The position numbers and the translations under genes were made by a program. Below the pieces are notes generated by a model that worked only from the letters and a program-made list of their open reading frames with translations, did no database searches and was not told where the DNA came from. This document shows positions 1 to 64,000 of a stretch of 64,000 nt of DNA, one piece after another. This DNA comes from Rhodobacter sp. TJ_12. Lineage in GTDB: Bacteria > Pseudomonadota > Alphaproteobacteria > Rhodobacterales > Rhodobacteraceae. Position 1 is the stretch's first letter. Each line of letters begins with the position of its first letter. Location of the stretch: the NCBI RefSeq assembly GCF_020023995.1, contig NZ_NRRD01000001.1:124001-188000 (forward strand), in the 5' to 3' direction.

Positions 1-838
1 GCCGGTTTTGCTGACTGTCTTTGTTGGAGGTGCGGCTTAGCCGATGCGCCACCGCTTCCACATCCAGATCGGGCGCAAGATCAAGCACCAGCGTCGCACC
101 ATCGCGCACGGCAGCGGAGAGCGCATAGACGCCGCCACCCTCTATCCCCTTGGTGGACAGGACGAACTCTCCTCGGCTGATCTGATCGGGAACGGATAAG
201 GCCGCGCCTTTGACGGGCTGACCCAGATGCGGGGTCATATGTTGCGACCACGCGACCCCAAAGCCCATATTCGCGGGGCGGAAGGGTGCGATCTCAACCC
301 CCTGCGCGGCCAGCATCTCGACCCAACCGGCATCCGACCCAAGTCGGGGCCAACTGGCCCCGCCCAAAGCCAAGACCGTGGCATCGGGGCGGATGCTTTG
401 CAGCCCCGCGGGCGTGTCGAACTGGAAGGTGCCGTTTTCGACGCCAATCCAACGCCAGCGCGTGTGCAGCGCCACGCCCAGCCCCGCAAGCCGGGCAAGC
501 CAAGCACGCAGCAGGGGCGAGGCTTTCATCTCGACCGGAAACACCCGCCCGGTGGAGCCGGTGAACAAATCCACCCCAAGCCCGCGCGCGAATTCCATCA
601 CCGCCTGCGGGCCGAAATCGGCCACATAAGGGCGCACCCAATCCGGGGTATAGGCCCTCAAGAACGCCGCAAGCGGTTCATCTTTGGTGATGTTCAGCCC
701 AGATTTGCCCGCCATAAGGAATTTGCGCGCGGCTGTGGGCTTGGCTTCGGCCAGCGTAACCTTTGCCCCGGCGCGCGCCAGCACTTCGGCGGCCATCAGC
801 CCGGCCGGACCTGCGCCAATGACCAGCGCCTGCGCCAT
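1..838 (-). CDS. HI0933/BaiN-like FAD flavoprotein (partial, C-terminus beyond left edge)
   Basis: At least 279 residues are visible; the 3' end lies outside the window. The N-terminus carries a dinucleotide-binding motif (VIGAGPAGLMAAEVLARAG) followed by the family signature around RKFLMAGKSGLNIT, typical of the HI0933/TIGR03862 group of predicted NAD(P)/FAD oxidoreductases. Substrate and partner are unknown for this family. The ATG at 838 shares one base with the holA stop codon (TGATG), so it is probably the last gene of the leuS-lptE-holA transcript. No signal peptide or membrane segment is seen, so the protein is probably cytoplasmic. Confidence 0.8.
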   Translation of the reverse strand, partial: MAQALVIGAGPAGLMAAEVLARAGAKVTLAEAKPTAARKFLMAGKSGLNITKDEPLAAFLRAYTPDWVRPYVADFGPQAVMEFARGLGVDLFTGSTGRVFPVEMKASPLLRAWLARLAGLGVALHTRWRWIGVENGTFQFDTPAGLQSIRPDATVLALGGASWPRLGSDAGWVEMLAAQGVEIAPFRPANMGFGVAWSQHMTPHLGQPVKGAALSVPDQISRGEFVLSTKGIEGGGVYALSAAVRDGATLVLDLAPDLDVEAVAHRLSRTSNKDSQQNR

Positions 839-1863
839 CAGAGCTTCGCCGCGATAGAGGCGAGTCGCATTAAAGCGCGCTCCATCACCGCCATTTGCGG
901 CGCCTTCGAGGAAGAACGCAGCGTCAGATCAGCCTCAATCAGCACTTTCAAGGCCTCTTCCAGCCGGTAAAGGCCCCATTTCTGCGCCTGCCCCTGCAAC
1001 CGGTCGCGGCGCGGGCCAAAAACCGGCGGGCGCATCCGCGCAATGCCCGAACCCGGTCCGCCCGGGTCCGAGGCCGCCATATGCAGCGTGCGAAAATGCC
1101 GAAGCGCCATGATCGCCAGCGTGACGGGCTGCACCCCTTGCCCCTCGATCCGGCGCATCATTTGCGCCAGCGCGACCACTTGCCCATTGGCGACAAGATC
1201 AAGCACCTCATCAACCTCGGCCTCGACGGTCGAGGGGGCGGACAGCGCGACCTCGGCGGGGGTCAAAGGCGCGCTGTCACCATGTTTATAAAGCGCAATT
1301 TTCTCTATGGTTTGGCGAAAATCGCCGGGGTCCAGCGCGCGCGACAGCGCCAGAATATCGGTCATCGTCTCGTTGGGCACATGGGCCAGACCGGCCTTTT
1401 TCAGAATATCTTCGATTTCTTCGCGGCTGGGCGGGTCGTCGTAAATGCCGATTGCGTAGGCATTGGGATGGTTTTCAAACGCTTTGCGCAGGGCGGACCG
1501 CGCCGCCAGCGCCCCGGCGGTGACCACGATCTGGGCATCGCCGCCGGTCCAAGCCTTCATCGCCTCGGCGAAAGCGGGGGCGGTGCCATCGGTGGCCTCT
1601 TCCACAAAGACCACGCGCGGGCCGGGGAAAAAGCCGATTTCCTTGATGGCATCCAGCACAAGTCCGGGGCTGCGGCGCAAATCGCCCCCCGCAAGCCGCG
1701 TCAGCCGCATTTCCGCCTCGCCCTCGGGGCCGATCAGGGCGGCAATCACCTCTTGGCGGCGCAACGCCACGCGCATCGCATCCGCGCCATAGATCAACAG
1801 GCCCATCCGCGCCGGATCGGGCTTGGCAAAATAGCGCACGGCGGCTGCGCCGGTCAGTTTCAT
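838..1863 (-). CDS. holA: DNA polymerase III delta subunit
   Basis: The protein (341 aa) matches HolA in length and layout: an N-terminal AAA+-like region (LLIYGADAMRVALRR), a central part with the VVFVEEATDG and NAYAIGIYDD stretches, and a helical C-terminal collar domain. Delta opens the beta sliding clamp as part of the clamp-loader complex. The ATG at 1863 was chosen because it gives a 4-base ATGA overlap with lptE and removes a 42-residue non-homologous extension. The leuS-lptE-holA order is usual in Rhodobacteraceae. Divergence is normal for HolA, so the call rests on context as well as sequence. Confidence 0.88.
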   Translation of the reverse strand: MKLTGAAAVRYFAKPDPARMGLLIYGADAMRVALRRQEVIAALIGPEGEAEMRLTRLAGGDLRRSPGLVLDAIKEIGFFPGPRVVFVEEATDGTAPAFAEAMKAWTGGDAQIVVTAGALAARSALRKAFENHPNAYAIGIYDDPPSREEIEDILKKAGLAHVPNETMTDILALSRALDPGDFRQTIEKIALYKHGDSAPLTPAEVALSAPSTVEAEVDEVLDLVANGQVVALAQMMRRIEGQGVQPVTLAIMALRHFRTLHMAASDPGGPGSGIARMRPPVFGPRRDRLQGQAQKWGLYRLEEALKVLIEADLTLRSSSKAPQMAVMERALMRLASIAAKL

Positions 1864-2354
1864 TGCGGTAAGGTTCCGGCCTGCGCCAAAAGCCGGGTCA
1901 CGATTTGATCGGCCAGCATGCGCATCAAGCGGCGATGGGCGTCTTCTTCGGCGGCAGAGGTGGCGACAACGGTGCCAGAGGCCGACCAAGAGGTGAAACT
2001 GCTTACCCGCCCGGTCAAAAGCACCGCATCGCTGCCCGCATCATGCAGCGTATAGTCGACCTTGCCGGTCAGAGAATAGCGGGTGGTGGCGCCATCGGGG
2101 GTGATCGCTTGGCCCAGCACATCGGTGTCAACCTGATAGGCCAAACGATAGCGCGGCGTTGTGGCCGGGTTAAGCCGTTCGGCCAGCCGCCGCACCAGCG
2201 CGAAATCATCGCGCGTTTGCGGCGCATCGGGCGCGACCCCGCCCAACAGTTTGGCGCCGCCACCGGTCGGCCCATAGGCCGGGGTGAAGCCGCAACCGGC
2301 AAGGGCGGTAGCCCCTGCCAGCATCAAAAAGGTTCGACGGTCAGATGACCACAT
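1860..2354 (-). CDS. lptE: LPS-assembly lipoprotein LptE
   Basis: This is a 164-residue outer-membrane lipoprotein. The start reads [21 protein letters not shown], a short signal peptide ending in the lipobox LAGC, so the mature protein should be lipidated at Cys21. The GFTPAYG segment directly after the lipobox and the [10 protein letters not shown] and [15 protein letters not shown] stretches are typical of alphaproteobacterial LptE, the plug that works with LptD to insert LPS. The start at 2354 lies inside the last codons of leuS (14-base overlap), and the end overlaps holA by 4 bases, which suggests tight translational coupling. Confidence 0.85.
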
Positions 2355-4905
2355 TGACGATGCGCCCCGGCACGACGATGAGCTTTTTCGGCTGGCCACC
2401 GGCCAGCGCCTTGACCACAGCATCATCCGCCAGAACGATCTTTTCAACCTCGGATGCAGGCATGTCTTTCGGCACCGAGATTTCGGCGCGGCGCTTGCCA
2501 TTGATCTGAATCGGCAAGATCACCGAATCTTCGACCAGCATTGCCGGGTCGGCCTTGGGCCACGGCGCTTGCACCACGAAGCCTTCGCCCCCCAGCGCGG
2601 ACCAGATATCTTCGGCCAAATGCGGCACCATCGGGCCCATCAGTTGCGCCATCAGCTTCATCGCTTCGCGCTTTGTGGCATTCGATGCGGCGGATTTCTG
2701 CAACGCATTGGTCAGCGTATAAAGCGCGGCCACCGCTTTGTTGAAGGCAAAGCCGTCGATCGAGCGGGTCACCTCGTCAATCGCCTTATGGGTCGCCTTC
2801 ATAAGCGCAGCATCTTCGGCCCCGCCAGCCCCGCCAGCCCCGCCAGCGCCTTCGGCGATTTCATGCGCAATGCGCCACACGCGGGCAAGGAATTTGGAGG
2901 TGGCTTCTGCGCCCGCCGCTGTCCATTCGACGTCCCGTTCGGGCGGGCTGTCGGACATCACAAAGAATCGCGCGGTATCGGCGCCAAAATCGGCGATGAT
3001 ATTCATCGGATCGACGACGTTCTTTTTCGACTTCGACATCTTGGCCGAGGGGATGATCTCGACCTTTTCGCCCGTGGCTTTCAGCGTGCCTGCATCGCGG
3101 TCGATGTCTTCGGGCAGGTGATAGACGGGGCGGCCATTGGCATCGGTCGTTTTGTAAATTTCATGCGTGACCATGCCTTGGGTGAAAAGCGCGTCAAACG
3201 GTTCTACCGCTTTGGCGGGCAGATGCCCGGTCTTGTGCATCGCGCGCGCAAAGAAGCGCGAATAAAGCAGGTGCAAAATCGCATGTTCGATGCCGCCGAT
3301 ATATTGATCGACGTTCATCCAGTAATCGGCATCTTCCGCCACCGTGGGCGTGGTCGCGCGCGGCGCGGTGAAGCGGGCGTAATACCAAGACGAATCAACG
3401 AACGTGTCCATCGTGTCGGTTTCGCGCTTCGCCGCCGCCCCGCATTTCGGGCAAGTGCAATCGCGCCAGGTCGGGTGCCGGTCCAGCGGATTGCCCGGTT
3501 TGTCAAAGCTGACATCATCGGGCAGGCGCACGGGCAGGTTCTCTTTTTTCTCAGGCACCACACCGCAGGCGGGGCAATGCACCACCGGAATCGGGCAGCC
3601 CCAATAGCGTTGGCGGCTTAGCCCCCAGTCGCGCAGGCGGTATTTTGTGACGCCTTCGCCAAACCCTTTCGCTTCGGCATAGGCGATGGCCGCGGCCACG
3701 CCCTCTTCGCCGGTTTGCACCGTTTCGCCCGCGAAGCCGCGCACATAGCACACCTTTTCCGACTTCATCGGCACGAACGCCTCGGTCAGCGGTTCTTCCG
3801 CAGCCCCTTCGGCCACGAACACCGGGTTGATCGGCAGGCCGTATTTGGAGGCAAATTCAAAGTCGCGCTGGTCATGCGCGGGGCAGCCGAAAATCGCGCC
3901 GGTGCCGTAATCCATTAAGATGAAGTTGGCGATCCAAACTGGCAGCTCCCAGCTCGGGTCCAGCGGATGCTTCACCCGCAGCCCGGTATCGCGGCCAATC
4001 TTTTCAGCCGTTTCAATCGCCTCTTCCGTGGTGCCGCCCTTGCGGCATTCGGCCAGGAAATCGGCCAGTTCGGGGTTTTGCGCTTCCAGCAGCTTCGCCA
4101 AAGGATGGTCGGGCGAAATACCCACGAAGCTTGCGCCCATCAGCGTATCGGGGCGGGTCGTATAGACCTCGATCTTCTCATGCCCCTCGGGCGCATCGAC
4201 CGTGTCAAAACTAAATTGCAGCCCGCGCGATTGGCCGATCCAGTTTGCCTGCATCAGGCGCACTTTTTCGGGCCAGTCTTTCAGACCATCCAGCGCAGAC
4301 AGCAATTCGCCCGCGAAATCCGAGATTTTGAAGAACCATTGGGTCAGTTCTTTGCGCTCCACCAGCGCGCCCGAGCGCCAGCCGCGCCCGTTTTCCACCT
4401 GCTCGTTGGCCAGAACCGTCATATCGACCGGATCCCAGTTCACCACCGCGTTCTTGCGATAAACGAGCCCGGCGTCGAGCATATCAAGGAACATCGCCTG
4501 CTGCTGGCCGTAATACTCCGGGTCACAAGTGGCAAATTCGCGGCTCCAGTCGATGGAAAGCCCCAAAGGCTTCATCTGGTCGCGCATGTCGGCGATATTG
4601 CCATAGGTCCAGTCTTTCGGGTGGCCGCCCCGTTCCATCGCCGCATTTTCGGCGGGCATCCCGAACGCGTCCCAGCCCATCGGATGCAGCACGCTAAAGC
4701 CGCAAGACATTTTATAGCGCGCGACCACATCGCCCATTGTGTAGTTGCGCACGTGCCCCATGTGGATGCGCCCCGACGGATAGGGGAACATCTCAAGCAC
4801 GTAATACTTGGGGCGTGCCGGGTCGCGGCGCGCGGTGAACACCCCCGCATCATCCCATGCGGCTTGCCATTTTTTTTCGCTCTGGCTCGGTTCGTAGCGC
4901 GACAT
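2341..4905 (-). CDS. leuS: leucyl-tRNA synthetase
   Basis: The 854-residue protein is a full-length class I LeuRS that charges tRNA-Leu. The ATP-binding signatures are present: HMGH at residues 48-51 and KMSKS at 622-626. The editing (CP1) domain includes the [21 protein letters not shown] stretch. A zinc-ribbon-like insertion has CPACGVVP and CTCPKCG pairs. The ATG at 4905 has a GAGAGG ribosome-binding site. A 9-bp tandem repeat (2820-2846) encodes a small GAGGAGGAGG linker near residue 690. The 3' end overlaps lptE. Confidence 0.97.
2820..2846. repeat. three tandem 9-bp repeats inside leuS
   Basis: The unit ccccgccag is repeated three times without mismatch. On the coding strand it gives a glycine-alanine run in LeuRS between the catalytic core and the anticodon-binding domain. 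In-frame slippage would change linker length by three residues per unit without breaking the frame. Confidence 0.85.
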
Positions 4906-5007
4906 TGCGGCCTCTCATGTCTGGATCGTGCGGAAATCTTGCGCCCTGCTATACCGCAGCCGCCCAAAAGGTCCAGAGATCAGCCGCAGATCAGCCATCA
5001 GGGCGAC

Positions 5008-5040
5008 AAAAAACCCTGCCAAAGCGGGGCTCTGACAGGG
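5008..5040 (-). terminator. intrinsic terminator of the DUF3576 gene
   Basis: Read on the minus strand, a CCCTGTC/GGCAGGG stem (one G-U pair, 13-nt loop) is followed directly by six T residues. It lies about 20 bases past the stop of the DUF3576 gene and upstream of leuS, so leuS probably has its own promoter in 4906-5007. Confidence 0.75.
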
Positions 5041-5061
5041 CAAAACGCGAATGGTGTGCGC

Positions 5062-5571
5062 TTAAAGCCCCGAGTCGCGAATCCGCAACTGCCGCGCGCG
5101 CGTCAAGATCGCATCTTCCACCGCGCGCACCGTCTCGGCAGAGACGCTGCCGCCACGGCTTTCCAGCGCCACCTTGAGCGAGCGCGCATCCAGCGCCGGG
5201 TCGCTGATATGGATCGTCGCCTTATAGGCGCGCCCACCGCCCGGCGGGCGCCCATAGCCGGTCACAATCAGGCCCGAGAACGGGTCGACCGATTGAATCG
5301 GCAGGAAATCCAGCACTTCAAGCGAGGCATTCCAAAGGTATTTATTCACCTCGATCGTGACATTGGGATCATCGCGGTTCGAAAACAGATCCCACAGCGT
5401 CGATTGCTCGGGCTCGATATCCATCTTTTCGAAAGCGGTTTCTTGTTTCGGCGTGGCGTCACGCTTGCCGCCCCAAGAAAACAGCTTGCCGCTCGACAGC
5501 CCGCCGCAGCCCGAAAGCGCGATGACCAGCCCCAATGCCACGGATGTGCGCAGAATGCTGACTTTCTTCAT
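5062..5571 (-). CDS. DUF3576 lipoprotein
   Basis: This is a 169-residue secreted lipoprotein. It begins MKKVSILRTSVALGLVIALSGC, with the lipidation cysteine at residue 22, and then has the conserved NKYLWNASLEVLDFLPIQSVDPFSGLIVTGYG type core of the DUF3576 family, common in alphaproteobacteria. The family has no established biochemical function; an envelope role is inferred from the lipobox. The gene has its own terminator and is transcribed divergently from the porin gene. Confidence 0.85.
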   Translation of the reverse strand: MKKVSILRTSVALGLVIALSGCGGLSSGKLFSWGGKRDATPKQETAFEKMDIEPEQSTLWDLFSNRDDPNVTIEVNKYLWNASLEVLDFLPIQSVDPFSGLIVTGYGRPPGGGRAYKATIHISDPALDARSLKVALESRGGSVSAETVRAVEDAILTRARQLRIRDSGL

Positions 5572-5874
5572 AGGATGACCTGCCCCCGCGGCTGAACCTT
5601 TTGGCTTTTCCCGTCTCTAGCCCATGCCCCTCTGGGCGACAAGGTTTTTGACGACGACAGTTTCGTGCGCCCGCGCAAGGGGCGTGCGTGCGCGTGGACC
5701 GTGGCGCCGGTTTCTGGGGCAGCGGGGCAACTGTGGCAAACCTGCACCACGCCCCACCCAAAGCCCGAAGCCCGCCCCGTTTTCATTGCATTACGCCGCC
5801 CACAGAGAGAAAAAGCCTCATACCCAATTCGGATTCCCCTGAATTGGGGTCTACCTTGGCAAATGAGGGAAAAA
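5572..5874. other. 303-bp divergent intergenic region (DUF3576 gene / porin)
   Basis: No convincing gene is seen. The region must hold the promoters of both flanking genes, but I cannot place -35/-10 boxes with confidence. Its right end contains an inverted repeat just upstream of the porin ribosome-binding site, listed separately. The porin therefore seems to have a long or distantly promoted leader. Confidence 0.6.
5823..5848 (+). promoter_or_regulatory. inverted repeat in the porin leader
   Basis: The arms cccaattc and gaattggg are perfect 8-base complements separated by a 10-base loop, and end about 26 bases before the porin ATG. It could be a leader hairpin affecting translation or mRNA stability, or a protein-binding palindrome. 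The arms are AT-richer than their surroundings. Confidence 0.55.
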
Positions 5875-6783
5875 ATGAAAAAGGTTCTTATCGCGACGAC
5901 CGCGCTCGTCATGACCGCTGGCGCCGCTGCCGCTGAAGTGTCGCTCTCGGGCAACGGCCGTATGGGTGTTGTGTACGACGGCAACGAATGGATGTTCTCG
6001 AGCCGTGCGCGCGTTGAATTCACCCTGTCGGGCACCACCGACGCGGGCCTCGAATTCGGTGGCTCGTTCCGCGCTGACAACGCCGTGGGCGCCGCTGCTG
6101 GCACCGCCGGCTCCGTGTTCATCTCGGGTGCGTTTGGTCGCATCTCGATGGGCGACGTGACCTCGGCTCCGGAAGCCCTGTTCGGCGATCTGGCTTCGGT
6201 CGGCTACATGGGCGACAGCCAAGGCACCGCCATCTACGGCGGCACCAACAACATCCCGTACCTGACCCTCGACAACGGCACCCAATCCGCCGTGCTGTAT
6301 GAATACAGCGCCGGCGCGTTCTCGCTCGCCGCGTCGATGGACGACGGTGTGAATAACGCCACCAGCACCAAAGTCAACCAAACCTACGCCATTGCCGGTG
6401 CCTACACCTTCGGCAACTACACCGTGGGTCTTGGCTACGAAGTCATCGACTACACCGCCGCTGGCGTCGCCAACACCACCCAGCTCGAGCTGGCCGGCGT
6501 TGCCACCTTCGGCAACACCGATGTCAAAGCCTACTACGCCGACCAAGAAGACGGTGTGGTTGACAGCGCGCTCGGCGTGAGCGTTGCCTCGACCTTCGGC
6601 GCGACCACCGTTGCTGGCTACGTGCAAAAAGTCGACTTCGTCGCCCCGGGCGACGTGACCTGGTACGGTCTGGGCGTCGACTACGATCTGGGCGGCGGCG
6701 CTGTCCTGTCGGGCGCGATCCAAGACGACGACGTGACCGGTTCGGATCCGGTTGCCAACTTCGGCGTCCGCTTCAACTTCTGA
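5875..6783 (+). CDS. Rhodobacter-type outer-membrane porin
   Basis: The protein has 302 residues, with a signal peptide (MKKVLIATTALVMTAGAAAA, predicted cleavage before EVSLSG). The mature part is a 16-stranded-barrel general porin of the R. capsulatus type: GNGRMGVVYDG start, FSSRARVEFTLSGTTDAGLEFG, GAFGRISMGD, the acidic loop region with EALFGDL, AYTFGNYTVGLGYE, and a terminal phenylalanine (RFNF) as needed for BAM recognition. It should form trimeric channels for small hydrophilic solutes. The ATG at 5875 follows a GAGGGA ribosome-binding site; longer in-frame extensions lack signal-peptide logic. A strong terminator follows. Confidence 0.95.
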   Translation: MKKVLIATTALVMTAGAAAAEVSLSGNGRMGVVYDGNEWMFSSRARVEFTLSGTTDAGLEFGGSFRADNAVGAAAGTAGSVFISGAFGRISMGDVTSAPEALFGDLASVGYMGDSQGTAIYGGTNNIPYLTLDNGTQSAVLYEYSAGAFSLAASMDDGVNNATSTKVNQTYAIAGAYTFGNYTVGLGYEVIDYTAAGVANTTQLELAGVATFGNTDVKAYYADQEDGVVDSALGVSVASTFGATTVAGYVQKVDFVAPGDVTWYGLGVDYDLGGGAVLSGAIQDDDVTGSDPVANFGVRFNF

Positions 6784-6805
6784 TCTTTCAGAAGATGAAT
6801 TACGG

Positions 6806-6833
6806 AAAGAGCGGGCCTTGTGCCCGCTCTTTT
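6806..6833 (+). terminator. intrinsic terminator of the porin gene
   Basis: A perfect 11-bp stem (aaagagcgggc / gcccgctcttt) with a 5-nt cttgt loop is followed by a short T-rich tail. It lies 22 bases past the porin stop and should insulate yggS from strong porin transcription. Confidence 0.92.
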
Positions 6834-6891
6834 CATTTTGGGGTTCCGCTTTGCCCCGTCGCATGATTGCTTGCGCCCAAAGGAGGCTGTC

Positions 6892-7554
6892 ATGGGTTTG
6901 CAAAATATTTTGAGCCGTATCGCCAAGGCCGAACAGGCCGCAGGGCGTGCCCCCGGATCGGTGCAACTGATCGCGGTTTCCAAGGTGCAGCCGCAAGACC
7001 GGGTCGCAGCGGTTCTGGCCGAGGGGCAGCGGCTGTTCGGGGAAAACTACGTGCAGGAAGCTGCGGGCAAATGGCCCGCATGGCGGGAACAATTCGCGGG
7101 CGTGGCCGTGCATATGATCGGCCCGTTGCAAACCAACAAGGCGAAACAGGCGGTGGATTTATTCGAGGCCATCCATACCCTTGACCGGCCCTCGCTGGCG
7201 AAAAAACTGGCAGGTCTGGCGCAGGTGCGCGGGGGCTGCCCTGATCTGTTCGTGCAGGTCAACACCGGGCAAGAGCCGCAAAAGGCCGGTGTGCTGCCCG
7301 CCGATTTGGATGCTTTCGTGGCAGAGGTGCGCGCGATGGACCTGCCGGTGCAGGGCCTGATGTGTATCCCCCCCGAAGCCGAAGACCCCGCGCCGCATTT
7401 TGCCGCGCTGGCGGATATGGCGGCGCGCAATGGGCTGTCGGGTCTGTCGATGGGGATGAGTTCGGATTTCGAAGCGGCGATCGCGGCGGGGGCGACCCAT
7501 GTGCGCGTCGGCTCTGCCATTTTTGGCGCGCGGGATTACAGCGCCCGGACCTAG
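6892..7554 (+). CDS. yggS: YggS/PLPBP pyridoxal-phosphate homeostasis protein
   Basis: The 220-residue protein is a single-domain PLP-binding barrel of the YggS/PROSC family, which binds PLP without a known enzymatic reaction and balances the vitamin B6 pool. The PLP lysine is Lys31 in LIAVSKVQP. Other family marks are FGENYVQE, HMIGPLQTNK and GLSMGMSSDFEAAIAAGATHVRVGSAIFG. The start at 6892 has a strong AAAGGAGG site; the upstream extension overlaps the porin terminator and is unlikely. It ends in a convergent junction rich in G runs. Confidence 0.93.
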   Translation: MGLQNILSRIAKAEQAAGRAPGSVQLIAVSKVQPQDRVAAVLAEGQRLFGENYVQEAAGKWPAWREQFAGVAVHMIGPLQTNKAKQAVDLFEAIHTLDRPSLAKKLAGLAQVRGGCPDLFVQVNTGQEPQKAGVLPADLDAFVAEVRAMDLPVQGLMCIPPEAEDPAPHFAALADMAARNGLSGLSMGMSSDFEAAIAAGATHVRVGSAIFGARDYSART

Positions 7555-7600
7555 GCCCGAAAGGGGTGGGCTTAGGGTTAGGCCCGGGGGGGGGGGGTTA
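7551..7600. repeat. G-tract cluster with G12 homopolymer between convergent genes
   Basis: Plus-strand G tracts lie at 7563-7566, 7568-7570, 7575-7577 and 7586-7597 (twelve G), separated by 1, 4 and 8 bases, which fits the usual G-quadruplex pattern. An imperfect hairpin (ctaggccc / gggcttag, 7551-7575) overlaps the yggS stop. On the minus strand the C12 run follows directly after the TAA of the L,D-transpeptidase. It may serve as a shared transcription-stop region; this is inference. Confidence 0.7.
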
Positions 7601-8155
7601 GGCCTTGTCGTGCGGCGAGGGCGTGGCGCCCCCACGCTTTGGCGTGTCTTTGCCAAGTTGAAAACAGGCGAGCGGCGGGACAAGGATTTCCGTGCCCGGC
7701 GTGACTTTGCGTGCCAAAGCCATCAAATCCTTGCGGCGCAGCGCAAGGCAGCCCGCAGTCGGGTAACACAGACGGCGGCGTTGATGCAGGAAGATCGCCG
7801 ACCCTTTGCCGGGCCGCGTCTGCGGGTAGTTCCAATCCGTCACCAAAACGATGTCATAGAGCGGATCGGGCCGGGCCAAGCGTTCGTGGCTGGCGGCAAA
7901 GGGCGCACGCACCGGCTGGTTATAGGCGGGGTGATCCGCAGCATCGCACCAAAGATCTTGCGGGCCGATCGGGCGCGCCCAAGGCGCGGGGCGCGGCAGG
8001 CGGTCGGCGCGATACAGCATTTCCAGCACCCGCCAACGGCCCACCGGGGTGGCGCCATCGCCTTCTTGCTTGCAGGTGCTGAGCCCGCCCCGGCCAATTT
8101 GCACCGAATACCGCCGCCCAAAGGCGACAAGCCCGCCGGGGGTGAGCCGGATCAC
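7598..8155 (-). CDS. YkuD-type L,D-transpeptidase family protein
   Basis: A 185-residue protein with the YkuD active-site block SAIFLHQ...YPTAGCLAL: His124 and Cys136 are the expected catalytic pair. The N-terminal [10 protein letters not shown] segment is also typical. This branch cross-links peptidoglycan or attaches lipoproteins, but no signal peptide is visible here, as in many short alphaproteobacterial members, so the location is uncertain. The GTG start at 8155 overlaps the ribA stop by 4 bases (GTGA), so it is probably co-translated with ribA. The stop codon abuts a C12 run. Confidence 0.82.
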
Positions 8156-9231
8156 AGCAGATGCCCGGATTTCGCCGCCTTGGTCGCCAGATAGGCGGCG
8201 TTATGCGCACTGTGGCCAACCTTGAGCGGCACCCGCTCCGCCACGGTGATCCCATGCGATTCGAGCATCGTCACCTTGGCGGGGTTGTTGGTGAGCAGCC
8301 GCACAGCGCCAAAGCCCAGCTTGCGCAGGATCGCCGCGCCGATGCGGAAGTCGCGCTCGTCATCTTGAAAGCCAAGCCGGTGATTGGCCTCGACCGTGTC
8401 GAACCCCTGATCTTGCAGCGCATAGGCGCGCATCTTATTGGCCAGGCCGATCCCGCGCCCCTCTTGGTTGAGGTATAGCAAAATGCCGGCGCCCTCGGCC
8501 CCCATTTGATGCAGCGCCGCATCCAGTTGCGGACCGCAATCGCATTTGAGCGAGCCCAGAACATCGCCGGTAAAACAGGCCGAATGCAGCCGTGCCAGAA
8601 CCGGCTGGGCCCGGTCGGGCGATCCGATTTCAATCGCGTAATGTTCTTCGCTGCCATCGTCGGGGCGGAAGATATGCAGCCGCCCCTTTTCGGCGGCACG
8701 CATCGGCACCCGCGCGGCAGAGACGGGGGCAAAGGCGGTTTCCGCCGAAATCAGCGCCAGCGTTTCAGCGGCGTCGAGGTCGGTCAGCCCCTCGGGCGCG
8801 GGGGCGGGCAGCGGGGCCAAAAGCGCGGCGGGCAGAAGTTGCGCGGTTTTGGCCAGTTGCAGCGCGGCGCGCGCCGGGGTGGCGTCGCCCACTCGCAGGC
8901 TCGACAGCGGGCCTTTCATTGGCACCATTAGGTCATCGGCGGGGTCGGCCAGCGCGCGCAGCCACGCCAGATCGGCCCCTTCGGGCACAGCGATCCGGGC
9001 CAGGTCGTCATCATAGACGCGCGCCTTTAGCGTGTCGGCGCGCCGTTCGGTCAGCGCCAGCACCAGCGGGCCCAAAGCCTGCATCGCCGCAAGCCGTTCG
9101 AGCGACAGCGTTTCCACGGCCACCGCCAAGACGGAGTGTGACAACACAACCGGCAGCCCCATGCGCAGGTCGGCACGGGCGCGGTTGATACGTTCGGGCA
9201 GGCTGGGGCCAAGGGCGAGGGGCGTTTGCAT
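8152..9231 (-). CDS. ribA: GTP cyclohydrolase II with N-terminal extension
   Basis: RibA converts GTP to the first riboflavin intermediate. The catalytic domain occupies about residues 185-359: the zinc cysteines Cys219, Cys230 and Cys232 in the [15 protein letters not shown] block, [11 protein letters not shown] at 253-263, and LLTNNPAKV near the C-terminus. The first ~180 residues are an extra domain seen in alphaproteobacterial RibA. It does not show the acidic motifs expected of an active DHBP synthase, so I call the protein monofunctional. The gene is transcribed divergently from the response regulator. Confidence 0.9.
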
Positions 9232-9375
9232 CGCTCACAGATAGCGAGGCCCGTAACAAATTGAAACACTCCACGCTGTTCCGTCACCCTTGCGTGAGAA
9301 AGATTTCACATCTCTTGCCGTGGCGGTGATCTGTGGCCAGCTATGCCGCAAGCCCAAACTCCGAAGGAGGCAAAA

Positions 9376-10062
9376 ATGGCAGGATTGAAGAAGATCCTTC
9401 TGGTGGATGATGACGACGACCTGCGCGAAGCGCTGGCCGAACAATTGGTGGCAACCGAGGAATTCGAGGTGTTCGAAGCCGCCTCGGGCGCGACCGGGGT
9501 CGAACAGGCGAAAGCCGCGCTTTACGATCTGGTGATCTTGGACGTGGGGCTGCCCGATACCGATGGGCGGGAACTGTGCAAGAAGCTGCGCAAGCAAGGC
9601 GTGAAATGCCCGATCGTGATGCTGACGGGCCATGACACCGATGCCGATACGATCTTGGGCCTTGATAGCGGCGCCAATGATTACATCACCAAGCCGTTCA
9701 AGTTCCCGGTACTGTTGGCGCGCATCCGCGCGCAGCTGCGCACGCATGAACAATCCGAAGATGCGGTGTTCCAGTTGGGGCCGTATACGTTCAAACCCGC
9801 GATGAAGATGTTGATCGACGGCAAAGAGCGTAAGATCCGCCTGACCGAGAAAGAAACCAATATCCTCAAATTCCTTTACCGCGCCCAAGATGGCGTGGTG
9901 GCGCGCGATGTGCTGCTGCATGAGGTTTGGGGCTATAACGCCGGGGTCACCACGCATACGCTGGAAACCCATATTTACCGGCTGCGCCAGAAGATTGAGC
10001 CCGATCCCTCGAACGCGCGGCTTTTGATCACCGAATCCGGCGGCTATCGCTTGGTCGCCTGA
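9376..10062 (+). CDS. OmpR/PhoB-family response regulator
   Basis: The protein has 228 residues. The receiver domain (1-120) has the acidic pocket Asp11/Asp12, the phospho-acceptor Asp56 (LVILDVGLPD), MLTGHD and the TKPFKF lysine. The C-terminal winged helix (about 135-228) contains RLTEKETNILKFLY and VTTHTLETHIYRLRQKIEPDP. ATG at 9376 follows GAAGGAGG. No histidine kinase is adjacent, so the partner is unknown. It resembles the PetR-type regulators described next to cytochrome genes in Rhodobacter, but that assignment is only a suggestion. Confidence 0.9.
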   Translation: MAGLKKILLVDDDDDLREALAEQLVATEEFEVFEAASGATGVEQAKAALYDLVILDVGLPDTDGRELCKKLRKQGVKCPIVMLTGHDTDADTILGLDSGANDYITKPFKFPVLLARIRAQLRTHEQSEDAVFQLGPYTFKPAMKMLIDGKERKIRLTEKETNILKFLYRAQDGVVARDVLLHEVWGYNAGVTTHTLETHIYRLRQKIEPDPSNARLLITESGGYRLVA

Positions 10063-10075
10063 GGCATAACCAAAA

Positions 10076-10103
10076 GGGAGGGCGTGGCCCTCCCTGTCCT
10101 TTT
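10076..10103. terminator. bidirectional terminator between response regulator and DUF3775 gene
   Basis: An 8-bp perfect stem (gggagggc / gccctccc, loop gtg) is flanked by AAAA on the left and TGTCCTTTT on the right, so it can act on both strands. It sits between two convergent genes. Confidence 0.8.
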
Positions 10104-10124
10104 GCACCCGAGGCGGCGCGGTCC

Positions 10125-10469
10125 CTAGACGGTCGGGTGAATGTCTTCTTCGGCTTCTTCAAGGCTGATACCCAGCGCGTTCAGCCCGTCTTCCAGATAA
10201 TCGGCCAGCATCGGCACCCCCAGAAGGTAATCCTCGGTGGGGGCGGTCGCTTCGGCTTGGGCGGTGGCATAGGCCTCGCCAAATTCCGAAGCGTCATAGG
10301 TTTCGCGCCCGATCCACATCACGGCAGTCAGCGCGGCCTTCTCATCGTCGTTCAAATTCTCGATGAAGGCGCGCAATTCCCGCGCCTTGCCCGACCCCGG
10401 AAAATCGGAATCGAATTTGCGTGCGCGGATGATGACATGGGCGATTTTTGACGGGCTGATCGGCAACAT
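10125..10469 (-). CDS. DUF3775 protein
   Basis: A 114-residue acidic cytoplasmic protein that starts with the conserved ISPSKIAHVIIRARKFD segment of DUF3775 and contains LNDDEKAALTAVMWIGRE, both usual for the family. Function is unknown. The ATG at 10469 has a GGAGAG site. It lies just downstream of rmuC on the same strand, separated by 55 bases. Confidence 0.8.
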   Translation of the reverse strand: MLPISPSKIAHVIIRARKFDSDFPGSGKARELRAFIENLNDDEKAALTAVMWIGRETYDASEFGEAYATAQAEATAPTEDYLLGVPMLADYLEDGLNALGISLEEAEEDIHPTV

Positions 10470-10524
10470 GGAAGTCTCTCCTTGCGATCAGTGTCGCCGG
10501 TCACGGGGCCGTGTGCAAGCTTAT

Positions 10525-11685
10525 TCAGCGCTCGATCGGGATCACTTTCGATGTCGGTCCGGGCTCTTTCGCCAGGTCTTCAAAATCGAAGTTATCCAGC
10601 CGATGTGCCCGCTTTCCCGCCTTTTCGGCAGAGATACGGATTTCCTCAATATCTTTGGCCGCCATTGCGAAATGCCGGTCCAAATTCGACACACGCCCGC
10701 CCAGCCGTTCCACATCGCCATAAAGCGCGGCCAGTTCGCGCCGGATCGCCCCCGCCTGCTCGCGCATCCGCGCGTCTTTCAAAACGGCACGCATCGTGTG
10801 CAGCGTCGCCATGCAGGTGGTGGGCGAGACGATCCAGACCTTGGCGGCAAATCCCTCGCGCACAAGTTCGGGGAAATTGCCATGCAATTCGGCATAGACC
10901 GCCTCAGAGGGCAAAAACATCAGCGCACCATCGGCGGTTTCGCCCTCAATGATATAGCGATCCGAAATCGCCCGAATGTGGCTGCGCACCGAAATGCGCA
11001 TCATCCGCTGTGCTTCGATGATCTGGCTTTGGTTCTCGGCCCGGCGCAGCGCTTCATAGGCTTCCAGCGGGAATTTGCTGTCGACCACAATCGGCCCCGG
11101 CGGATTGGGCAGATGGATCAAACAATCGGCCCGACGTCCATTCGACAGTGTGGCCTGCATCGTGAACGCATCCGAGGGCAGCGCCTTTTTCACGATGTCA
11201 TGCAGTTGGATTTCGCCAAAAGCGCCGCGGGTTTGCTTGTTTGACAGAATATCTTGCAGCCCCAGCACATTGCCCGACAGCTTTTCGATATTCGCCTGCG
11301 CTTTGTCGATGGCATTCAGCCGTTGCTGCAAATCGCCAAGGCTGCGCGCGGTGCGGGTGGCCGAGCCATGCAGGCTTTCGCTCATCGCCCGGTTCACCTC
11401 GGCCAGCCGCGATTCCATCAGCGACAACATCTTCGCTTGGCTTGCTGCCTGCGCCTCTGAGACATGATGCAGCCCGCCCGCCAATTGCTGCTGGCCGTCC
11501 GAGAGCGTCTGCACCCGTTGCGCCAGTTGCATCAGGTTCCCGGTCAATGGCTCGACCGCGCGCGAGGCCCGTGCCACCGCACGCAAGACCAAAAGCAGGA
11601 GCAAAAACACCAAAGCCGCCGCGCCAAGCGTCCCCTGCACAAGCGGGTCGTGCAGGTCGATCAGGTGAGTGCCAAGCTCGATCAT
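10525..11685 (-). CDS. rmuC: DNA recombination protein RmuC
   Basis: The protein has 386 residues: an N-terminal membrane helix (about residues 20-40), a coiled-coil region to about 140, and the RmuC core with [49 protein letters not shown] and [18 protein letters not shown]. RmuC limits DNA inversion and rearrangement and has a restriction-nuclease-like fold. The start overlaps the mutL stop by 4 bases (ATGA), which links two genome-stability genes translationally. Confidence 0.93.
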
Positions 11686-13553
11686 GTGCGCCCGAACAGC
11701 CGCTCAATATCGGAGAGTTTCAACTCCACATAGGTGGGCCGCCCGTGGTTGCATTGGCCCGAATGCGGTGTGGCCTCCATTTCACGCAACAGCGCGTTCA
11801 TTTCCTCGACCCGCATTTGCCGGCCCGAGCGGATCGAACCATGACACGCCATGCGGGACAGAACCGCCTCGATCCGGGCTTGCAGCTTCAGGCTTTCGCC
11901 TTGGTCGGCCAGTTCATCCAGCACATCGCGCAACAGCGCACCGGCATCAATCTCGCCCAAGATCGCGGGGGTTTCACGCACGGCGACCGCGCCGCCGCCA
12001 AAAGGCTCAATCGTCAGACCAAGGCGCTGTAGATCTTCGGCTGCGTCCAGCAGACGCGCGGCATCGCCGGGGGAAAACTCGACGATCTCGGGGATCAGCA
12101 GGGCCTGCGCCGCCACGCCATTTGCTGCCATTTGCTTTTTCAGCCGCTCATAGACCAGCCGTTCATGCGCGGCATGCTGATCCACGATCACCATGCCATT
12201 TTCGGTCTGCGCGACGATGTAATTTTCGTGCACTTGCGCGCGCGCGGCTCCCAAAGGCTGGCGGGTTAATTCCGGCGTCGCCTCCGGCACCGGCTCGACC
12301 CGCGCACTGGGGGCAAAGGGTTCGGGCGCGGGCCCGGTGAAGGGCTGTGGCGCCTCGTCAAAGCTATGGAGCGGCATCTGCGCGGCATAGGCGCTTTGGC
12401 GCGCGCCATAGCTTGGCCGATCCATCTGATAGACGCGCGGCGGGCCCGCAGGTTCGGGCTGCATCGCGCCCAGCGTTGCCGTGGCCACGGTTGACGATGC
12501 CCGATGCCCCGCTTGTGCCAAAGCATGACGAATGCCCGTCACAATCAACCCGCGCGGCACGCCCGCCTCGCGAAAGCGCACCTCGGCTTTGGCGGGGTGC
12601 ACGTTCACATCGACTCGCTCCGGGTCGCAGGTCAGGAACAGCGCCGCCGCCGGATGCCGGTCCCGGGACAGAAAATCCATATATGCGGCGCGCAAAGCAC
12701 CCAATAGCATCCGGTCGCGCACCGGGCGGCCATTGACGAACAAAAACTGCTCCACCGCCGCGCCGCGTGAATAGGTGGGCAACGCGGCATAGCCGGTCAG
12801 ACGAATGCCCTCGCGTTCCGCATCCAGCGGCACCGCATTTTCGGCAAAGGCGCGGCCCAGAACCCGGCCCAGCCGCCCGGACAAAGCATCGAATAATTCA
12901 CCCTGTTCGGCATCGGCGCGGAAAATCTCGCGGCCGGTGTCGCCCTTCACCTCGCGCAGGGTGAAGCTGACATAAGGCTCCGCCATGGCAAGACGCTTGA
13001 TCACATCGGAAATCGCCTGCGCCTCGGCCCGGTCGGTGCGCAGGAATTTCAGCCGCGCCGGGGTGGCATAGAACAGATCGCGCAATTCCACCACGGTGCC
13101 GGATGTCAGCGCCGCCGGTTTGACCGGGCCCATCGTGCCGCCCGCCACGGTGATCTGCATGGCCTCTTCGCCCGCCACGCGCGAGGTGATGGTAAGCCGC
13201 CCCACCGCCCCCAAAGAGGGCAAAGCCTCGCCGCGAAAGCCGAAGCTACGAATATTCAAAAGATCGGTGCCATCAATCTTCGAGGTGGCATGCCGCGAAA
13301 GCGCGAGCGGCAAATCTTCGCCCGTCATCCCGCAGCCGTCATCGGTGATGCGGATCAGCGTTTTGCCACCATCGGCATAGGCCACATCGATCCGGCTGGC
13401 CCCGGCATCCAGTGCGTTTTCGACCAGTTCCTTCACGGCAGAGGCAGGGCGCTCTACCACTTCGCCCGCCGCGATCCGGTTCGCGGCGGCTTCATCCAAC
13501 TGTCGGATCACGGGGCGCTCATTCGCGCCTATCTTGCGGGGTTCTGCGTTCAT
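11682..13553 (-). CDS. mutL: DNA mismatch repair protein MutL
   Basis: The protein has 623 residues. The N-terminal GHKL ATPase has [22 protein letters not shown] and [10 protein letters not shown], followed by a transducer domain ([20 protein letters not shown]). A proline/alanine-rich linker (about 340-440) leads to the C-terminal dimerization domain with [11 protein letters not shown] and [12 protein letters not shown]; the endonuclease-type MutL motif should be tested by alignment. ATG 13553 is the first ATG in frame; an upstream TTG at 13580 is possible. It is the first gene of the mutL-rmuC pair. Confidence 0.95.
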
Positions 13554-13603
13554 TCCACTAGGGATAGCATAACCCCCCAAGCGCCTAAAGAGATTCGGGG
13601 CGC

Positions 13604-14920
13604 CTAGTTCAGACCCACGGGCTGGCCCGCCACGACAAAGCGCAGCGCATCGGCATGCAGCACGCGTTGCGCGACCCGAGCCACGTCTTCGGCGGTTACC
13701 GCCTCGACCTGTTCATTGCGGGTGTTTATGTAATCAATCGGCATATGGTTGAGCTGCATGCCCGCCAGAATATCGGCGATCTTTCCATTGCCATCAAAGC
13801 GCAAAGGATAGGCGCCGGTCAGATAGGTCTTGGCGTCGCGCAGTTCGGCCTCTGTTACGGCGCCGCTGGCGGCACGCGCCCATTCGGCCTTCACGATCTC
13901 GATCGCCTCGGCGACCTTTTCATTGGCCGAGGCAAAACTGCCCTGCCATGTCTCGGCCAAATCCTTGGGCACCAGATAGGTGTAAATCCCATAGGTCAGA
14001 CCACGCTTTTCGCGCACCTCTTCCATCAGCCGCGATGAAAAGCCCCCCGCGCCAAGGATCTGGTTGAGCACGTAAGCGGCAAAGAAATCGGGATCATCCA
14101 TCGCGATGCCATCTTGACCGAAGACCACGACCGATTGCGGCGTGTCAAAGGGCACAACGGTGACGCCGCCGCTTAGCCCCAGTTCGGCGCGGGGCGGCAT
14201 TTCGGCCCCGGTTTCGGGCAGATCGCCCAAAAGCGTATCCAGAAGCGGCCCCAATTCCTCGGGCGTGATATCCCCCACGGCAGAGACAATCACCCGGTCG
14301 CGGGCCATCACCCGGGCCTTGGCGTCAAACATGTCTTCGCGGGTCAGGGCCTGCACGCTTTCCATCGTCCCGTTGCGCGACGATCCATAGGGATGATCGC
14401 CATAGGCCAGCTTGCGAAAGGTTTCGCCAGCCAGATGATTGGGGTCTTGCGCATCCGAGGCGATGATCGACAAAACCTGTCCCCGCACCCGGTCGACCGA
14501 GGCTTGGTCAAAATGCGGCTCGATCAGCGCGCCGCGCAACAAATCCACTGCTTGCGCGCGGTTCTCGCTCAGCATCCGGGCCGAGATCGACAGCGCATCA
14601 TCATCCACGTCAAAGCGGAAGCTGGCGGCCAATGCCTCTTGCGCGGCGGCAAAGCCTTGGCTGTCGAGATCGGCCGAGCCTTCCTCCAGCGTGGCGGTCA
14701 TCAGATTGATCGCACCGCGTTTGCCCGGCGCATCAAGGCTGGCCCCGCCGCGAAACCGGATTTCAAGCGCGGTGAACGGAATGTCATGTGCCTCCACCAG
14801 CCAAGCGCGAATGCCTTTGGGCGAGGTGACTTCCTCGATCTCAAGCGCATGGGCGGGCAGGGCCAGAAGCGCCGCGAACAGGGTCAGCGCGGCAAGGCGC
14901 AGGCGTAGGGCCATGGTCAT
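13604..14920 (-). CDS. M16 peptidase-like protein without zinc motif
   Basis: A 438-residue secreted protein: signal peptide [25 protein letters not shown], then an M16 N-terminal domain ([26 protein letters not shown]) and the C-terminal [10 protein letters not shown] region. The expected HXXEH zinc site is replaced by GAINLM, so it is probably the non-catalytic partner of the next-door M16 protein, as in processing-peptidase-type heterodimers. Start and stop codons overlap the partner gene (ATGA, 14917-14920). The likely site of action is the periplasm. Confidence 0.88.
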
Positions 14921-16311
14921 TGTGCCACCTCCGGGGCCAGTGCGGGCGGCGTGGCAGTGCCCGAGGCCGGCAGGGCGGCGGTGCTGGGCGCGGCCTTGGC
15001 CGGTTCGGCGTAAACGGTGACCGCATGGGTCGGGTCAAACAGGCGGCGCGCGGCGTCCATCACCTCTTCGGGGGTGACCGACATCAGCGCCGCAGGCCAT
15101 GCCTCGACATCGGCAATCGTGAAGCCAGAGGCCAGCGCCTCGCCATAGCGATGCGCAAGGGCTTGTGTGTTGTCCCGCTCGTAAATCTGTGCGGCGCGAA
15201 TTTGGGTGCGAATGCGTTCGAATTGCGCGGGATCGATCCCGGCGGCCAGAAACTCTTCCAGCGCCTTGTCGAGCGAGGCTTCCAGATCCGCCAGCGGCAC
15301 ATCGCGCGCGGGCATCGTCGCCAGCGAAAAAGTGGTCGGGTCCACCGACATGCCGTCATAGCCTGCCGAGGCATGGATCGCATCACCCGCTTCGAACACC
15401 AGTTTGCGGCCCAGAACCGAGGTTGCGGCATTGCCGCCCAGAACCTCGGCCAGAATTGTCAGTGCGGCGGCGGTGCGCTGGTCGCCCGGATTCCGCTCGG
15501 GGGCCAGATAGGTGCGCATCAGATAAGGCTGCGCGATGCGCGGATCGCGGAAGGTGATGCGCCGTTCTGCCAGTTGCGGCGGTTCTTGCGGGCGGACACG
15601 CGGTGGAATATCGGCCGAGGGAGCCAGCGGACCATAATAGGTTTGCGCCAAATCGCGCACCTGGTCTGGGGTGACATCGCCTGCCACGACCAACACGGCA
15701 TTGTTGGGGGCGTAATAGCGTTGATACCATTCCAGCGCATCGTCGCGGGTCAGCGCCTCCATTTCCTGCCGCCAGCCGATCACCGGGGTGCCATAAGGGC
15801 TATTGAGGAATTGCGCGGCGCGCATCTGTTCGCGCAAAAGCGCGCTTGGATCGCTGTCGGTGCGCTGGGCGCGTTCTTCCAAGATCACTTCGCGCTCGGT
15901 CTGCCAATCGTCGGGCGAGATATGCAGATGGCGCATCCGATCGGCTTCCATCTTCATCACCAGTTCCAGCCGGTCGGCGGCGATGCGCTGGTGATAGGCG
16001 GTGTAATCATACGAGGTGAAAGCATTGTCAGAACCGCCATTGGCCGCCACAACCTTTGACAATTCGCCCGGGGCCAGCGTGTCGGTGCCTTTGAACATCA
16101 GATGTTCAAGGTAATGCGCAATGCCGGATTTGCTCCGCTTTTCATCGGCGGCCCCCGCTTTATACCAGACCATCTGCACCACGACGGGGGCCCGATGATC
16201 CTCGATCACCACGGTTTCAAGCCCATTGGGAAGGGTGAAATGCGTCACCGGCGCGGCTATGGCGCCCATGGTCGAAATGGCAAAAACAGCGGCGGCAAGA
16301 ACGGCGCGCAT
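14917..16311 (-). CDS. M16 family zinc metallopeptidase
   Basis: A 464-residue protein with signal peptide MRAVLAAAVFAISTMGAIAA. The inverted zinc motif HYLEH is at residues 66-70 and the downstream glutamates lie in the ELVMKMEADRM helix, so it should be an active periplasmic peptidase. The ATG at 16311 has a GGAGGG site; the nine residues upstream of it in frame would spoil the signal peptide. It is paired with the inactive M16 subunit downstream. Its natural substrate is unknown. Confidence 0.9.
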   Translation of the reverse strand: MRAVLAAAVFAISTMGAIAAPVTHFTLPNGLETVVIEDHRAPVVVQMVWYKAGAADEKRSKSGIAHYLEHLMFKGTDTLAPGELSKVVAANGGSDNAFTSYDYTAYHQRIAADRLELVMKMEADRMRHLHISPDDWQTEREVILEERAQRTDSDPSALLREQMRAAQFLNSPYGTPVIGWRQEMEALTRDDALEWYQRYYAPNNAVLVVAGDVTPDQVRDLAQTYYGPLAPSADIPPRVRPQEPPQLAERRITFRDPRIAQPYLMRTYLAPERNPGDQRTAAALTILAEVLGGNAATSVLGRKLVFEAGDAIHASAGYDGMSVDPTTFSLATMPARDVPLADLEASLDKALEEFLAAGIDPAQFERIRTQIRAAQIYERDNTQALAHRYGEALASGFTIADVEAWPAALMSVTPEEVMDAARRLFDPTHAVTVYAEPAKAAPSTAALPASGTATPPALAPEVAQ

Positions 16312-16402
16312 GGAACCCTCCGTGAAAACTGCGCTCAAAGTAGTGGCGCGGGCCGACGATACAACCGCGTGCGACCGGCTTTGACGCAGGTTTGATCGCG
16401 CG

Positions 16403-16954
16403 TTATGGCAACACGTCTTGCGCCAGACCCGAGGGCGGGGCGGCGGGGGTGCGGGCCCCGGCCTTGCGCCACCGTTCCAACTCGGCAGCCTTGTCGAGCG
16501 ACATCGGCCGATAGGCTTTGTAATAAACCGTCACGTTGAAAAGCCGCTCCAGCAAGCGCCCGTCATGGTCGCGGCGGTATTGCAGGTCTTCCTCGGCCAG
16601 ACGGTCGCGGATATCGGCTCCGGTGCCGAACCGGCCCGCGCGCGCCAAAAGCGCGCCATCGCCGCGCGGCACGCCATTGGGCTTGAGTCGTTCGGGGTTG
16701 CCGCCCAGTGCCGCCACGGCATCGGCTTCGGGCGTGGGGTCGGTGATGTTGGTGCCGCCCGGCGTCGGATCGGGCAGTTGCGCCAGATCCTCGGGCATCT
16801 CCAGCGGTTTGGTGGGCAGAATGCCGAATTCATCCGGCCCGGCGGTCGAAGAGCGCAGGTGCATCAACTCGGGTGTCTTGTCGGATCGCGAACAGCCAGC
16901 CAAGGCCAGCGCCATCACCAGCGCAATCCCGAGCGTGTTCGTCACCGATCGCAT
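16403..16954 (-). CDS. DUF3035 lipoprotein (BamF-like)
   Basis: A 183-residue lipoprotein with lipobox ALAG-Cys21, followed by the DUF3035 region PDEFGILPTKPLEMPEDLAQLPDPTPGG. In Caulobacter, a protein of this type (BamF) belongs to the outer-membrane beta-barrel assembly complex; I transfer that role only tentatively. It lies upstream of the two M16 genes on the same strand with a 91-base gap. Confidence 0.75.
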   Translation of the reverse strand: MRSVTNTLGIALVMALALAGCSRSDKTPELMHLRSSTAGPDEFGILPTKPLEMPEDLAQLPDPTPGGTNITDPTPEADAVAALGGNPERLKPNGVPRGDGALLARAGRFGTGADIRDRLAEEDLQYRRDHDGRLLERLFNVTVYYKAYRPMSLDKAAELERWRKAGARTPAAPPSGLAQDVLP

Positions 16955-17025
16955 AGGCCACCCCATTGCAAGTTCCTGCCCCGTCTTAGCCTATCGCCGT
17001 CGCCGCGTCACGCCCCAATGGCGGG

Positions 17026-17505
17026 CTAGCTGCGGCGTTTCGCATTGCCCTCGCCGGTGAAAAACACCAGCCCCGCAGCGCCTGCGAAAATCGCAATATC
17101 GGCTACGTTGAACGAATAGGGGTTTTGCCAGAACGGCAAGGACATGTTGAGAAAATCCGCCACCGCGCCATAGGCGAGCCGGTCGATCACATTGCCAAGC
17201 GCCCCGCCGATCAGCAGCCCCGAGGCGAGATGCGCGCGGCGCGCATGCGTCCCACGCGCGACCCAGCCCCAGACCCATGCCGAAATCGCCAGCGCGATCA
17301 CGATCAGCGCCCAGCGGGTGATCTCATCTTCGCCCGAAAACAGGCCGAAGTTGATCCCCCGGTTCCACGCCATGCGCAGATTGAACCACGGGGGATACAC
17401 GTCGATCGCGCCGACCCGGTCGAGGGCCATCAGATGCACGACGATGTATTTCGACACTTGGTCGAGCATTAACACCGCCGCACTGGTCCAGCCCACCAAC
17501 CGCAT
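17026..17505 (-). CDS. lspA: lipoprotein signal peptidase II
   Basis: The 159-residue inner-membrane protein has four predicted membrane helices and the catalytic aspartates in GNVIDRL and FNVADIAI. It cleaves signal peptides of lipidated prolipoproteins, such as the lptE, DUF3576 and DUF3035 products in this window. The ATG at 17505 comes 7 bases after the purH stop with a GAGG site. Placement between purH and lipoprotein genes on one strand suggests co-transcription. Confidence 0.93.
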   Translation of the reverse strand: MRLVGWTSAAVLMLDQVSKYIVVHLMALDRVGAIDVYPPWFNLRMAWNRGINFGLFSGEDEITRWALIVIALAISAWVWGWVARGTHARRAHLASGLLIGGALGNVIDRLAYGAVADFLNMSLPFWQNPYSFNVADIAIFAGAAGLVFFTGEGNAKRRS

Positions 17506-17512
17506 CTGGGCC

Positions 17513-19099
17513 TCAGTGACGGAAGTGGCGCATGCCGGTAAAGACCATGGCCAAGCCACGTTCATTCGCCGCGTCGATCACCTCTTGGTCGCGCATCGAG
17601 CCACCGGGCTGGATAAGCGCGGTCGCCCCCGCTTCGGCTGCGGTGATCAGGCCATCGGCAAAGGGGAAGAACGCATCCGAAGCCACGACCGAGCCTTGGG
17701 TCAGCGGCGCCGCCAAGCCCATCGCCTCTGCCATGTCTTGCGATTTGCGCGCGGCGATCCGGGTGCTGTCGACGCGGCTCATTTGGCCCGCGCCCACGCC
17801 GACGGTGGCCCCGTCTTTGACATAGATGATCGCGTTTGATTTGACGTGTTTGGCCACTTTCCAAGCAAACAGCAGGTCTTTGAGCTCTTGTTCGCTGGGC
17901 GCGCGTTCGGTGACGACCTTCAGATCGTCCAGCGTGATCGCGCCATTGTCTTTGCCCTGCACCAAGAAACCGCCCGCCACTTGGCGATAGGTGGTGATCG
18001 CCGCTTTCGGATCGGGCAACGCGCCGGTGGTCAAAAGGCGCAGGTTTTTCTTGGCGGCGAAAACGGCTTTCGCCTCATCCGTCGCCTCGGGCGCAATCAC
18101 AACCTCGGTGAAGATCTTCACGATCTCTTCGGCGGTCGCCGCATCCAGCGTCTGGTTCAGCGCGATGATCCCGCCAAAGGCCGAGGTGCGGTCACAATCG
18201 AACGCGCGGGTATAGGCTTCGGTCAGCGTCGCCCCGGTGGCCACACCGCAGGGGTTGGCGTGTTTGATGATCGCGCAAGCGGGCGCGGCACGGTCAAACT
18301 CGGCCACCAACTCAAACGCCGCATCGGTGTCGTTGATGTTGTTGTAGCTCAGCTCTTTGCCTTGGTGCTGCGCGGCGGTGGCCACGCCCGGACGGCCCGA
18401 ACCATCCAAGTAGAAGGCGGCCGATTGATGCGGGTTTTCGCCATAACGCAGGGTTTGCGCCAGCTCACCGGCAAAGGCGCGGCGGCGGGGCGTTTCTTCG
18501 CCAATCGCGCCCGCCATCCAAGTGGAAACGGCGGCGTCATAGGCTCCGGTGCGGGCATAGGCGATTTGCGCGAGCTTTTGGCGGAAGGCGAGCGTGGTCG
18601 CCCCGTCATTGGCATCCAGTTCGGCCAGAACCGCGTCGTAATCTTGCACATCGACCACGGTGGCGACAAAGGCATGGTTCTTCGCCGCTGCGCGGATCAT
18701 CGCCGGGCCGCCGATGTCGATGTTTTCGATGCAATCTTCATAGGCCGCGCCTTTGGCCACGGTCGCCTCGAACGGGTAAAGGTTCACAACCAGCAGGTCG
18801 ATCACCTCGATCCCGTGGGTTTCCATCGCGGTGACATGTTCCTTGTTGTCGCGCAGCGCAAGCAAACCGCCATGCACCTTCGGATGCAGCGTTTTCACGC
18901 GGCCATCCATCATTTCGGGAAAGCCCGTCACATCGGCCACGTCGCGCACATTCAGCCCGGCTTCGCGCAGCGTTTTCGCGGTGCCGCCGGTCGAAAGCAG
19001 TTCCACCCCACGCGCCGCCAGCGCACGGGCAAAATCAACAAGCCCGGTCTTGTCAGAAACAGACAGCAGGGCGCGGGTCAGGGGGACGGGTCTGGTCAC
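17513..19099 (-). CDS. purH: bifunctional AICAR transformylase / IMP cyclohydrolase
   Basis: The 528-residue protein catalyses the last two steps of IMP synthesis. The N-terminal cyclohydrolase domain (about 1-195) has [22 protein letters not shown] and [13 protein letters not shown]. The C-terminal transformylase domain has [30 protein letters not shown] and [13 protein letters not shown]. The start is GTG at 19099 with AAAGGA upstream; no earlier ATG is available in frame. Confidence 0.97.
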
Positions 19100-19116
19100 G
19101 GTGGCAGGTCCTTTGA

Positions 19117-20871
19117 TCAGGTGTCATTGGGAGTCGGCGCAGGCTCGCCGTTGGCCGAGGGGGTATCCTGTGCCTTGGCTAAGGTCCAGTTGATTTGGCT
19201 GATCGGCTCGCGCAGGCGGCCGGAAAGCACGATCTGTTGCGTGGCACGGGGTCGCAGGCGGCCCTTTTCCAGATAGACCGAGGGTGCCAACGACAGATCC
19301 ACCAGACCGTCGAAACGGAAGATCCAGATCTCGCCGGATTTGAGCACCATCGACACCGCCCAGCCGCCCATATCCAGCGCGGCATCGACGTCGGGGTGCA
19401 GATGGAACCGGATCGTGAAGGGAATGCCGCGCAAGGCATCGGCGTCAAGCAAGGCTTCGAACCGGGCCTTATCAGGGGGCGCCATGGCCCCCAGCGTGTC
19501 GGTGCCCGTCAGCCGGTTGCCATCTGGGTCAAGTTCCAACTCTCGGATATGAGTCAGCCCATGGGTCGATAGATAGCCGTCATGGCCAAAAAGCGCATGG
19601 CGCGCCGGGTCGGATTCGGGGCGCATCCAGACCTCTTTCGGGGTCTCGTCGAGCCATGTGCGCGTGGCGCCGCCGCTGCGCGTTGCCGGGCCAAGGCGTG
19701 ACGAAGAATAGCCCTCGATCGCAAGGGTCGAATGGCTGGGCGTGGCGCGGCCCGCGCGGTGCCAATCGGGCCCGAACATCGCGCCAGAGCCGCAATTGAC
19801 AATCAGCGGCCAGCGCCCCGAGGTCAGTTCCATCGCCAAGGTGGAGGCATGCGCATTGGCCGAGGCGGCGCCCTGCGGCGGCGCGGCGGCATCGACGATG
19901 AGGCTGGTGCGCCCGGCATGCAACCGTCCGAAACCCATCGCCAAGTCGCGCGGGGGTGATTGCCGGGCCCCCGATGCGGCCAAGGCCGCGTCCAGCCGCC
20001 CTTCAAGACCGCGCCCGCCGCCGTGAAACCGCGCCAAGCCGCCATCGGCATGGCGCAGCGCGCGCAAGGTGGGCGCGATCCGGGCGATGGCATCCAGATG
20101 CGCGGGCAGGGCGGTGCGACCGGCCTGCGTCATCGCATCGGCGGCCCAGATCAGAAGCGAAAAGACTTCCAGCAATTCTTCGGGGTTGCGGGTCGGGATG
20201 CCGCCGCCCGCATCGACCAGCGCGGCGCATTCGGCGGCCAAGGCCTCTGCCGCCGGGGTGGCGTGATTTTCCATGCCGGTCAGCGCAAGACTGGCGTAAA
20301 TCAGCCCCGTCAGCGCCTCGAACCGCGGCAGGCCTGGGCTGGCCGACCGCCAGCGCCGCGCCAAAAACAGGGTTTGTTGCCCCAAAACGCGAAAGAAGGC
20401 CTCTGCCTGCGTCTTGTCGCGGCCATTGAGCAAAAAGATCGCATGATTGATCAGACGAATGAGCCGCCGCCCGGTCAGGTCTGGCGTCCAGCCGGGCCCC
20501 TTGCCCGCCCCGAAGCGCGCGACCCACTCAAAGGTCCAGCCCTGCGCGCGCTCGCGCGCGGCGCGGTCGCCCACGGCGGCCAGATCATCCAGCCAGGTGC
20601 AGCCGTGCAGGGTTTCTTCAAAGCTTGGGTCCGGCATCGGCAGGTCCCAGATCGACAGATCCGCGCCCTCGACCAAGAACCCGGCGAACAAAAAGTTGCC
20701 CGCGATCAACTGCCGCCCGCGCGCGAAAGAGCCAATGGTGCGGGGCTCGGGCTGGCTGATAAAGCCGGTGGCCGGGCGGGCGCGGGCCACCCGCAAGGCG
20801 GCCAAACGGTCCAGTGCCGCCGTAAAGCGCCCGCGGGGCGCGCCTTTGGAAGATGTTCCGCCGCCTGTCAT
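19117..20871 (-). CDS. heparinase II/III-like protein
   Basis: About 584 residues with the heparinase II/III layout: an alpha-helical N-terminal part ([16 protein letters not shown]-type helices) and a C-terminal beta-sandwich ([39 protein letters not shown]). It may be a polysaccharide lyase; the substrate is unknown and no signal peptide is evident. The ATG at 20871 gives the normal family start; an alternative TTG at 20952 would overlap the rsmB stop by 4 bases and add 27 low-complexity residues. It lies between rsmB and purH on one strand. Confidence 0.8.
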
Positions 20872-20948
20872 GCCCGTTTGGCCCGAAGGCCCGTTGTTGA
20901 GATTGCGCGCACCATAGTGCCGCCCTCGCCCCCTGTCATTTCCTGATT

Positions 20949-22220
20949 TCAAGCCATCGGCAGGCGTTGCAGCCGCGCCATGAAGAACCCGTCGAGCCCG
21001 CCGGTTTCATGCCAGAAATCGGGGCGCAGTCGCAGTGCGCCCGCGTCTGTGACCCAGCCGGGTTCAAGCCCCGCTATATCGGGTGGGGCGATGCGCAGGT
21101 TGGGATGGCGTTGCAGTGCGGCGGCAACCTGCGCTTCGCCTTCTTCTGGCAGAAGCGAGCAGGTGGCATAGACCAGCCGCCCACCGGGTTTGAGCCAACC
21201 CAGCGCCCGGTCGATCAGCGCGGTTTGCAGCGCGACCAGATCCTTGATCCCCTTGGCATCTTTAACAAAGGGCAGGTCGGGATGGCGGCGAATCGTGCCC
21301 GTGGCGGAACAGGGCGCATCCAACAAGATGGCATCGAAGGGGGCCTTTGGGTTCCAGTCCAGCGCATCGGCCACGACGGTTTTCGCCGTCACCTGACACC
21401 GGGCAAGGTTTTCTTGCAGCCGATCCAGCCGCGGGGCGGAAATATCGAGCGCGGTCACATCGGCCCCCATCGCAGCCAATTGCAGCGTTTTGCCCCCGGG
21501 CGCGGCGCAAAGGTCCAACACCGTTTCGCCCGGCTGCGCGGCCAGCAGCTTCGCGGGCAAGGCGGCGGCGGCATCTTGCACCCACCAATCGCCCTCGGCA
21601 TAGCCCGGCAGATCGGTGATCTGGCCCGCTTGCGCCAGCCGCAGTGACCCTGTGGGCAAAAGCTCCGCGCCAAGTTTTTCGGCCCAAGCGGCGGCATCGG
21701 ATTTGACTGAAAGATCCACCGGGGCGCCTGCCAGATGCGCGGCTTCCATTTTCATCACCGCCACTTTGCCATAGGCCGACATCAGCCGCCCGCGCAGCCA
21801 ACCCGGCAAGGCGGGCGGGTCAAGCCGCGCCCAACGGGCCGCATCCGCCGCGACCTTGCGCAAGACGGCATTGATCAGCCCGGCAAAACCCTCGGCCCGG
21901 CGGCCACCGGAATGGGTCAGCGTCACAAGCGCATCCACCACGCCATGCGGGGCCGCTTGCAGCGCACAAATCTCGACCACGCCCAGCCGCAACACGGCCA
22001 GCAAATCGACTGGGGGCTTTTTGCGCAAATGCGGTTTCAGCATCGCATCGGCGCTCGGCAGGTTGCGCAAGGTGGCCAGTGCCAGCCGTTGTGCGCGGGC
22101 GCGGTCTTGGGGGGGCAGCGCCGCCAATTCCCCCGCCTGTTCGGCCAATGTCAGCCGCTCTTCCAAAACGCCCACCAAGAGGGCAGCGGCCGCACGGCGG
22201 GCCGGATCGATGCTTGCCAT
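20949..22220 (-). CDS. rsmB: 16S rRNA m5C methyltransferase RsmB
   Basis: The 423-residue protein has an N-terminal NusB-like RNA-binding domain (about 1-130) and a SAM-dependent methyltransferase domain with VLDLCAAPGGKTLQLA, DAPCSATGTIRRHPD and YATCSLLPEEGE; the last two carry the two catalytic cysteines. It methylates a cytosine of 16S rRNA (C967 in E. coli). The ATG at 22220 has an AAAGGAC site. Confidence 0.93.
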   Translation of the reverse strand: MASIDPARRAAAALLVGVLEERLTLAEQAGELAALPPQDRARAQRLALATLRNLPSADAMLKPHLRKKPPVDLLAVLRLGVVEICALQAAPHGVVDALVTLTHSGGRRAEGFAGLINAVLRKVAADAARWARLDPPALPGWLRGRLMSAYGKVAVMKMEAAHLAGAPVDLSVKSDAAAWAEKLGAELLPTGSLRLAQAGQITDLPGYAEGDWWVQDAAAALPAKLLAAQPGETVLDLCAAPGGKTLQLAAMGADVTALDISAPRLDRLQENLARCQVTAKTVVADALDWNPKAPFDAILLDAPCSATGTIRRHPDLPFVKDAKGIKDLVALQTALIDRALGWLKPGGRLVYATCSLLPEEGEAQVAAALQRHPNLRIAPPDIAGLEPGWVTDAGALRLRPDFWHETGGLDGFFMARLQRLPMA

Positions 22221-22313
22221 GGCGCGTCCTTTGCGCATTTTGCCGGGCGCTTGTTGTGCCGGGATGCGCGGCCTATAACAGGGCGAACCCCAAACGCAAA
22301 GCCGGAGGCCCGC

Positions 22314-22493
22314 ATGAGCGAGGAAGACCGCAAGGACCTGCCGCCCGCCGCAATCCGCGCGCTGGCTGAAGCCGAAGAACGCCGCAGGGCCGCAAAGGCG
22401 CTGAACCTGCCGCCCGAACTGGGCGGGCGCGACGGGCCCGAACCCGTGCGCTACGGCGATTGGGAGAAGAAGGGCATCGCCATCGACTTTTAA
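22314..22493 (+). CDS. DUF1674 protein, succinate dehydrogenase assembly factor 4
   Basis: This small gene (59 aa) lies inside a much longer non-coding open frame. The true start at 22314 has GGAGG at 22304. The C-terminus RYGDWEKKGIAIDF is the nearly invariant DUF1674/SdhAF4 signature; in eukaryotes the homologue assists flavination and assembly of the succinate dehydrogenase flavoprotein. It is transcribed divergently from rsmB. A REP-like hairpin follows. Confidence 0.88.
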   Translation: MSEEDRKDLPPAAIRALAEAEERRRAAKALNLPPELGGRDGPEPVRYGDWEKKGIAIDF

Positions 22494-22515
22494 GCGGGCG
22501 CGCTTGTGGCACGCC

Positions 22516-22560
22516 CCGGGGGCTGTCTGCCCCCGGACCCCCGAGGATATTTAGGCAAAG
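22516..22560. repeat. REP-like hairpin element after the DUF1674 gene
   Basis: A perfect 8-bp stem (ccgggggc / gcccccgg, loop tgtct) is followed by acccccgaggatatttagg. From memory, hairpins ending in a cccccgaggatattt-like tail recur after genes in Rhodobacter and relatives. It lies between convergent genes and may act as a terminator or mRNA stabilizer. Only one copy is seen in this window. Confidence 0.6.
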
Positions 22561-22581
22561 TCGAAGGCAGGGCTTGAGAGC

Positions 22582-23391
22582 TTAAAGCCCCAGCACGTCG
22601 ATCATGTCATATTGGCCGGGCTTTTGATCGAGCCCCCAAAGCGCGGCCTTCAGCGCGCCGCGTGCGAAAATGGCGCGGTCGGTTGCGATATGGCGCAAAA
22701 CGATCCGCTCGCCCGCAGCGGCAAAGATCACATCATGTTCGCCCACGATGTCGCCGCCGCGAATCGCGGAAAAGCCGATCGCGCCGGGTTGGCGGGCGCC
22801 GATGATCCCGTCCCGTCCCGATTCGGTGTTGCCCTCAAGCGTGATGCCCCGGCCATCGGCGGCCGCTTGCCCCAGCATCAACGCGGTGCCCGACGGCGCA
22901 TCGACCTTGCGGTTGTGATGGGCTTCGACCACCTCGATGTCCCAATCGGCGTCGAGGGCTTGTGCCACGGTTTTCGCAAGCTTGGTCAGAAGGTTGACGC
23001 CAAGGCTCATGTTGCCCGCGCGGATTTGCACCGCATGGCGCGCGGCAGGTTCCAGCGCATCGATCTGGCCGGGCTCAAAGCCGGTCGTGCCGATCACATG
23101 CACCGCGCGGGCTTGCGCGGCGAATTTCGCAAATTCAAGCGTGGCGGCGGGGGCCGTGAAATCGATCACCGCTTGCGCTTTTGCAAAGGCTTCAAGCGGA
23201 TCATCGGTGACGATCACGCCATTGGCGGCACCGCCCATCGCCGCGCCCAGATCTTGGCCGATCCAGTCATGGCCCGAGCGCTCCACCGCGCCGACAAGCC
23301 GCGCCTTGCCCGAGGTCGTGACGGTCTTGGCCAGCATCTGACCCATGCGCCCCGAAATTCCGGTGATCACGATGCCCGGCAAATCGCTCAT
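22582..23391 (-). CDS. dapB: 4-hydroxy-tetrahydrodipicolinate reductase
   Basis: The 269-residue cytoplasmic enzyme of lysine and diaminopimelate synthesis has the N-terminal nucleotide-binding loop GISGRMGQ and the active-site segment [17 protein letters not shown], with the catalytic histidine and lysine. Length matches the family. ATG at 23391 follows GGAGGAAAAG. It is divergent from rbfA. Confidence 0.96.
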
Positions 23392-23485
23392 CTTTTCCTC
23401 CTTGGTTTCGCCCGTCTTTAGACCGTGACCCGCCGATTGGCAAAGCCCCGTTGCGGGCAGGGCGCGAAAGCACTATGTGCGGGGC

Positions 23486-23920
23486 ATGGCAAAGAACCGC
23501 TTCCATTCGGGCGATGGCCCCTCGCAACGGCAGCTTCGCGTTGGCGAACTGATCCGCCGGACCCTGTCTGACGTGCTGATGCGCGGCGAGGTGCATGACC
23601 CGGAGCTGAACCGCATCTCGATCACCGTGGGCGAAGTGCGCCCCTCGCCCGACCTGAAAGTGGCCACCGTTTACGTGGCGCCGCTGGGTGGGTCTTTGGG
23701 CGGTGAAAGCGCCGAGGCGATGCTGGCGGCTTTGCGCCGCAACTCGGGCGAGCTGCGCCACCATGTGGCCAAAGCGATGACGTTGAAATATGCGCCCGAT
23801 CTGCGGTTTCGTGTCGACGAGACCTTTGATCGGCTGGATGAGACGCGGCGGATCTTTTCAGATGAGACCGTGCAGCGCGATATCGCCGCGCGGGACGATG
23901 ATGAAGACACTCTGGGCTAG
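23486..23920 (+). CDS. rbfA: ribosome-binding factor A
   Basis: The 144-residue protein is a KH-type 30S maturation factor. Family marks are QRQLRVGELIRRTLSDVL near the start, ISITVGEVRPSPDLKVATVYV, and LKYAPDLRFRVDETFDRLDE. The ATG at 23486 was chosen over an in-frame GTG at 23477. Its last 20 bases overlap the next gene, in another frame. truB, often linked to rbfA, follows two genes later. Confidence 0.94.
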   Translation: MAKNRFHSGDGPSQRQLRVGELIRRTLSDVLMRGEVHDPELNRISITVGEVRPSPDLKVATVYVAPLGGSLGGESAEAMLAALRRNSGELRHHVAKAMTLKYAPDLRFRVDETFDRLDETRRIFSDETVQRDIAARDDDEDTLG

Positions 23921-24650
23921 CCTGTTTGCCGCGCTGGCGCTGATTGTGCCGCGTGCGGCGCTGGCCGCTGACCCTTGCCGTACCGTTACCTTTGAAGATA
24001 CGCCCTTCACCGTGTGCGAAGCGCGCGCGGGAGACGATGTGCGGGTGTGGCTGCGTGATGGGGCGGGCGGCATTTTGGGCACGATTCCGCGGGTGAAAGC
24101 GACCCTCGCCCCGGGCGAGCGGCTGGTTTTTGCGATGAATGCCGGTATGTATGCGCCCGATCGCTCGCCAGCCGGGCTTTATATCGAAAACGGGCAAGAG
24201 TTGCACCGGATCATCACCAACGAAGGGCCGGGCAATTTTGGCATGCTGCCCAATGGTGTGTTTTGCATTTCTGACCGCTTTGCGGTGGTGGAAAGCCGCG
24301 CCTTTGCCGCCAATCCGCCCGGCTGCCGCTATGCGACCCAATCCGGACCGATGCTGGTGATTGATGGCGCTTTGCATCCGCGGTTTTTGCCTGACAGCGA
24401 CAGCACCTATATCCGCAACGGGGTGGGGGTGTCGGGCGATGGGCTGACGGCGTGGTTCGTGATTGCGGACAAGCCGGTCAATTTCCACCGTTTCGCGCGG
24501 TTCTTCCGCGATGAACTGGGTGCGCCCAATGCGCTTTATCTTGATGGCTCCATTTCGCGGCTGTTTGTACCCGCGCAGGGGCGGGCAGATTTTGGCCTGC
24601 CGATGGGGCCGATTGTCGGGCTTGTGGCCCATGATCAAGCGCCCGATTGA
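23901..24650 (+). CDS. DUF2233 / phosphodiester glycosidase-like secreted protein
   Basis: A 249-residue exported protein with signal peptide MKTLWASLFAALALIVPRAALA. The mature part shows the DUF2233/NAGPA-like fold motifs VFAMNAGMY, SPAGLYIENGQEL, GNFGMLPNGVF, ATQSGPMLVIDG, RNGVGVSGDG and NALYLDGSISRL. Related enzymes cleave GlcNAc-phosphodiester bonds; the substrate here is unknown. Start is at 23901 or 23898 (adjacent ATGs), inside the rbfA 3' end. Confidence 0.8.
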   Translation: MKTLWASLFAALALIVPRAALAADPCRTVTFEDTPFTVCEARAGDDVRVWLRDGAGGILGTIPRVKATLAPGERLVFAMNAGMYAPDRSPAGLYIENGQELHRIITNEGPGNFGMLPNGVFCISDRFAVVESRAFAANPPGCRYATQSGPMLVIDGALHPRFLPDSDSTYIRNGVGVSGDGLTAWFVIADKPVNFHRFARFFRDELGAPNALYLDGSISRLFVPAQGRADFGLPMGPIVGLVAHDQAPD

Positions 24651-24702
24651 CCCGCGCGCCCGCAGGCGCTAGCAGGCGGGCTTGCGAAAAAGGGAGCAAG
24701 TG

Positions 24703-25605
24703 ATGGGCCGCAAGAAGGGGCGCGATATTTCCGGCTGGATCGTGGTCGATAAACCGGCGGGGGTGACCTCGACCGCGGTGGTGGGCAAGGTGCGCTGGGC
24801 GCTGGATGCGAAAAAGGCGGGCCATGCGGGCACGCTGGACCCCGCGGCGACCGGTGTTCTGGCCGTGGCGCTGGGCGAGGCGACGAAGACCGTTCCCTTC
24901 ATCACCGATGCAATGAAATGCTACCATTTCCAAGTGCGGTTCGGTGCGGCCACCAGCACCGATGATGCCGAGGGCGAGGTGTTGGAGACCTCTGACAGCC
25001 GCCCCACTGACGCGCAGATCGAGGCGGCTCTCAGCGCCTTTCGCGGCGATATCATGCAGGTGCCGCCGCAAGTTTCGGCGGTGAAGGTCGCGGGCGAGCG
25101 CGCCTATGATCTGGCCCGCGAAGGGGTGGAGATGGACTTGGCCGCGCGTCCGCTTTGGGTGGAAAGCCTTGTCGTCACCGCGCGCCCCGATGCCGATACG
25201 GTCGAACTGGAAATGGTCTGCGGCAAGGGCGGTTATGTGCGCGCGATTGCCCGCGATTTGGGCCGGGCGCTGGGCTGCTTTGGCCATGTGGCGTGGCTGC
25301 GCCGGGTCTGGTCCGGCCCCTTCGAGGCGGATAAGGGGCTTAGCTTGGATCAGATCGACGCGATGGCCCGCACGCCCGAACTGGACGAAAAGCTATTGCC
25401 GTTGGAGCTGGGGTTGGATGACCTGCCCGAGGTCAAAGCCACGGTCGAGGGCGCGGTGCGGCTGAGCCATGGGAACCCGGGACAAGTGATCTGCTCTGGC
25501 GTTGAATTCGGCACCGAGGTCTGGGTCAGCCGCGACGGGCTGGCCATTGCGGTGGGGCGCTACATGGGCGGCGAGGTGCATCCCGACCGCGTTTTCAACC
25601 GGTAG
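24703..25605 (+). CDS. truB: tRNA pseudouridine-55 synthase
   Basis: The 300-residue enzyme makes pseudouridine 55 in the tRNA T loop. The motif [14 protein letters not shown] carries the catalytic Asp46; [13 protein letters not shown] and RAYDLAREG are also typical. ATG at 24703 follows AGGGAG. It ends 4 bases before the DUF1643 gene. Confidence 0.96.
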
Positions 25606-25609
25606 GGCG

Positions 25610-26134
25610 ATGATCTCCCGCAGCCATACTAAAGGCGATGCCTCCTCGATCGCGGTTTATTCCGACTGCGAAAAATACCGCTATTTGCTGACGCGGGTCT
25701 GGGATGAAAGCCAGCCACGCGCGCTGTTTGTGATGCTCAACCCCTCGACTGCGACAGAGGTGCAAAACGACCCCACGGTGGAGCGCTGCGAGCGTCGGGC
25801 GCGCGCCTTGGGGTTTGGGGCTTTTCGGGTGACGAATATCTTTGCCTATCGTGCGACAGACCCCAAAGACATGCGCGCACAGTCAGACCCCGTTGGCCCG
25901 GAAAACGATGCCGCCATTCTGGAAAGCCTTGATTGGGCGAAGGGGCCGCAAGACCGAATCATCTGTGCTTGGGGCGCGCATGGGGCCCATTTGAACCGTG
26001 GCGCGGCGGTCGAGCGGCTTTTGCGCGACAGCGGGCGCGCCTTGCATCATCTTGGCCTTACTGCGGCGGGGGCCCCTAAGCATCCGCTTTACATTGCTTA
26101 TGCCCAGCCGCTTCTGCCTTGGGGGCCGCTTTGA
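25610..26134 (+). CDS. DUF1643 protein
   Basis: A 174-residue cytoplasmic protein with the DUF1643 signature RALFVMLNPSTATEVQNDPTVERCERRARALGFG followed by NIFAYRATDP and ICAWGAHG. The function is not established; the family occurs in bacteria and phages. It sits directly after truB and is probably co-transcribed. The start is ATG at 25610. Confidence 0.85.
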   Translation: MISRSHTKGDASSIAVYSDCEKYRYLLTRVWDESQPRALFVMLNPSTATEVQNDPTVERCERRARALGFGAFRVTNIFAYRATDPKDMRAQSDPVGPENDAAILESLDWAKGPQDRIICAWGAHGAHLNRGAAVERLLRDSGRALHHLGLTAAGAPKHPLYIAYAQPLLPWGPL

Positions 26135-26243
26135 TCCGTTAAACATGAACGGAAAAAGGTGCCGGTCATTGCTTGGTCTTGGCTTTGTTTTTGCTTGAGT
26201 GTGCCAATGTCTCGCGTCTGTCGATGGTTGGTGAGGTCGCGTG

Positions 26244-27329
26244 ATGTTGTTTCTGTCCGGAGTGTTGGGGTTGCTCATGGCCGGAATGGCGGCGGGTATG
26301 GTTCCGCTGGGCGGTGGTGAAACGCTCGAAGATACCGAAGACGGGGCCGAGCTGTCGGACGTTTCTGAATCCGTAGGCGCGGCCGACCTGATCGACGACG
26401 CTTTTTCCGATATGTCCTCCAGTGCGGCGGGAACAGCGGTGGGGGAAAACGGCACCGTGACCGTGTTGCCCGGCGCGCCGCCGGTGGAGGCCCTCCCCCC
26501 CGAGACCGCAGCAACCGACGAGTCTGATATCTTGTGGGGCGATCTTTTGCCCGATCGGATCGACGGGCTTGCGGGCGATGACCAGATCAATGGCTATGCG
26601 GGCGATGACACGCTTTTCGGCGGTGTGGGGGATGACACGCTTGTGGGCGCAGACGGGGCCGATCATCTGCTGGGCGGCGAGGGGGATGACAGCCTGATCG
26701 GTGAAGATGGGGCCGATACGCTTACGGGCGATGACGGCGCCGATACGCTTGTGGGTGGCTTTGGCGCTGACAGCCTTTTGGGCGGTGTGGGTGATGATAG
26801 CCTTTTGGGCGGGGCCGATGCGGACAGGCTGGAGGGCGGCGCGGGCAATGACAGCCTGTCGGGCAATGATGGTGCTGACACGCTGACGGGCGGGCTTGGC
26901 ATGGATGAGTTGTTTGGTGGCACCGGCGACGATGTGCTGATCGGCGTGGTGGCCGATGAGACGACCGGCTCGCCCGATGCCGATGGACTGGATTTCCTCA
27001 ATGGCGGCGAAGGGGCCGATACGCTGATCGTTGGAGCGGGGGATTGGGCCTCGGGCGGGGAAGAGGGCGATGTCTTCGCGCTGGGCGATTGGATCGCGCC
27101 CGAAGAGCCCGCCACGATTGCCGATTACGACGCGACGCAAGATCAGATCGTTGTGGTCTATGAGCCCGGCAGCGACGTGATGCCGAAGTTGACATTGGAG
27201 CCCGCCGAGACGGACGGAAATCTGTGGATTTGCCTTGATGGGATGCGCTTGGCCGAGGTTGTGGATGCGGGTACGCTGCAACTATCGGATCTGCGGCTGG
27301 TGACCCCGGCGGAAATTCGCGCCGCCTAA
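26244..27329 (+). CDS. RTX-repeat calcium-binding protein
   Basis: An acidic 361-residue protein. Residues 108-234 hold about 14 tandem nonapeptides of the GGxGxDxLx type (for example GGVGDDTLVG), which form calcium-binding beta rolls; a degenerate pair follows near 254-267. A hydrophobic stretch (residues 3-22) starts the protein but does not look like a clean Sec signal. RTX proteins are normally secreted by type I systems through a C-terminal signal; no type I genes are adjacent. No catalytic domain is recognisable. An in-frame GTG at 26241 precedes the ATG. Confidence 0.85.
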   Translation: MLFLSGVLGLLMAGMAAGMVPLGGGETLEDTEDGAELSDVSESVGAADLIDDAFSDMSSSAAGTAVGENGTVTVLPGAPPVEALPPETAATDESDILWGDLLPDRIDGLAGDDQINGYAGDDTLFGGVGDDTLVGADGADHLLGGEGDDSLIGEDGADTLTGDDGADTLVGGFGADSLLGGVGDDSLLGGADADRLEGGAGNDSLSGNDGADTLTGGLGMDELFGGTGDDVLIGVVADETTGSPDADGLDFLNGGEGADTLIVGAGDWASGGEEGDVFALGDWIAPEEPATIADYDATQDQIVVVYEPGSDVMPKLTLEPAETDGNLWICLDGMRLAEVVDAGTLQLSDLRLVTPAEIRAA

Positions 27330-27487
27330 TCGGGTCTGCCCCGTCGTCGCTTTTTGCAAAGCTTTTCGCTTTTCTTGTGGCGGATTTTCCGCTAAACGCC
27401 GCCATCCGCTGGATTCGGCGGAGCCTCCACGGGCCTTGCTGGACGACATCCCGGCCTGCGCCATAACCCTTAACCAAGGAGACCCCG

Positions 27488-27757
27488 ATGTCGATCACCG
27501 TCGAAGAGAAAAACCGTCTCATCAAAGAATTCGCCACCAAAGAAGGCGACACCGGCTCGCCGGAAGTCCAAGTGGCGATCCTCAGCTCGCGCATCGCGAC
27601 GCTGACCGAGCACTTCAAAAGCCACAAGAAGGACAACCACTCGCGTCGTGGCCTTCTGATGATGGTGGCCCAGCGCCGCAAGCTGCTCGACTATCTGAAA
27701 AAGAAAGACGTGGCCCGCTACCAGTCGCTGATCGAGCGTCTCGGCCTGCGCCGCTAA
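27488..27757 (+). CDS. rpsO: 30S ribosomal protein S15
   Basis: Eighty-nine residues, the usual length, with [33 protein letters not shown] and RKLLDYLK. S15 binds 16S rRNA early in 30S assembly. A good AAGGAGA site precedes ATG 27488. The rpsO-pnp order is conserved in bacteria. Confidence 0.98.
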
Positions 27758-27779
27758 TCTTTCCGAAATCGGAATACGG

Positions 27780-27809
27780 AACGCCCGTCGCGCCAGCGGC
27801 GGGCGTTTT
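27780..27809 (+). terminator. terminator or attenuator after rpsO
   Basis: An inverted repeat (acgcccgtcgc / gcggcgggcgt, loop gcca) is followed by TTTT. It lies 23 bases past the rpsO stop and would separate most rpsO from pnp transcription. Confidence 0.85.
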
Positions 27810-28127
27810 GCGATTTTCTGCCTACACGCGACCGAAAGAGCCTGTGACAGCGCCCCTCTGGCCAGCAAAGCCGCGCGGGGCAGTGAACGCTCAGACGCTG
27901 CGCAATCATAGCGTGTGAATATATTTGTGCAGTAATGCCCTGGATTGTGCGGGCCCGGATAAACTCCACCCTTCCCAAATCCCTTGTTTTCCTGTATGCG
28001 CGCCCCATCTGCGACGTGAGCCTCAACCCCCGGGCACATGCGAAGGATAGGGGGCGGCGGCAATGGGGCCGCCATATGCCGGGAGACATGGGAAGGGCCC
28101 ATGCGTGCTCCCAGACAGGATACGCTG
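27810..28127. other. 318-bp rpsO-pnp intergenic region with pnp leader
   Basis: No gene is seen. The right part holds two hairpins in front of pnp, listed separately. A pnp promoter is likely between 27900 and 28000, where the sequence is AT-richer, but I cannot assign boxes. Confidence 0.6.
28056..28112 (+). promoter_or_regulatory. two stem-loops in the pnp leader (possible RNase III/PNPase autoregulation)
   Basis: The first hairpin is ggcggc-aatggg-gccgcc (28056-28073). The second is a longer imperfect stem running from gggagacatggg (28081) to cccatgcgtgctccc (ends 28112). They end 15 bases before the pnp start. In E. coli a leader hairpin cut by RNase III lets PNPase repress its own synthesis; a similar role is inferred from position and structure only. 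Confidence 0.55.
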
Positions 28128-30275
28128 ATGTTCAACATGACGAAAAAATCGATCCAGTGGGGCGAAGAAACGCTCACGCTGGAAACGGGCAAGGTTGCCC
28201 GTCAGGCCGATGGCTCGGTGATCGCCACTTTGGGTGAAACCTCGGTCATGGCCAACGTGACCTTCGCCAAAGAGGCGAAGCCGGGGCAGGATTTCTTCCC
28301 GCTGACCGTGCACTACCAAGAGAAATACTATGCCGCGGGCAAAATCCCCGGCGGCTTCTTCAAGCGTGAAGCGCGTCCTTCGGAAAAGGAAACGCTGACC
28401 TCCCGCTTGATCGACCGTCCTTGCCGTCCGCTTTTTGTGCCGGGCTTCAAACATGAAGTGCTGGTGATGGCGACGGTTCTGTCGTGCGACCTTGTGAACG
28501 ACCCCGACGTTGTGGCGATGATCGCCGCCTCCGCCGCGCTGACCATTTCGGGCGTGCCCTTCATGGGGCCGATCGGCGCCGCGCGCGTGGGCTTTGTGAA
28601 CGGCGAATACGTGCTGAACCCGGCCATGGATGACATGACCAAGCTGCGCGACAACCCCGAGCAACGCCTTGATCTGGTCATCGCGGGCACCAAAGACGCC
28701 GTGATGATGGTGGAATCGGAAGCCTATGAGCTGACCGAAGAAGAAATGCTCGGCGCCGTGAAATTCGGCCATGACGCGATGCAGCCGGTGATCGACCTGA
28801 TCATCTCGCTCGCCGAAGAAGCCGCGAAAGAGCCGTTTGACTTCACGCCCCCCGATTACTCGGAGCTTTATGCGAAGGTCAAAGAAGCGGGCGAGGCCGA
28901 AATGCGTGCCGCTTTCGCGATCAAGGATAAGCAAGAGCGCACCAACGCCATTGCCGCCGCGGTCGAAACCATCAAGTCGAAACTGTCCGAAGACGATCTG
29001 GCGGATGCCAACCTTGGTTCGGCGATCAAGAAGCTGGAATCGGGTATTCTGCGCGGTGACATCATCAATGGTGGCGCGCGTATCGATGGCCGCGACAACA
29101 AGACTGTGCGCCCGATCGTGGCGGAAGTGGGCCTTTTGCCCCGTACCCACGGCTCGGCTTTGTTTACCCGTGGCGAAACGCAGGGCCTTGTGGTCACCAC
29201 GCTTGGCACCGGCGATGACGAACAAATCATCGACGCGCTGAACGGCAACTATCGCTCGAACTTCCTGCTGCACTACAACTTCCCGCCCTATTCGGTGGGT
29301 GAAGTGGGCCGTGTGGGCTCGCCCGGGCGTCGTGAGATTGGTCACGGCAAACTGGCATGGCGCGCGCTGCAAGCGGTGCTGCCGGCGGCGACCGATTTCC
29401 CCTATACGATCCGCGTCGTGTCCGAGATCACGGAATCGAACGGCTCGTCCTCGATGGCGTCTGTCTGCGGCGGTTCGCTGTCGATGATGGATGCGGGCGT
29501 GCCGCTTAAAGCCCCGGTGGCGGGCGTGGCGATGGGCCTGATCTTGGAAGACGATGGCCGCTGGGCGGTGCTCACCGACATTTTGGGTGACGAAGACCAC
29601 CTTGGCGACATGGACTTCAAAGTGGCGGGCACCGAAGCCGGGATCACCTCGCTGCAGATGGATATCAAAGTCGCGGGCATCACGCCGGAAATCATGCAGC
29701 AGGCGCTGGCGCAAGCCAAAGACGGCCGGATGCATATCCTTGGCGAGATGGGCAAAGCCCTGTCGGCTGGCCGTCAAGAATTCTCGGCCCATGCGCCGCG
29801 TATCGAAACCATGCAAATCCCGACCGACAAGATCCGTGAAGTGATCGGTTCGGGCGGCAAGGTGATCCGTGAAATCGTCGAAGTGTCGGGCGCCAAAGTC
29901 GACATCAACGACGACGGCATCATCAAGATCGCCTCGGCCAATGGCGATGCCATCAAGAAGGCCTATGACATGATCTATTCGATCGTGGCCGAGCCGGAAG
30001 AAGGTAAAATCTACCGTGGCAAGGTCGTGAAGCTGGTCGATTTCGGCGCCTTCGTGAACTTCTTCGGCAAGCGCGATGGTCTGGTACATGTGAGCCAAAT
30101 CGCTGGCAAGCGTCTGAACCACCCGAACGAAGCGCTGAAAGAAGGCCAAGAGGTTTGGGTCAAGCTGCTGGGCTTTGATGACCGTGGCAAGGTGCGCCTT
30201 GGCATGAAGATGGTCGATCAAGAGAGCGGCGAAGAGATCGTGGCCGAAAAGAAAGAAGAGCAAGCCGAAGGCTGA
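28128..30275 (+). CDS. pnp: polyribonucleotide nucleotidyltransferase (PNPase)
   Basis: The 715-residue protein is a 3'-5' phosphorolytic exoribonuclease and degradosome component. Two RNase PH domains are visible ([35 protein letters not shown] and [14 protein letters not shown]), then a KH domain ([24 protein letters not shown]) and an S1 domain ([16 protein letters not shown]). The ATG at 28128 starts the normal [13 protein letters not shown]-terminus. It follows rpsO and ends in a strong terminator. Confidence 0.98.
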
Positions 30276-30301
30276 TCTTGCACGATCTGAAAGAATGAGC
30301 G

Positions 30302-30337
30302 CAGCCCCCGCCTTGTGCGGGGGCTGTTGCGTTTTGT
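30302..30337 (+). terminator. intrinsic terminator of pnp
   Basis: A 10-bp GC stem (cagcccccgc / gcgggggctg) with a cttgt loop is followed by ttgcgttttg. The loop sequence and closing pairs are the same as in the porin terminator at 6806. It also lies just past the stop of the convergent DUF1127 gene. Confidence 0.9.
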
Positions 30338-30338
30338 C

Positions 30339-30554
30339 TTAACGACCGTAGACGGTTTGGCGCGCGATCTCATGCGCATTGAGGCGCGACAGGCCGATAT
30401 CGTCCCAATCGCGATTGCTCATGTTTTGCAGTTCATCAAGCAGGGCAAGATATTCGCGGCGTTGCGCCATTGCGGCGCGGAACTCGGCCAATTTGCGAGC
30501 CAGCGGTTCGACACTAAGGAAGCGCGGCAAAGAGAGGGAAGGGGCAAAGGTCAT
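30339..30554 (-). CDS. DUF1127 small protein
   Basis: A 71-residue protein whose C-terminal part (LLDELQNMSNRDWDDIGLSRLNAHEIAR) is the DUF1127 domain, an arginine/aromatic-rich helix found in small alphaproteobacterial proteins. Some relatives in Rhodobacter bind RNA and are stress-induced with CcsR small RNAs; no CCUCCUCCC-type sRNA array is seen downstream here. ATG 30554 has a GAGG site. Its upstream region holds several inverted repeats. Confidence 0.85.
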   Translation of the reverse strand: MTFAPSLSLPRFLSVEPLARKLAEFRAAMAQRREYLALLDELQNMSNRDWDDIGLSRLNAHEIARQTVYGR

Positions 30555-30611
30555 CTGAACCTCGTATCGTTCGCGTTATTCCTCCCTGTGCCAACAACTA
30601 AGCCCGCAAGC

Positions 30612-30712
30612 CCGTTGGGACAAACGGTCATGCGGAATTGCCGCGATGCAGAAACTGCATGACTGGTAAGGTCAAGTTACCAGATTGCGCAAAATGCAGG
30701 CAAAGGGCCTGC
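30612..30712. repeat. cluster of five inverted repeats upstream of DUF1127 and aldehyde dehydrogenase genes
   Basis: Within 101 bases: ccgtt-N6-aacgg (30612-30627), gcgg-N5-ccgc (30632-30644), atgcag-aaa-ctgcat (30646-30660), ctggtaa-N7-ttaccag (30663-30683) and gcaggc-N5-gcctgc (30696-30712). All arms are perfect. The region lies between divergent genes, so these may be operators or stem-loops in a 5' leader or small RNA. Confidence 0.65.
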
Positions 30713-30773
30713 GCGACGATGGCTTGCCTTGCGTTTGGTGCCCTGTCACCCTGTCTCTATCAGGGAGAGAGCC

Positions 30774-32210
30774 ATGATCGAAAAACGCGCCTTTTACATC
30801 GGCGGCCATTGGGTCGCCCCCGCGATGCCGCGCGATCATTTTGTGATCGATCCATCAACCGAGGAACCCTGCGCGATCATTTCCTTGGGCGATCAGGCCG
30901 ATACCGATGCCGCTGTGGCCGCAGCCCACAAGGCCGGGCCGGGCTGGGCCGCGACGTCCCCGGAGGAGCGATTGGCCTGCGTGGAGCGGCTTTTTGCCCT
31001 CTACCAAGCCCGCGCAGAGGAAATGGCCCGCGCGATCAGCCTAGAGATGGGCGCGCCGATTGATATGGCGCTGGCGTCTCAGGTCGAGGCGGGCACATGG
31101 CACATTTCCAACTTCATCACTGCGGCGAAGGCGTTCGACTGGGTGCGCCCGTTAGGGGATGGCACGCCCGGTGCGATGATCGCCTATGAGCCGGTGGGCG
31201 TTGTGGGCCTTATCACGCCGTGGAACTGGCCAATGAACCAGATCACGCTCAAGGTGATCCCAGCGCTGCTTGCGGGCTGCACGATGGTGCTGAAACCCTC
31301 GGAAGAGGCGCCTTTGTCGGCCATCTTGTTTGCCGAATTGATCGATGAGGCTGGCGTGCCCGCCGGTGTGTTCAACCTTGTGAACGGCGATGGCGCGGGC
31401 GTGGGCACCCAGCTTTCCACCCACCCCGATGTCGAGATGATTTCGTTCACCGGCTCCACCCGCGCGGGGCGATCCATTTCCAAAGCGGCAGCCGAGACGT
31501 TGAAACGCGTCTGTCTGGAATTGGGCGGCAAGGGCGCGAACCTGATCTTTGCCGATGCGGATGACAAGGCGGTCACGCGGGGCGTGCGCCATTGCATGAA
31601 CAATTCGGGCCAAAGCTGCAACGCGCCAACCCGGATGCTGGTGGAACGCGCCGCCTATGACCGCGCGGTGGAAGTCGCTGCCGAAGTGGCCGCGCAAATC
31701 CGTGTCGGCTCTGCGCATGAGCCGGGCCGCCATATCGGCCCGGTGGTGAATGAAGCGCAGTTTGAAAAGATCCAGTCCCTGATTGAGACCGGGATCAAGC
31801 AAGGCGCGCGGTTGGTTGCGGGCGGGCTGGGTCGCCCCGAGGGGCTGAACAAGGGCTATTTCGTGCGCCCCACGGTTTTTGCAGATTGCACGCCGGACAT
31901 GATGATCATGAACGAGGAAATCTTCGGCCCGGTGCTTTCGATCATGCCGTTTGACAGCGAAGAAGAGGCCGTCGCCATCGCCAATGCGACGCCTTACGGG
32001 CTGACAAACTATGTGCAGTCGCAAGATGGCGCGCGGCGCAACCGCTTGGCCCGTTCGCTGCGCGCGGGGATGGTGGAGATGAACGGCCAAAGCCGGGGCG
32101 CGGGCGCGCCCTTTGGCGGGGTGCGCGCCTCGGGCCGGGCGCGCGAGGGCGGGCGCTGGGGGATCGAAGAGTTTTGCGAGGTGAAGTCGATTTCGGGCTG
32201 GGCGGGCTAA
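30774..32210 (+). CDS. NAD(P)-dependent aldehyde dehydrogenase
   Basis: The 478-residue protein is an ALDH-superfamily enzyme. Motifs: TPWNWPMNQ, the nucleotide-binding FTGSTRAGRSI, the general-base ELGGKGANLI, and the catalytic Cys282 in NNSGQSCNAPTR; EEIFGPVLSI is near the C-terminus. It oxidizes an aldehyde to the acid, but the substrate cannot be told from sequence. GGGAGAG precedes ATG 30774. The gene is monocistronic or leads into xth after 61 bases. Confidence 0.93.
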   Translation: MIEKRAFYIGGHWVAPAMPRDHFVIDPSTEEPCAIISLGDQADTDAAVAAAHKAGPGWAATSPEERLACVERLFALYQARAEEMARAISLEMGAPIDMALASQVEAGTWHISNFITAAKAFDWVRPLGDGTPGAMIAYEPVGVVGLITPWNWPMNQITLKVIPALLAGCTMVLKPSEEAPLSAILFAELIDEAGVPAGVFNLVNGDGAGVGTQLSTHPDVEMISFTGSTRAGRSISKAAAETLKRVCLELGGKGANLIFADADDKAVTRGVRHCMNNSGQSCNAPTRMLVERAAYDRAVEVAAEVAAQIRVGSAHEPGRHIGPVVNEAQFEKIQSLIETGIKQGARLVAGGLGRPEGLNKGYFVRPTVFADCTPDMMIMNEEIFGPVLSIMPFDSEEEAVAIANATPYGLTNYVQSQDGARRNRLARSLRAGMVEMNGQSRGAGAPFGGVRASGRAREGGRWGIEEFCEVKSISGWAG

Positions 32211-32271
32211 GCCCCGCCCCTTGCCCTTTTGGCTCATGCGGGCCATTCTCGCGCGCCCAAAGGAGACGCAA

Positions 32272-33060
32272 ATGACCTTCACCCTCGCCACTTGGAACAT
32301 CAATTCGGTTCGCCTGCGGGAAGCGCTGGTGTGCCGCTTGATGACCGAGGAAGCCCCCGATGTGCTGTGCCTGCAAGAATGCAAAAGCCCGGTCGAGAAA
32401 ATCCCGTTCGCGGCTTTTGAAGCCTTGGGCTACCGCTACATGGTGGCGCGCGGACAAAAGGGCTACAACGGCGTCGCGATCTTGTCGAAGCTGCCGATGC
32501 AAGAGGCGGCAGCCGAAGATTACGCCAATCTTGGCCATGCCCGCCACATTGCCGGGCGGCTGGAAAACGGGGTGACGATCCACAATTTCTACGTGCCCGC
32601 GGGCGGCGATGTGCCAGACCGAGAGCAGAACGTGAAATTCGGCCAAAAGCTCGATTTCCTGACCCATATGCGCGATGATTTCACGGCATCTAAGCCCCAG
32701 AAATCGATCCTTGTGGGCGATCTGAACATCGCGCCGCGCGAAGATGACGTGTGGAACCACAAGGCGCTATTGAAAATCGTCTCGCATACGCCGATCGAGG
32801 TGGAGCATCTGGCGCAGGTGCAAGAGGCGGGCGATTGGGTCGATATTACCCGCAAGGACATTCCCGAGGGGCGGCTTTATTCGTGGTGGTCCTACCGCTC
32901 GCCCAATTGGGATGCCGCCGACAAAGGCCGCCGACTCGATCATATGTGGGCCACGCCCGATATTGCCGGCGCCGCGCATTCAAGCCGCATTCTGCGCCCG
33001 GTGCGCGGATGGGAGCAACCCTCGGATCACGCCCCCGTCTTCGCCACATTCGATCTTTGA
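32272..33060 (+). CDS. xth: exodeoxyribonuclease III / AP endonuclease
   Basis: The 262-residue enzyme of base-excision repair has the EEP-family motifs TWNINSVR, LCLQECK (metal-binding Glu), HNFYVPAGGD, VGDLNIAP and the final SDHAPVFATF. AAAGGAG precedes the ATG at 32272. Confidence 0.94.
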   Translation: MTFTLATWNINSVRLREALVCRLMTEEAPDVLCLQECKSPVEKIPFAAFEALGYRYMVARGQKGYNGVAILSKLPMQEAAAEDYANLGHARHIAGRLENGVTIHNFYVPAGGDVPDREQNVKFGQKLDFLTHMRDDFTASKPQKSILVGDLNIAPREDDVWNHKALLKIVSHTPIEVEHLAQVQEAGDWVDITRKDIPEGRLYSWWSYRSPNWDAADKGRRLDHMWATPDIAGAAHSSRILRPVRGWEQPSDHAPVFATFDL

Positions 33061-33128
33061 GATATGGCCCCTTGGCGTGGTGCAACCGGCACCGCATATA
33101 GGGGCAAAGACCGCGAAAGAGGATTTCC

Positions 33129-34040
33129 ATGTTCGGAACCGATACCACCCCCGCGCAAAGCTACGTCAAAGACGTCACCGAGACGGATTTCATGACCGAG
33201 GTCGTCGATGCCTCGATGTCGACCCCGGTGATCGTTGATTTCTGGGCGCCTTGGTGTGGCCCGTGCAAACAGCTTGGCCCGATGCTCGAAGAGGCGGTGA
33301 ATGCCGCCAAGGGCAAGGTGCTGATGGCCAAGATCAACGTCGATGAGAACCAGCGGCTCGCGCAAGCGCTGGCGCAACAAGGCCTGCCGCTGCAGTCCAT
33401 CCCGACCGTTGTCGCCTTCTTCGAGGGCCGCCCGGTCGATATGTTCCAAGGCGCGGTGCCCGCCTCGCAGGTCAAAGCCTTTGTCGAGAAACTGGCGGGC
33501 ATGGCTGGCGATGGTGGCTTGGGCGAAGCGATTGCCGCCGCCGAAGAAATGCTGACCCAAGGTGCGGCGGTGGATGCGGCCGAGACCTTTGCCGCGATCT
33601 TGGGCGAAGAGCCTGAAAACGCCGAAGCCTATGGCGGGTTGGTGCGGGCGCATCTGGCCGCTGGCAATGTCGATCAGGCCGAGCAGCTTCTGGCCGCCGC
33701 GCCCGACAAGATTGCCACCTCTGCCCCGGTCGAAGCCGCACGCGCGCAATTGGCGCTCGCCAAGCAAGCGGCCGAAGCGGGCCCGCTGGATGATCTGAAA
33801 GCCAAGGTCGACGCCAACCCCGATGATCATCAAGCCCGGTTTGACTATGCCACCGCGCTGCATGCGGCGGGTCAGGTCGAAGAGGCGGTTGAGGAACTGT
33901 TGGAGCTGTTCCGGCGTGACCGCGAATGGAACGACGCGGCGGCGAAAACCCAGCTCTTCACCATTTTCGATGCGCTCAAACCGACCGATCCGATCGTGGC
34001 GAAAGGCCGTCGTCGGCTCTCGTCGATGATATTTGCCTGA
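33129..34040 (+). CDS. thioredoxin-TPR protein (CnoX/YbbN-like)
   Basis: The 303-residue protein has a thioredoxin domain (about 1-120) with an intact WCGPC at residues 42-46 and the cis-proline in SIPTVVAFF, followed by TPR-like helical repeats to the end (GEEPENAEAYGGLVRAHLAAGNVDQA and later copies). E. coli CnoX combines thioredoxin and TPR parts and works with GroEL; the CGPC here suggests redox activity. It starts a probable three-gene unit with the Lon-domain and Trm112-like genes. Confidence 0.92.
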   Translation: MFGTDTTPAQSYVKDVTETDFMTEVVDASMSTPVIVDFWAPWCGPCKQLGPMLEEAVNAAKGKVLMAKINVDENQRLAQALAQQGLPLQSIPTVVAFFEGRPVDMFQGAVPASQVKAFVEKLAGMAGDGGLGEAIAAAEEMLTQGAAVDAAETFAAILGEEPENAEAYGGLVRAHLAAGNVDQAEQLLAAAPDKIATSAPVEAARAQLALAKQAAEAGPLDDLKAKVDANPDDHQARFDYATALHAAGQVEEAVEELLELFRRDREWNDAAAKTQLFTIFDALKPTDPIVAKGRRRLSSMIFA

Positions 34041-34060
34041 GGCGAGAGGCGGGCTATTTG

Positions 34061-34705
34061 ATGCGTATGATCAAGCCCAGTGACCTGCCTGACCAAATCC
34101 CGCTTTTCCCGTTGCCCGGGGCGCTTTTGCTGCCTCGGGGGCGGTTGCCCCTGCATATCTTTGAGCCGCGCTATTTGCAGATGCTGGAAGATTGCCTGAA
34201 AACACCGCAAAGGCTGATCGGCATGATCCAACCATGCAAAGGCCGCGACGGGGAGGAACGGCTGAGCACCATCGGCTGCGCCGGGCGCTTGACCGGCTTT
34301 TCGGAAACCGAGGACGGGCGCTATATGATCACGCTTTCGGGTGTGTCGCGGTTCCGTATCGGCAAGGAAATCGAAGGCTTCACCCCCTACCGCCGTGCGG
34401 TGGTCAACTGGTCCCCGTTCGAACGCGACCTCGGATCGGCTGAGCATGACCCGAGCTTTGATCGCGAAACCTTTCTTGAGACTTTGGCGCGCTATTTCCA
34501 TGCGCAGGGGCTCGATACCGATTGGGAAGCGCTCAAGGACGCCGAGGATGAGTTGCTGATCAACTCGCTGTCGATGCTGCTGCCGTTGGAAGCCGAAGAC
34601 AAACAGGCGCTATTAGAGGCTCCCAGCCTGACGACCCGGCGCGAAACGCTGATGACGCTTTTGGAATTCGTGCTGCATGGCGGTGGGGAGGAACGGCGGC
34701 AATGA
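34061..34705 (+). CDS. Lon N-terminal (substrate-binding) domain protein
   Basis: A 214-residue protein made only of a Lon-N/PUA-like domain: [60 protein letters not shown]. The ATPase and protease domains of Lon are absent, as usual for this short family. A role in substrate or partner binding is inferred. It starts 20 bases after the thioredoxin stop with a GAGAGG site and overlaps the next gene by 4 bases. Confidence 0.9.
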
Positions 34706-34944
34706 CCGAGGCTTCGCTCGACGATGCGCCCACGCCGGAAACCCTGCCCGCCGTCGTACCAGAGGCTCAGCGCGGCGGCTTTGACCGGCGCATGCTAGAG
34801 GCGTTGGTCTGCCCCTTTAGCCAAACCTCGCTGCATTATGATGCTGAACGCCAAGAGCTTGTGTCCCGCGCGGCGGGGCTTGCCTTCCCGATCCGGGGGG
34901 GCATTCCGATCCTGATCGCCGACGAGGCGCGGCGGTTGAAATAG
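34702..34944 (+). CDS. Trm112-like small protein
   Basis: An 80-residue protein with the Trm112/UPF0434 core [48 protein letters not shown]. Eukaryotic Trm112 activates methyltransferases; the bacterial role is unclear. A 20-residue acidic extension precedes the core. The ATGA overlap couples it to the Lon-domain gene. It ends only 6 bases from the convergent hydroxylase gene, with no hairpin between. Confidence 0.85.
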
Positions 34945-34950
34945 CCCGCC

Positions 34951-36177
34951 TTAAACCGGGCGGCCCTGCATCAGCTTTGGCAGCGGACCGGCAATGCCTG
35001 CGGCTTGGCGCATGAAGCCCCGGCGTAACGGTCCGATCGCCTGAACGATCCCCATACCCAAGTCGCGGCCCGCGCGCAAAACAGGATTATCGTTTGAAAA
35101 GAGCGTGTTGACCGCATCCATGCCAAGCGCCATTGCGGTGGACTCGAATCGCCGCCACTCTTGATAGCGGTCCAGCACGAAGCTAGTGCCGTAATCTTCG
35201 CCCCGGCGCATTGCCTCGATCACGACCTCGGCCAAGGCCGCGACATCGCGCAGCCCAAGATTGAGGCCTTGTCCCGCAATCGGGTGCACCCCATGTGCGG
35301 CATCGCCAATCAGCGCCACGCGCGGTGCAACATAGGATTTCGCCAACGTCAGATTGAGCGGATAGCTGAACCGTGGTCCGGCCAACTCTATCTGCCCCAG
35401 AAAATCGCCAAAACGCGGGCGCACCAGTGCCATGAAATCATCGTCGCTCAGCTTTTGCACCGCGGCGGCGTTTTCTTCCCGTTCGCTCCAAACAATCGAG
35501 GAGCGGTTACCGGTGAGCGGCAAGATCGCGAGCGGCCCAGAGGTCATGAACATCTGATAGGCGATGCCGTCATGGGGCTTTTCATGGGCAATGGCGGCCA
35601 CCAGCGCGGTCTGGCCATAGCCCCAGCCTTCGCGGGTGATGCCCGCGCGTTCGGCCACACCCGAACGGCGCCCATCGGCCCCCACCAGAAGCTTGCCCGT
35701 CAGGCTGCGCCCATCGGAAAGTGTCGCCTTGATCCCGCCTGCCACCTCTTCTTGTGCGATGACGGCGGTTTCGGATATCAGCGTGATCAGCGGCGTGGCG
35801 TCAACCGCCGCCATCAGGGCGCGATACAAGAATCGGTCTTCGAGCATGTAGCCCACCGGCTTTTGATCCAATTCGCGGCTGTCGAAATGCAGGAAAAACG
35901 GCGCGACCCCTTCACCGGGGCGGCCATCGAACGCCTTCACATCATTGATCGGTTGCGCTTCCGCCGCCACGGCGGGCCAGATCCCCAGCGCGCCAAGCAG
36001 CTTTTGCGACCCCAGGGCCAAGGCATAGGCCCGCCCGTCAAACGTATCTTCGGCGCGGCGCGTAGCGGGCGCCGCATCGATCACGGTCACGGTCAGCCCC
36101 GCCTGCGCGAGGGCCAAGGCAAGCGCGGGGCCATTCAGGCCACCACCAGCGATAAGAACGTCGGAATCCTGTGTCAT
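34951..36177 (-). CDS. UbiH/UbiF/COQ6-family FAD hydroxylase
   Basis: The 408-residue monooxygenase probably hydroxylates the ubiquinone ring. It has the FAD-binding GGGLNGPALALALAQAG near the start, the internal LLVGADGRRSGVAE motif, and ALIGDAAHGVHPIAGQGLNLGLRD. Which ring position it acts on cannot be told from sequence. ATG at 36177 begins MTQDSDVLIAGGG. Confidence 0.9.
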   Translation of the reverse strand: MTQDSDVLIAGGGLNGPALALALAQAGLTVTVIDAAPATRRAEDTFDGRAYALALGSQKLLGALGIWPAVAAEAQPINDVKAFDGRPGEGVAPFFLHFDSRELDQKPVGYMLEDRFLYRALMAAVDATPLITLISETAVIAQEEVAGGIKATLSDGRSLTGKLLVGADGRRSGVAERAGITREGWGYGQTALVAAIAHEKPHDGIAYQMFMTSGPLAILPLTGNRSSIVWSEREENAAAVQKLSDDDFMALVRPRFGDFLGQIELAGPRFSYPLNLTLAKSYVAPRVALIGDAAHGVHPIAGQGLNLGLRDVAALAEVVIEAMRRGEDYGTSFVLDRYQEWRRFESTAMALGMDAVNTLFSNDNPVLRAGRDLGMGIVQAIGPLRRGFMRQAAGIAGPLPKLMQGRPV

Positions 36178-36267
36178 GCCCCCAATATGGCGTCCATGGC
36201 GGGATTGTCCATTGCCCAAGCGGCGGCTAGCCTGCGAAGATTACAGCTTGTGGGCAAGGAGGCGGGG

Positions 36268-37584
36268 ATGCTGGAGCGGTTCTGGTCGGCGGCGGCGCAG
36301 GGGCAGGCGATGGCCGAGGGGCGGCTCGACCCGGTCGAACTTGCGGAATCCTATCTGGAGGCTGCCGAACCGCGCCATGATATTTACGCAAGGTTGACCG
36401 CAGATCGCGCGCGGTTCGAGGCGATGGCGGCCCGGACCCGGTTGCTGGATGGGCTGGGGCGCGGCCCGCTAGATGGGGTGGCGCTAAGCTGGAAAGACCT
36501 GTTTGATACCGCTGGCACGGTGACCGAGGCGGGCTCGCTTTTGCTGGCGGGGCGGGTGCCCGAGCAAGATGCCGAGGTTCTGACACAGGCCACGCTTGCG
36601 GGCACGGTCTGTCTGGGCAAGACGCATATGACGGAATTGGCCTTTTCCGGCCTTGGGTTGAACCCCAATACCGCCACGCCCCCCAATGCGGTGACGCGCG
36701 GTTTGGCCCCCGGCGGGTCCAGTTCCGGCGCGGCGGTTTCGGTCAAGCTGGGGCTGGCGGCGGCAGCGGTGGGGTCTGATACGGGCGGCTCGGTGCGTAT
36801 CCCGGCGGCTTGGAACGATATCGTCGGGTTGAAAACGACGCATGGGCGGGTCTCGACCCAAGGTGTTGTGCCGCTGTGCAAGCGCTTTGACACGGTGGGG
36901 CCGCTGGCGCGCACGGTGGAGGATTGCGCGCTTGTTCTGGCCGCGCTTGAGGGGCGCACCGCCCCCGACCTGCGCGAGGCCACCTTGGACGGGGCGCGGC
37001 TTCTGGTGCTGGATGGTTTGCCCTTTGACAGTATCCGCGCGGCGCCCGCCAAAGGGTTCGAAACGGCGGTGGCGCGACTTGTGCGGGCGGGGGCAAAGGT
37101 AGAGCATGCGGCGCTGCCGATGGTTGGCCCGGCAATGGATCTGTCGGGTATCCTTTTCGCGCCCGAGGCTTACGGGCTTTGGCAGCAGGTGATCGAAGCC
37201 GCACCTGATAAGATGTATCCGTTGATCTTGCAGCGGTTCCGTACCGGCGCGCATGCCAGCGCTGCCGATTACGTGCGCGGTTGGGAGGAACTGACCCGCT
37301 ACCGGGAAGAATTCTTGGTGGCCGTGGCGGGCTATGATGCGGTGTTGGTGCCCACCGCGCCGATCTTGCCGCCCGATGCGCTGCGGCTGTTGACCGATGC
37401 GGAGTATTTCGAAACCGAAAACCTGCTCGCTTTGCGCAACACCCGCATTGCCAATATCTTTGGGCTGTGTGCATTGACTTTGCCCACCGGCACGCCGATG
37501 TGCGGGCTGTCTTTGATGGGCAAGCCGATGCGCGAAGAGGCCCTGTTGCGGCTGGGCCTTGCGGTCGAAGCGGCGCTTGGCTGA
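36268..37584 (+). CDS. amidase signature family enzyme
   Basis: The 438-residue protein has the Ser-cisSer-Lys triad: Lys76 in ALSWKDLFD, the GGSSSGAAVSV loop (149-158), and nucleophile Ser175 in GSDTGGSVRIPA. It hydrolyses an amide, substrate unknown; gatB and gatC are not adjacent, so GatA is unlikely. The start at 36268 has a perfect AAGGAGG site; a far longer upstream open frame is antisense to the hydroxylase gene and rejected. Confidence 0.9.
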   Translation: MLERFWSAAAQGQAMAEGRLDPVELAESYLEAAEPRHDIYARLTADRARFEAMAARTRLLDGLGRGPLDGVALSWKDLFDTAGTVTEAGSLLLAGRVPEQDAEVLTQATLAGTVCLGKTHMTELAFSGLGLNPNTATPPNAVTRGLAPGGSSSGAAVSVKLGLAAAAVGSDTGGSVRIPAAWNDIVGLKTTHGRVSTQGVVPLCKRFDTVGPLARTVEDCALVLAALEGRTAPDLREATLDGARLLVLDGLPFDSIRAAPAKGFETAVARLVRAGAKVEHAALPMVGPAMDLSGILFAPEAYGLWQQVIEAAPDKMYPLILQRFRTGAHASAADYVRGWEELTRYREEFLVAVAGYDAVLVPTAPILPPDALRLLTDAEYFETENLLALRNTRIANIFGLCALTLPTGTPMCGLSLMGKPMREEALLRLGLAVEAALG

Positions 37585-37702
37585 AAAGTCACATATCCGC
37601 TGTTGCGATGCCACAAGGCCTGCGCTTTTGGTGGACGCAGCGCACAAGCTTGAGTAGTTTTAAGCACAAACGGGGCGCAGCGACCCCGGAAATGAGGCAC
37701 AG

Positions 37703-38881
37703 ATGGACTTTCCCGAGCGGTTCGCGAACCTGCCCGAATACGCATTTCCGCGTTTGCGGCGGCTGTTGGATGCACATGCACCCGGCGGCGACCCTACTGC
37801 TATGTCGATCGGCGAGCCGCGCCACCCGATGCCCGGCTTCGTGGGCGAGGTGCTGGCCGAAACGCTGGCGGAATTCGGCAAATACCCGGCCAATGACGGC
37901 ACGCCCGAATTGCTGAGCGCTATTTCCGGCTGGCTGGCGCGGCGGTTCAAGGCGCAGGTGGCGCCCGAGCAGATCATGGCGCTCAATGGCACGCGCGAGG
38001 GGCTTTTTAACGCCGCGGTCGCACTGTGCCCTGAGGTGAAAAACGGCAAGCGCCCGGTGGTGCTGATCCCGAACCCATTCTACCAAGTCTATGCGATTGC
38101 GGCCGCGACGGTAGGGGCGGAGGCGGTTTTCGTGCCGGTGACCGAGGAAAATGGCTTCCTGCCCGATTTTGAAAGCCTGCCCGCCGAAATCTTGGACCGC
38201 ACCGCGATTGCCTATCTTTGCACGCCGGGCAACCCGCAAGGCGCGGTCGCGCCGCGCGACTATCTTGCCCGGCTGCTGGCCTTGGCCGAAAAGCATGATT
38301 TCAAGGTGTTCTCGGATGAATGCTATTCCGAGATTTGGCGGCTTGCCCCGCCGCCCGGCATGCTGGAAATCGTGCAGGAAACCGGGGCCGATCCGGAGCG
38401 CGTGGTGGTGTTCCATTCGCTGTCGAAACGGTCGAACTTGCCGGGGTTACGCTCGGGCTTTTGTGCCTCTGGCCCGCGCAACATGAAAGAAATTCGCCAA
38501 CTTCGCGCCTATTCCGGCGCGCCGCTGCCGCAACCGATTCAGCGCGTGTCCGAACGCGCTTGGGCCGATGAAACCCATGTGGAACAGAACCGTGCCCTTT
38601 ATGCCGAAAAATACGCTGATGTGGCGGAAATCTTTTCCGGCGTGAACAGTTTCCGTTTGCCCGAGGGCGGCTTTTTCTTGTGGCTGCCGGTCGAGGATGG
38701 CGAGGCGGCGGCGCTGAAAATTTGGCGCGAAACCGGGGTTCGGGTGCTGCCCGGCGCCTATCTGGCGCGCGAAGTCGGGGGGCAAAACCCCGGTAAAAAT
38801 TACATTCGGGTGGCCCTTGTCGCCCCAAGAGAAGAAACGCAGCGCGGGCTGATTAAGCTGCGCGACTGCTTGCACAAGTAA
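37703..38881 (+). CDS. class I/II aminotransferase, DapC-like
   Basis: The 392-residue PLP enzyme has NGTREGLFNAA, PNPFYQVYAIAA, CTPGNPQGAV, SDECYSEIW and the PLP lysine Lys242 in FHSLSKRSNLPGLRSG. This pattern fits the DapC-type succinyldiaminopimelate aminotransferase group, which would supply lysine and peptidoglycan synthesis; the assignment is by family resemblance. It precedes ftsK by 12 bases, probably in one transcript. Confidence 0.85.
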   Translation: MDFPERFANLPEYAFPRLRRLLDAHAPGGDPTAMSIGEPRHPMPGFVGEVLAETLAEFGKYPANDGTPELLSAISGWLARRFKAQVAPEQIMALNGTREGLFNAAVALCPEVKNGKRPVVLIPNPFYQVYAIAAATVGAEAVFVPVTEENGFLPDFESLPAEILDRTAIAYLCTPGNPQGAVAPRDYLARLLALAEKHDFKVFSDECYSEIWRLAPPPGMLEIVQETGADPERVVVFHSLSKRSNLPGLRSGFCASGPRNMKEIRQLRAYSGAPLPQPIQRVSERAWADETHVEQNRALYAEKYADVAEIFSGVNSFRLPEGGFFLWLPVEDGEAAALKIWRETGVRVLPGAYLAREVGGQNPGKNYIRVALVAPREETQRGLIKLRDCLHK

Positions 38882-38893
38882 GGACGGTTCGGC

Positions 38894-41800
38894 ATGGCAT
38901 CTTATCAGGCAAGGCAACGCGACCCGCTTCTGGATCAAGACACGCAAGCGGTGCTGGAACGCCGCGGGCGTGAGCTTTTGGGCGGCGGGTTTGTGGTTCT
39001 GGGCGTGATGGTGGCAATGATGCTGGCCTCTTACGCGCCCGAAGACCCCAGCTGGATGGCTGTGTCGGATGCGCCGGTACAAAACTGGCTGGGCCGGATC
39101 GGGGCCGGGATTGCCTCGCCGCTGATCGTGATCGTGGGCCGGGGCGCGTGGCTTTTGCCGATTGGCTTTGCGATCTGGGGGCTGCGCCACCTGTTGCATC
39201 GCGGCGCAGATCGCGCCATGGGCCGGATGGTTTTTCTGCCATTGGCAGTGGCGGTCGCTGCCGTTTACGCCGCGCTTTTGGTGCCTGGCGATGGGTGGCA
39301 GCAGGCCTATGGTCTGGGCGGCAATTTCGGTGACATGATCGCGGGCTCGCTTTTGGGGCTGCTGCCGGTTTCGAGCGTGATCGGGCTGAAGCTGATGACG
39401 GTTGTCATGGCGATGGCGGCCTTGGCCATGGCGCTGTTTGCGACGGGTTTCGACCGGGCCGAATTGCGTGCGGCAGGCCGGTTTTTGCTGCTTGGGGCGC
39501 TGTTGCTTTATGATATGGCGCTGCGCGCAGCGGGGCGTGGGGCCACTGCCTCGGTGCGGATGGCGCAAAGCGCCGCCGAGGCGCAACGCGCCCGCAAGGC
39601 CGCCATAGCCGAGCGCGCGGCGCGAGAAGCAGCGTTGCAGATGCAACAGGGCTGGGACATGCCCCAAGCCGCCCCTGCCGCAGCGGCGCCGCTGGTGGGC
39701 TCGCGGGTGCGCCGTGCCGCCGCGGCTGCGCCGGATTTGGGCTATGAAGATTTCACCCCGGAACCCGAACTGGTGGAACCCACGCGCGCATGGGATATGC
39801 CCGCCGAGGCCCCGCCCGAAGACCGGATCAAGGCGCGCATTCAGCAGGCAGTGAAAACCCGCAGTGCGGCGCAAGCCCCGGCAGAGCCGATGGGGCGCCC
39901 CGAACCGGTGCTAAGCGCGCCCGAACCCGCATGGCAAGAGCCGGTGGCAGAAGCCCCCGCGCCGCCGCCCGCGCCCAGCACGCCCGCCTCGGTTCTGGCG
40001 GCGGTCTCGGCACGGCTTGCGCGTGGGGCCAAAGCCGCGCCCGCGCCGGTGCTGCGGGCCGAGCCGCCGTTGCAAGCGCGCCCGCGCTTCATGCCTGGGG
40101 CCGCCCCGGCCCCCGAGCCGGTTGCGGCCGCGCCGCAAATGTCCGCGTTCGACGAGATGGAGCATAGCTTTGAGCCGGATGTGGAGGTGGATGAGGATCG
40201 CTGGGCCGCCTCGGTCCAAGCCTTTGAAGAGGGCGCGCCGGAGGCCGAGGATTTCAGCCCCGATACCCGCCATGCTTATGCGGATATGACCGAAGACGCG
40301 ATCCCGCCGATGCCCGCAACGCCCGCGCCGGTGCTGCGCCCCGCGCTGGATCGCAGCGTTGTGCCACCCGCACCCGAACGGCGCGTTGTCGCCCCGCCGC
40401 GCAAGGCGCCCGCGCCCTCCAAGCAGGCGCTGGCCGAAGCGCAGCCAAGCCTTGGCTTTGAGGCCCCAGACCTGCCCGGCTATGAAATGCCGCCGCTCAG
40501 CCTTTTGACCAACCCCAACACGATCCAGCGGCATCAATTGTCCGATGAAGCGCTGGAAGAAAATGCCCGGATGCTGGAAAGCGTGCTGGATGATTACGGG
40601 GTGAAGGGCGAGATCGTTTCGGTCCGGCCCGGTCCGGTGGTCACGATGTATGAGCTGGAACCTGCGCCGGGGCTGAAGGCGAGCCGGGTGATTGGTCTCG
40701 CCGATGATATCGCGCGGTCCATGTCGGCGCTATCGGCGCGGGTTTCCACCGTGCCGGGGCGGTCTGTCATCGGGATCGAACTGCCCAATGCACACCGGGA
40801 AAAGGTGGTGCTGCGCGAGATTTTGTCGGCGCGCGATTTTGGCGACAGCAACATGCGCCTGCCGCTGGCTTTGGGCAAAGACATCGCGGGCGAGGCGGTG
40901 GTGGCGAACCTTGCGAAAATGCCCCACCTTCTGATCGCGGGCACCACCGGGTCGGGGAAATCGGTGGCGATCAACACGATGATCCTGAGCCTGCTATACA
41001 AGCTGTCGCCCGAGGAATGCCGGTTGATCATGATCGACCCGAAGATGCTGGAGCTGTCTGTCTATGACGGCATCCCGCATCTGCTTTCGCCCGTTGTGAC
41101 CGACCCGAAAAAAGCGGTTGTCGCGCTCAAATGGGTCGTGGGCGAGATGGAAGAACGCTATCGCAAAATGTCCAAAATGGGCGTGCGCAATATCGAGGGC
41201 TACAATGGCCGCGTGCGCGAGGCGATGGCGCGCGGCGAGATGTTCAAGCGCACCGTGCAAACGGGCTTTGACGAGGAAAGCGGCGAACCCGTTTTCGAGA
41301 CCGAGGAATTCCAGCCCAGCCCCTTCCCCTATATCGTCGTCATCGTCGATGAGATGGCCGATCTGATGATGGTGGCGGGCAAGGAGATCGAGGCCTGTAT
41401 CCAGCGGCTGGCGCAAATGGCGCGCGCCTCGGGCATTCACCTGATCATGGCGACGCAGCGGCCTTCGGTCGATGTTATCACCGGCACGATCAAGGCGAAC
41501 TTCCCGACCCGGATTTCGTTCCAGGTGACCTCGAAGATCGATAGCCGCACGATCTTGGGCGAACAGGGGGCCGAGCAGCTTCTGGGCATGGGGGATATGC
41601 TTTATATGGGCGCCGGCGCGCGGATCACCCGGATTCACGGCCCGTTCGTAAGCGATGAAGAAGTTGAGGAAATCGTCAGCCATCTGAAAAGCTTTGGCCC
41701 GCCCGAATATATGTCGGGCGTGGTGGATGGCCCGGATGACGAGGTGGCCTCGGATATCGATGCGGTTCTGGGCCTTGGTGGCAATACCGATGGCGAAGAC

Positions 41801-41986
41801 GCGCTTTACGATCAGGCGGTGGCCATCGTGATCAAGGATCGCAAATGCTCCACCTCTTACATCCAGCGCAAGTTGGGCATCGGCTATAACAAGGCTGCGC
41901 GTCTGGTCGAGCAGATGGAAGATCAGGGCGTGGTGACCGCCGCCAACCATGTCGGCAAACGCGAGATTTTGGTGCCCGAGCAGTAA
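38894..41986 (+). CDS. ftsK: DNA translocase FtsK
   Basis: The 1030-residue septal translocase has four membrane helices in about residues 30-190, then a long Pro/Ala-rich linker to about 530. The motor domain has the Walker A GTTGSGKS at 683-690, Walker [13 protein letters not shown], and [13 protein letters not shown]. The C-terminal gamma winged helix ([27 protein letters not shown]) should read KOPS sites. It couples chromosome segregation to division. Confidence 0.97.
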
Positions 41987-42019
41987 CGCCACGGCCCAGA
42001 CAGGCCAAGCGAACGTGAT

Positions 42020-42054
42020 GAAAGCCCCGTGCGACGTGATCGTGCGGGGCTTTC
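42020..42054 (+). terminator. hairpin terminator between ftsK and lolA
   Basis: Arms gaaagccccg and cggggctttc form a 10-bp perfect stem with a 15-nt loop that contains a further short repeat. There is little T tract after it, so termination may be partial. Confidence 0.7.
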
Positions 42055-42084
42055 CATTCCTGTGTGTTCGGCTAGGTTCACCGC

Positions 42085-42684
42085 ATGAAGCTTTTGCGTC
42101 TCGCCCTTGCGCCCGTCTTGTGCCTGGCCCTTGCCTCCCCGGCTTTGGCTGAAAAATTGCCGTTGTCCGCGATTTCGGCCTATCTCAACGGGCTCAACAT
42201 TGCCGAGGCAGAGTTCACGCAGGTGAATGCCGACGGCTCGAAGGCACATGGCACGCTTTACATTCAGCGCCCCGGACGGATGCGGTTTGAATATGCCGAG
42301 AGCGAGACGCTGGTTCTGGCCTCGGGCGGGCAGGTGGCGATTTTCGATCCAAAATCGAACCAAGTGGCCGAGCAATATCCGCTTAAGCGCACGCCTTTGA
42401 ACCTGATTTTGGCCGCCAATGTGGATTTGGGGCAGGCGCGCATGGTGATCGGCCATGAAGCCGAGGGGCCCGATACAGTGGTGGTCGCGCAAGACCCCGA
42501 AAACCCGGAATACGGCACGATCCGCATGGTGTTCGGGGCCGACCCGGTGGTGTTGAAGCGTTGGACCATCACCGATGGCGGCGGTCAACGCACCGCGGTG
42601 ATCCTGAACGGGTTACGCCCGGGCGTGAAGATCGGCTCGTCGAAATTCTCGATCACGATCGAGACGCAGCGGCGCAAACGCTGA
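42085..42684 (+). CDS. lolA: periplasmic lipoprotein carrier LolA
   Basis: A 199-residue periplasmic protein: signal peptide MKLLRLALAPVLCLALASPALA, then FTQVNADGSKAHGTLYIQRPGRMRFEY and DLGQARMVI, usual for alphaproteobacterial LolA. It carries lipoproteins from LolCDE to the outer membrane. It follows ftsK and ends 3 bases before the convergent transglycosylase-like gene. Confidence 0.92.
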   Translation: MKLLRLALAPVLCLALASPALAEKLPLSAISAYLNGLNIAEAEFTQVNADGSKAHGTLYIQRPGRMRFEYAESETLVLASGGQVAIFDPKSNQVAEQYPLKRTPLNLILAANVDLGQARMVIGHEAEGPDTVVVAQDPENPEYGTIRMVFGADPVVLKRWTITDGGGQRTAVILNGLRPGVKIGSSKFSITIETQRRKR

Positions 42685-42687
42685 GGT

Positions 42688-43263
42688 TTAGCGCCCGCAG
42701 CGGCTAAGTTGCGCGCGATACATATCGGCGCGGGCCTGGACCCGGTCGGCCACGGCCATCAGCCAGCTTTTTCCCCGATAGCTGCCCCGCGCATAGCCCG
42801 CGCGGCCTTCGTGATAGGCAAGGTATTGCGCGCGCGCATCATATTTGGAAATGCCCAGCCGTTCGGAAGACCCGTCCATATACCAGCCCATGAAATCGGT
42901 CGCATCTTGGATCTTGGTCCGGCGTGCGCCGTAGCGGCGCGTGTCACGCTGATATTCTTCCCATGTGCCATCCAGCGCTTGGCTGAACCCTTTGGCCGAG
43001 CTTTGCCGCCCAATCGGGATCACGCCGAGCGCGTAGCGGTGCGGGGTCTTGGCATTGGCGACAAAGCGCGATTCTTGGTGGATCGTGGCCATTTGCACAT
43101 GCACCGGAATGCCCCAGCGCGCCTCGGTGCGGCGCATCGCGGAATAATACGAGGGCTTTTCACGCGCCAGAAGGCAGGCATTGTCAAGATTGCGCGGCGC
43201 TTTTGAGCCACCGCCGCAAGATCCGACGATCAGGACGGCGGCCAACAACAAGAATCTTTTCAT
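42688..43263 (-). CDS. lytic transglycosylase-like lipoprotein
   Basis: A 191-residue lipoprotein (lipobox ending at Cys16, VGSC). The mature part resembles an SLT domain: probable catalytic Glu64 in ATIHQESRF, GFSQALDGTWEEYQ, and YLAYHEGRAGYARG in place of the usual AYNxG motif. It probably cleaves or binds peptidoglycan at the outer membrane. The altered motif makes activity uncertain. Confidence 0.82.
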   Translation of the reverse strand: MKRFLLLAAVLIVGSCGGGSKAPRNLDNACLLAREKPSYYSAMRRTEARWGIPVHVQMATIHQESRFVANAKTPHRYALGVIPIGRQSSAKGFSQALDGTWEEYQRDTRRYGARRTKIQDATDFMGWYMDGSSERLGISKYDARAQYLAYHEGRAGYARGSYRGKSWLMAVADRVQARADMYRAQLSRCGR

Positions 43264-43471
43264 CGCGGATCGGGCCTGTGACTGCTCTGAAGGGGGGCCG
43301 TTTTGGCATTGTTACACCCAGTTTACGCAATTATTTCGCGCAACGAAAGAAAAACCGTGGGGGTATCGCCACACTGTTGGGCGAGATTCGACAGTCTGTT
43401 TCTTGTCAGCAGGCGGTCAAATGATGGACTCCGATGCCGACAAGTATTAGTAACCTCGGGTGGGGGATGCC

Positions 43472-43798
43472 ATGCAGACGACGCGCGCAAAATATCACCT
43501 GGGCCAGATCGTCCGGCACAAGAAACACCCGTTCCGGGGTGTTGTTTTCGATGTCGATGCGATGTTTTCCAACTCGGACGCTTGGTATGAGGCGATCCCA
43601 GAGGAAAGCCGCCCGGACAAGGATCAACCGTTCTACCATCTGCTCGCCGAGAACGAAGAAAGCTACTACGTGGCCTATGTTTCTGAGCAGAACCTTGTCG
43701 CCGATTACTCGGGCGAGCCGGTCGGCCACCCTGATTTGGATGACCTGTTTGGCGATTTTGAAGACGGGGTCTACCCGCTTCAGTTTCAGCTTAACTAA
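43472..43798 (+). CDS. hspQ: heat shock protein HspQ
   Basis: The 108-residue protein matches HspQ/YccV: YHLGQIVRHKKHPFRGVVFDVDAMF, QPFYHLLAENEESYYVAYVSEQNL. HspQ is a DNA-binding protein and Lon substrate or activator in enterobacteria. The 208-base upstream region holds no other gene; a heat-shock promoter there is plausible but I cannot place it. The start at 43472 is preceded by GGTGGGGG. Confidence 0.92.
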   Translation: MQTTRAKYHLGQIVRHKKHPFRGVVFDVDAMFSNSDAWYEAIPEESRPDKDQPFYHLLAENEESYYVAYVSEQNLVADYSGEPVGHPDLDDLFGDFEDGVYPLQFQLN

Positions 43799-43811
43799 CG
43801 GCGCTGTGCCC

Positions 43812-44309
43812 TCAATTGTTTGAGACCGGCGGCATCGGCATGCGGAACGCCAGCAAGTTGCGGCCGTTTTCGCGGTGATAGCCCAGATCTTCCACCAGAT
43901 CGTGGATCAGGAACCAGCCAAAGCCACCCTCGGGTAGGGTATGGGGCTCGGGGCGGTGCGTGTCATCGATCGAGCGGGCCAGACAGGCGGGCGGAAGTTC
44001 CACCCCATCATCGCTGATCGAGCAGCTGAGCCCGCGATGATCGCGCACCAGCGACAGCGTGATCGTTCCATGCCCGGTTTCGCCATAGCCATGCTCGACG
44101 ATATTGTTGAGCACCTCGGCCAGCACCAGTTCCAGCGTGCCCGCCTCATCGGGGGTCAATTGCCGTAAAAACCGCGCCAGTGCCGTGCGCAAAGCTGTAC
44201 GAACGGCCAAGGGCGTTGCCGCAAAGGAATGGTGAAAAATTTTCGCTTCGGGGCGGGGCGGGGCCTTGTCTAGCCCGCCGCGGCCCGGCTGCGATCCGTC
44301 AGCTAACAT
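43812..44309 (-). CDS. rbaW: RsbW-like anti-sigma/HATPase protein
   Basis: A 165-residue GHKL ATPase: the N box VLAEVLNNIVEHGYGE, the G1-like SDDGVELP and the GGFGWFLIHDLVEDLGY loop. It is probably the anti-sigma kinase of a partner switch; in R. capsulatus the rbaV-rbaW pair affects gene transfer agent production. The start at 44309 overlaps the STAS gene by 11 bases. Neither an RbaY-type phosphatase nor a sigma factor is nearby. Confidence 0.85.
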   Translation of the reverse strand: MLADGSQPGRGGLDKAPPRPEAKIFHHSFAATPLAVRTALRTALARFLRQLTPDEAGTLELVLAEVLNNIVEHGYGETGHGTITLSLVRDHRGLSCSISDDGVELPPACLARSIDDTHRPEPHTLPEGGFGWFLIHDLVEDLGYHRENGRNLLAFRMPMPPVSNN

Positions 44310-44646
44310 GGCGCAACCCCTTGCGCAGCGCTGCATCCACGTCTTCGTGCAGCGAGAAAACCGAATCCATCCGGGTCAGACGGAACACCTTTTCAACATT
44401 GGGGCGCAGCCCCGCCAACTCTAACTGCCGCTCGGGGGCGAGCGCCTTCATCACCGCGACGACGGCGCCAAGGCCGGAACTGTCAAGAAACTCGACCTCC
44501 GACATATCCAGCACAACCCGGCTGGCCGGTTGCATCGTCACCTCGCGCATCCGGTCCTTGAACCGGATTGCAATCGCGGCATCGAGCCGTTCTTCCTTGA
44601 CCGAGACCACAAGGGCCCCGCCGCGCGCTTCCGCGTAAAGATTCAT
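44299..44646 (-). CDS. rbaV: STAS-domain anti-sigma antagonist
   Basis: A 115-residue STAS protein with the phospho-acceptor motif VEFLDSSGLGAVVAVM. The serine would be phosphorylated by the partner kinase encoded downstream. ATG 44646 has a GGAGAGG site. Order and overlap match rbaV-rbaW of R. capsulatus; the symbol is given on that basis. Confidence 0.85.
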   Translation of the reverse strand: MNLYAEARGGALVVSVKEERLDAAIAIRFKDRMREVTMQPASRVVLDMSEVEFLDSSGLGAVVAVMKALAPERQLELAGLRPNVEKVFRLTRMDSVFSLHEDVDAALRKGLRHVS

Positions 44647-44731
44647 CTTGCCTCTCCGGCGTCGAAACGTTTGGCTCAGCCTAGATGTCAAAACTTACCA
44701 ATCGGTATCCGCCAGAAAGAATGAGGGGCAA

Positions 44732-45193
44732 ATGCGCGTAGATTATCCGGTTTTGGCGCAGACCATCGCGGCGCTGGTGGCGCAGGAAACCGACCCGGTC
44801 GCGTTAATGGCCACCTTGGCCTGCGAAATCCATCATGCCGATGACCGTTTCGATTGGACCGGATTTTATCGCGTGACCGCACCAGAGGTTCTGAAAATCG
44901 GCCCTTATCAGGGCGGCCATGGCTGCCTTGTCATTCCCTTTTCCCGCGGGGTTTGCGGGGCGGCAGCGCGCACGCGCACCACGCAGCTTGTGCCCGATGT
45001 CGACGCCTTTCCCGGCCATATTGCCTGCGCCAGTTCGACCCGGTCGGAACTGGTGATCCCGGTGATCGATGCGAAAGGTGTGCTGATTGGGGTTCTGGAT
45101 ATCGATTCGGATCAGCCCGATGCTTTCACCGAATCGGATGCTCGGGCGCTGGAAGCGATTCTGGCCGCAACCTTTGGGGCGGGCGCGGCTTGA
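44732..45193 (+). CDS. msrC: GAF-domain free methionine-(R)-sulfoxide reductase
   Basis: A 153-residue GAF protein. Cys65, Cys75 and Cys99 (GHGC, GVC, IAC) have the same 10- and 24-residue spacing as the catalytic cysteines of E. coli fRMsr, and DWTGFYRV, SSTRSELVIPV and GVLDIDSDQPDAF are typical. It repairs free oxidized methionine. Start 44732 follows GAGGGG. Divergent from rbaV. Confidence 0.9.
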   Translation: MRVDYPVLAQTIAALVAQETDPVALMATLACEIHHADDRFDWTGFYRVTAPEVLKIGPYQGGHGCLVIPFSRGVCGAAARTRTTQLVPDVDAFPGHIACASSTRSELVIPVIDAKGVLIGVLDIDSDQPDAFTESDARALEAILAATFGAGAA

Positions 45194-45224
45194 CCTTGTC
45201 GCCCCGCCACGCCATGCCGGGGGC

Positions 45225-45878
45225 ATGAGCGAACACGCCTATTTCCCGCCCGAGGAGCCGCCGCGCATCCTGTATGCCGATCACGAAATTCTGGTGGTCG
45301 ACAAGCAATCGGGGCTGTTGTCGGTGCCGGGTAAGGGGGCGCATAAGGCCGATTGCCTGATCGAACGGTTGCGCGGTGCCTATCCGCAGGTTTTGCTGGT
45401 GCATCGGCTTGATGCCGATACTTCGGGGGTGATGGTCTTTGCGCTGACCCCGCATGCGCAGCGCCATCTGGGGCTACAATTTGAAAACCGCCAAACCAAG
45501 AAGCACTATCTGGCGCGACTTTGGGGGCATTTGGTGCCGAAAGCCGGGCGGGTGGATTTGCCGCTTTGCGTTGATTGGCCGAACCGGCCACGCCAGCATG
45601 TGAACTATGAGATGGGCAAGCCCGCACAGACGGATTGGAAAGTGTTGCGCCATGACCCCGATGGCACAACGCGGGTCCGTCTGACGCCGCTCACCGGGCG
45701 GTCGCATCAGTTGCGGGTGCATATGCTGTCGCTCGGGCATCCGATTTTGGGCGATCCGTTTTATGCCGAGGGGCCCGCGCGCGATTATCCACGCCTGATG
45801 TTGCATGCCGAAAGCTTGCGGCTGCGCCACCCCGATGGCGGGCACCATATGACCTTTAGCGCGCCGCGCCCGTTCTAA
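45225..45878 (+). CDS. RluA-family pseudouridine synthase
   Basis: A 217-residue enzyme with the RluA signature HRLDADTSGVM (catalytic Asp63) and LTGRSHQLRVHM near the C-terminus. It lacks an S4 domain, like the RluA subgroup that modifies 23S rRNA and tRNA position 32; the exact target is not determined. Start 45225 gives MSEHAYF; it follows msrC by 31 bases. Confidence 0.88.
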   Translation: MSEHAYFPPEEPPRILYADHEILVVDKQSGLLSVPGKGAHKADCLIERLRGAYPQVLLVHRLDADTSGVMVFALTPHAQRHLGLQFENRQTKKHYLARLWGHLVPKAGRVDLPLCVDWPNRPRQHVNYEMGKPAQTDWKVLRHDPDGTTRVRLTPLTGRSHQLRVHMLSLGHPILGDPFYAEGPARDYPRLMLHAESLRLRHPDGGHHMTFSAPRPF

Positions 45879-45958
45879 GCCAGGCGTGCCGCTTCGGCGT
45901 GCATCGGGCCAAGGGCAGGACCCGGCGGCCAGACCGGCCTAGAGCAATATTGCGCGGC

Positions 45959-46990
45959 TCATATGGCCAGCTCAGCGGCGCGGGAGAGTTGCGCAACGAA
46001 GCCCCCCAATTGTTGCGCGAAGCCCGCAGGTGCAAGCCAGGTGCGGTCCATCTGTGACAGGTAGCGATGCGCGGACGTCACCCGCTCGGGCGTGGCGATC
46101 AGCGCGGCGGCCTCGTCCATGGTGTCGTAAAACAGCGGATAGGCCGCGCCCAGATATTCGACGGCGGCGGGATGGCGGTTCAGCACAATCGGCGTGGCGC
46201 GCGCAATGCATTCGATCAGCGTGTTGGAGGCCGACAGATCCCAATATTGGCAAAACACGATGCTGCTGGACAGAAGCGCGTCGTAATCGTCGTTTTCCAC
46301 CTCGTCGCGCAGCTCGACCTTATCGCTGATTGGTAGATCGCGCAGCGGGGACAGTGCATCCGTGCGCTCCAGCGCCTCCAAAACCCAAGGGCGGCGCTGC
46401 AACAGGTGGATCCGGTGAAAGCTGGGGCCAAGCGGCACTTGGTAGATCGCGCGGATGTTGCGGCCATACCAGCCGACCTGCACCACCTGCGGAAGCGGCT
46501 GCGCCAGATAGCGCGCCGGGTCGAATTGCGGGACCGCAGTTTCTGACGGGTGTTTGAGCACCAGCACTGGCACATCCAGCGTGTCGCGCAGCCAATCGCC
46601 CAGATATCGGCTCAGTGCCACCGCGCCCAGCAAATGACGCACGCTTTCACGAAACGCCGCTGTCGCCATATAGGCGGCGGGGGGTGCGGTCGGGTCCAGC
46701 CATTCGGGTAAGCACGGCGGGTGATGGAAAATTCCAACCCAAGGCGTTGTCCAGGTTTGGCGGCAATAGGCATGCTGAAAGCTGCGCTCGACAAAATCAT
46801 CCAGCAACACCGCTTCGGGGTCATGATAGGGTCGCAGCGCCGCCATCACGAAATGCCAACCAGAGCGGTGACGACAATTTTCCGGGTCGCCCATCTGCTT
46901 GAGATGCAGGGGCAATCGGAACCGGGGGGCGGGATCGGTGCCCGGCGCGGTGGGCATGTCAGTGTGGGAAAGGCCGGTTTGGGAAAGCAT
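45959..46990 (-). CDS. GT-B-type glycosyltransferase
   Basis: A 343-residue protein whose C-terminal half has the GT-B nucleotide-sugar site pattern SASNTLIECIARATPIVLNRHPAAVEYLG. The N-terminal half (HPPCLPEWLDP, LVLKHPSE) fits an acceptor domain. No membrane segment. It is the last gene of the minus-strand glycan cluster and starts 6 bases after the radical SAM gene with AAAGGA upstream. Donor and acceptor are unknown. Confidence 0.78.
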   Translation of the reverse strand: MLSQTGLSHTDMPTAPGTDPAPRFRLPLHLKQMGDPENCRHRSGWHFVMAALRPYHDPEAVLLDDFVERSFQHAYCRQTWTTPWVGIFHHPPCLPEWLDPTAPPAAYMATAAFRESVRHLLGAVALSRYLGDWLRDTLDVPVLVLKHPSETAVPQFDPARYLAQPLPQVVQVGWYGRNIRAIYQVPLGPSFHRIHLLQRRPWVLEALERTDALSPLRDLPISDKVELRDEVENDDYDALLSSSIVFCQYWDLSASNTLIECIARATPIVLNRHPAAVEYLGAAYPLFYDTMDEAAALIATPERVTSAHRYLSQMDRTWLAPAGFAQQLGGFVAQLSRAAELAI

Positions 46991-46996
46991 TGTGGT

Positions 46997-48169
46997 TCAA
47001 TCCTTTTGTCGTTCCAGCAGCGGGATCGCATGCGTTCCGGCGGCCAACTGGCCGCTATCGCGCTCGGCCTGCGATAGGTAAACCACCCCGTCGCGCCACT
47101 CCGCGGCTTCGGCGGCGGCGCGGATGCCTGCGACCCAATCTGCGCTCCATGAATAATTCGCGGCATTGCAGCCCACGCATCGCCGGTCACGCGCTTCGGA
47201 CAGGATATCAGCGCATAAATCGGACAAAAGCGGTTCGATCAGCCCGTCGCCGCTCAGCACGCGGCCCTGATGCCAGCAGGGAAAAATCCCGTAATTGGAA
47301 ATGCCCAGAAAGGTCGCGGGAATAGCGCAGCCCCCTGCCGGGCGAAACCGGCGGTGCTTGTTTTGAAACAGATCCGAAAGCTCTGTCACCAGCGCTTCAT
47401 CGTTGAAATGAATGCCTTCGGAGTGGCAGGCGTCGCGCACCCGTTCCATCTGCCGCCGAATATCGCCCGCGCTTTCGGGGGGCGGCAAAAGCGCGGCGGT
47501 TTCAGGCACCACTTCGACATGGGTGAACCCCAGATAGCTGGGCCGGCCCGCCGCGCGAATGCGCCGCCACGTCTCTTCCAAATGGGCGGCGTTTTGCGCT
47601 TGGATCACGGTATTGGTGCCCCATTGCACTTTGGAGCGGCTGAGCATTTCAACCGCGCGAAGCGTTTTGTCATAACAGCCCGGCACACCCCGGATTGCGT
47701 CATGCACCGCAGGCGGCCCATCGATTGAGAGCGTCACGCATTTAAGCCGCTCAAGCACCGCGACATGTTCGGGCTTGAGCAAAGTGCCGTTGGTGACAAG
47801 TTCAATGGCAAAGCCATGGGACAAAGCGCGGTCCAAAATATCGAGAAAGCGCGGATGGACGAAAGGTTCGCCGCCCGAAAAGCTGATCGTTTCCACCCCG
47901 ATCCGGCGCGCGTCATCAAGGATATGCCCGATCCGCTCGAACGTCATGAAGGCCTTTTCTTGCGGGCGGCGGCACATGTTGCATTTGAGGTTGCACACCT
48001 CGCTCAGGCCGATGTCGATGCGGCGATACCGGCTGGCATAAACCGGGGCGGCGCAGTCGGAGCAGGGGGCTTGCGCAAGCGCTTGTCCATGCGGAAGCGG
48101 CAGTGCAACGCCTGTGCCACAGGCGACGCAGGTGCCCTGCACCATGGGAATGCTATCGCAATCGTTCAT
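46997..48169 (-). CDS. radical SAM protein with N-terminal zinc ribbon and SPASM-like tail
   Basis: A 390-residue protein. The N-terminus has two CxxC pairs (Cys14/17, Cys36/39) typical of a zinc ribbon. The radical SAM cluster motif is Cys59-x3-Cys63-x2-Cys66, with GGE at 99-101. The C-terminal region has five or more cysteines (GGCAIP, IFPCWHQG, CVGC) as in SPASM/twitch domains that hold extra iron-sulfur clusters. Many relatives modify peptides; here the neighbours are sugar enzymes, so the substrate is unclear. The start could be 48145 instead; no strong ribosome-binding site is seen. Confidence 0.85.
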   Translation of the reverse strand: MNDCDSIPMVQGTCVACGTGVALPLPHGQALAQAPCSDCAAPVYASRYRRIDIGLSEVCNLKCNMCRRPQEKAFMTFERIGHILDDARRIGVETISFSGGEPFVHPRFLDILDRALSHGFAIELVTNGTLLKPEHVAVLERLKCVTLSIDGPPAVHDAIRGVPGCYDKTLRAVEMLSRSKVQWGTNTVIQAQNAAHLEETWRRIRAAGRPSYLGFTHVEVVPETAALLPPPESAGDIRRQMERVRDACHSEGIHFNDEALVTELSDLFQNKHRRFRPAGGCAIPATFLGISNYGIFPCWHQGRVLSGDGLIEPLLSDLCADILSEARDRRCVGCNAANYSWSADWVAGIRAAAEAAEWRDGVVYLSQAERDSGQLAAGTHAIPLLERQKD

Positions 48170-48270
48170 GCTGAACGCCAGCCCCCAAGAGCCTCAAGAA
48201 ACCGCAACCAAGCCTTGATAAATGACACTGTTACCCAAAGCTGCCCGATCCTTGCCATTCTGGCAAGGTT

Positions 48271-49335
48271 TCAGCGATGCAGCCCTGCATCGGCAGGCGA
48301 GATGGGCTTGGGCCAATTGCGGGTGATCGACCGCAATGTGTCCGGCACGGGCGCCAGAAGGCCGCGTGCCGTCAGATTTTGTCCGGCGTGGAGCGCAGGG
48401 CCAGCTTCAAACGCATGAAACAGGTTTTCCGCGTCGTGACCATCTAGGCCATCGGTCATCCAAAGGAAGATCGCTGCATAGCCGCGCGTGGCCGCATCAT
48501 GCAGCCGGGCGGCCAGACGGGTTTGCGTTTCGTGCCACCCCGCGCGCCCGGCGGGCGGAGGGGTCCTTGAAAAGATGCCGCCCAATTCGCCCAAGATCAC
48601 CGGTCCGTTATCCCAAAGCGCGGCCGCATCGGGCAGGGCTTTGTCAGGGCTGTGAAAATGCGCGTCCAGCGCTTCCAGTGCAAGCGGCGCATAGCGCCCA
48701 GCAGGCAGGCAGTGTTCGGCGCAAAAACCAGATCCGATAGACAGCGCGCAATCGGGCAGCGCGGCGCGGATCAGACCTGTCAAACGCCGCAAGGCAGGCA
48801 CCATTTCGGGCCAATCATAGCCCAGCCCGGTGCCATTGCCCAAGGGGCCCGCCAGCATCGCCTCTGGCTCGTTGCACAGATCAATCCCCCAGGTGATCGG
48901 GGCCATTTCCGGCAAAAGCGGGGCCAGCACGTTTTGAAAGAAGGCCTCTGCCGCCGCTTCGCGGGTCAAGATCGCCCGGGTCACCATATCGGGGCGGCGG
49001 CGGGGCGCATTGGCATCAAGCAGCACCCAATAGGCGCGTAGCCCCGCACGTTGTAAAAGCCCGATCAGTTGCCGCAGATTGCGCTGAAATTCCGCATCAC
49101 AGCGCAGCGCGCGGCCTGCGCCATCGGTCACGATCCCCTCGGCATCTTCAAACAGCCATAGACGCACCACGCGGACCCCATGCGCGACCAGCGCAGCGAA
49201 CAGCCGTTCCACTTCGTCAGGGCGGAAAGTGCTTGGCCAGTCCGGGCAGCTTTCGTTGTGGCCAAGGTCATGGCCATAGCCACCTAAAAACCATGGCAAG
49301 TTGACCCCCAGAACTGGCGGCGGGCGCGGGCTCAT
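48271..49335 (-). CDS. glycoside hydrolase, GH-A clan (GH5-like)
   Basis: A 354-residue protein with a TIM-barrel pattern: acid/base Glu156 in LCNEPE and nucleophile Glu250 in VILGELGG; VNLPWFLGG near the start and IFLWMTDG near the end. No signal peptide is seen, so it is probably cytoplasmic, unusual for a polysaccharide-degrading enzyme. It overlaps the upstream glycosyltransferase gene by 4 bases and may trim or transfer sugars during synthesis. Confidence 0.8.
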   Translation of the reverse strand: MSPRPPPVLGVNLPWFLGGYGHDLGHNESCPDWPSTFRPDEVERLFAALVAHGVRVVRLWLFEDAEGIVTDGAGRALRCDAEFQRNLRQLIGLLQRAGLRAYWVLLDANAPRRRPDMVTRAILTREAAAEAFFQNVLAPLLPEMAPITWGIDLCNEPEAMLAGPLGNGTGLGYDWPEMVPALRRLTGLIRAALPDCALSIGSGFCAEHCLPAGRYAPLALEALDAHFHSPDKALPDAAALWDNGPVILGELGGIFSRTPPPAGRAGWHETQTRLAARLHDAATRGYAAIFLWMTDGLDGHDAENLFHAFEAGPALHAGQNLTARGLLAPVPDTLRSITRNWPKPISPADAGLHR

Positions 49336-50288
49336 ACCGGGGCCCCCAGCAGGGCCTGCCAATCACGCACCCAGCGGTCTTCGTGGTGGTTGGCCAAGGC
49401 AAGCTTGCGGCTGGCCGCGCCGAACCGCGCAGCCAGATCGTGATCGGCCAGTAACATTTGGCAATGGGCGCGCAATTCGGCGGCGGTATGCCCGATCAAC
49501 CCGTTTTCGCCATGGATCACATAGCGTTCGATCCCGGGCAGCGGCGGGCTGACGATTGGCATCCCGGTCATCATCGCCTCGATCAGGGTGATCGTATATT
49601 CGCGCTCCCCGTCATGCAGATAGACCCGCGCGTTGCGGAAAGCGCTGCGCAGCCCGTCATAATCCACGGGCTCTTGGGCGCGGTCGAGATGGTCGATATG
49701 GCGATGCGGCAGCCCGGCGGTGGCCTCGGTGCAAAGCGCATGGTTCCAGCCGCGCGCGTGCCAGCTATGGATCACCGTCAGAATCGTTTCTTCGGCCCCG
49801 GTCCAGCCGGCATATTCGGTCGGACTTAGCCCCAGTTCGATCTCGGGCAAATCGACGCCGAAGCGATCGCGCACCCAAGCGGTGGTGCGCGGGTAATAAG
49901 AGGCGACGGAAAAATCCGCCCGCGACAGGACCTCGTCCCATTCGGCTTCTGAGAGTTCGTCCTCCTTGGCGGCAAAGAACAGCTTCGGCAGGCTGTGATC
50001 TTCACGAAACAGCTTGAACTGCCATGGGAAATGCAGCCAAGCGCGGTTCCACGCCCGGGCCTTGGGGGCAATGGCCGCGAGCGCCGCACGATAGCCCCCC
50101 GCATCAAGCTTTAGCTGGCCGTCGTCATAGTGGTCAAAAAGGTTCGTCACATTGGGCGGGCGCGGGCGCCAATAGCGGAATTGATCCCAGTGACCCAGCA
50201 GGCTGACATCCAGCCCGCAACGGCAGAAATGGTATTGGATGCCCGGATGCATCGGCACGACAAGGACATTGGCCTTGTCGCCGGGCAT
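49332..50288 (-). CDS. GT-B-type glycosyltransferase (first gene of glycan cluster)
   Basis: About 318 residues with a GT4-like C-terminal domain: YTITLIEAMMTGMPIVSPPLPGIERYVIHGENGLI, the E-x7-E type donor site. The N-terminal domain has VVPMHPGIQYHFCRCG. Start is uncertain: ATG 50288 is used, but an ATG at 50360 would overlap the divergent sulfotransferase gene head to head. It overlaps the glycoside hydrolase gene by 4 bases (ATGA). Confidence 0.8.
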   Translation of the reverse strand: MPGDKANVLVVPMHPGIQYHFCRCGLDVSLLGHWDQFRYWRPRPPNVTNLFDHYDDGQLKLDAGGYRAALAAIAPKARAWNRAWLHFPWQFKLFREDHSLPKLFFAAKEDELSEAEWDEVLSRADFSVASYYPRTTAWVRDRFGVDLPEIELGLSPTEYAGWTGAEETILTVIHSWHARGWNHALCTEATAGLPHRHIDHLDRAQEPVDYDGLRSAFRNARVYLHDGEREYTITLIEAMMTGMPIVSPPLPGIERYVIHGENGLIGHTAAELRAHCQMLLADHDLAARFGAASRKLALANHHEDRWVRDWQALLGAPV

Positions 50289-50358
50289 CGGCGTGCTGGC
50301 GGCAAAATCGCTGTGCAAATCGCTTTTCTCACCTATTGCGATGGGCCATGATCGCCTC

Positions 50359-51159
50359 ATGCAAAGCTTGAAATTTTTTCTGGGCCATCACAAGGGTGGA
50401 ACGCGGTTCGTTGGCAATGTGCTGGAGCGCTTTTTGGCGCCCGAGGGGCGGGCGGTTGTGCCGCTGAGCAACCCGAAATGGTTCGACTTTGACCCAGCCG
50501 GTGCGGTGGCGCGCGCTGGCCCGGGGGCGGTGGGTAACTATATGAATGCCGATTACGCGCTGCTGCCCCAAGAGGCGGAGTTTCGCGCCTTTCACATTTT
50601 GCGCTGCCCGCGCGATACTGCGGTTTCGGCTTATTATTCGCATTTGCATTCGCATGGCACGGATTACTGGCCGGAACTGGTGGCGCATCGCGCCCGCTTG
50701 GCGGCATTGGATGCGGGCGCGGGGCTTTTATGTGATCTGGATTTTACCGATGCGCTGCCGACCGATGGCTATGACATTGGAGTGTTTCGGGCGATGGCGG
50801 CGTGGCGTTTTTACGATCCGCGGATTTTGGAATTGCGGTTCGAGGATTTGATTGCTGACCCGGGGCCGGTGCTGCGGCGCGCCTTTGCGTTCATCGGCCT
50901 TTTGGACCCCGAAGATGCTGCGGCTTGCGCGCGGCTAGAGGCCGCCGTCGCAGAATTCGGTTTTGCGCGCATGTCGGGCGGGCGCCAGCCCGGACAACGT
51001 GATGACCGGGCGCATTATCGCAATGGGCGCGCGGGCGCTTGGCGCGACGCGTTCGAGGCGCGCCATCATGCGTGGTTCGCAGAACACCATCCGGATTTGA
51101 TCGCGCGGATCGCGCAACAAAGCCCCGTCTGCGGCGCCGTGCCGCAGGTTGCCGGCTAA
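50359..51159 (+). CDS. sulfotransferase family protein
   Basis: A 266-residue protein with a P-loop-like PAPS 5'-site GHHKGGTRFVGNVLE at residues 9-23, the 3'-phosphate site LRCPRDTAVSAYYSHL, and ELRFEDLIADPG. It would transfer sulfate from PAPS to a sugar or other hydroxyl group. The gene is divergent from the glycosyltransferase cluster and probably part of the same locus. An alternative ATG is at 50341. Confidence 0.82.
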   Translation: MQSLKFFLGHHKGGTRFVGNVLERFLAPEGRAVVPLSNPKWFDFDPAGAVARAGPGAVGNYMNADYALLPQEAEFRAFHILRCPRDTAVSAYYSHLHSHGTDYWPELVAHRARLAALDAGAGLLCDLDFTDALPTDGYDIGVFRAMAAWRFYDPRILELRFEDLIADPGPVLRRAFAFIGLLDPEDAAACARLEAAVAEFGFARMSGGRQPGQRDDRAHYRNGRAGAWRDAFEARHHAWFAEHHPDLIARIAQQSPVCGAVPQVAG

Positions 51160-51248
51160 CCCGTTGCCCCGTCAAAAAGAGCAACTCGGAAAAATATATC
51201 GATGAGATAGAGATTTTTCCGAACGGTGTGGATTGCCCTCACGAGGAC

Positions 51249-51279
51249 TTGACTCGCGAATTTGTTATCGATAACAAAT
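51249..51279 (+). promoter_or_regulatory. promoter with LacI-type operator for the TRAP operon
   Basis: The perfect palindrome atttgttatcgataacaaat (51260-51279) lies in a promoter-like setting: TTGACT at 51249-51254, a 17-base spacer, and TAACAA at 51272-51277. A bound repressor would cover the spacer and -10 box. The core matches the site at 57818. Confidence 0.78.
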
Positions 51280-51339
51280 CTAGTCAAAGGCACATAGGGT
51301 GCCCGTTCAGCGCAACGTGACTTCGAGGAGGAGGAAGCG

Positions 51340-51828
51340 ATGCTGCGTATCGCTCAGTGGTTCTGGTCCATCATCGACGGTTTGATGGCGCTACTCCTTT
51401 CAGCCATGATCGTGCTGGTTTTCATCAATGTGGTGCTGCGCTACGGATTCAATTCCGGCATCCGGCAATCGGTTGAACTGGCGCGGCTGTGGTTTGTGTG
51501 GGTCGTGATGCTGGGCGCGGCGGTCACGCTGCGCCGGGGCGAGCATCTGGCGGTCACCGAGGTGACCGAGAAGCTGGTGCACAAGCTTGTGCCGCATCTG
51601 CGCCGCTTGTGCTGGATCGTGGTGATCGTGGCGGTCGGCATGCTGTTTGTCGGCGCCTTCAATCAGATGATGGCGAACTGGAGCAATATTTCCCAGCTGA
51701 CGGGTCTGCCCTCTGCGCTGTTCTATCTGGCGGGTGTGGTTTCGGCCGTGCTGATGGGGGCCATTGCGGTGGTGCGCCTGTTCGACCCGATGGGGATCGA
51801 TGCCCTGCTTTCCGAGGATGAGAAATGA
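51340..51828 (+). CDS. dctQ: TRAP transporter small membrane subunit
   Basis: A 162-residue DctQ-type protein with four predicted membrane helices and the family motif near RYGFNSGIRQSVELARLWFVWVVMLGAA. It partners with DctM; the start has a strong GGAGGAGG site. It overlaps dctM by 4 bases. Gene context points to a sugar acid (gluconate/idonate-like) as substrate. Confidence 0.92.
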   Translation: MLRIAQWFWSIIDGLMALLLSAMIVLVFINVVLRYGFNSGIRQSVELARLWFVWVVMLGAAVTLRRGEHLAVTEVTEKLVHKLVPHLRRLCWIVVIVAVGMLFVGAFNQMMANWSNISQLTGLPSALFYLAGVVSAVLMGAIAVVRLFDPMGIDALLSEDEK

Positions 51829-53105
51829 CTTTCGCGCTGTTCATTGGCGTCCTATTCGCGTCGATCCTGCTCGGCCTGCCGGTCGCCTTTGCCCTGCTTT
51901 TGGCGTCGATGGTGCTCATGTTCCACCTCGACACGTTCAGCCCGGATATTCTGGCGCAAGGGCTGATCAACGGCGTTGACAGCTTCCCGCTTTTGGCGAT
52001 CCCGTTCTTCTTGGTCGCGGGCGAGGTCATGTCGCGCGGCGGTCTGTCCGAACGGATCGTGCGGCTGGCGATGACCATGGTCGGGCACCGTCGCGGCGGG
52101 CTGGGCTATGTTGCGATCATGACCTCGATCGTGCTGGCGGGCCTGTCGGGCTCTGCGGTGGCCGATGCGGCTGCGCTGGTGTCGATCCTTTATCCGATGA
52201 TGCGCAAGGCGGGCTATCCGGCCGGGCGCAGCCTTGGCCTTCTGGCCTCTGGCGGGATCATCGCGCCGATCATCCCGCCTTCGCTGCCGCTGATCTTGGT
52301 CGGTGTCGCGGGCAATATCTCGATTGCTAAGCTGTTCATGGCCGGGATCGTGCCGGGGCTGATGCTGGGGCTGACGCTGATGACGGTCTGGTCCTTCGTG
52401 ATGCGCAAGGAAGACATTGAAACCCTGCCCAAGGCCAGTGGCGCCGAGCGCCGCGCCGCCTTCAAGGAAGGGATCTGGGCGTTGATGCTGCCTGTGATCA
52501 TTATTGGTGGGATCCGCTCGGGTGCCTTCACCCCGACCGAGGCGGCAGTGGTCGCGGCGGTTTACGCGATCACCGTTTCGACGCTGGTCTATCGCTCGGT
52601 CAACCTCAAGATGCTGTTCGACGTGCTGGTGGCCGCCGGACGCGCCACGGCCATGGTGATGTTCCTTGTCGGCGCGGCGATGGTGGCAGCTTGGCTGATC
52701 ACCGTGGCGCAACTGCCGCAACAACTGGCTGCGATGCTTGATCCGCTGATCGATAGCCCGCGCCTGCTGATGTTGGTGATCATGCTGATCGTGCTGGCCG
52801 TTGGCATGGTGATGGACCTGTCGCCCACCGTGCTGATCTTGGTGCCGCTGTTCATGCCGGTGGTAAAAATGGCGGGCATCGATCCGGTCTATTTCGGGCT
52901 GATGTTCATCCTCAACTGTTCCATCGGCTTGCTGACGCCCCCTGTTGGCACCGTTCTCAACGTTATCTGCGGCGTCGGCAAAGTCCCGATGAGCGCCGCC
53001 GTGCGCGGGGTCGCGCCGTTCCTAACTGCCTATGCGGCGCTGATGGGGCTGCTCATCATCTTCCCGCAACTCATCACCGTGCCCGCCAAAATCTTCGGCG
53101 GCTGA
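51825..53105 (+). CDS. dctM: TRAP transporter large membrane subunit
   Basis: A 426-residue permease with about 12 membrane helices and typical stretches FPLLAIPFFLVAGEVMSRGG, VLAGLSGSAVADAAAL, GIIAPIIPPSLPLILVG and LLTPPVGTVLNVI. It uses a sodium gradient with DctP delivering substrate. The ATG overlaps the dctQ stop. Confidence 0.95.
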   Translation: MTFALFIGVLFASILLGLPVAFALLLASMVLMFHLDTFSPDILAQGLINGVDSFPLLAIPFFLVAGEVMSRGGLSERIVRLAMTMVGHRRGGLGYVAIMTSIVLAGLSGSAVADAAALVSILYPMMRKAGYPAGRSLGLLASGGIIAPIIPPSLPLILVGVAGNISIAKLFMAGIVPGLMLGLTLMTVWSFVMRKEDIETLPKASGAERRAAFKEGIWALMLPVIIIGGIRSGAFTPTEAAVVAAVYAITVSTLVYRSVNLKMLFDVLVAAGRATAMVMFLVGAAMVAAWLITVAQLPQQLAAMLDPLIDSPRLLMLVIMLIVLAVGMVMDLSPTVLILVPLFMPVVKMAGIDPVYFGLMFILNCSIGLLTPPVGTVLNVICGVGKVPMSAAVRGVAPFLTAYAALMGLLIIFPQLITVPAKIFGG

Positions 53106-53127
53106 CCATCCCAAGGAGGAGCCAGAC

Positions 53128-54102
53128 ATGCAATTCTTCAAAGCCCTCGGCCTTGCTTCGGCCATGGCCCTTGCGGCCTTCGGCGCGCAGGCCGACACCA
53201 ACCTGAAACTGGCCCATGCCGCGCCGGAAACCGATCTGCAGCAAAACCTGTCGCTGTTCTTCAAAGAACAGGTCGAAGCGCGCACCGGTGGCTCGGTCAC
53301 GGTGACGATCTTCCCGCAAGGCCAGTTGGGCAACGATGCTGCGATGATCGACGGCGCGCGGTCGGGCATCATCGATATCGCCATGTCGGGGCTGAACAAT
53401 TTCACCGGTCTGGTGCCGGAAGCGGGCGCGTTCGAGCTGCCCTTCATGTTCCCCAGCCGTGCGCTTGCCTATAAGGTGCTGGATGGCGAAGTGGGCCAAG
53501 GTGTGTCCGATCAGTTCAGCCAGTTCGGCCTGCATGTTCTGGGCTACCCGGAAAACGGCTACCGCAACATGACCAACAACCGCGGCCCGATCCGCACGCC
53601 GGACGATGTGGCCGGTCTGAATATGCGCGTGAACAACTCCAAAGCGCTGAATGACATGTTCCTTGCGCTCGGCGCGAACCCGACGCAATTGCCGGTGGCC
53701 GAGCTTTACACCGCGCTGGAAACCGGCGTTGTGGATGCGCAAGATCACCCGATCGGCATCGTGCTGTCGTTCAAGTTCAACGAAGTGCAGAAATATCTGT
53801 CGCTCACCCAGCATGCCTACTCGGCGCTGGCGCTTGTGATGAACGAAAACAAGTTCAACAGCCTGACCGCCGAAGAGCAGAAAGTCGTGACCGATGTCGC
53901 TGCCGAGGCGATTGCGATGCAACGTGATCTGGCGCAGGAAAAAGAAGCCGAGATGATCGCCGAGCTTGAAGCCGAAGGCATGGAAGTGAACAGCGATGTC
54001 GATGCGGCGGCTTTCCAAGCGGTGGTGAAGCCGGTTTGGGATACCTTCATCGCCAACAACGGCGACGCCGTGGTCAACGCGATTGCCGCGACGCAAGAAT
54101 AA
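53128..54102 (+). CDS. dctP: TRAP transporter substrate-binding protein
   Basis: A 324-residue periplasmic protein: signal peptide MQFFKALGLASAMALAAFGAQA, then a DctP-type solute-binding fold with LKLAHAAPETD, GGSVTVTIFPQGQLGN and GLNMRVNNSKALNDMF. The arginine in LNMRV is the expected carboxylate-binding residue. AAGGAGG precedes the ATG. Last gene of the operon; a terminator follows. Confidence 0.94.
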   Translation: MQFFKALGLASAMALAAFGAQADTNLKLAHAAPETDLQQNLSLFFKEQVEARTGGSVTVTIFPQGQLGNDAAMIDGARSGIIDIAMSGLNNFTGLVPEAGAFELPFMFPSRALAYKVLDGEVGQGVSDQFSQFGLHVLGYPENGYRNMTNNRGPIRTPDDVAGLNMRVNNSKALNDMFLALGANPTQLPVAELYTALETGVVDAQDHPIGIVLSFKFNEVQKYLSLTQHAYSALALVMNENKFNSLTAEEQKVVTDVAAEAIAMQRDLAQEKEAEMIAELEAEGMEVNSDVDAAAFQAVVKPVWDTFIANNGDAVVNAIAATQE

Positions 54103-54122
54103 GCCCAGCAACCGGGGCAAAC

Positions 54123-54149
54123 AAAAGGGGCGGGAAACCGCCCCTTTTT
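54123..54149. terminator. terminator after dctP
   Basis: An 11-bp perfect stem (aaaaggggcgg / ccgcccctttt) with a gaaa tetraloop is followed by T. It is symmetric and could also end the convergent LacI-family gene. Confidence 0.93.
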
Positions 54150-54194
54150 CATATTTAGCGATTGGGGCCCGTTCGCCGGGGGGCGGCGGGTGGG

Positions 54195-55211
54195 CTATTG
54201 GCTTGATTGTCGGATCAGCAATTCCGGGGTGATTTCCAACGTGGTCGGGGCAGTGCAGATGCCATCCAGCACCTCAAGGATCAGCTTGGCGCTCCGCGCG
54301 CCGATATCATGCGGAAACGGGTTGATCGTGCTGAGAGAGGGCACGGAAATCTCTGAAATCTCGTAATCGCCAAAGCCGGTGATCCAAAGATCCTTGGGCA
54401 CATCGACGCGGCGGCGCTGGCATTCGGTCAAGGCGCCAAAGGCCGACAAGTCCGACACACAGATAACCGCCTGTGTATCGGGAAAGGTTTCCAGAAGGCG
54501 GGCCATGGCTTCGGCGCCTTCGCGCATCGAAATCGGCGGCGTGCCCGCTGCGATCAACCGCGTGGGCGCAAGTCCGTGGCGTTGCATGGCGGCGATAAAT
54601 CCGGCCCGGCGCGATGCGCCCCGCGTATCGGTGTTGTTTTCGCCGCCGATGAAGGCGATCCGGCTCAGCCCCTCGGTCACCAGATGGTCGACCATGCTTT
54701 CGACCGCGCGGGCGTTGGAAAAGCCCACCACATGGCCGATCGGATCTTTGGGCAGATCCCAAGTCTCGATCACTGGGATCGCTGCATTTTGCAACAGCTT
54801 GCGGGCGCGGTCGGTGTGCTTGCCGCCAGTGACCACCATGGCCTCGGGGCGGCGGCGCAGGAACTGCTCGATCAGCCGTTCTTCCTCGGCCATGTCGTAA
54901 TCGGTATAGCCCAGCAGGATTTGCAGGCCCCGCGCCTTCAGCCCCTCGGCCAAGCCGCGCAGGGTTTCGGCAAAGTTGGCATTGTTGATCGAGGGGATCG
55001 TGACCGCGACAAAGTCCGTCTTTTGCGAGCGCAGACTGGCGGCGGTGCTGTCAAAGACATAGCCCAGTTGATCTGCCGCCTTCAGGATCGCTTCGCGGGT
55101 CGTTTCACTGACCGAGCTTTGCGCCTTGAAGGCGCGGCTCACGGTCATTGGCGACACCCCGGCAAGGCGGGCGACATCGGCCATAGTGGGGGCTTTGCGC
55201 GGCGTAATCAT
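54195..55211 (-). CDS. LacI-family regulator (GntR/IdnR-like)
   Basis: The 338-residue repressor has an N-terminal helix-turn-helix (MADVARLAGVSPMTVSRAF) with hinge LRSQKTD, then a periplasmic-binding-protein-like effector domain. It resembles gluconate-type regulators (VIETWDLPKDPIGHVVGFSN). It lies downstream of the catabolic genes on the same strand and convergent to the TRAP operon. It is one of two candidates for binding the TGTTATCGATAACA sites. Confidence 0.9.
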   Translation of the reverse strand: MITPRKAPTMADVARLAGVSPMTVSRAFKAQSSVSETTREAILKAADQLGYVFDSTAASLRSQKTDFVAVTIPSINNANFAETLRGLAEGLKARGLQILLGYTDYDMAEEERLIEQFLRRRPEAMVVTGGKHTDRARKLLQNAAIPVIETWDLPKDPIGHVVGFSNARAVESMVDHLVTEGLSRIAFIGGENNTDTRGASRRAGFIAAMQRHGLAPTRLIAAGTPPISMREGAEAMARLLETFPDTQAVICVSDLSAFGALTECQRRRVDVPKDLWITGFGDYEISEISVPSLSTINPFPHDIGARSAKLILEVLDGICTAPTTLEITPELLIRQSSQ

Positions 55212-55263
55212 GGTGATGTGCTAACGCTGGGCGCGCGCGAAATCCAGTCCTCGCCGCGCAAGG

Positions 55264-55294
55264 GCCTGCCGCTGCAAAAAAAGCCGCGGCAGGC
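55264..55294 (-). terminator. hairpin with poly-T loop at end of catabolic operon
   Basis: A perfect 9-bp stem (gcctgccgc / gcggcaggc) encloses a 13-nt loop with seven T on the minus strand. It lies between the 111-residue gene and the LacI gene. Because the T run is in the loop and not after the stem, normal intrinsic termination is doubtful. Confidence 0.5.
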
Positions 55295-55303
55295 GAACGG
55301 GGC

Positions 55304-55639
55304 TCAGGCGATCACCGTGTCATGCGCGGTGGTGATGTGGTGGTGGATTCGGCCATCGAAATAGCGCGCCAGAACCGACTCGGTCGCCTCTTTACTTTCG
55401 GCACGCACCGCGCTGGCCAGCGCGATATCCACCGCCTCAAGGCTAGGATAGCTGATCGCAAGGATCAGCGGGAACGAAGGGGCACCGTCATCGCGGCTTT
55501 CCTCGAAGCAAATCCGCACGGCCAGCGCATCGGGAAATGCGCGCCATTTCGGCAGCACCTCGGTCAGGATGGCTTCGCGGAAGGCCTCGGTCTGGCCTTC
55601 CTTGATCGTGCCTTCGAACAGCGCATAGCGGGTGATCAT
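55304..55639 (-). CDS. small protein, possibly dimeric alpha/beta-barrel type
   Basis: A 111-residue cytoplasmic protein starting MITRYALFEGTIKEG and containing AISYPSLEAVDIALASAVRAESKEATESVL. The pattern of a short strand, helix and strand suggests a dimeric ferredoxin-like barrel (EthD/Dabb type), but I do not recognise the family with confidence. Its start overlaps the stop of the dehydrogenase gene by 4 bases, so it belongs to the sugar-acid operon. Function unknown. Confidence 0.75.
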   Translation of the reverse strand: MITRYALFEGTIKEGQTEAFREAILTEVLPKWRAFPDALAVRICFEESRDDGAPSFPLILAISYPSLEAVDIALASAVRAESKEATESVLARYFDGRIHHHITTAHDTVIA

Positions 55640-56523
55640 TCGAACAACTCCTTTCGAGGTCCTTTGAAGTATTCCATTAGCGCGGCCTGATCCTCGCCGC
55701 CCAACCCCGCGGCAGTCAGCATCCGGTGCACCTCGGCGCAAACGGCGGTGAGCGGCATGGCCGTATGGGTCAGCCGCGCCAAATCCTGCGCGCCATTCAG
55801 GTCTTTGACCATGTTGTCGATACGCCCGGTGCGGCGATAATCGCGCGTTGCAAAGCGCGGCATGTATTCTTGCAAGATCGCGCTGTCGGCCCGCCCACCG
55901 CGTAGCGCTTGCGGGATTTTTTCCGCATCCACGCCCGCCGCCTCGGCCAAGGCGGTCGCCTCGGCCACGGCAAGGAAATTGAGCCCGCACAGGACCTGAT
56001 TGATCAGTTTGGTGGTTTGTCCCGCGCCGGGCCCCCCCATGCGGGTCTGGTTCGATGCAACCTTGGCCAACACCTTTTGCGCATCGGTCACGTCGGCCTC
56101 GGCCCCGCCCTGCATCAGGGTCAGCTCGCCGATGGCGGCCTTGGGGATGCCGCCCGACAGCGGGCTATCGACCCAGCGCAGGCCGCGCTCTGCAGCATCG
56201 GCGGCAAGGACTTTGGTAGATTCCGGGTCAATCGACGACATGTCGATGATCAGCGTGCCGGGGGCGGCCCCCTCGGCCACGCCGCCCGGCCCAAAGGCGG
56301 CAGCGCGCACGATTTTCGCGGAATTGAGCGACAAGATCACCGCGCTGGCCCCGCTGGCGGCTTCGGCGGCTGAGCTTGCGGCGCTTGCGCCCTGCGCAAC
56401 CAGCGCGGCGACTTTTTCCGCGTCGAGGTCAAAGACGCGCAACGCGGTGCCGGTGGTAGCAAGGCGCGCGCCGATGGCGCCACCCATGGCGCCTGCACCG
56501 ATCAGGGCAACGGTCTGGGTCAT
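55636..56523 (-). CDS. beta-hydroxyacid dehydrogenase (GarR/HIBADH family)
   Basis: A 295-residue NAD(P)-dependent enzyme: Rossmann motif LIGAGAMGGAIGARL, the substrate-binding DSPLSGGIPKA, and the catalytic lysine in GQTTKLINQVLCG. The family includes tartronate semialdehyde reductase and 3-hydroxyisobutyrate dehydrogenase. The substrate is probably a sugar-acid derivative, inferred from the operon. 4-base overlaps on both sides. Confidence 0.88.
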   Translation of the reverse strand: MTQTVALIGAGAMGGAIGARLATTGTALRVFDLDAEKVAALVAQGASAASSAAEAASGASAVILSLNSAKIVRAAAFGPGGVAEGAAPGTLIIDMSSIDPESTKVLAADAAERGLRWVDSPLSGGIPKAAIGELTLMQGGAEADVTDAQKVLAKVASNQTRMGGPGAGQTTKLINQVLCGLNFLAVAEATALAEAAGVDAEKIPQALRGGRADSAILQEYMPRFATRDYRRTGRIDNMVKDLNGAQDLARLTHTAMPLTAVCAEVHRMLTAAGLGGEDQAALMEYFKGPRKELFE

Positions 56524-57017
56524 GTCTTGGCTCCTTGAATCTGGGGAAGGACGGCGGCGACGATCCGTTCTAGCGGCTGGTCGATGTCGACCGTCACCGC
56601 CTCGTCCGGGCCGGGGGCCTCTAGTGTGGCGAACTGGCTGTCGAGCAGCGACAGCGGCATGTAATGGCCGGCGCGTTCGGCCATGCGCGCGGCAATCAGA
56701 TCGCGGCTGCCCGCCAGATGCACAAAGCACACCGGGCCGCCCGCGCCCGCGCGGATACGGTCGCGATAAACCCGGCGCAGGGCGGAACAGCCGATGATGA
56801 TCGGGGCTTCGGCGTTCAGCGCTTGCGCCACCCGGTCAAGCCACGGCCACCGGTCTTCATCCGTCAGCGCAATGCCCGCACGCATCTTTTCCACATTGGT
56901 GTCGGGGTGCAGGTCATCGCCGTCCCGGTAGGGCACGGCCAGCGCCTTGGCCAGCCCCTCGCCCACGCTGGACTTGCCGCACCCCGACACGCCCATGATG
57001 ATGACCCGCAAGCTCAT
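56520..57017 (-). CDS. gntK: gluconokinase
   Basis: A 165-residue GntK-type kinase: P-loop MGVSGCGKSS (residues 8-17), DGDDLHPDTNVEKMRAGIALTDEDRWPWL, and SALRRVYRDRIR. It phosphorylates gluconate to 6-phosphogluconate. The ATG at 57017 overlaps the idnO stop by 4 bases. Confidence 0.94.
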   Translation of the reverse strand: MSLRVIIMGVSGCGKSSVGEGLAKALAVPYRDGDDLHPDTNVEKMRAGIALTDEDRWPWLDRVAQALNAEAPIIIGCSALRRVYRDRIRAGAGGPVCFVHLAGSRDLIAARMAERAGHYMPLSLLDSQFATLEAPGPDEAVTVDIDQPLERIVAAVLPQIQGAKT

Positions 57018-57769
57018 AGCGACGCCGTAACCCCGCCATCGACAAAGAGCGTGTGCCCGTTCACGAAGCTTGCCGCATCGGAAGCCAAGAAGATGCACGC
57101 GCCTTGCAATTCTTCGACCTTGCCCCAGCGCCCGGCGGGAGTGCGTTTTTCGAGCCAAGCCGAAAACGTCTCATCCGCCACAAGCGCGGCATTCAGCGGG
57201 GTGTCGAAATAGCCCGGCGCGATGGCGTTGCAATTCAGACCGTGTTTCGCCCAATCGGTCGCCATGCCTTTGGTCAGGTTCGCCACCGCGCCCTTGGTCG
57301 CGGTATAGGGCGCGATGCCGGGCCGGGCGAGCGCGGTCTGCACCGAGGCGATATTGACAATCTTGCCCGCGCCGCGCGCGATCATGTGGCGGGCGACTGC
57401 TTGGCCTACGTGGAACACGCTGGCCACATTGGTCTGCAGAAGTTTGTCAAACGCATCGGCGGGGAAGTCTTCAAGCGGCGCGCGATGCTGCATGCCGGCA
57501 TTGTTCACCAAAATGTCGATCGGCTTGCCTTCGGATTCGAACGCATCCACCGCCTTGCGCACGGCCTCGTGGTCTGTCGCGTCAAAGGCCAGCAATTCCG
57601 CGCCGGGGATATTGGCCGCCGCCGCTTCCAGCTTGGTCCGGTCGCGCCCATTGAGCACCACCTGCGCGCCCGCAGCGGCCAGCCCTTGTGCCAGCGCAAA
57701 GCCGATTCCCTGCGACGAGCCGGTGATCAGTGCGCGCCGCCCTTGCAGGTCGAACAGAGGGTAATCCAA
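57014..57769 (-). CDS. idnO: gluconate 5-dehydrogenase (SDR)
   Basis: A 251-residue short-chain dehydrogenase with TGSSQGIG (cofactor), NNAGMQHRAPLEDF, ASVQTALARPGIAPYTATKG (Ser-Tyr-Lys site) and FVDGGVTASL. The NNAG-MQHR pattern fits IdnO, which reduces 5-ketogluconate to gluconate. The start is TTG at 57769, fixed by an AAGGAG site 6 bases upstream. First gene of the minus-strand operon. Confidence 0.88.
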   Translation of the reverse strand: MDYPLFDLQGRRALITGSSQGIGFALAQGLAAAGAQVVLNGRDRTKLEAAAANIPGAELLAFDATDHEAVRKAVDAFESEGKPIDILVNNAGMQHRAPLEDFPADAFDKLLQTNVASVFHVGQAVARHMIARGAGKIVNIASVQTALARPGIAPYTATKGAVANLTKGMATDWAKHGLNCNAIAPGYFDTPLNAALVADETFSAWLEKRTPAGRWGKVEELQGACIFLASDAASFVNGHTLFVDGGVTASL

Positions 57770-57813
57770 GGTGTGCTCCTTCGTTTCGCTCTCGACAAAT
57801 CCTGTCTGTATCG

Positions 57814-57842
57814 TTTATGTTATCGATAACACGCGCTGTCAA
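57814..57842 (-). promoter_or_regulatory. idnO promoter with LacI-type operator in the spacer
   Basis: On the minus strand a consensus TTGACA (57837-57842) is followed by a 17-base spacer and CATAAA (57814-57819). The palindrome tgttatcgataaca (57818-57831) lies in the spacer and touches the -10 box. The site is shared with the divergent ketoacid reductase gene and is likely a repressor target. Confidence 0.82.
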
Positions 57843-57879
57843 GATGGCATCCGCGGACAAGCCCGGGAACGGAGAGATG

Positions 57880-58827
57880 ATGACGAAACCCCACATCCTG
57901 CAGGTTGGCCCTTACCCCGAATGGGATCAGGTGCCGCTCGACGCCGCCTTCCATACGCACCGCTATTTTGAAGCGGCGGATAAGGCGGCTTTTCTGGCCG
58001 AGGTGGGCCCGCTGGTGCGCGGCATCGCCACGCGCGGGGAGTTGGGCGCGGATGCGGCGATGATTGCGGCTTGTCCCAACCTCGAGATCATCTCGGTCTA
58101 TGGTGTGGGCTATGATGCGGTCGATCTGACGGCGGCACGGGCGCGCGGCATTCGCGTCACCAATACCCCCGATGTGCTGACCAATGACGTTGCCGATCTG
58201 GGCGTGGCGATGATGCTGATGCAGTCGCGCGGCATGCTGGGCGCCGAGGCGTGGGTGCGCGACGGGTCTTGGGCCGCCAAGGGTCTTTACCCGCTTCAGC
58301 GCCGTGTCTGGGGCAAGCGCGCGGGTGTGCTGGGCCTTGGTCGGATCGGGTTTGAGGTCGCCAAGCGGTTGGCAGGCTTCGATATGGAGATTGCCTATTC
58401 CGATGTCGGGCCGAAAGACTATGCCAAGGATTGGGCCTTTGAGGCCGATCCGGTGGCGTTGGCCGCGCGGTCCGATTTTCTGTTTGTGACGCTGGCCGCC
58501 TCTGCCGCGACGCGCCACATCGTCGGGGCAGAGGTGATTGCCGCGCTTGGCGCCGAGGGGATGCTGATCAATATCTCGCGCGCATCGAATATCGATGAAG
58601 AGGCGCTTTTGACGGCGCTTGAAACCGGCACCTTGGGGGCGGCGGCGCTGGATGTGTTTGAGGGCGAGCCCAATCTGAACCCGCGTTTCCTGTCGCTGCC
58701 CAATGTGCTGTTGCAGCCTCATCATGCCAGCGGCACGGTGGAGACGCGGCAGGCGATGGGCAAGTTGGTGCGCGATAATCTAAGCGCCCATTTCGCGGGC
58801 GAACCGCTTTTGACCGAGGTGCTGTGA
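57880..58827 (+). CDS. D-2-hydroxyacid dehydrogenase (GhrB/2-ketogluconate reductase-like)
   Basis: A 315-residue protein: VYGVGYDAVDL (catalytic Arg region nearby), the nucleotide-binding GVLGLGRIGFEVAKRL, and the catalytic His in QPHHASGTVE. It probably reduces 2-keto sugar acids to the hydroxy form, by context 2-ketogluconate or 2-ketogulonate. ATG 57880 has GGAGAG; an adjacent ATG at 57877 is possible. The stop shares one base with the idnD start. Confidence 0.87.
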   Translation: MTKPHILQVGPYPEWDQVPLDAAFHTHRYFEAADKAAFLAEVGPLVRGIATRGELGADAAMIAACPNLEIISVYGVGYDAVDLTAARARGIRVTNTPDVLTNDVADLGVAMMLMQSRGMLGAEAWVRDGSWAAKGLYPLQRRVWGKRAGVLGLGRIGFEVAKRLAGFDMEIAYSDVGPKDYAKDWAFEADPVALAARSDFLFVTLAASAATRHIVGAEVIAALGAEGMLINISRASNIDEEALLTALETGTLGAAALDVFEGEPNLNPRFLSLPNVLLQPHHASGTVETRQAMGKLVRDNLSAHFAGEPLLTEVL

Positions 58828-59861
58828 TGAAAGCCATTGTCATACATGAAGCCCATGACCTGCGCATTGAAGATCGTCCCGAAGACGCGCCCGGCCCGGG
58901 TCAGTTGAAGCTGCGTCTTGCCACCGGCGGGGTCTGCGGCTCGGATTTGCATTATTATCACAACGGCGGCTTCGGCACGGTGAAGCTGCGCGAGCCGATG
59001 ATTTTGGGCCACGAAGTGTCCGCCTATGTCGAGGAAATCGGCGCGGGCGTGACCGGGTTCAAGGCTGGGCAATTGGTGGCGGTGTCGCCCTCGCGTCCCT
59101 GTGGGGGCTGCAAATATTGCCTTGAGGGGCTGCCGAACCATTGTCTGAACATGCGGTTTTACGGCTCGGCGATGCCGTTCCCGCATATTCAGGGCGCGTT
59201 CCGCGAAAGCCTTGTGGCCGATGCCAGCCAATGCGTCGATGCGACCGGGCTGACGCCCGGAGAGGCCGCGATGGGCGAGCCGCTGGCGGTGACGCTGCAC
59301 GCGACCACCCGTGCGGGCGGTATGGTGGGTAAAAAGGTGCTGGTCACCGGCTGCGGGCCGATTGGGGTCTTGTCGATCCTGTCCGCGCGCGCGGCGGGTG
59401 CTGCCGAGATTGTGGCCACGGATCTGTCTGATTTCACCTTGGCGCTGGCGCGTCAGGCGGGGGCGGATCGCACGATCAACACGGCCCAAGACCCCGATGC
59501 GCTGGCGGGCTATGCCGCGGAAAAGGGCCATTTCGATGTGCTTTATGAATGCACCGGGGTGGCGGCGGCTCTGGCGGGCGGCATTGCCGCGATGCGCCCG
59601 CGCGGGGTGATTTTGCAGCTTGGCCTTGGCGGCGACATGAGCCTGCCGATGATGGCGATCACCTCGAAAGAGCTGGAGCTGCGCGGCTCATTCCGGTTCC
59701 ACCCGGAATTCGCTGTGGGCGTGGCGCTGATGCAAAAGGGCCTGATCGATGTGAAGCCGCTGATCACCCATAGCGTCGCGCTGTCCGAGGCCGAAAGCGC
59801 CTTCAAGCTGGCCTCTGACAGAAGCCAAGCGATGAAAGCGCAAATCGTCTTTTCGGAATAG
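58827..59861 (+). CDS. idnD: L-idonate 5-dehydrogenase
   Basis: A 344-residue zinc-dependent medium-chain dehydrogenase. The catalytic zinc site is GGVCGSDLHYYHNGG and GHEVS; structural zinc is in CGGCKYCLEGLPNHC; NAD-binding VTGCGPIGVLS. It oxidizes L-idonate to 5-ketogluconate. The HYYHNGGFGTVKLREPM stretch is IdnD-like. The start follows TGATG. Confidence 0.9.
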   Translation: MKAIVIHEAHDLRIEDRPEDAPGPGQLKLRLATGGVCGSDLHYYHNGGFGTVKLREPMILGHEVSAYVEEIGAGVTGFKAGQLVAVSPSRPCGGCKYCLEGLPNHCLNMRFYGSAMPFPHIQGAFRESLVADASQCVDATGLTPGEAAMGEPLAVTLHATTRAGGMVGKKVLVTGCGPIGVLSILSARAAGAAEIVATDLSDFTLALARQAGADRTINTAQDPDALAGYAAEKGHFDVLYECTGVAAALAGGIAAMRPRGVILQLGLGGDMSLPMMAITSKELELRGSFRFHPEFAVGVALMQKGLIDVKPLITHSVALSEAESAFKLASDRSQAMKAQIVFSE

Positions 59862-59862
59862 A

Positions 59863-60282
59863 TCAGCCAATCTCTGCGCCGATGGCCGCCAAAGCGGCCT
59901 CGGCCACGGCGATATCTTGCGCCCCGGTGCCCGAGCCAATGCCAATCCCGCCCAAAAGCACGCCATTGAGCCGAATCGGCAAGCCGCCGGGCAGGCCGGT
60001 CACTGCGCCGCCGGTGGCCGCTGCGATGCCCGGGCGGAACTCTTCAGGCACCCTTGCGCTGGGCGTGCCATTAGAGGCGGCAGTCTGCGCCTTGGCCCGG
60101 GCCGATCGCATCGAAAGCACTTTCGCGCCCACCATGCGCAGGCTGGCAAGCTCGACGGCAGAGGTATCGACGATCACGATGCATTGTGGCTGGCCGATCT
60201 CTGTGGCCTTTTGCACGGCGGCCTCCAACATTGTCAGGAGCGCCGCATCGCTCAGCCGTTCGGTGGTATGCGTGATCTGCAT
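59863..60282 (-). CDS. GlcG/HbpS-family (DUF336) protein
   Basis: A 139-residue protein with the DUF336 end GGAVTGLPGGLPIRLNGVLLGGIGIGSGTGAQD and the N-terminal CIVIVDTSAVELA. Family members bind heme or occur in glycolate-type operons without a fixed role. Convergent with idnD (1-base gap), divergent from gnd. AAAGG precedes the ATG. Confidence 0.87.
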   Translation of the reverse strand: MQITHTTERLSDAALLTMLEAAVQKATEIGQPQCIVIVDTSAVELASLRMVGAKVLSMRSARAKAQTAASNGTPSARVPEEFRPGIAAATGGAVTGLPGGLPIRLNGVLLGGIGIGSGTGAQDIAVAEAALAAIGAEIG

Positions 60283-60326
60283 CGGATGCCTTTCAAATTG
60301 ACGCTCGCGCCGGGGAGGTCTAACGT

Positions 60327-60340
60327 TGATAACGATAACA
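60327..60340. promoter_or_regulatory. degenerate operator between the GlcG-like gene and gnd
   Basis: TGATAACGATAACA differs from the palindrome TGTTATCGATAACA at two positions in the left half; the right half is intact. It lies in the divergent control region of the two genes. Confidence 0.6.
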
Positions 60341-60500
60341 TATTCGCGGGAGGGGACAGCTTTGCGATCTGTTTTCAAGCTATTGCCTTCCATTCGCAAA
60401 GGCTATGGGCCCGGTCTGCCCGCGGTCAAGAGGGACGAGACACCATGCCTGCCGTCCTTTGCCCCGATGGCACGCAGGACCGTTCAGGGGAGTCGCTCAC

Positions 60501-61907
60501 ATGACCTCTAAACCGCAAATTGGCTTGCTGGGGCTGGGAACGATGGGCGCGGCGCTGGCGCTCAATATCGCCGAAAAAGGCTTTCCCATTGCCGTGTGGA
60601 ACCGCACCACGGCGGTCACGCAGAAATTTCACGCGCAGGCGGGGGAGTTGGCAGACCGCATCGTGCCAAACGAAACGCTGGAGGAGCTTGTCGCGGCGAT
60701 GCAGCCGCCCCGCTCGATCATCTTGATGGTGCCTGCTGGTGCGCCGGTCGATGCGCAGCTTGACGCGCTGGCCCCGCTTTTGGGCCCCGATGATCTGGTG
60801 GTCGATGCGGGCAATGCCAACTTCCACGATACGCGCCGCCGCAGCCTTGCCAAGCGGACGTTCCGGTTCATGGGGATCGGCGTGTCCGGCGGCGAAGAGG
60901 GCGCGCGCCACGGCCCAGCGATCATGGCGGGGGGCACACCCGAAGATTGGGTGCGCATGGCACCGGTTCTGCAAGCCATTGCCGCGCGCGCCGAAGATGG
61001 CACGCCCTGCGCGGCCAATATGGGCCCCGATGGGGCAGGGCATTTCGTGAAGGCGGTGCATAACGGGATCGAATATGCCGATATGCAGATGATCGCCGAA
61101 ACCTATGGGGTGATGCGCGATGGTCTGGGCCTGAACGCCGCCGAAATCGGCGCTTGTTTTGCGCGCTGGAACGCGGGTGTTCTACGGTCTTACCTTGTTG
61201 AGATTTCCGCCAAGGTTGCACAGGCCAGCGACCCTGTCGCTGGTGGGCCGTTGCTGGATATGATCGTCGATGCGGCGGGGCAAAAGGGCACCGGGCGCTG
61301 GACCGCGATCGAAGCTTTGCAACTGGCGGCGCCGATCCCGGTGATCGAGGCTGCGGTTTGTGCGCGCAACGTATCCGCAAGGCGCGCAGAACGCGCGGCA
61401 GGCGAAGCGCTGTTTGGCCCCGCGCCGCAGGCTCTGACCGCGCCTTTACCGCTTTCCGATCTGGAAGATGCGCTGACGGCTGGCAAAATCCTGTGCTACG
61501 CGCAGGGCTTTGCGATGATGACAGCGGCAGGGCGTGAATTCGATTGGGCGCTGGATATGCCTGCCATCGCGCGGGTTTGGCGCGCAGGCTGCATCATCCG
61601 CTCTGACATGCTCAATGACATGGCGGCGGCATTGGCCGAAGATCCGACGCGCAACCTGATGCTGGCGCCGTTCTTTGCCGAACATCTGAACCGCTGCCTG
61701 CCCGCCTTGCGTAAGGTGGTGGCGCTGGGCGCCCTGCAGGGGCTGGCGCTGCCCGCGCTTTCGGCGGGACTTGCGTGGTTTGACATGATGCGCACCGCGC
61801 GCGGCACCGCCAATATGATCCAGGGGCAACGCGACTTTTTTGGCCTGCATGGGTTCGAACGCCTTGATGGCGTCGACCGCCCGCATGGGCCTTGGGCGCA
61901 GGTCTAA
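60501..61907 (+). CDS. gnd: 6-phosphogluconate dehydrogenase (decarboxylating)
   Basis: A 468-residue enzyme: nucleotide-binding LLGLGTMGAALALNI, GVSGGEEGARHGPAIMAGG, the catalytic KAVHNGIEYADMQ (Lys and Glu), and LNRCLPALRKVV near the end. It oxidizes 6-phosphogluconate to ribulose 5-phosphate. A GGGGAG site precedes ATG 60501. It follows the gluconokinase step encoded nearby; a LacI-type regulator gene follows by 2 bases. Confidence 0.94.
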   Translation: MTSKPQIGLLGLGTMGAALALNIAEKGFPIAVWNRTTAVTQKFHAQAGELADRIVPNETLEELVAAMQPPRSIILMVPAGAPVDAQLDALAPLLGPDDLVVDAGNANFHDTRRRSLAKRTFRFMGIGVSGGEEGARHGPAIMAGGTPEDWVRMAPVLQAIAARAEDGTPCAANMGPDGAGHFVKAVHNGIEYADMQMIAETYGVMRDGLGLNAAEIGACFARWNAGVLRSYLVEISAKVAQASDPVAGGPLLDMIVDAAGQKGTGRWTAIEALQLAAPIPVIEAAVCARNVSARRAERAAGEALFGPAPQALTAPLPLSDLEDALTAGKILCYAQGFAMMTAAGREFDWALDMPAIARVWRAGCIIRSDMLNDMAAALAEDPTRNLMLAPFFAEHLNRCLPALRKVVALGALQGLALPALSAGLAWFDMMRTARGTANMIQGQRDFFGLHGFERLDGVDRPHGPWAQV

Positions 61908-61909
61908 GC

Positions 61910-62938
61910 ATGGCCCCGCGACGCCACAGCCTGTCACAGACCGATGTGGCCAAGGCCTGCGGGTTGTCTGAAATGACCGTTAGCCGGGTTTTGCGCGACC
62001 AACCGGGTGTGTCGCTCGAAAATGTCGAAAAGGTCCGCGCCACCGCGCGGCTGATGGGCTATGTGCCCAACCGGATCGCCGGGGCCTTGGCTGGCGCGCA
62101 AGTGCCGCTGGTGGCGGTCATCGTGCCCGGGCTGGCCAATATGGTCTTTCCCGAAGTGCTGATGGGGCTGAGTGCTGCGCTTGATGGAAGCCATTTGCAG
62201 CCGCTTTTGGGGCTGGGCCATTACGCCGCAGCCACCGAGGAGCATGTGCTCTCAGAGCTGTTGGCGTGGCGGCCCGCGGCGGTGGTGCTGACCGGGCTGA
62301 CCCATTCCGATGGCAGCCGAGCGATGCTGGCGCGCGCCGGTCTGCCCGTGGTCGAGATCATGGAATGCGAAGGCAAGGGGATCGATTGCGTCGTGGGCGT
62401 GGCGCAGCGTGCCGCCGGGGCCGAAATGGGCCGCGCCGTGGCCGCTGCTGGGCATCGCAAGGTGGTTCTGTTAGGCTCTGCGCAGCAAGAAGATCGACGT
62501 CAAGAGCGTCGCTTTGCCGGTTTCACAGAGGCGCTGGAGGTCGCGGGCGGGCGCGTTTTGGGCAGTGTAAGCTATGACGGGGCGAGCGCCTTGCCCAAAG
62601 GGCGAATCTTGGCCGCGCAGGCGCTGGACCGCTGGCCCGATCTCGATTTTCTGTATTGCACCAATGATATGATCGCGGCGGGCGCGCTGTTTGGTTTGCA
62701 AGCGGCAGGCCGTGTGGTGCCGCGCGATGTCGGGCTGGCGGGGTTTTCAGGGCTGGAGATTTTGGCCGGGCTGTCGCCACGCATCGCCACCACCGATACC
62801 CGGCGTTTCGAAATTGGCGAGCGGGCTGGGCAGATGATCCGCGCCCGGCTGGCCGGGGGGGCGCCGGGCCAACGCGCCGAAATCGCGGCCCGGCTGCTGC
62901 CTGGGGAGACTTTGCGTGCCCGGCGCGTTGCGCCCTGA
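61910..62938 (+). CDS. LacI-family regulator (GntR-like), second copy
   Basis: A 342-residue repressor: HTH SQTDVAKACGLSEMTVSRVL, hinge GALAGAQVP, and an effector domain (EIMECEGKGIDCVVGVAQ) similar to gluconate repressors. It is not a close copy of the regulator at 54195, so the two may respond to different ligands. The ATG is 2 bases after the gnd stop. Confidence 0.9.
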   Translation: MAPRRHSLSQTDVAKACGLSEMTVSRVLRDQPGVSLENVEKVRATARLMGYVPNRIAGALAGAQVPLVAVIVPGLANMVFPEVLMGLSAALDGSHLQPLLGLGHYAAATEEHVLSELLAWRPAAVVLTGLTHSDGSRAMLARAGLPVVEIMECEGKGIDCVVGVAQRAAGAEMGRAVAAAGHRKVVLLGSAQQEDRRQERRFAGFTEALEVAGGRVLGSVSYDGASALPKGRILAAQALDRWPDLDFLYCTNDMIAAGALFGLQAAGRVVPRDVGLAGFSGLEILAGLSPRIATTDTRRFEIGERAGQMIRARLAGGAPGQRAEIAARLLPGETLRARRVAP

Positions 62939-63110
62939 CCGCGGCGCCATGGGGCGCATGCCAAGAGCGGCCACCCATCAAGGCGCGCAGGGCTGTCGGG
63001 TGCGCACATGTCGCAGCTTCGCGCCGCTTGGAATGCCCTTTGCGCCCGAAACCGCCTTAAACCGGGCAGGTGGCGGGCAAACCGGCTGTGCCGGGCCGAT
63101 TATAGTTGAA

Positions 63111-63123
63111 CCGCGACACGCGG
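63111..63123. promoter_or_regulatory. short palindrome upstream of nhaD
   Basis: ccgcg-aca-cgcgg is a perfect 5-base inverted repeat, 104 bases before the nhaD ATG. It could be an operator, but short GC palindromes occur often in this genome. Nothing else notable is seen in 62939-63226. Confidence 0.35.
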
Positions 63124-63226
63124 CTCGGATAAACGAAGCCCCGGTGGGGCGCGCGCTAGACCCGCTCGGACAGATGACCTGCGGGCGAAAGAACCTAAGC
63201 GGGCAAAAACGCGGGAGAGTGGACAG

Positions 63227-64000
63227 ATGCACGAACTCAATCTGACCGGGAGCGCCTTCGGCATCCTTTCGGTCATCATCTTCCTTGGTGCCTATGTGCT
63301 GGTGATCTTCGAGGAAGCCACGCATATGCGCAAATCGAAGCCGGTGATGCTTGCGGCGGGCCTGATCTGGACGATGATCGGGATCGCCTATGCCATGCAT
63401 GGGCTCTCCGAAGTCGCACACGAGCATGCGGTGCATATTGTCGAGGAATACGGCGAGCTGTTCTTGTTCCTTTTGGTGGCGATCACCTATGTGAACACAA
63501 TGGAGGAACGCCGCGTCTTTGACGCCTTGCGCGCCAAGCTGATCGGCATGGGGCTCGGGTACCGCAAGCTGTTCTGGCTTACCGGGGTTCTGGCCTTCTT
63601 CCTATCGGGTATCTTTGACAACCTGACCACTGCCCTTGTTATGGGCGCGGTTGTGGTCGCCGTGGGCCGGTCTTCGGCGAAATTCGTCACCGTGGGCTGT
63701 GTGAACATTGTGGTTGCGGCCAACGCCGGCGGGGCCTTCACCCCCTTTGGCGATATCACCACGCTGATGGTCTGGCAAAAAGGCGTGATCGATTTCTTCG
63801 AATTCTTCGTCATCTTCGTGCCCTCGCTGGTCAACTGGCTGGTGCCTGCGGTGATTATGTCGTTTGCCGTGCCGAACGAACTGCCGCCGCCAGCCACCGA
63901 CAATGCCCGCATGAAACCGGGTGGGCGCGTGGTGCTGGCATTGTTCCTGTGCACAATCGTCACCGCGATCAGCTTCAAGAACTTCCTGCATCTGCCACCT
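63227..64000 (+). CDS. nhaD: NhaD-type Na+/H+ antiporter (partial, C-terminus beyond right edge)
   Basis: The first 258 residues of an integral membrane antiporter. Several membrane helices are visible, plus FFLSGIFDNLTTALVMGAVVVAV and VAANAGGAFTPFGDITTLMVW, the conserved NhaD/ArsB-type ion-translocation motifs with charged residues in membrane segments. The ATG at 63227 follows GGGAG. It should exchange sodium for protons at the inner membrane. Confidence 0.88.
   Translation, partial: MHELNLTGSAFGILSVIIFLGAYVLVIFEEATHMRKSKPVMLAAGLIWTMIGIAYAMHGLSEVAHEHAVHIVEEYGELFLFLLVAITYVNTMEERRVFDALRAKLIGMGLGYRKLFWLTGVLAFFLSGIFDNLTTALVMGAVVVAVGRSSAKFVTVGCVNIVVAANAGGAFTPFGDITTLMVWQKGVIDFFEFFVIFVPSLVNWLVPAVIMSFAVPNELPPPATDNARMKPGGRVVLALFLCTIVTAISFKNFLHLPP

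Follow-up and report, generated by a model that had tools for sequence, protein, structure and literature searches.

Organization of the gene cluster

The 64,000-nucleotide stretch of DNA analysed here (the window) carries five adjacent genes, designated A to E, and the open reading frames proposed for them in an earlier, sequence-only reading are all present. Four lie on the minus strand: gene D (49332..50360; up to 342 amino acids, with a possible alternative start at 50288) is predicted to encode a GT4-type glycosyltransferase, gene C (48271..49335) a GH5-type (clan GH-A) hydrolase without a signal peptide, gene B (46997..48169; 390 amino acids) a radical SAM protein with an N-terminal zinc-ribbon pattern, and gene A (45959..46990; 343 amino acids) a glycosyltransferase-like protein, of GT-B type by motif only. 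Gene E (50341..51159), on the plus strand and divergent from D, encodes a sulfotransferase; its start is probably at 50341 or 50359, within a frame open from 50239.

The frame of gene C runs from a TTG at 49362 (363 amino acids) and has an ATG at 49335; if C begins at this ATG, it overlaps D by 4 nt (ATGA). The gap between genes B and A is 6 nt, and 101 nt containing a hairpin separate C from B. The 4-nt overlap together with the 6-nt gap suggests that the minus-strand genes form an operon; their earlier description as overlapping or nearly abutting is accurate at these two junctions but not between C and B. Visual inspection of the cluster and its immediate surroundings showed no sugar-nucleotide, flippase, polymerase or export gene, and base composition gives no sign that the cluster is foreign. 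Promoter-like sites number 3 against 1.5 (sd 1.3) in shuffled sequence and terminator-like sites 5 against 6.1, and we make no claim from either.

The radical SAM enzyme B

Gene product B matches PF04055 at 2e-21 (77.3 bits against a Pfam cut-off of 29.5), which places it in the radical SAM superfamily. Its CxxxCxxC motif (C59/C63/C66) is invariant in all four members of the group compared, and the same four conserve both the N-terminal zinc-ribbon pattern (C14-C17/C36-C39), which is recognized from its cysteines only, and four auxiliary cysteines (C281, C298, C331 and C334). A SPASM domain is a seven-cysteine, two-cluster C-terminal domain; B does not match the Pfam SPASM family (PF13186), and we take its four auxiliary cysteines to be the one-cluster 'twitch' pattern rather than a full SPASM. 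The sequence-only description of B as zinc-ribbon and SPASM-like is thus retained for its first half and replaced for its second.

The 25 NCBIfam families listed, of 82 matched, score 47.6–77.1 bits against cut-offs of 170–850, so that B, judged by sequence, is a radical SAM enzyme outside any named family among them, and the possibility raised earlier that it would fall into a family of known, unrelated function is not borne out. The nearest solved relative by sequence is the cytosylglucuronate decarboxylase BlsE (7vob; 3.1e-16 with the single sequence, 5.5e-19 with a profile), but B scores only 65.5 bits against a cut-off of 400 for the BlsE family (TIGR04466), and the likeness is confined to the radical SAM core, residues 26–208. 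Peptide maturases and haem enzymes reach scores equal to that of BlsE, or close to it. Structure prediction, which the sequence-only reading had proposed as a check, gave a poor two-sequence model (pLDDT 47) whose first fold match is again BlsE 7vob, followed by SuiB and SkfB in second and third place; as the models of both B and C are poor, fold matches count as support only.

The hydrolase C

As a single sequence C has no match in Pfam or NCBIfam, and none in the PDB up to an E-value of 0.1. A four-sequence profile (A3) matches the GH5 mannanase 2c0h at 1.7e-10 over profile positions 8–170 of 317, the next best PDB match being at 0.16. In GH5 enzymes the acid/base glutamate follows an asparagine on strand 4 and the nucleophile glutamate lies on strand 7; C has the motifs NEPE (residues 164–167, numbered from the TTG start) and GELGG (258–262), and both catalytic glutamates, in predicted strand positions, are kept in three of the four sequences (C, P0003 and P0004) and absent from P0002. 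The single-sequence AF2 model is poor (pLDDT 39) and backs the assignment weakly: its best four matches are the mollusc and springtail GH5 beta-mannanases of Mytilus, Aplysia and Cryptopygus (2c0h, 3vup, 4oou and 4ooz), presumably of subfamily GH5_10, which have NEP and GE motifs as C does.

By sequence homology, in profile and motifs, C is a GH5 member with predicted hydrolase activity, as had been proposed. It differs from these mannanases in that it stands in a biosynthetic-looking operon and in that no Pfam hydrolase family matches any of the four members of its group. They also differ at the N-terminus, since hydropathy reveals no signal peptide at the start of C, in agreement with the sequence-only reading, nor by eye do the intact relatives have one. 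C looks like a soluble protein.

The glycosyltransferase D, the glycosyltransferase-like A and the sulfotransferase E

Pfam assigns D to the group 1/GT4 glycosyltransferases (PF13524, 4.5e-10, 40.1 bits against 25; PF00534, 4.2e-8, 33.4 bits against 26.4) and E to the sulfotransferases (PF00685, 6.1e-7, 29.5 bits against 22), the HHKGGTRF and RCPRDTAVSAY segments of E presumably being the 5'- and 3'-phosphosulfate loops. For A there is no family above cut-off in Pfam, NCBIfam or the PDB, and it is here that the earlier family assignments, upheld by Pfam for B, D and E, fall short. We infer that A is a glycosyltransferase from its genomic context and from a motif, SNTLIECIARATPIV, which by eye is similar to ITLIEAMMTGMPIV of D.

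Relatives of A are found in two of 138 other genomes of the family, embedded in proteins of about 1000 amino acids, and sit in exopolysaccharide loci with ManC-type GDP-mannose pyrophosphorylase, GDP-sugar and sulfotransferase-like genes; one of these loci (G175) also carries Poly_export. Both genomes lack C. The sole plasmid match of A is a TPR protein on a Crinalium plasmid (32% identity over residues 41–315), near which lie PqqD, HPr kinase, nucleotidyltransferase and ABC transporter genes.

Distribution of the genes

The cluster is rare. Inspection of the RluA neighbourhood in 17 congeners revealed none of the five genes, and the genes downstream of RluA vary among the five congeners inspected, two of which are alike. 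Searches that score a limited number of first-look candidates per genome gave no match to C at E<=1e-3 in 393 other genomes of the family or 384 other genomes of the class, none to B at E<=1e-20 in the same number of class genomes, and none to E at 1e-15 in 138 other genomes of the family. Plasmids yielded no match to C or E, and 29 records for B, all below 60% identity and none covering 80% of it. Scans of viral contigs returned no relative of C and a single weak match to B; 37 further radical SAM matches there, at 20–31% identity (alignment A1), were set aside. A radical SAM protein at locus L026, which came second in a capped scan of genome contigs with exact 8-residue patterns, was likewise dropped, its identity being 26%.

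Co-occurrence of B and C in Myxococcota

Relatives of B at 43–45% identity are present in three of 235 Myxococcota genomes, and keep every cysteine of the zinc ribbon, of CxxxCxxC and of the auxiliary set, although one (P0001) has one residue fewer than B between the first two cysteines. The signal-less subfamily of C, searched for in the same number of Myxococcota genomes, occurs in the same three, the agreement holding among the matches listed. The copy in G790 is a contig-end fragment (28 profile positions, E 3.5e-5), which we counted because, compared by eye with the G1001 copy, it agrees at 18 of its first 23 residues. Four rows from three other genomes (two in G944, one each in G889 and G819; E 1.7e-18 to 2.7e-6, passing 1e-3) were left out because by eye they have lipoprotein or secreted-like starts. 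The three genomes with both genes are one lineage, and as their B copies are 74–80% identical to one another, the three-of-three co-occurrence may represent one inheritance.

Linkage of the pair varies between these genomes. In G939 the B relative and a C paralogue share a strand, 2.2 kb apart. Upstream on that strand are GT2 genes, one of them overlapping the first of the radical SAM genes; a deacetylase-GT2-radical SAM-like fusion is also encoded upstream. The G939 hydrolase (P0002) is the one that has lost both catalytic glutamates, so at this locus it may serve some purpose other than hydrolysis. G1001 carries its hydrolase on a different contig from B, among genes not evidently concerned with sugars, and visual inspection of 12.3 kb at locus L025 (covering 2 kb to one side and 8 kb to the other) showed no glycosyltransferase, glycoside hydrolase or sulfotransferase. 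In all three genomes the B relative is preceded by a paralogue matching PF13186. The three Myxococcota loci compared contain nothing that matches A, D or E, A recurs in the family apart from C, and E is unmatched in 138 other family genomes and in plasmids; the gene set, whose conservation the sequence-only reading had proposed to check, thus recurs for B and C and not as a whole.

Interpretation of the cluster

Because B and C co-occur, C matches the GH5 profile and relatives of A sit in exopolysaccharide loci, we propose, with a probability of roughly 55%, that the cluster makes and edits one sulfated glycan and that B and C are its conserved core. The five genes would form an accessory module, probably horizontally acquired and acting in the cytoplasm, in which D, and probably A, would assemble an oligosaccharide. 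B would abstract hydrogen from a sugar carbon and so might epimerise, oxidise or decarboxylate one residue, with its single auxiliary Fe-S cluster as electron acceptor or donor; C may trim or transglycosylate the chain at a beta-mannoside- or beta-glucoside-like linkage, and E would sulfate the same glycan. The order of these putative steps and the substrate are likewise suggestions, and the glycosyltransferases and sulfotransferase would differ by lineage. Counting against this proposal are the possible single inheritance of the pair in Myxococcota, the surroundings of the genes at L025 and in G1001, the lost glutamates of P0002, the missing matches to A, D and E at the Myxococcota loci, the failure to see sugar-nucleotide, flippase, polymerase or export genes at the cluster, and the core-only likeness of B to BlsE. 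The sequence-only reading had named either a sulfated glycan or a glycosylated peptide as the common product, and it is supported in part. The B and C pair, the GT2 genes of G939, the loci of A relatives and the signal-less starts of C and its intact relatives speak for a common product; the occurrence of A without C, the missing matches to E, and the Myxococcota loci, with no counterpart of A, D or E, speak against a fixed five-gene unit.

The peptide version of that proposal would make B a RiPP-type maturase, with the sugar genes glycosylating and sulfating a peptide whose precursor either is a small product that escaped annotation or is encoded at another place. Many of the 25 NCBIfam families listed for B are peptide maturases, and SuiB and SkfB stand high among its fold matches; the PqqD and accompanying genes beside the Crinalium relative of A, and the JmjC_2 and YcaO genes that precede the G939 radical SAM pair by about 8 and 11 kb, are in keeping with it too, although in that genome other genes lie between. 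However, none of the five proteins matches a RiPP recognition domain in Pfam, no precursor-like gene was seen in the three intergenic gaps viewed in stop-to-stop frames, as the sequence-only reading had also found, and the paired radical SAM genes of Myxococcota, which either overlap or are separated by about 20 nt, enclose no small gene (tblastx between the loci being too noisy in this GC-rich DNA to reveal a common one). A GH5 enzyme also has no obvious place in peptide maturation, and we consider this explanation unlikely.

Similarly, we think it improbable that the genes are chance neighbours, that is, a few unrelated accessory genes occupying the variable region that follows RluA, in which true linkage would be limited to B and C (or to D and C). 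The variability of that site among congeners, the occurrence of A apart from the set, the divergent orientation of E and its lack of a match in 138 other family genomes, and the hairpin-containing gap between C and B would all fit such an assemblage; against it are the D/C overlap, the spacing of B and A, the recurrence of B with C in Myxococcota, and the fact that all five genes fit carbohydrate or sulfate chemistry. A role of B as a prokaryotic viperin in defence, with the other genes as passengers, is very improbable and was rejected: the PADLOC pVip models match B at 65.0 and 68.7 bits, but its NCBIfam viperin score is 55.2 bits against a cut-off of 180, many radical SAM families match equally or more strongly, and to our knowledge viperins lack the zinc ribbon and four auxiliary cysteines that all four members of the B group possess.

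A more specific form of the sulfated-glycan reading is offered as a tentative and rather doubtful suggestion. The zinc-ribbon/twitch radical SAM enzyme and the cytoplasmic GH5-type protein might be a hitherto undescribed 'edit and trim' core, common to a Rhodobacteraceae-like host and Myxococcota, that rewrites a residue in an assembled polysaccharide before sulfation, and in one lineage the dead hydrolase might have become a glycan-binding subunit presenting the chain to B. If this is true, radical SAM editing of a sulfated polysaccharide would be a new route to bacterial surface-glycan diversity; the sugar-acting radical SAM enzymes that we can name have small antibiotics or cofactors as substrates. 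In an incomplete collection of literature we found nothing joining radical SAM, glycoside hydrolase, glycosyltransferase, sulfotransferase and exopolysaccharide, nothing on a radical SAM/SPASM epimerase with an oligosaccharide, and nothing on a SPASM radical SAM protein in a polysaccharide-biosynthesis glycosyltransferase gene cluster; nor do the available portions of the matches listed for radical SAM, exopolysaccharide and glycosyltransferase describe such a locus. The B and C pair nevertheless offers a concrete marker for finding further loci of this kind, and two proteins to assay.

Comparison with known systems

AbmM, SpeY and DesII, which act on sugars or aminocyclitols of small-molecule antibiotics, are weak fold matches of B at ranks 6, 10 and 12. 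BlsE resembles B more closely and also acts on a sugar residue, decarboxylating a glucuronoside (PMC3715490). Unlike BlsE, B has an N-terminal zinc-ribbon pattern and a GH5-type gene partner.

For C the comparison is with PslG, which belongs to another hydrolase family. The B and C module bears on why polysaccharide operons encode hydrolases at all, a reason called elusive in PMC9075953. PslG is a known case of a hydrolase whose gene sits inside an exopolysaccharide operon, and it is reported to reside chiefly at the inner membrane, with a smaller share in the periplasm (PMC9075953). C, in contrast, looks soluble, and the cluster in the window has no export or polymerase genes and includes a radical SAM gene. 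The two have in common a hydrolase gene among synthesis genes, and PslG (5bx9) appears as one of C's weak fold matches.

Gene organization

All five genes that the sequence-only reading had placed here are found as open reading frames, with some corrections, on the first of the 114 contigs of this 3.58 Mb genome. Four are on the minus strand: A (glycosyltransferase-like, 45959-46990), B (radical SAM enzyme with a zinc-ribbon pattern, 46997-48169), C (GH5-type hydrolase, 48271-49362, with an ATG start at 49335) and D (GT4, 49332-50360). The sulfotransferase gene E is on the plus strand and ends at 51159. The group is flanked by genes for the pseudouridine synthase RluA (PF00849), ending at 45878, and the TRAP transporter subunit DctQ (PF04290), starting at 51340. 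The minus-strand genes, for which D, C, B, A is the likely order of transcription, had been described as overlapping or nearly abutting; this holds for D and C, where the D stop and the C ATG share an ATGA overlap, and for B and A, which are 6 nt apart, but not for C and B, which are separated by 101 nt. That gap contains a hairpin (48250-48268) with a perfect 8-bp stem and a loop of 3 nt, not followed by a T-run.

Beyond E, the genes at 51340-62938 (for a TRAP transporter, LacI-type regulators, a kinase and dehydrogenases) suggest by eye a cluster for the uptake and breakdown of sugar acids, with no apparent relation to the five-gene module. In gene content the genome resembles Rhodobacteraceae. 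Among plasmid records, the top matches to the TRAP permease beside the module are from Paracoccus (81%) and Ruegeria (80%).

A rare module at a variable site

When related genomes are searched for the gene set, the check proposed for the sequence-only reading, tblastn (1e-4) detects no member of A-E beside RluA in any of 17 congeners, 16 of the stretches searched extending about 9 kb past RluA and that of G013 ending after about 2 kb. The genes after RluA in five inspected congeners differ, except that those of G014 and G017 look alike. As the genes at this position differ and A-E are not detected there, we regard the site as variable and the module as accessory, even though its G+C content is that of its surroundings.

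The individual genes are rare as well. C has no match at E ≤ 1e-3 outside its own genome in 394 family genomes and 385 class genomes, the 385 class genomes yield nothing but B itself at E ≤ 1e-20, and for E a search of 138 other genomes of the family is empty at 1e-15. At E ≤ 1e-3, B matches proteins of 44 genomes besides its own among 61 relatives (best 4e-16), the matches listed covering mainly the radical SAM core.

B and C co-occur in Myxococcota

A scan for B across the genome contigs of 84,980 species used exact 8-residue patterns, and hence finds only close relatives. It returned nine stretches, two of which hold relatives; the one in L025, a stretch of a Myxococcota MAG, is full-length and aligns at 44% identity (residues 16-378). 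A profile of B and the L025 protein matches 3 of 235 Myxococcota genomes at E ≤ 1e-40, namely G1001, G939 and G790, the last being the MAG that holds L025. The cysteines of the zinc-ribbon pattern, C14, C17, C36 and C39, are kept in all four B proteins, one Myxococcota relative (P0001) being one residue shorter between the first two, as are C59, C63 and C66 together with C281, C298, C331 and C334. In all three Myxococcota a SPASM-type radical SAM paralogue with PF13186 precedes the B relative (L025, 2006-3154; L070 of G1001, 10926-12011; L071 of G939, 10576-11664), overlapping it in two of them, with a gap of about 20 nt in the other. The window genome has no separate paralogue of this type at 1e-10, the sole match being B itself.

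A 44-kb search reveals a C relative 2.2 kb downstream of the B relative in G939 (L071, 6433-7164; 35% over 150 residues, 2e-17). A profile of this protein and C, run on the same 235 genomes at E ≤ 1e-3, matches six. The C subfamily itself is present in two copies in G939, one in G1001 and as a 28-residue N-terminal piece at a contig end in G790, which are the three genomes that carry B; the two full intact copies start, by eye, without a signal peptide. In the remaining genomes, G944 (two copies), G889 and G819, the proteins are more distant and begin, also by eye, in the manner of a lipoprotein or a secreted protein. Identical three-genome sets drawn independently from 235 would arise about once in 2 million, a figure that overstates the case, since the Myxococcota B copies share 74-80% identity and so represent one lineage. 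The stronger evidence for the link is that B and C are adjacent in the window and near each other in G939.

Assignment of the other enzymes

Family searches identify D as a GT4-type transferase and E as a sulfotransferase. A has no match above cut-off in Pfam, NCBIfam or the PDB; it is probably a glycosyltransferase, as judged by a C-terminal motif resembling that of D (by eye) and the location of its relatives. The single C sequence has no Pfam or NCBIfam match and no PDB match up to E 0.1, and up to E 10 it yields only two unrelated proteins (best 0.21). A profile of the four C-type sequences gives one clear match among solved proteins, the mannan endo-1,4-beta-mannosidase of blue mussel (2c0h, 1.7e-10; next 0.16), and the four best fold matches of a poor AF2 model of C alone fall in the same mannanase group.

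C contains NEPE and GELGG, with equivalent forms in two relatives (P0003 and P0004). The shorter G939 protein encoded near the B relative (P0002) has lost both equivalents; a second paralogue on another contig (L083, 9223-10149) is intact. Lacking the catalytic glutamates, the protein at the G939 locus may bind glycan rather than cleave it.

What reaction B might run

B matches the radical SAM family PF04055 at 77.3 bits, and by sequence its nearest solved relative is BlsE, which is reported to take the C5 carboxyl off a glucuronoside (PMC3715490). BlsE also heads a weak fold search, ahead of the peptide maturases SuiB and SkfB; the sugar-acting enzymes AbmM, SpeY and DesII come in at ranks 6, 10 and 12. 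The likeness of B to all of these lies mainly over the shared core and fixes no reaction. In NCBIfam, families of haem enzymes and of peptide maturases match B with equal or nearly equal scores, which leaves a glycopeptide as a possible product.

Among the NCBIfam matches listed, B reaches the cut-off of no family, and thus does not fall into one with a known unrelated function, as had been considered. We therefore take the locus to be a polysaccharide-modification locus, of a known kind, with an unclassified radical SAM enzyme. As to how the enzymes might act, we infer their substrates and the order of steps: a short chain would be built in the cytoplasm by D and probably A, B would alter one residue through hydrogen abstraction, C would trim or transfer, and E would sulfate.

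Glycan context of related loci

The proposal that the five genes together make or edit one sulfated glycan or glycosylated peptide is partly supported: a B/C core and a link to polysaccharide are supported, but a strict five-gene unit is not. Among 138 other genomes of the family, two contain relatives of A, each as part of a protein of about 1000 residues in a polysaccharide locus. The locus in G175 (L129) encodes, by Pfam, a ManC-type GDP-mannose pyrophosphorylase, a GDP-sugar epimerase, a Poly_export protein and two sulfotransferases. That in G138 (L130) encodes a ManC-type protein, a GDP-mannose dehydratase, an epimerase, a protein scoring just below the Sulfotransfer_3 cut-off (24.2 against 27) and two further proteins without a Pfam match. 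A third relative, on the Crinalium plasmid pCRI9333.04 (L089), is annotated as a TPR protein and neighbours glycosyltransferases, an FkbM methyltransferase, an HPr kinase, nucleotidyltransferases, PqqD and an ABC transporter.

Around the Myxococcota B relative in L025, whose flanks measure 2 and 8 kb, no sugar gene is recognised by eye; the L070 contig stops directly upstream of its two radical SAM genes. In G939 two genes lie upstream on the same strand: a GT2 gene that shares 4 nt with the first radical SAM gene, and a gene (L071, 13255-15360) for a 701-residue protein in which a polysaccharide deacetylase and a GT2 are fused to a radical SAM-like domain that lacks the cysteine motif. Farther upstream in G939 (L073, 152-4662), JmjC_2 and YcaO genes are found some 8 and 11 kb from the pair, the former adjoined by a small 122-aa ORF; this stretch is possibly a separate RiPP locus.
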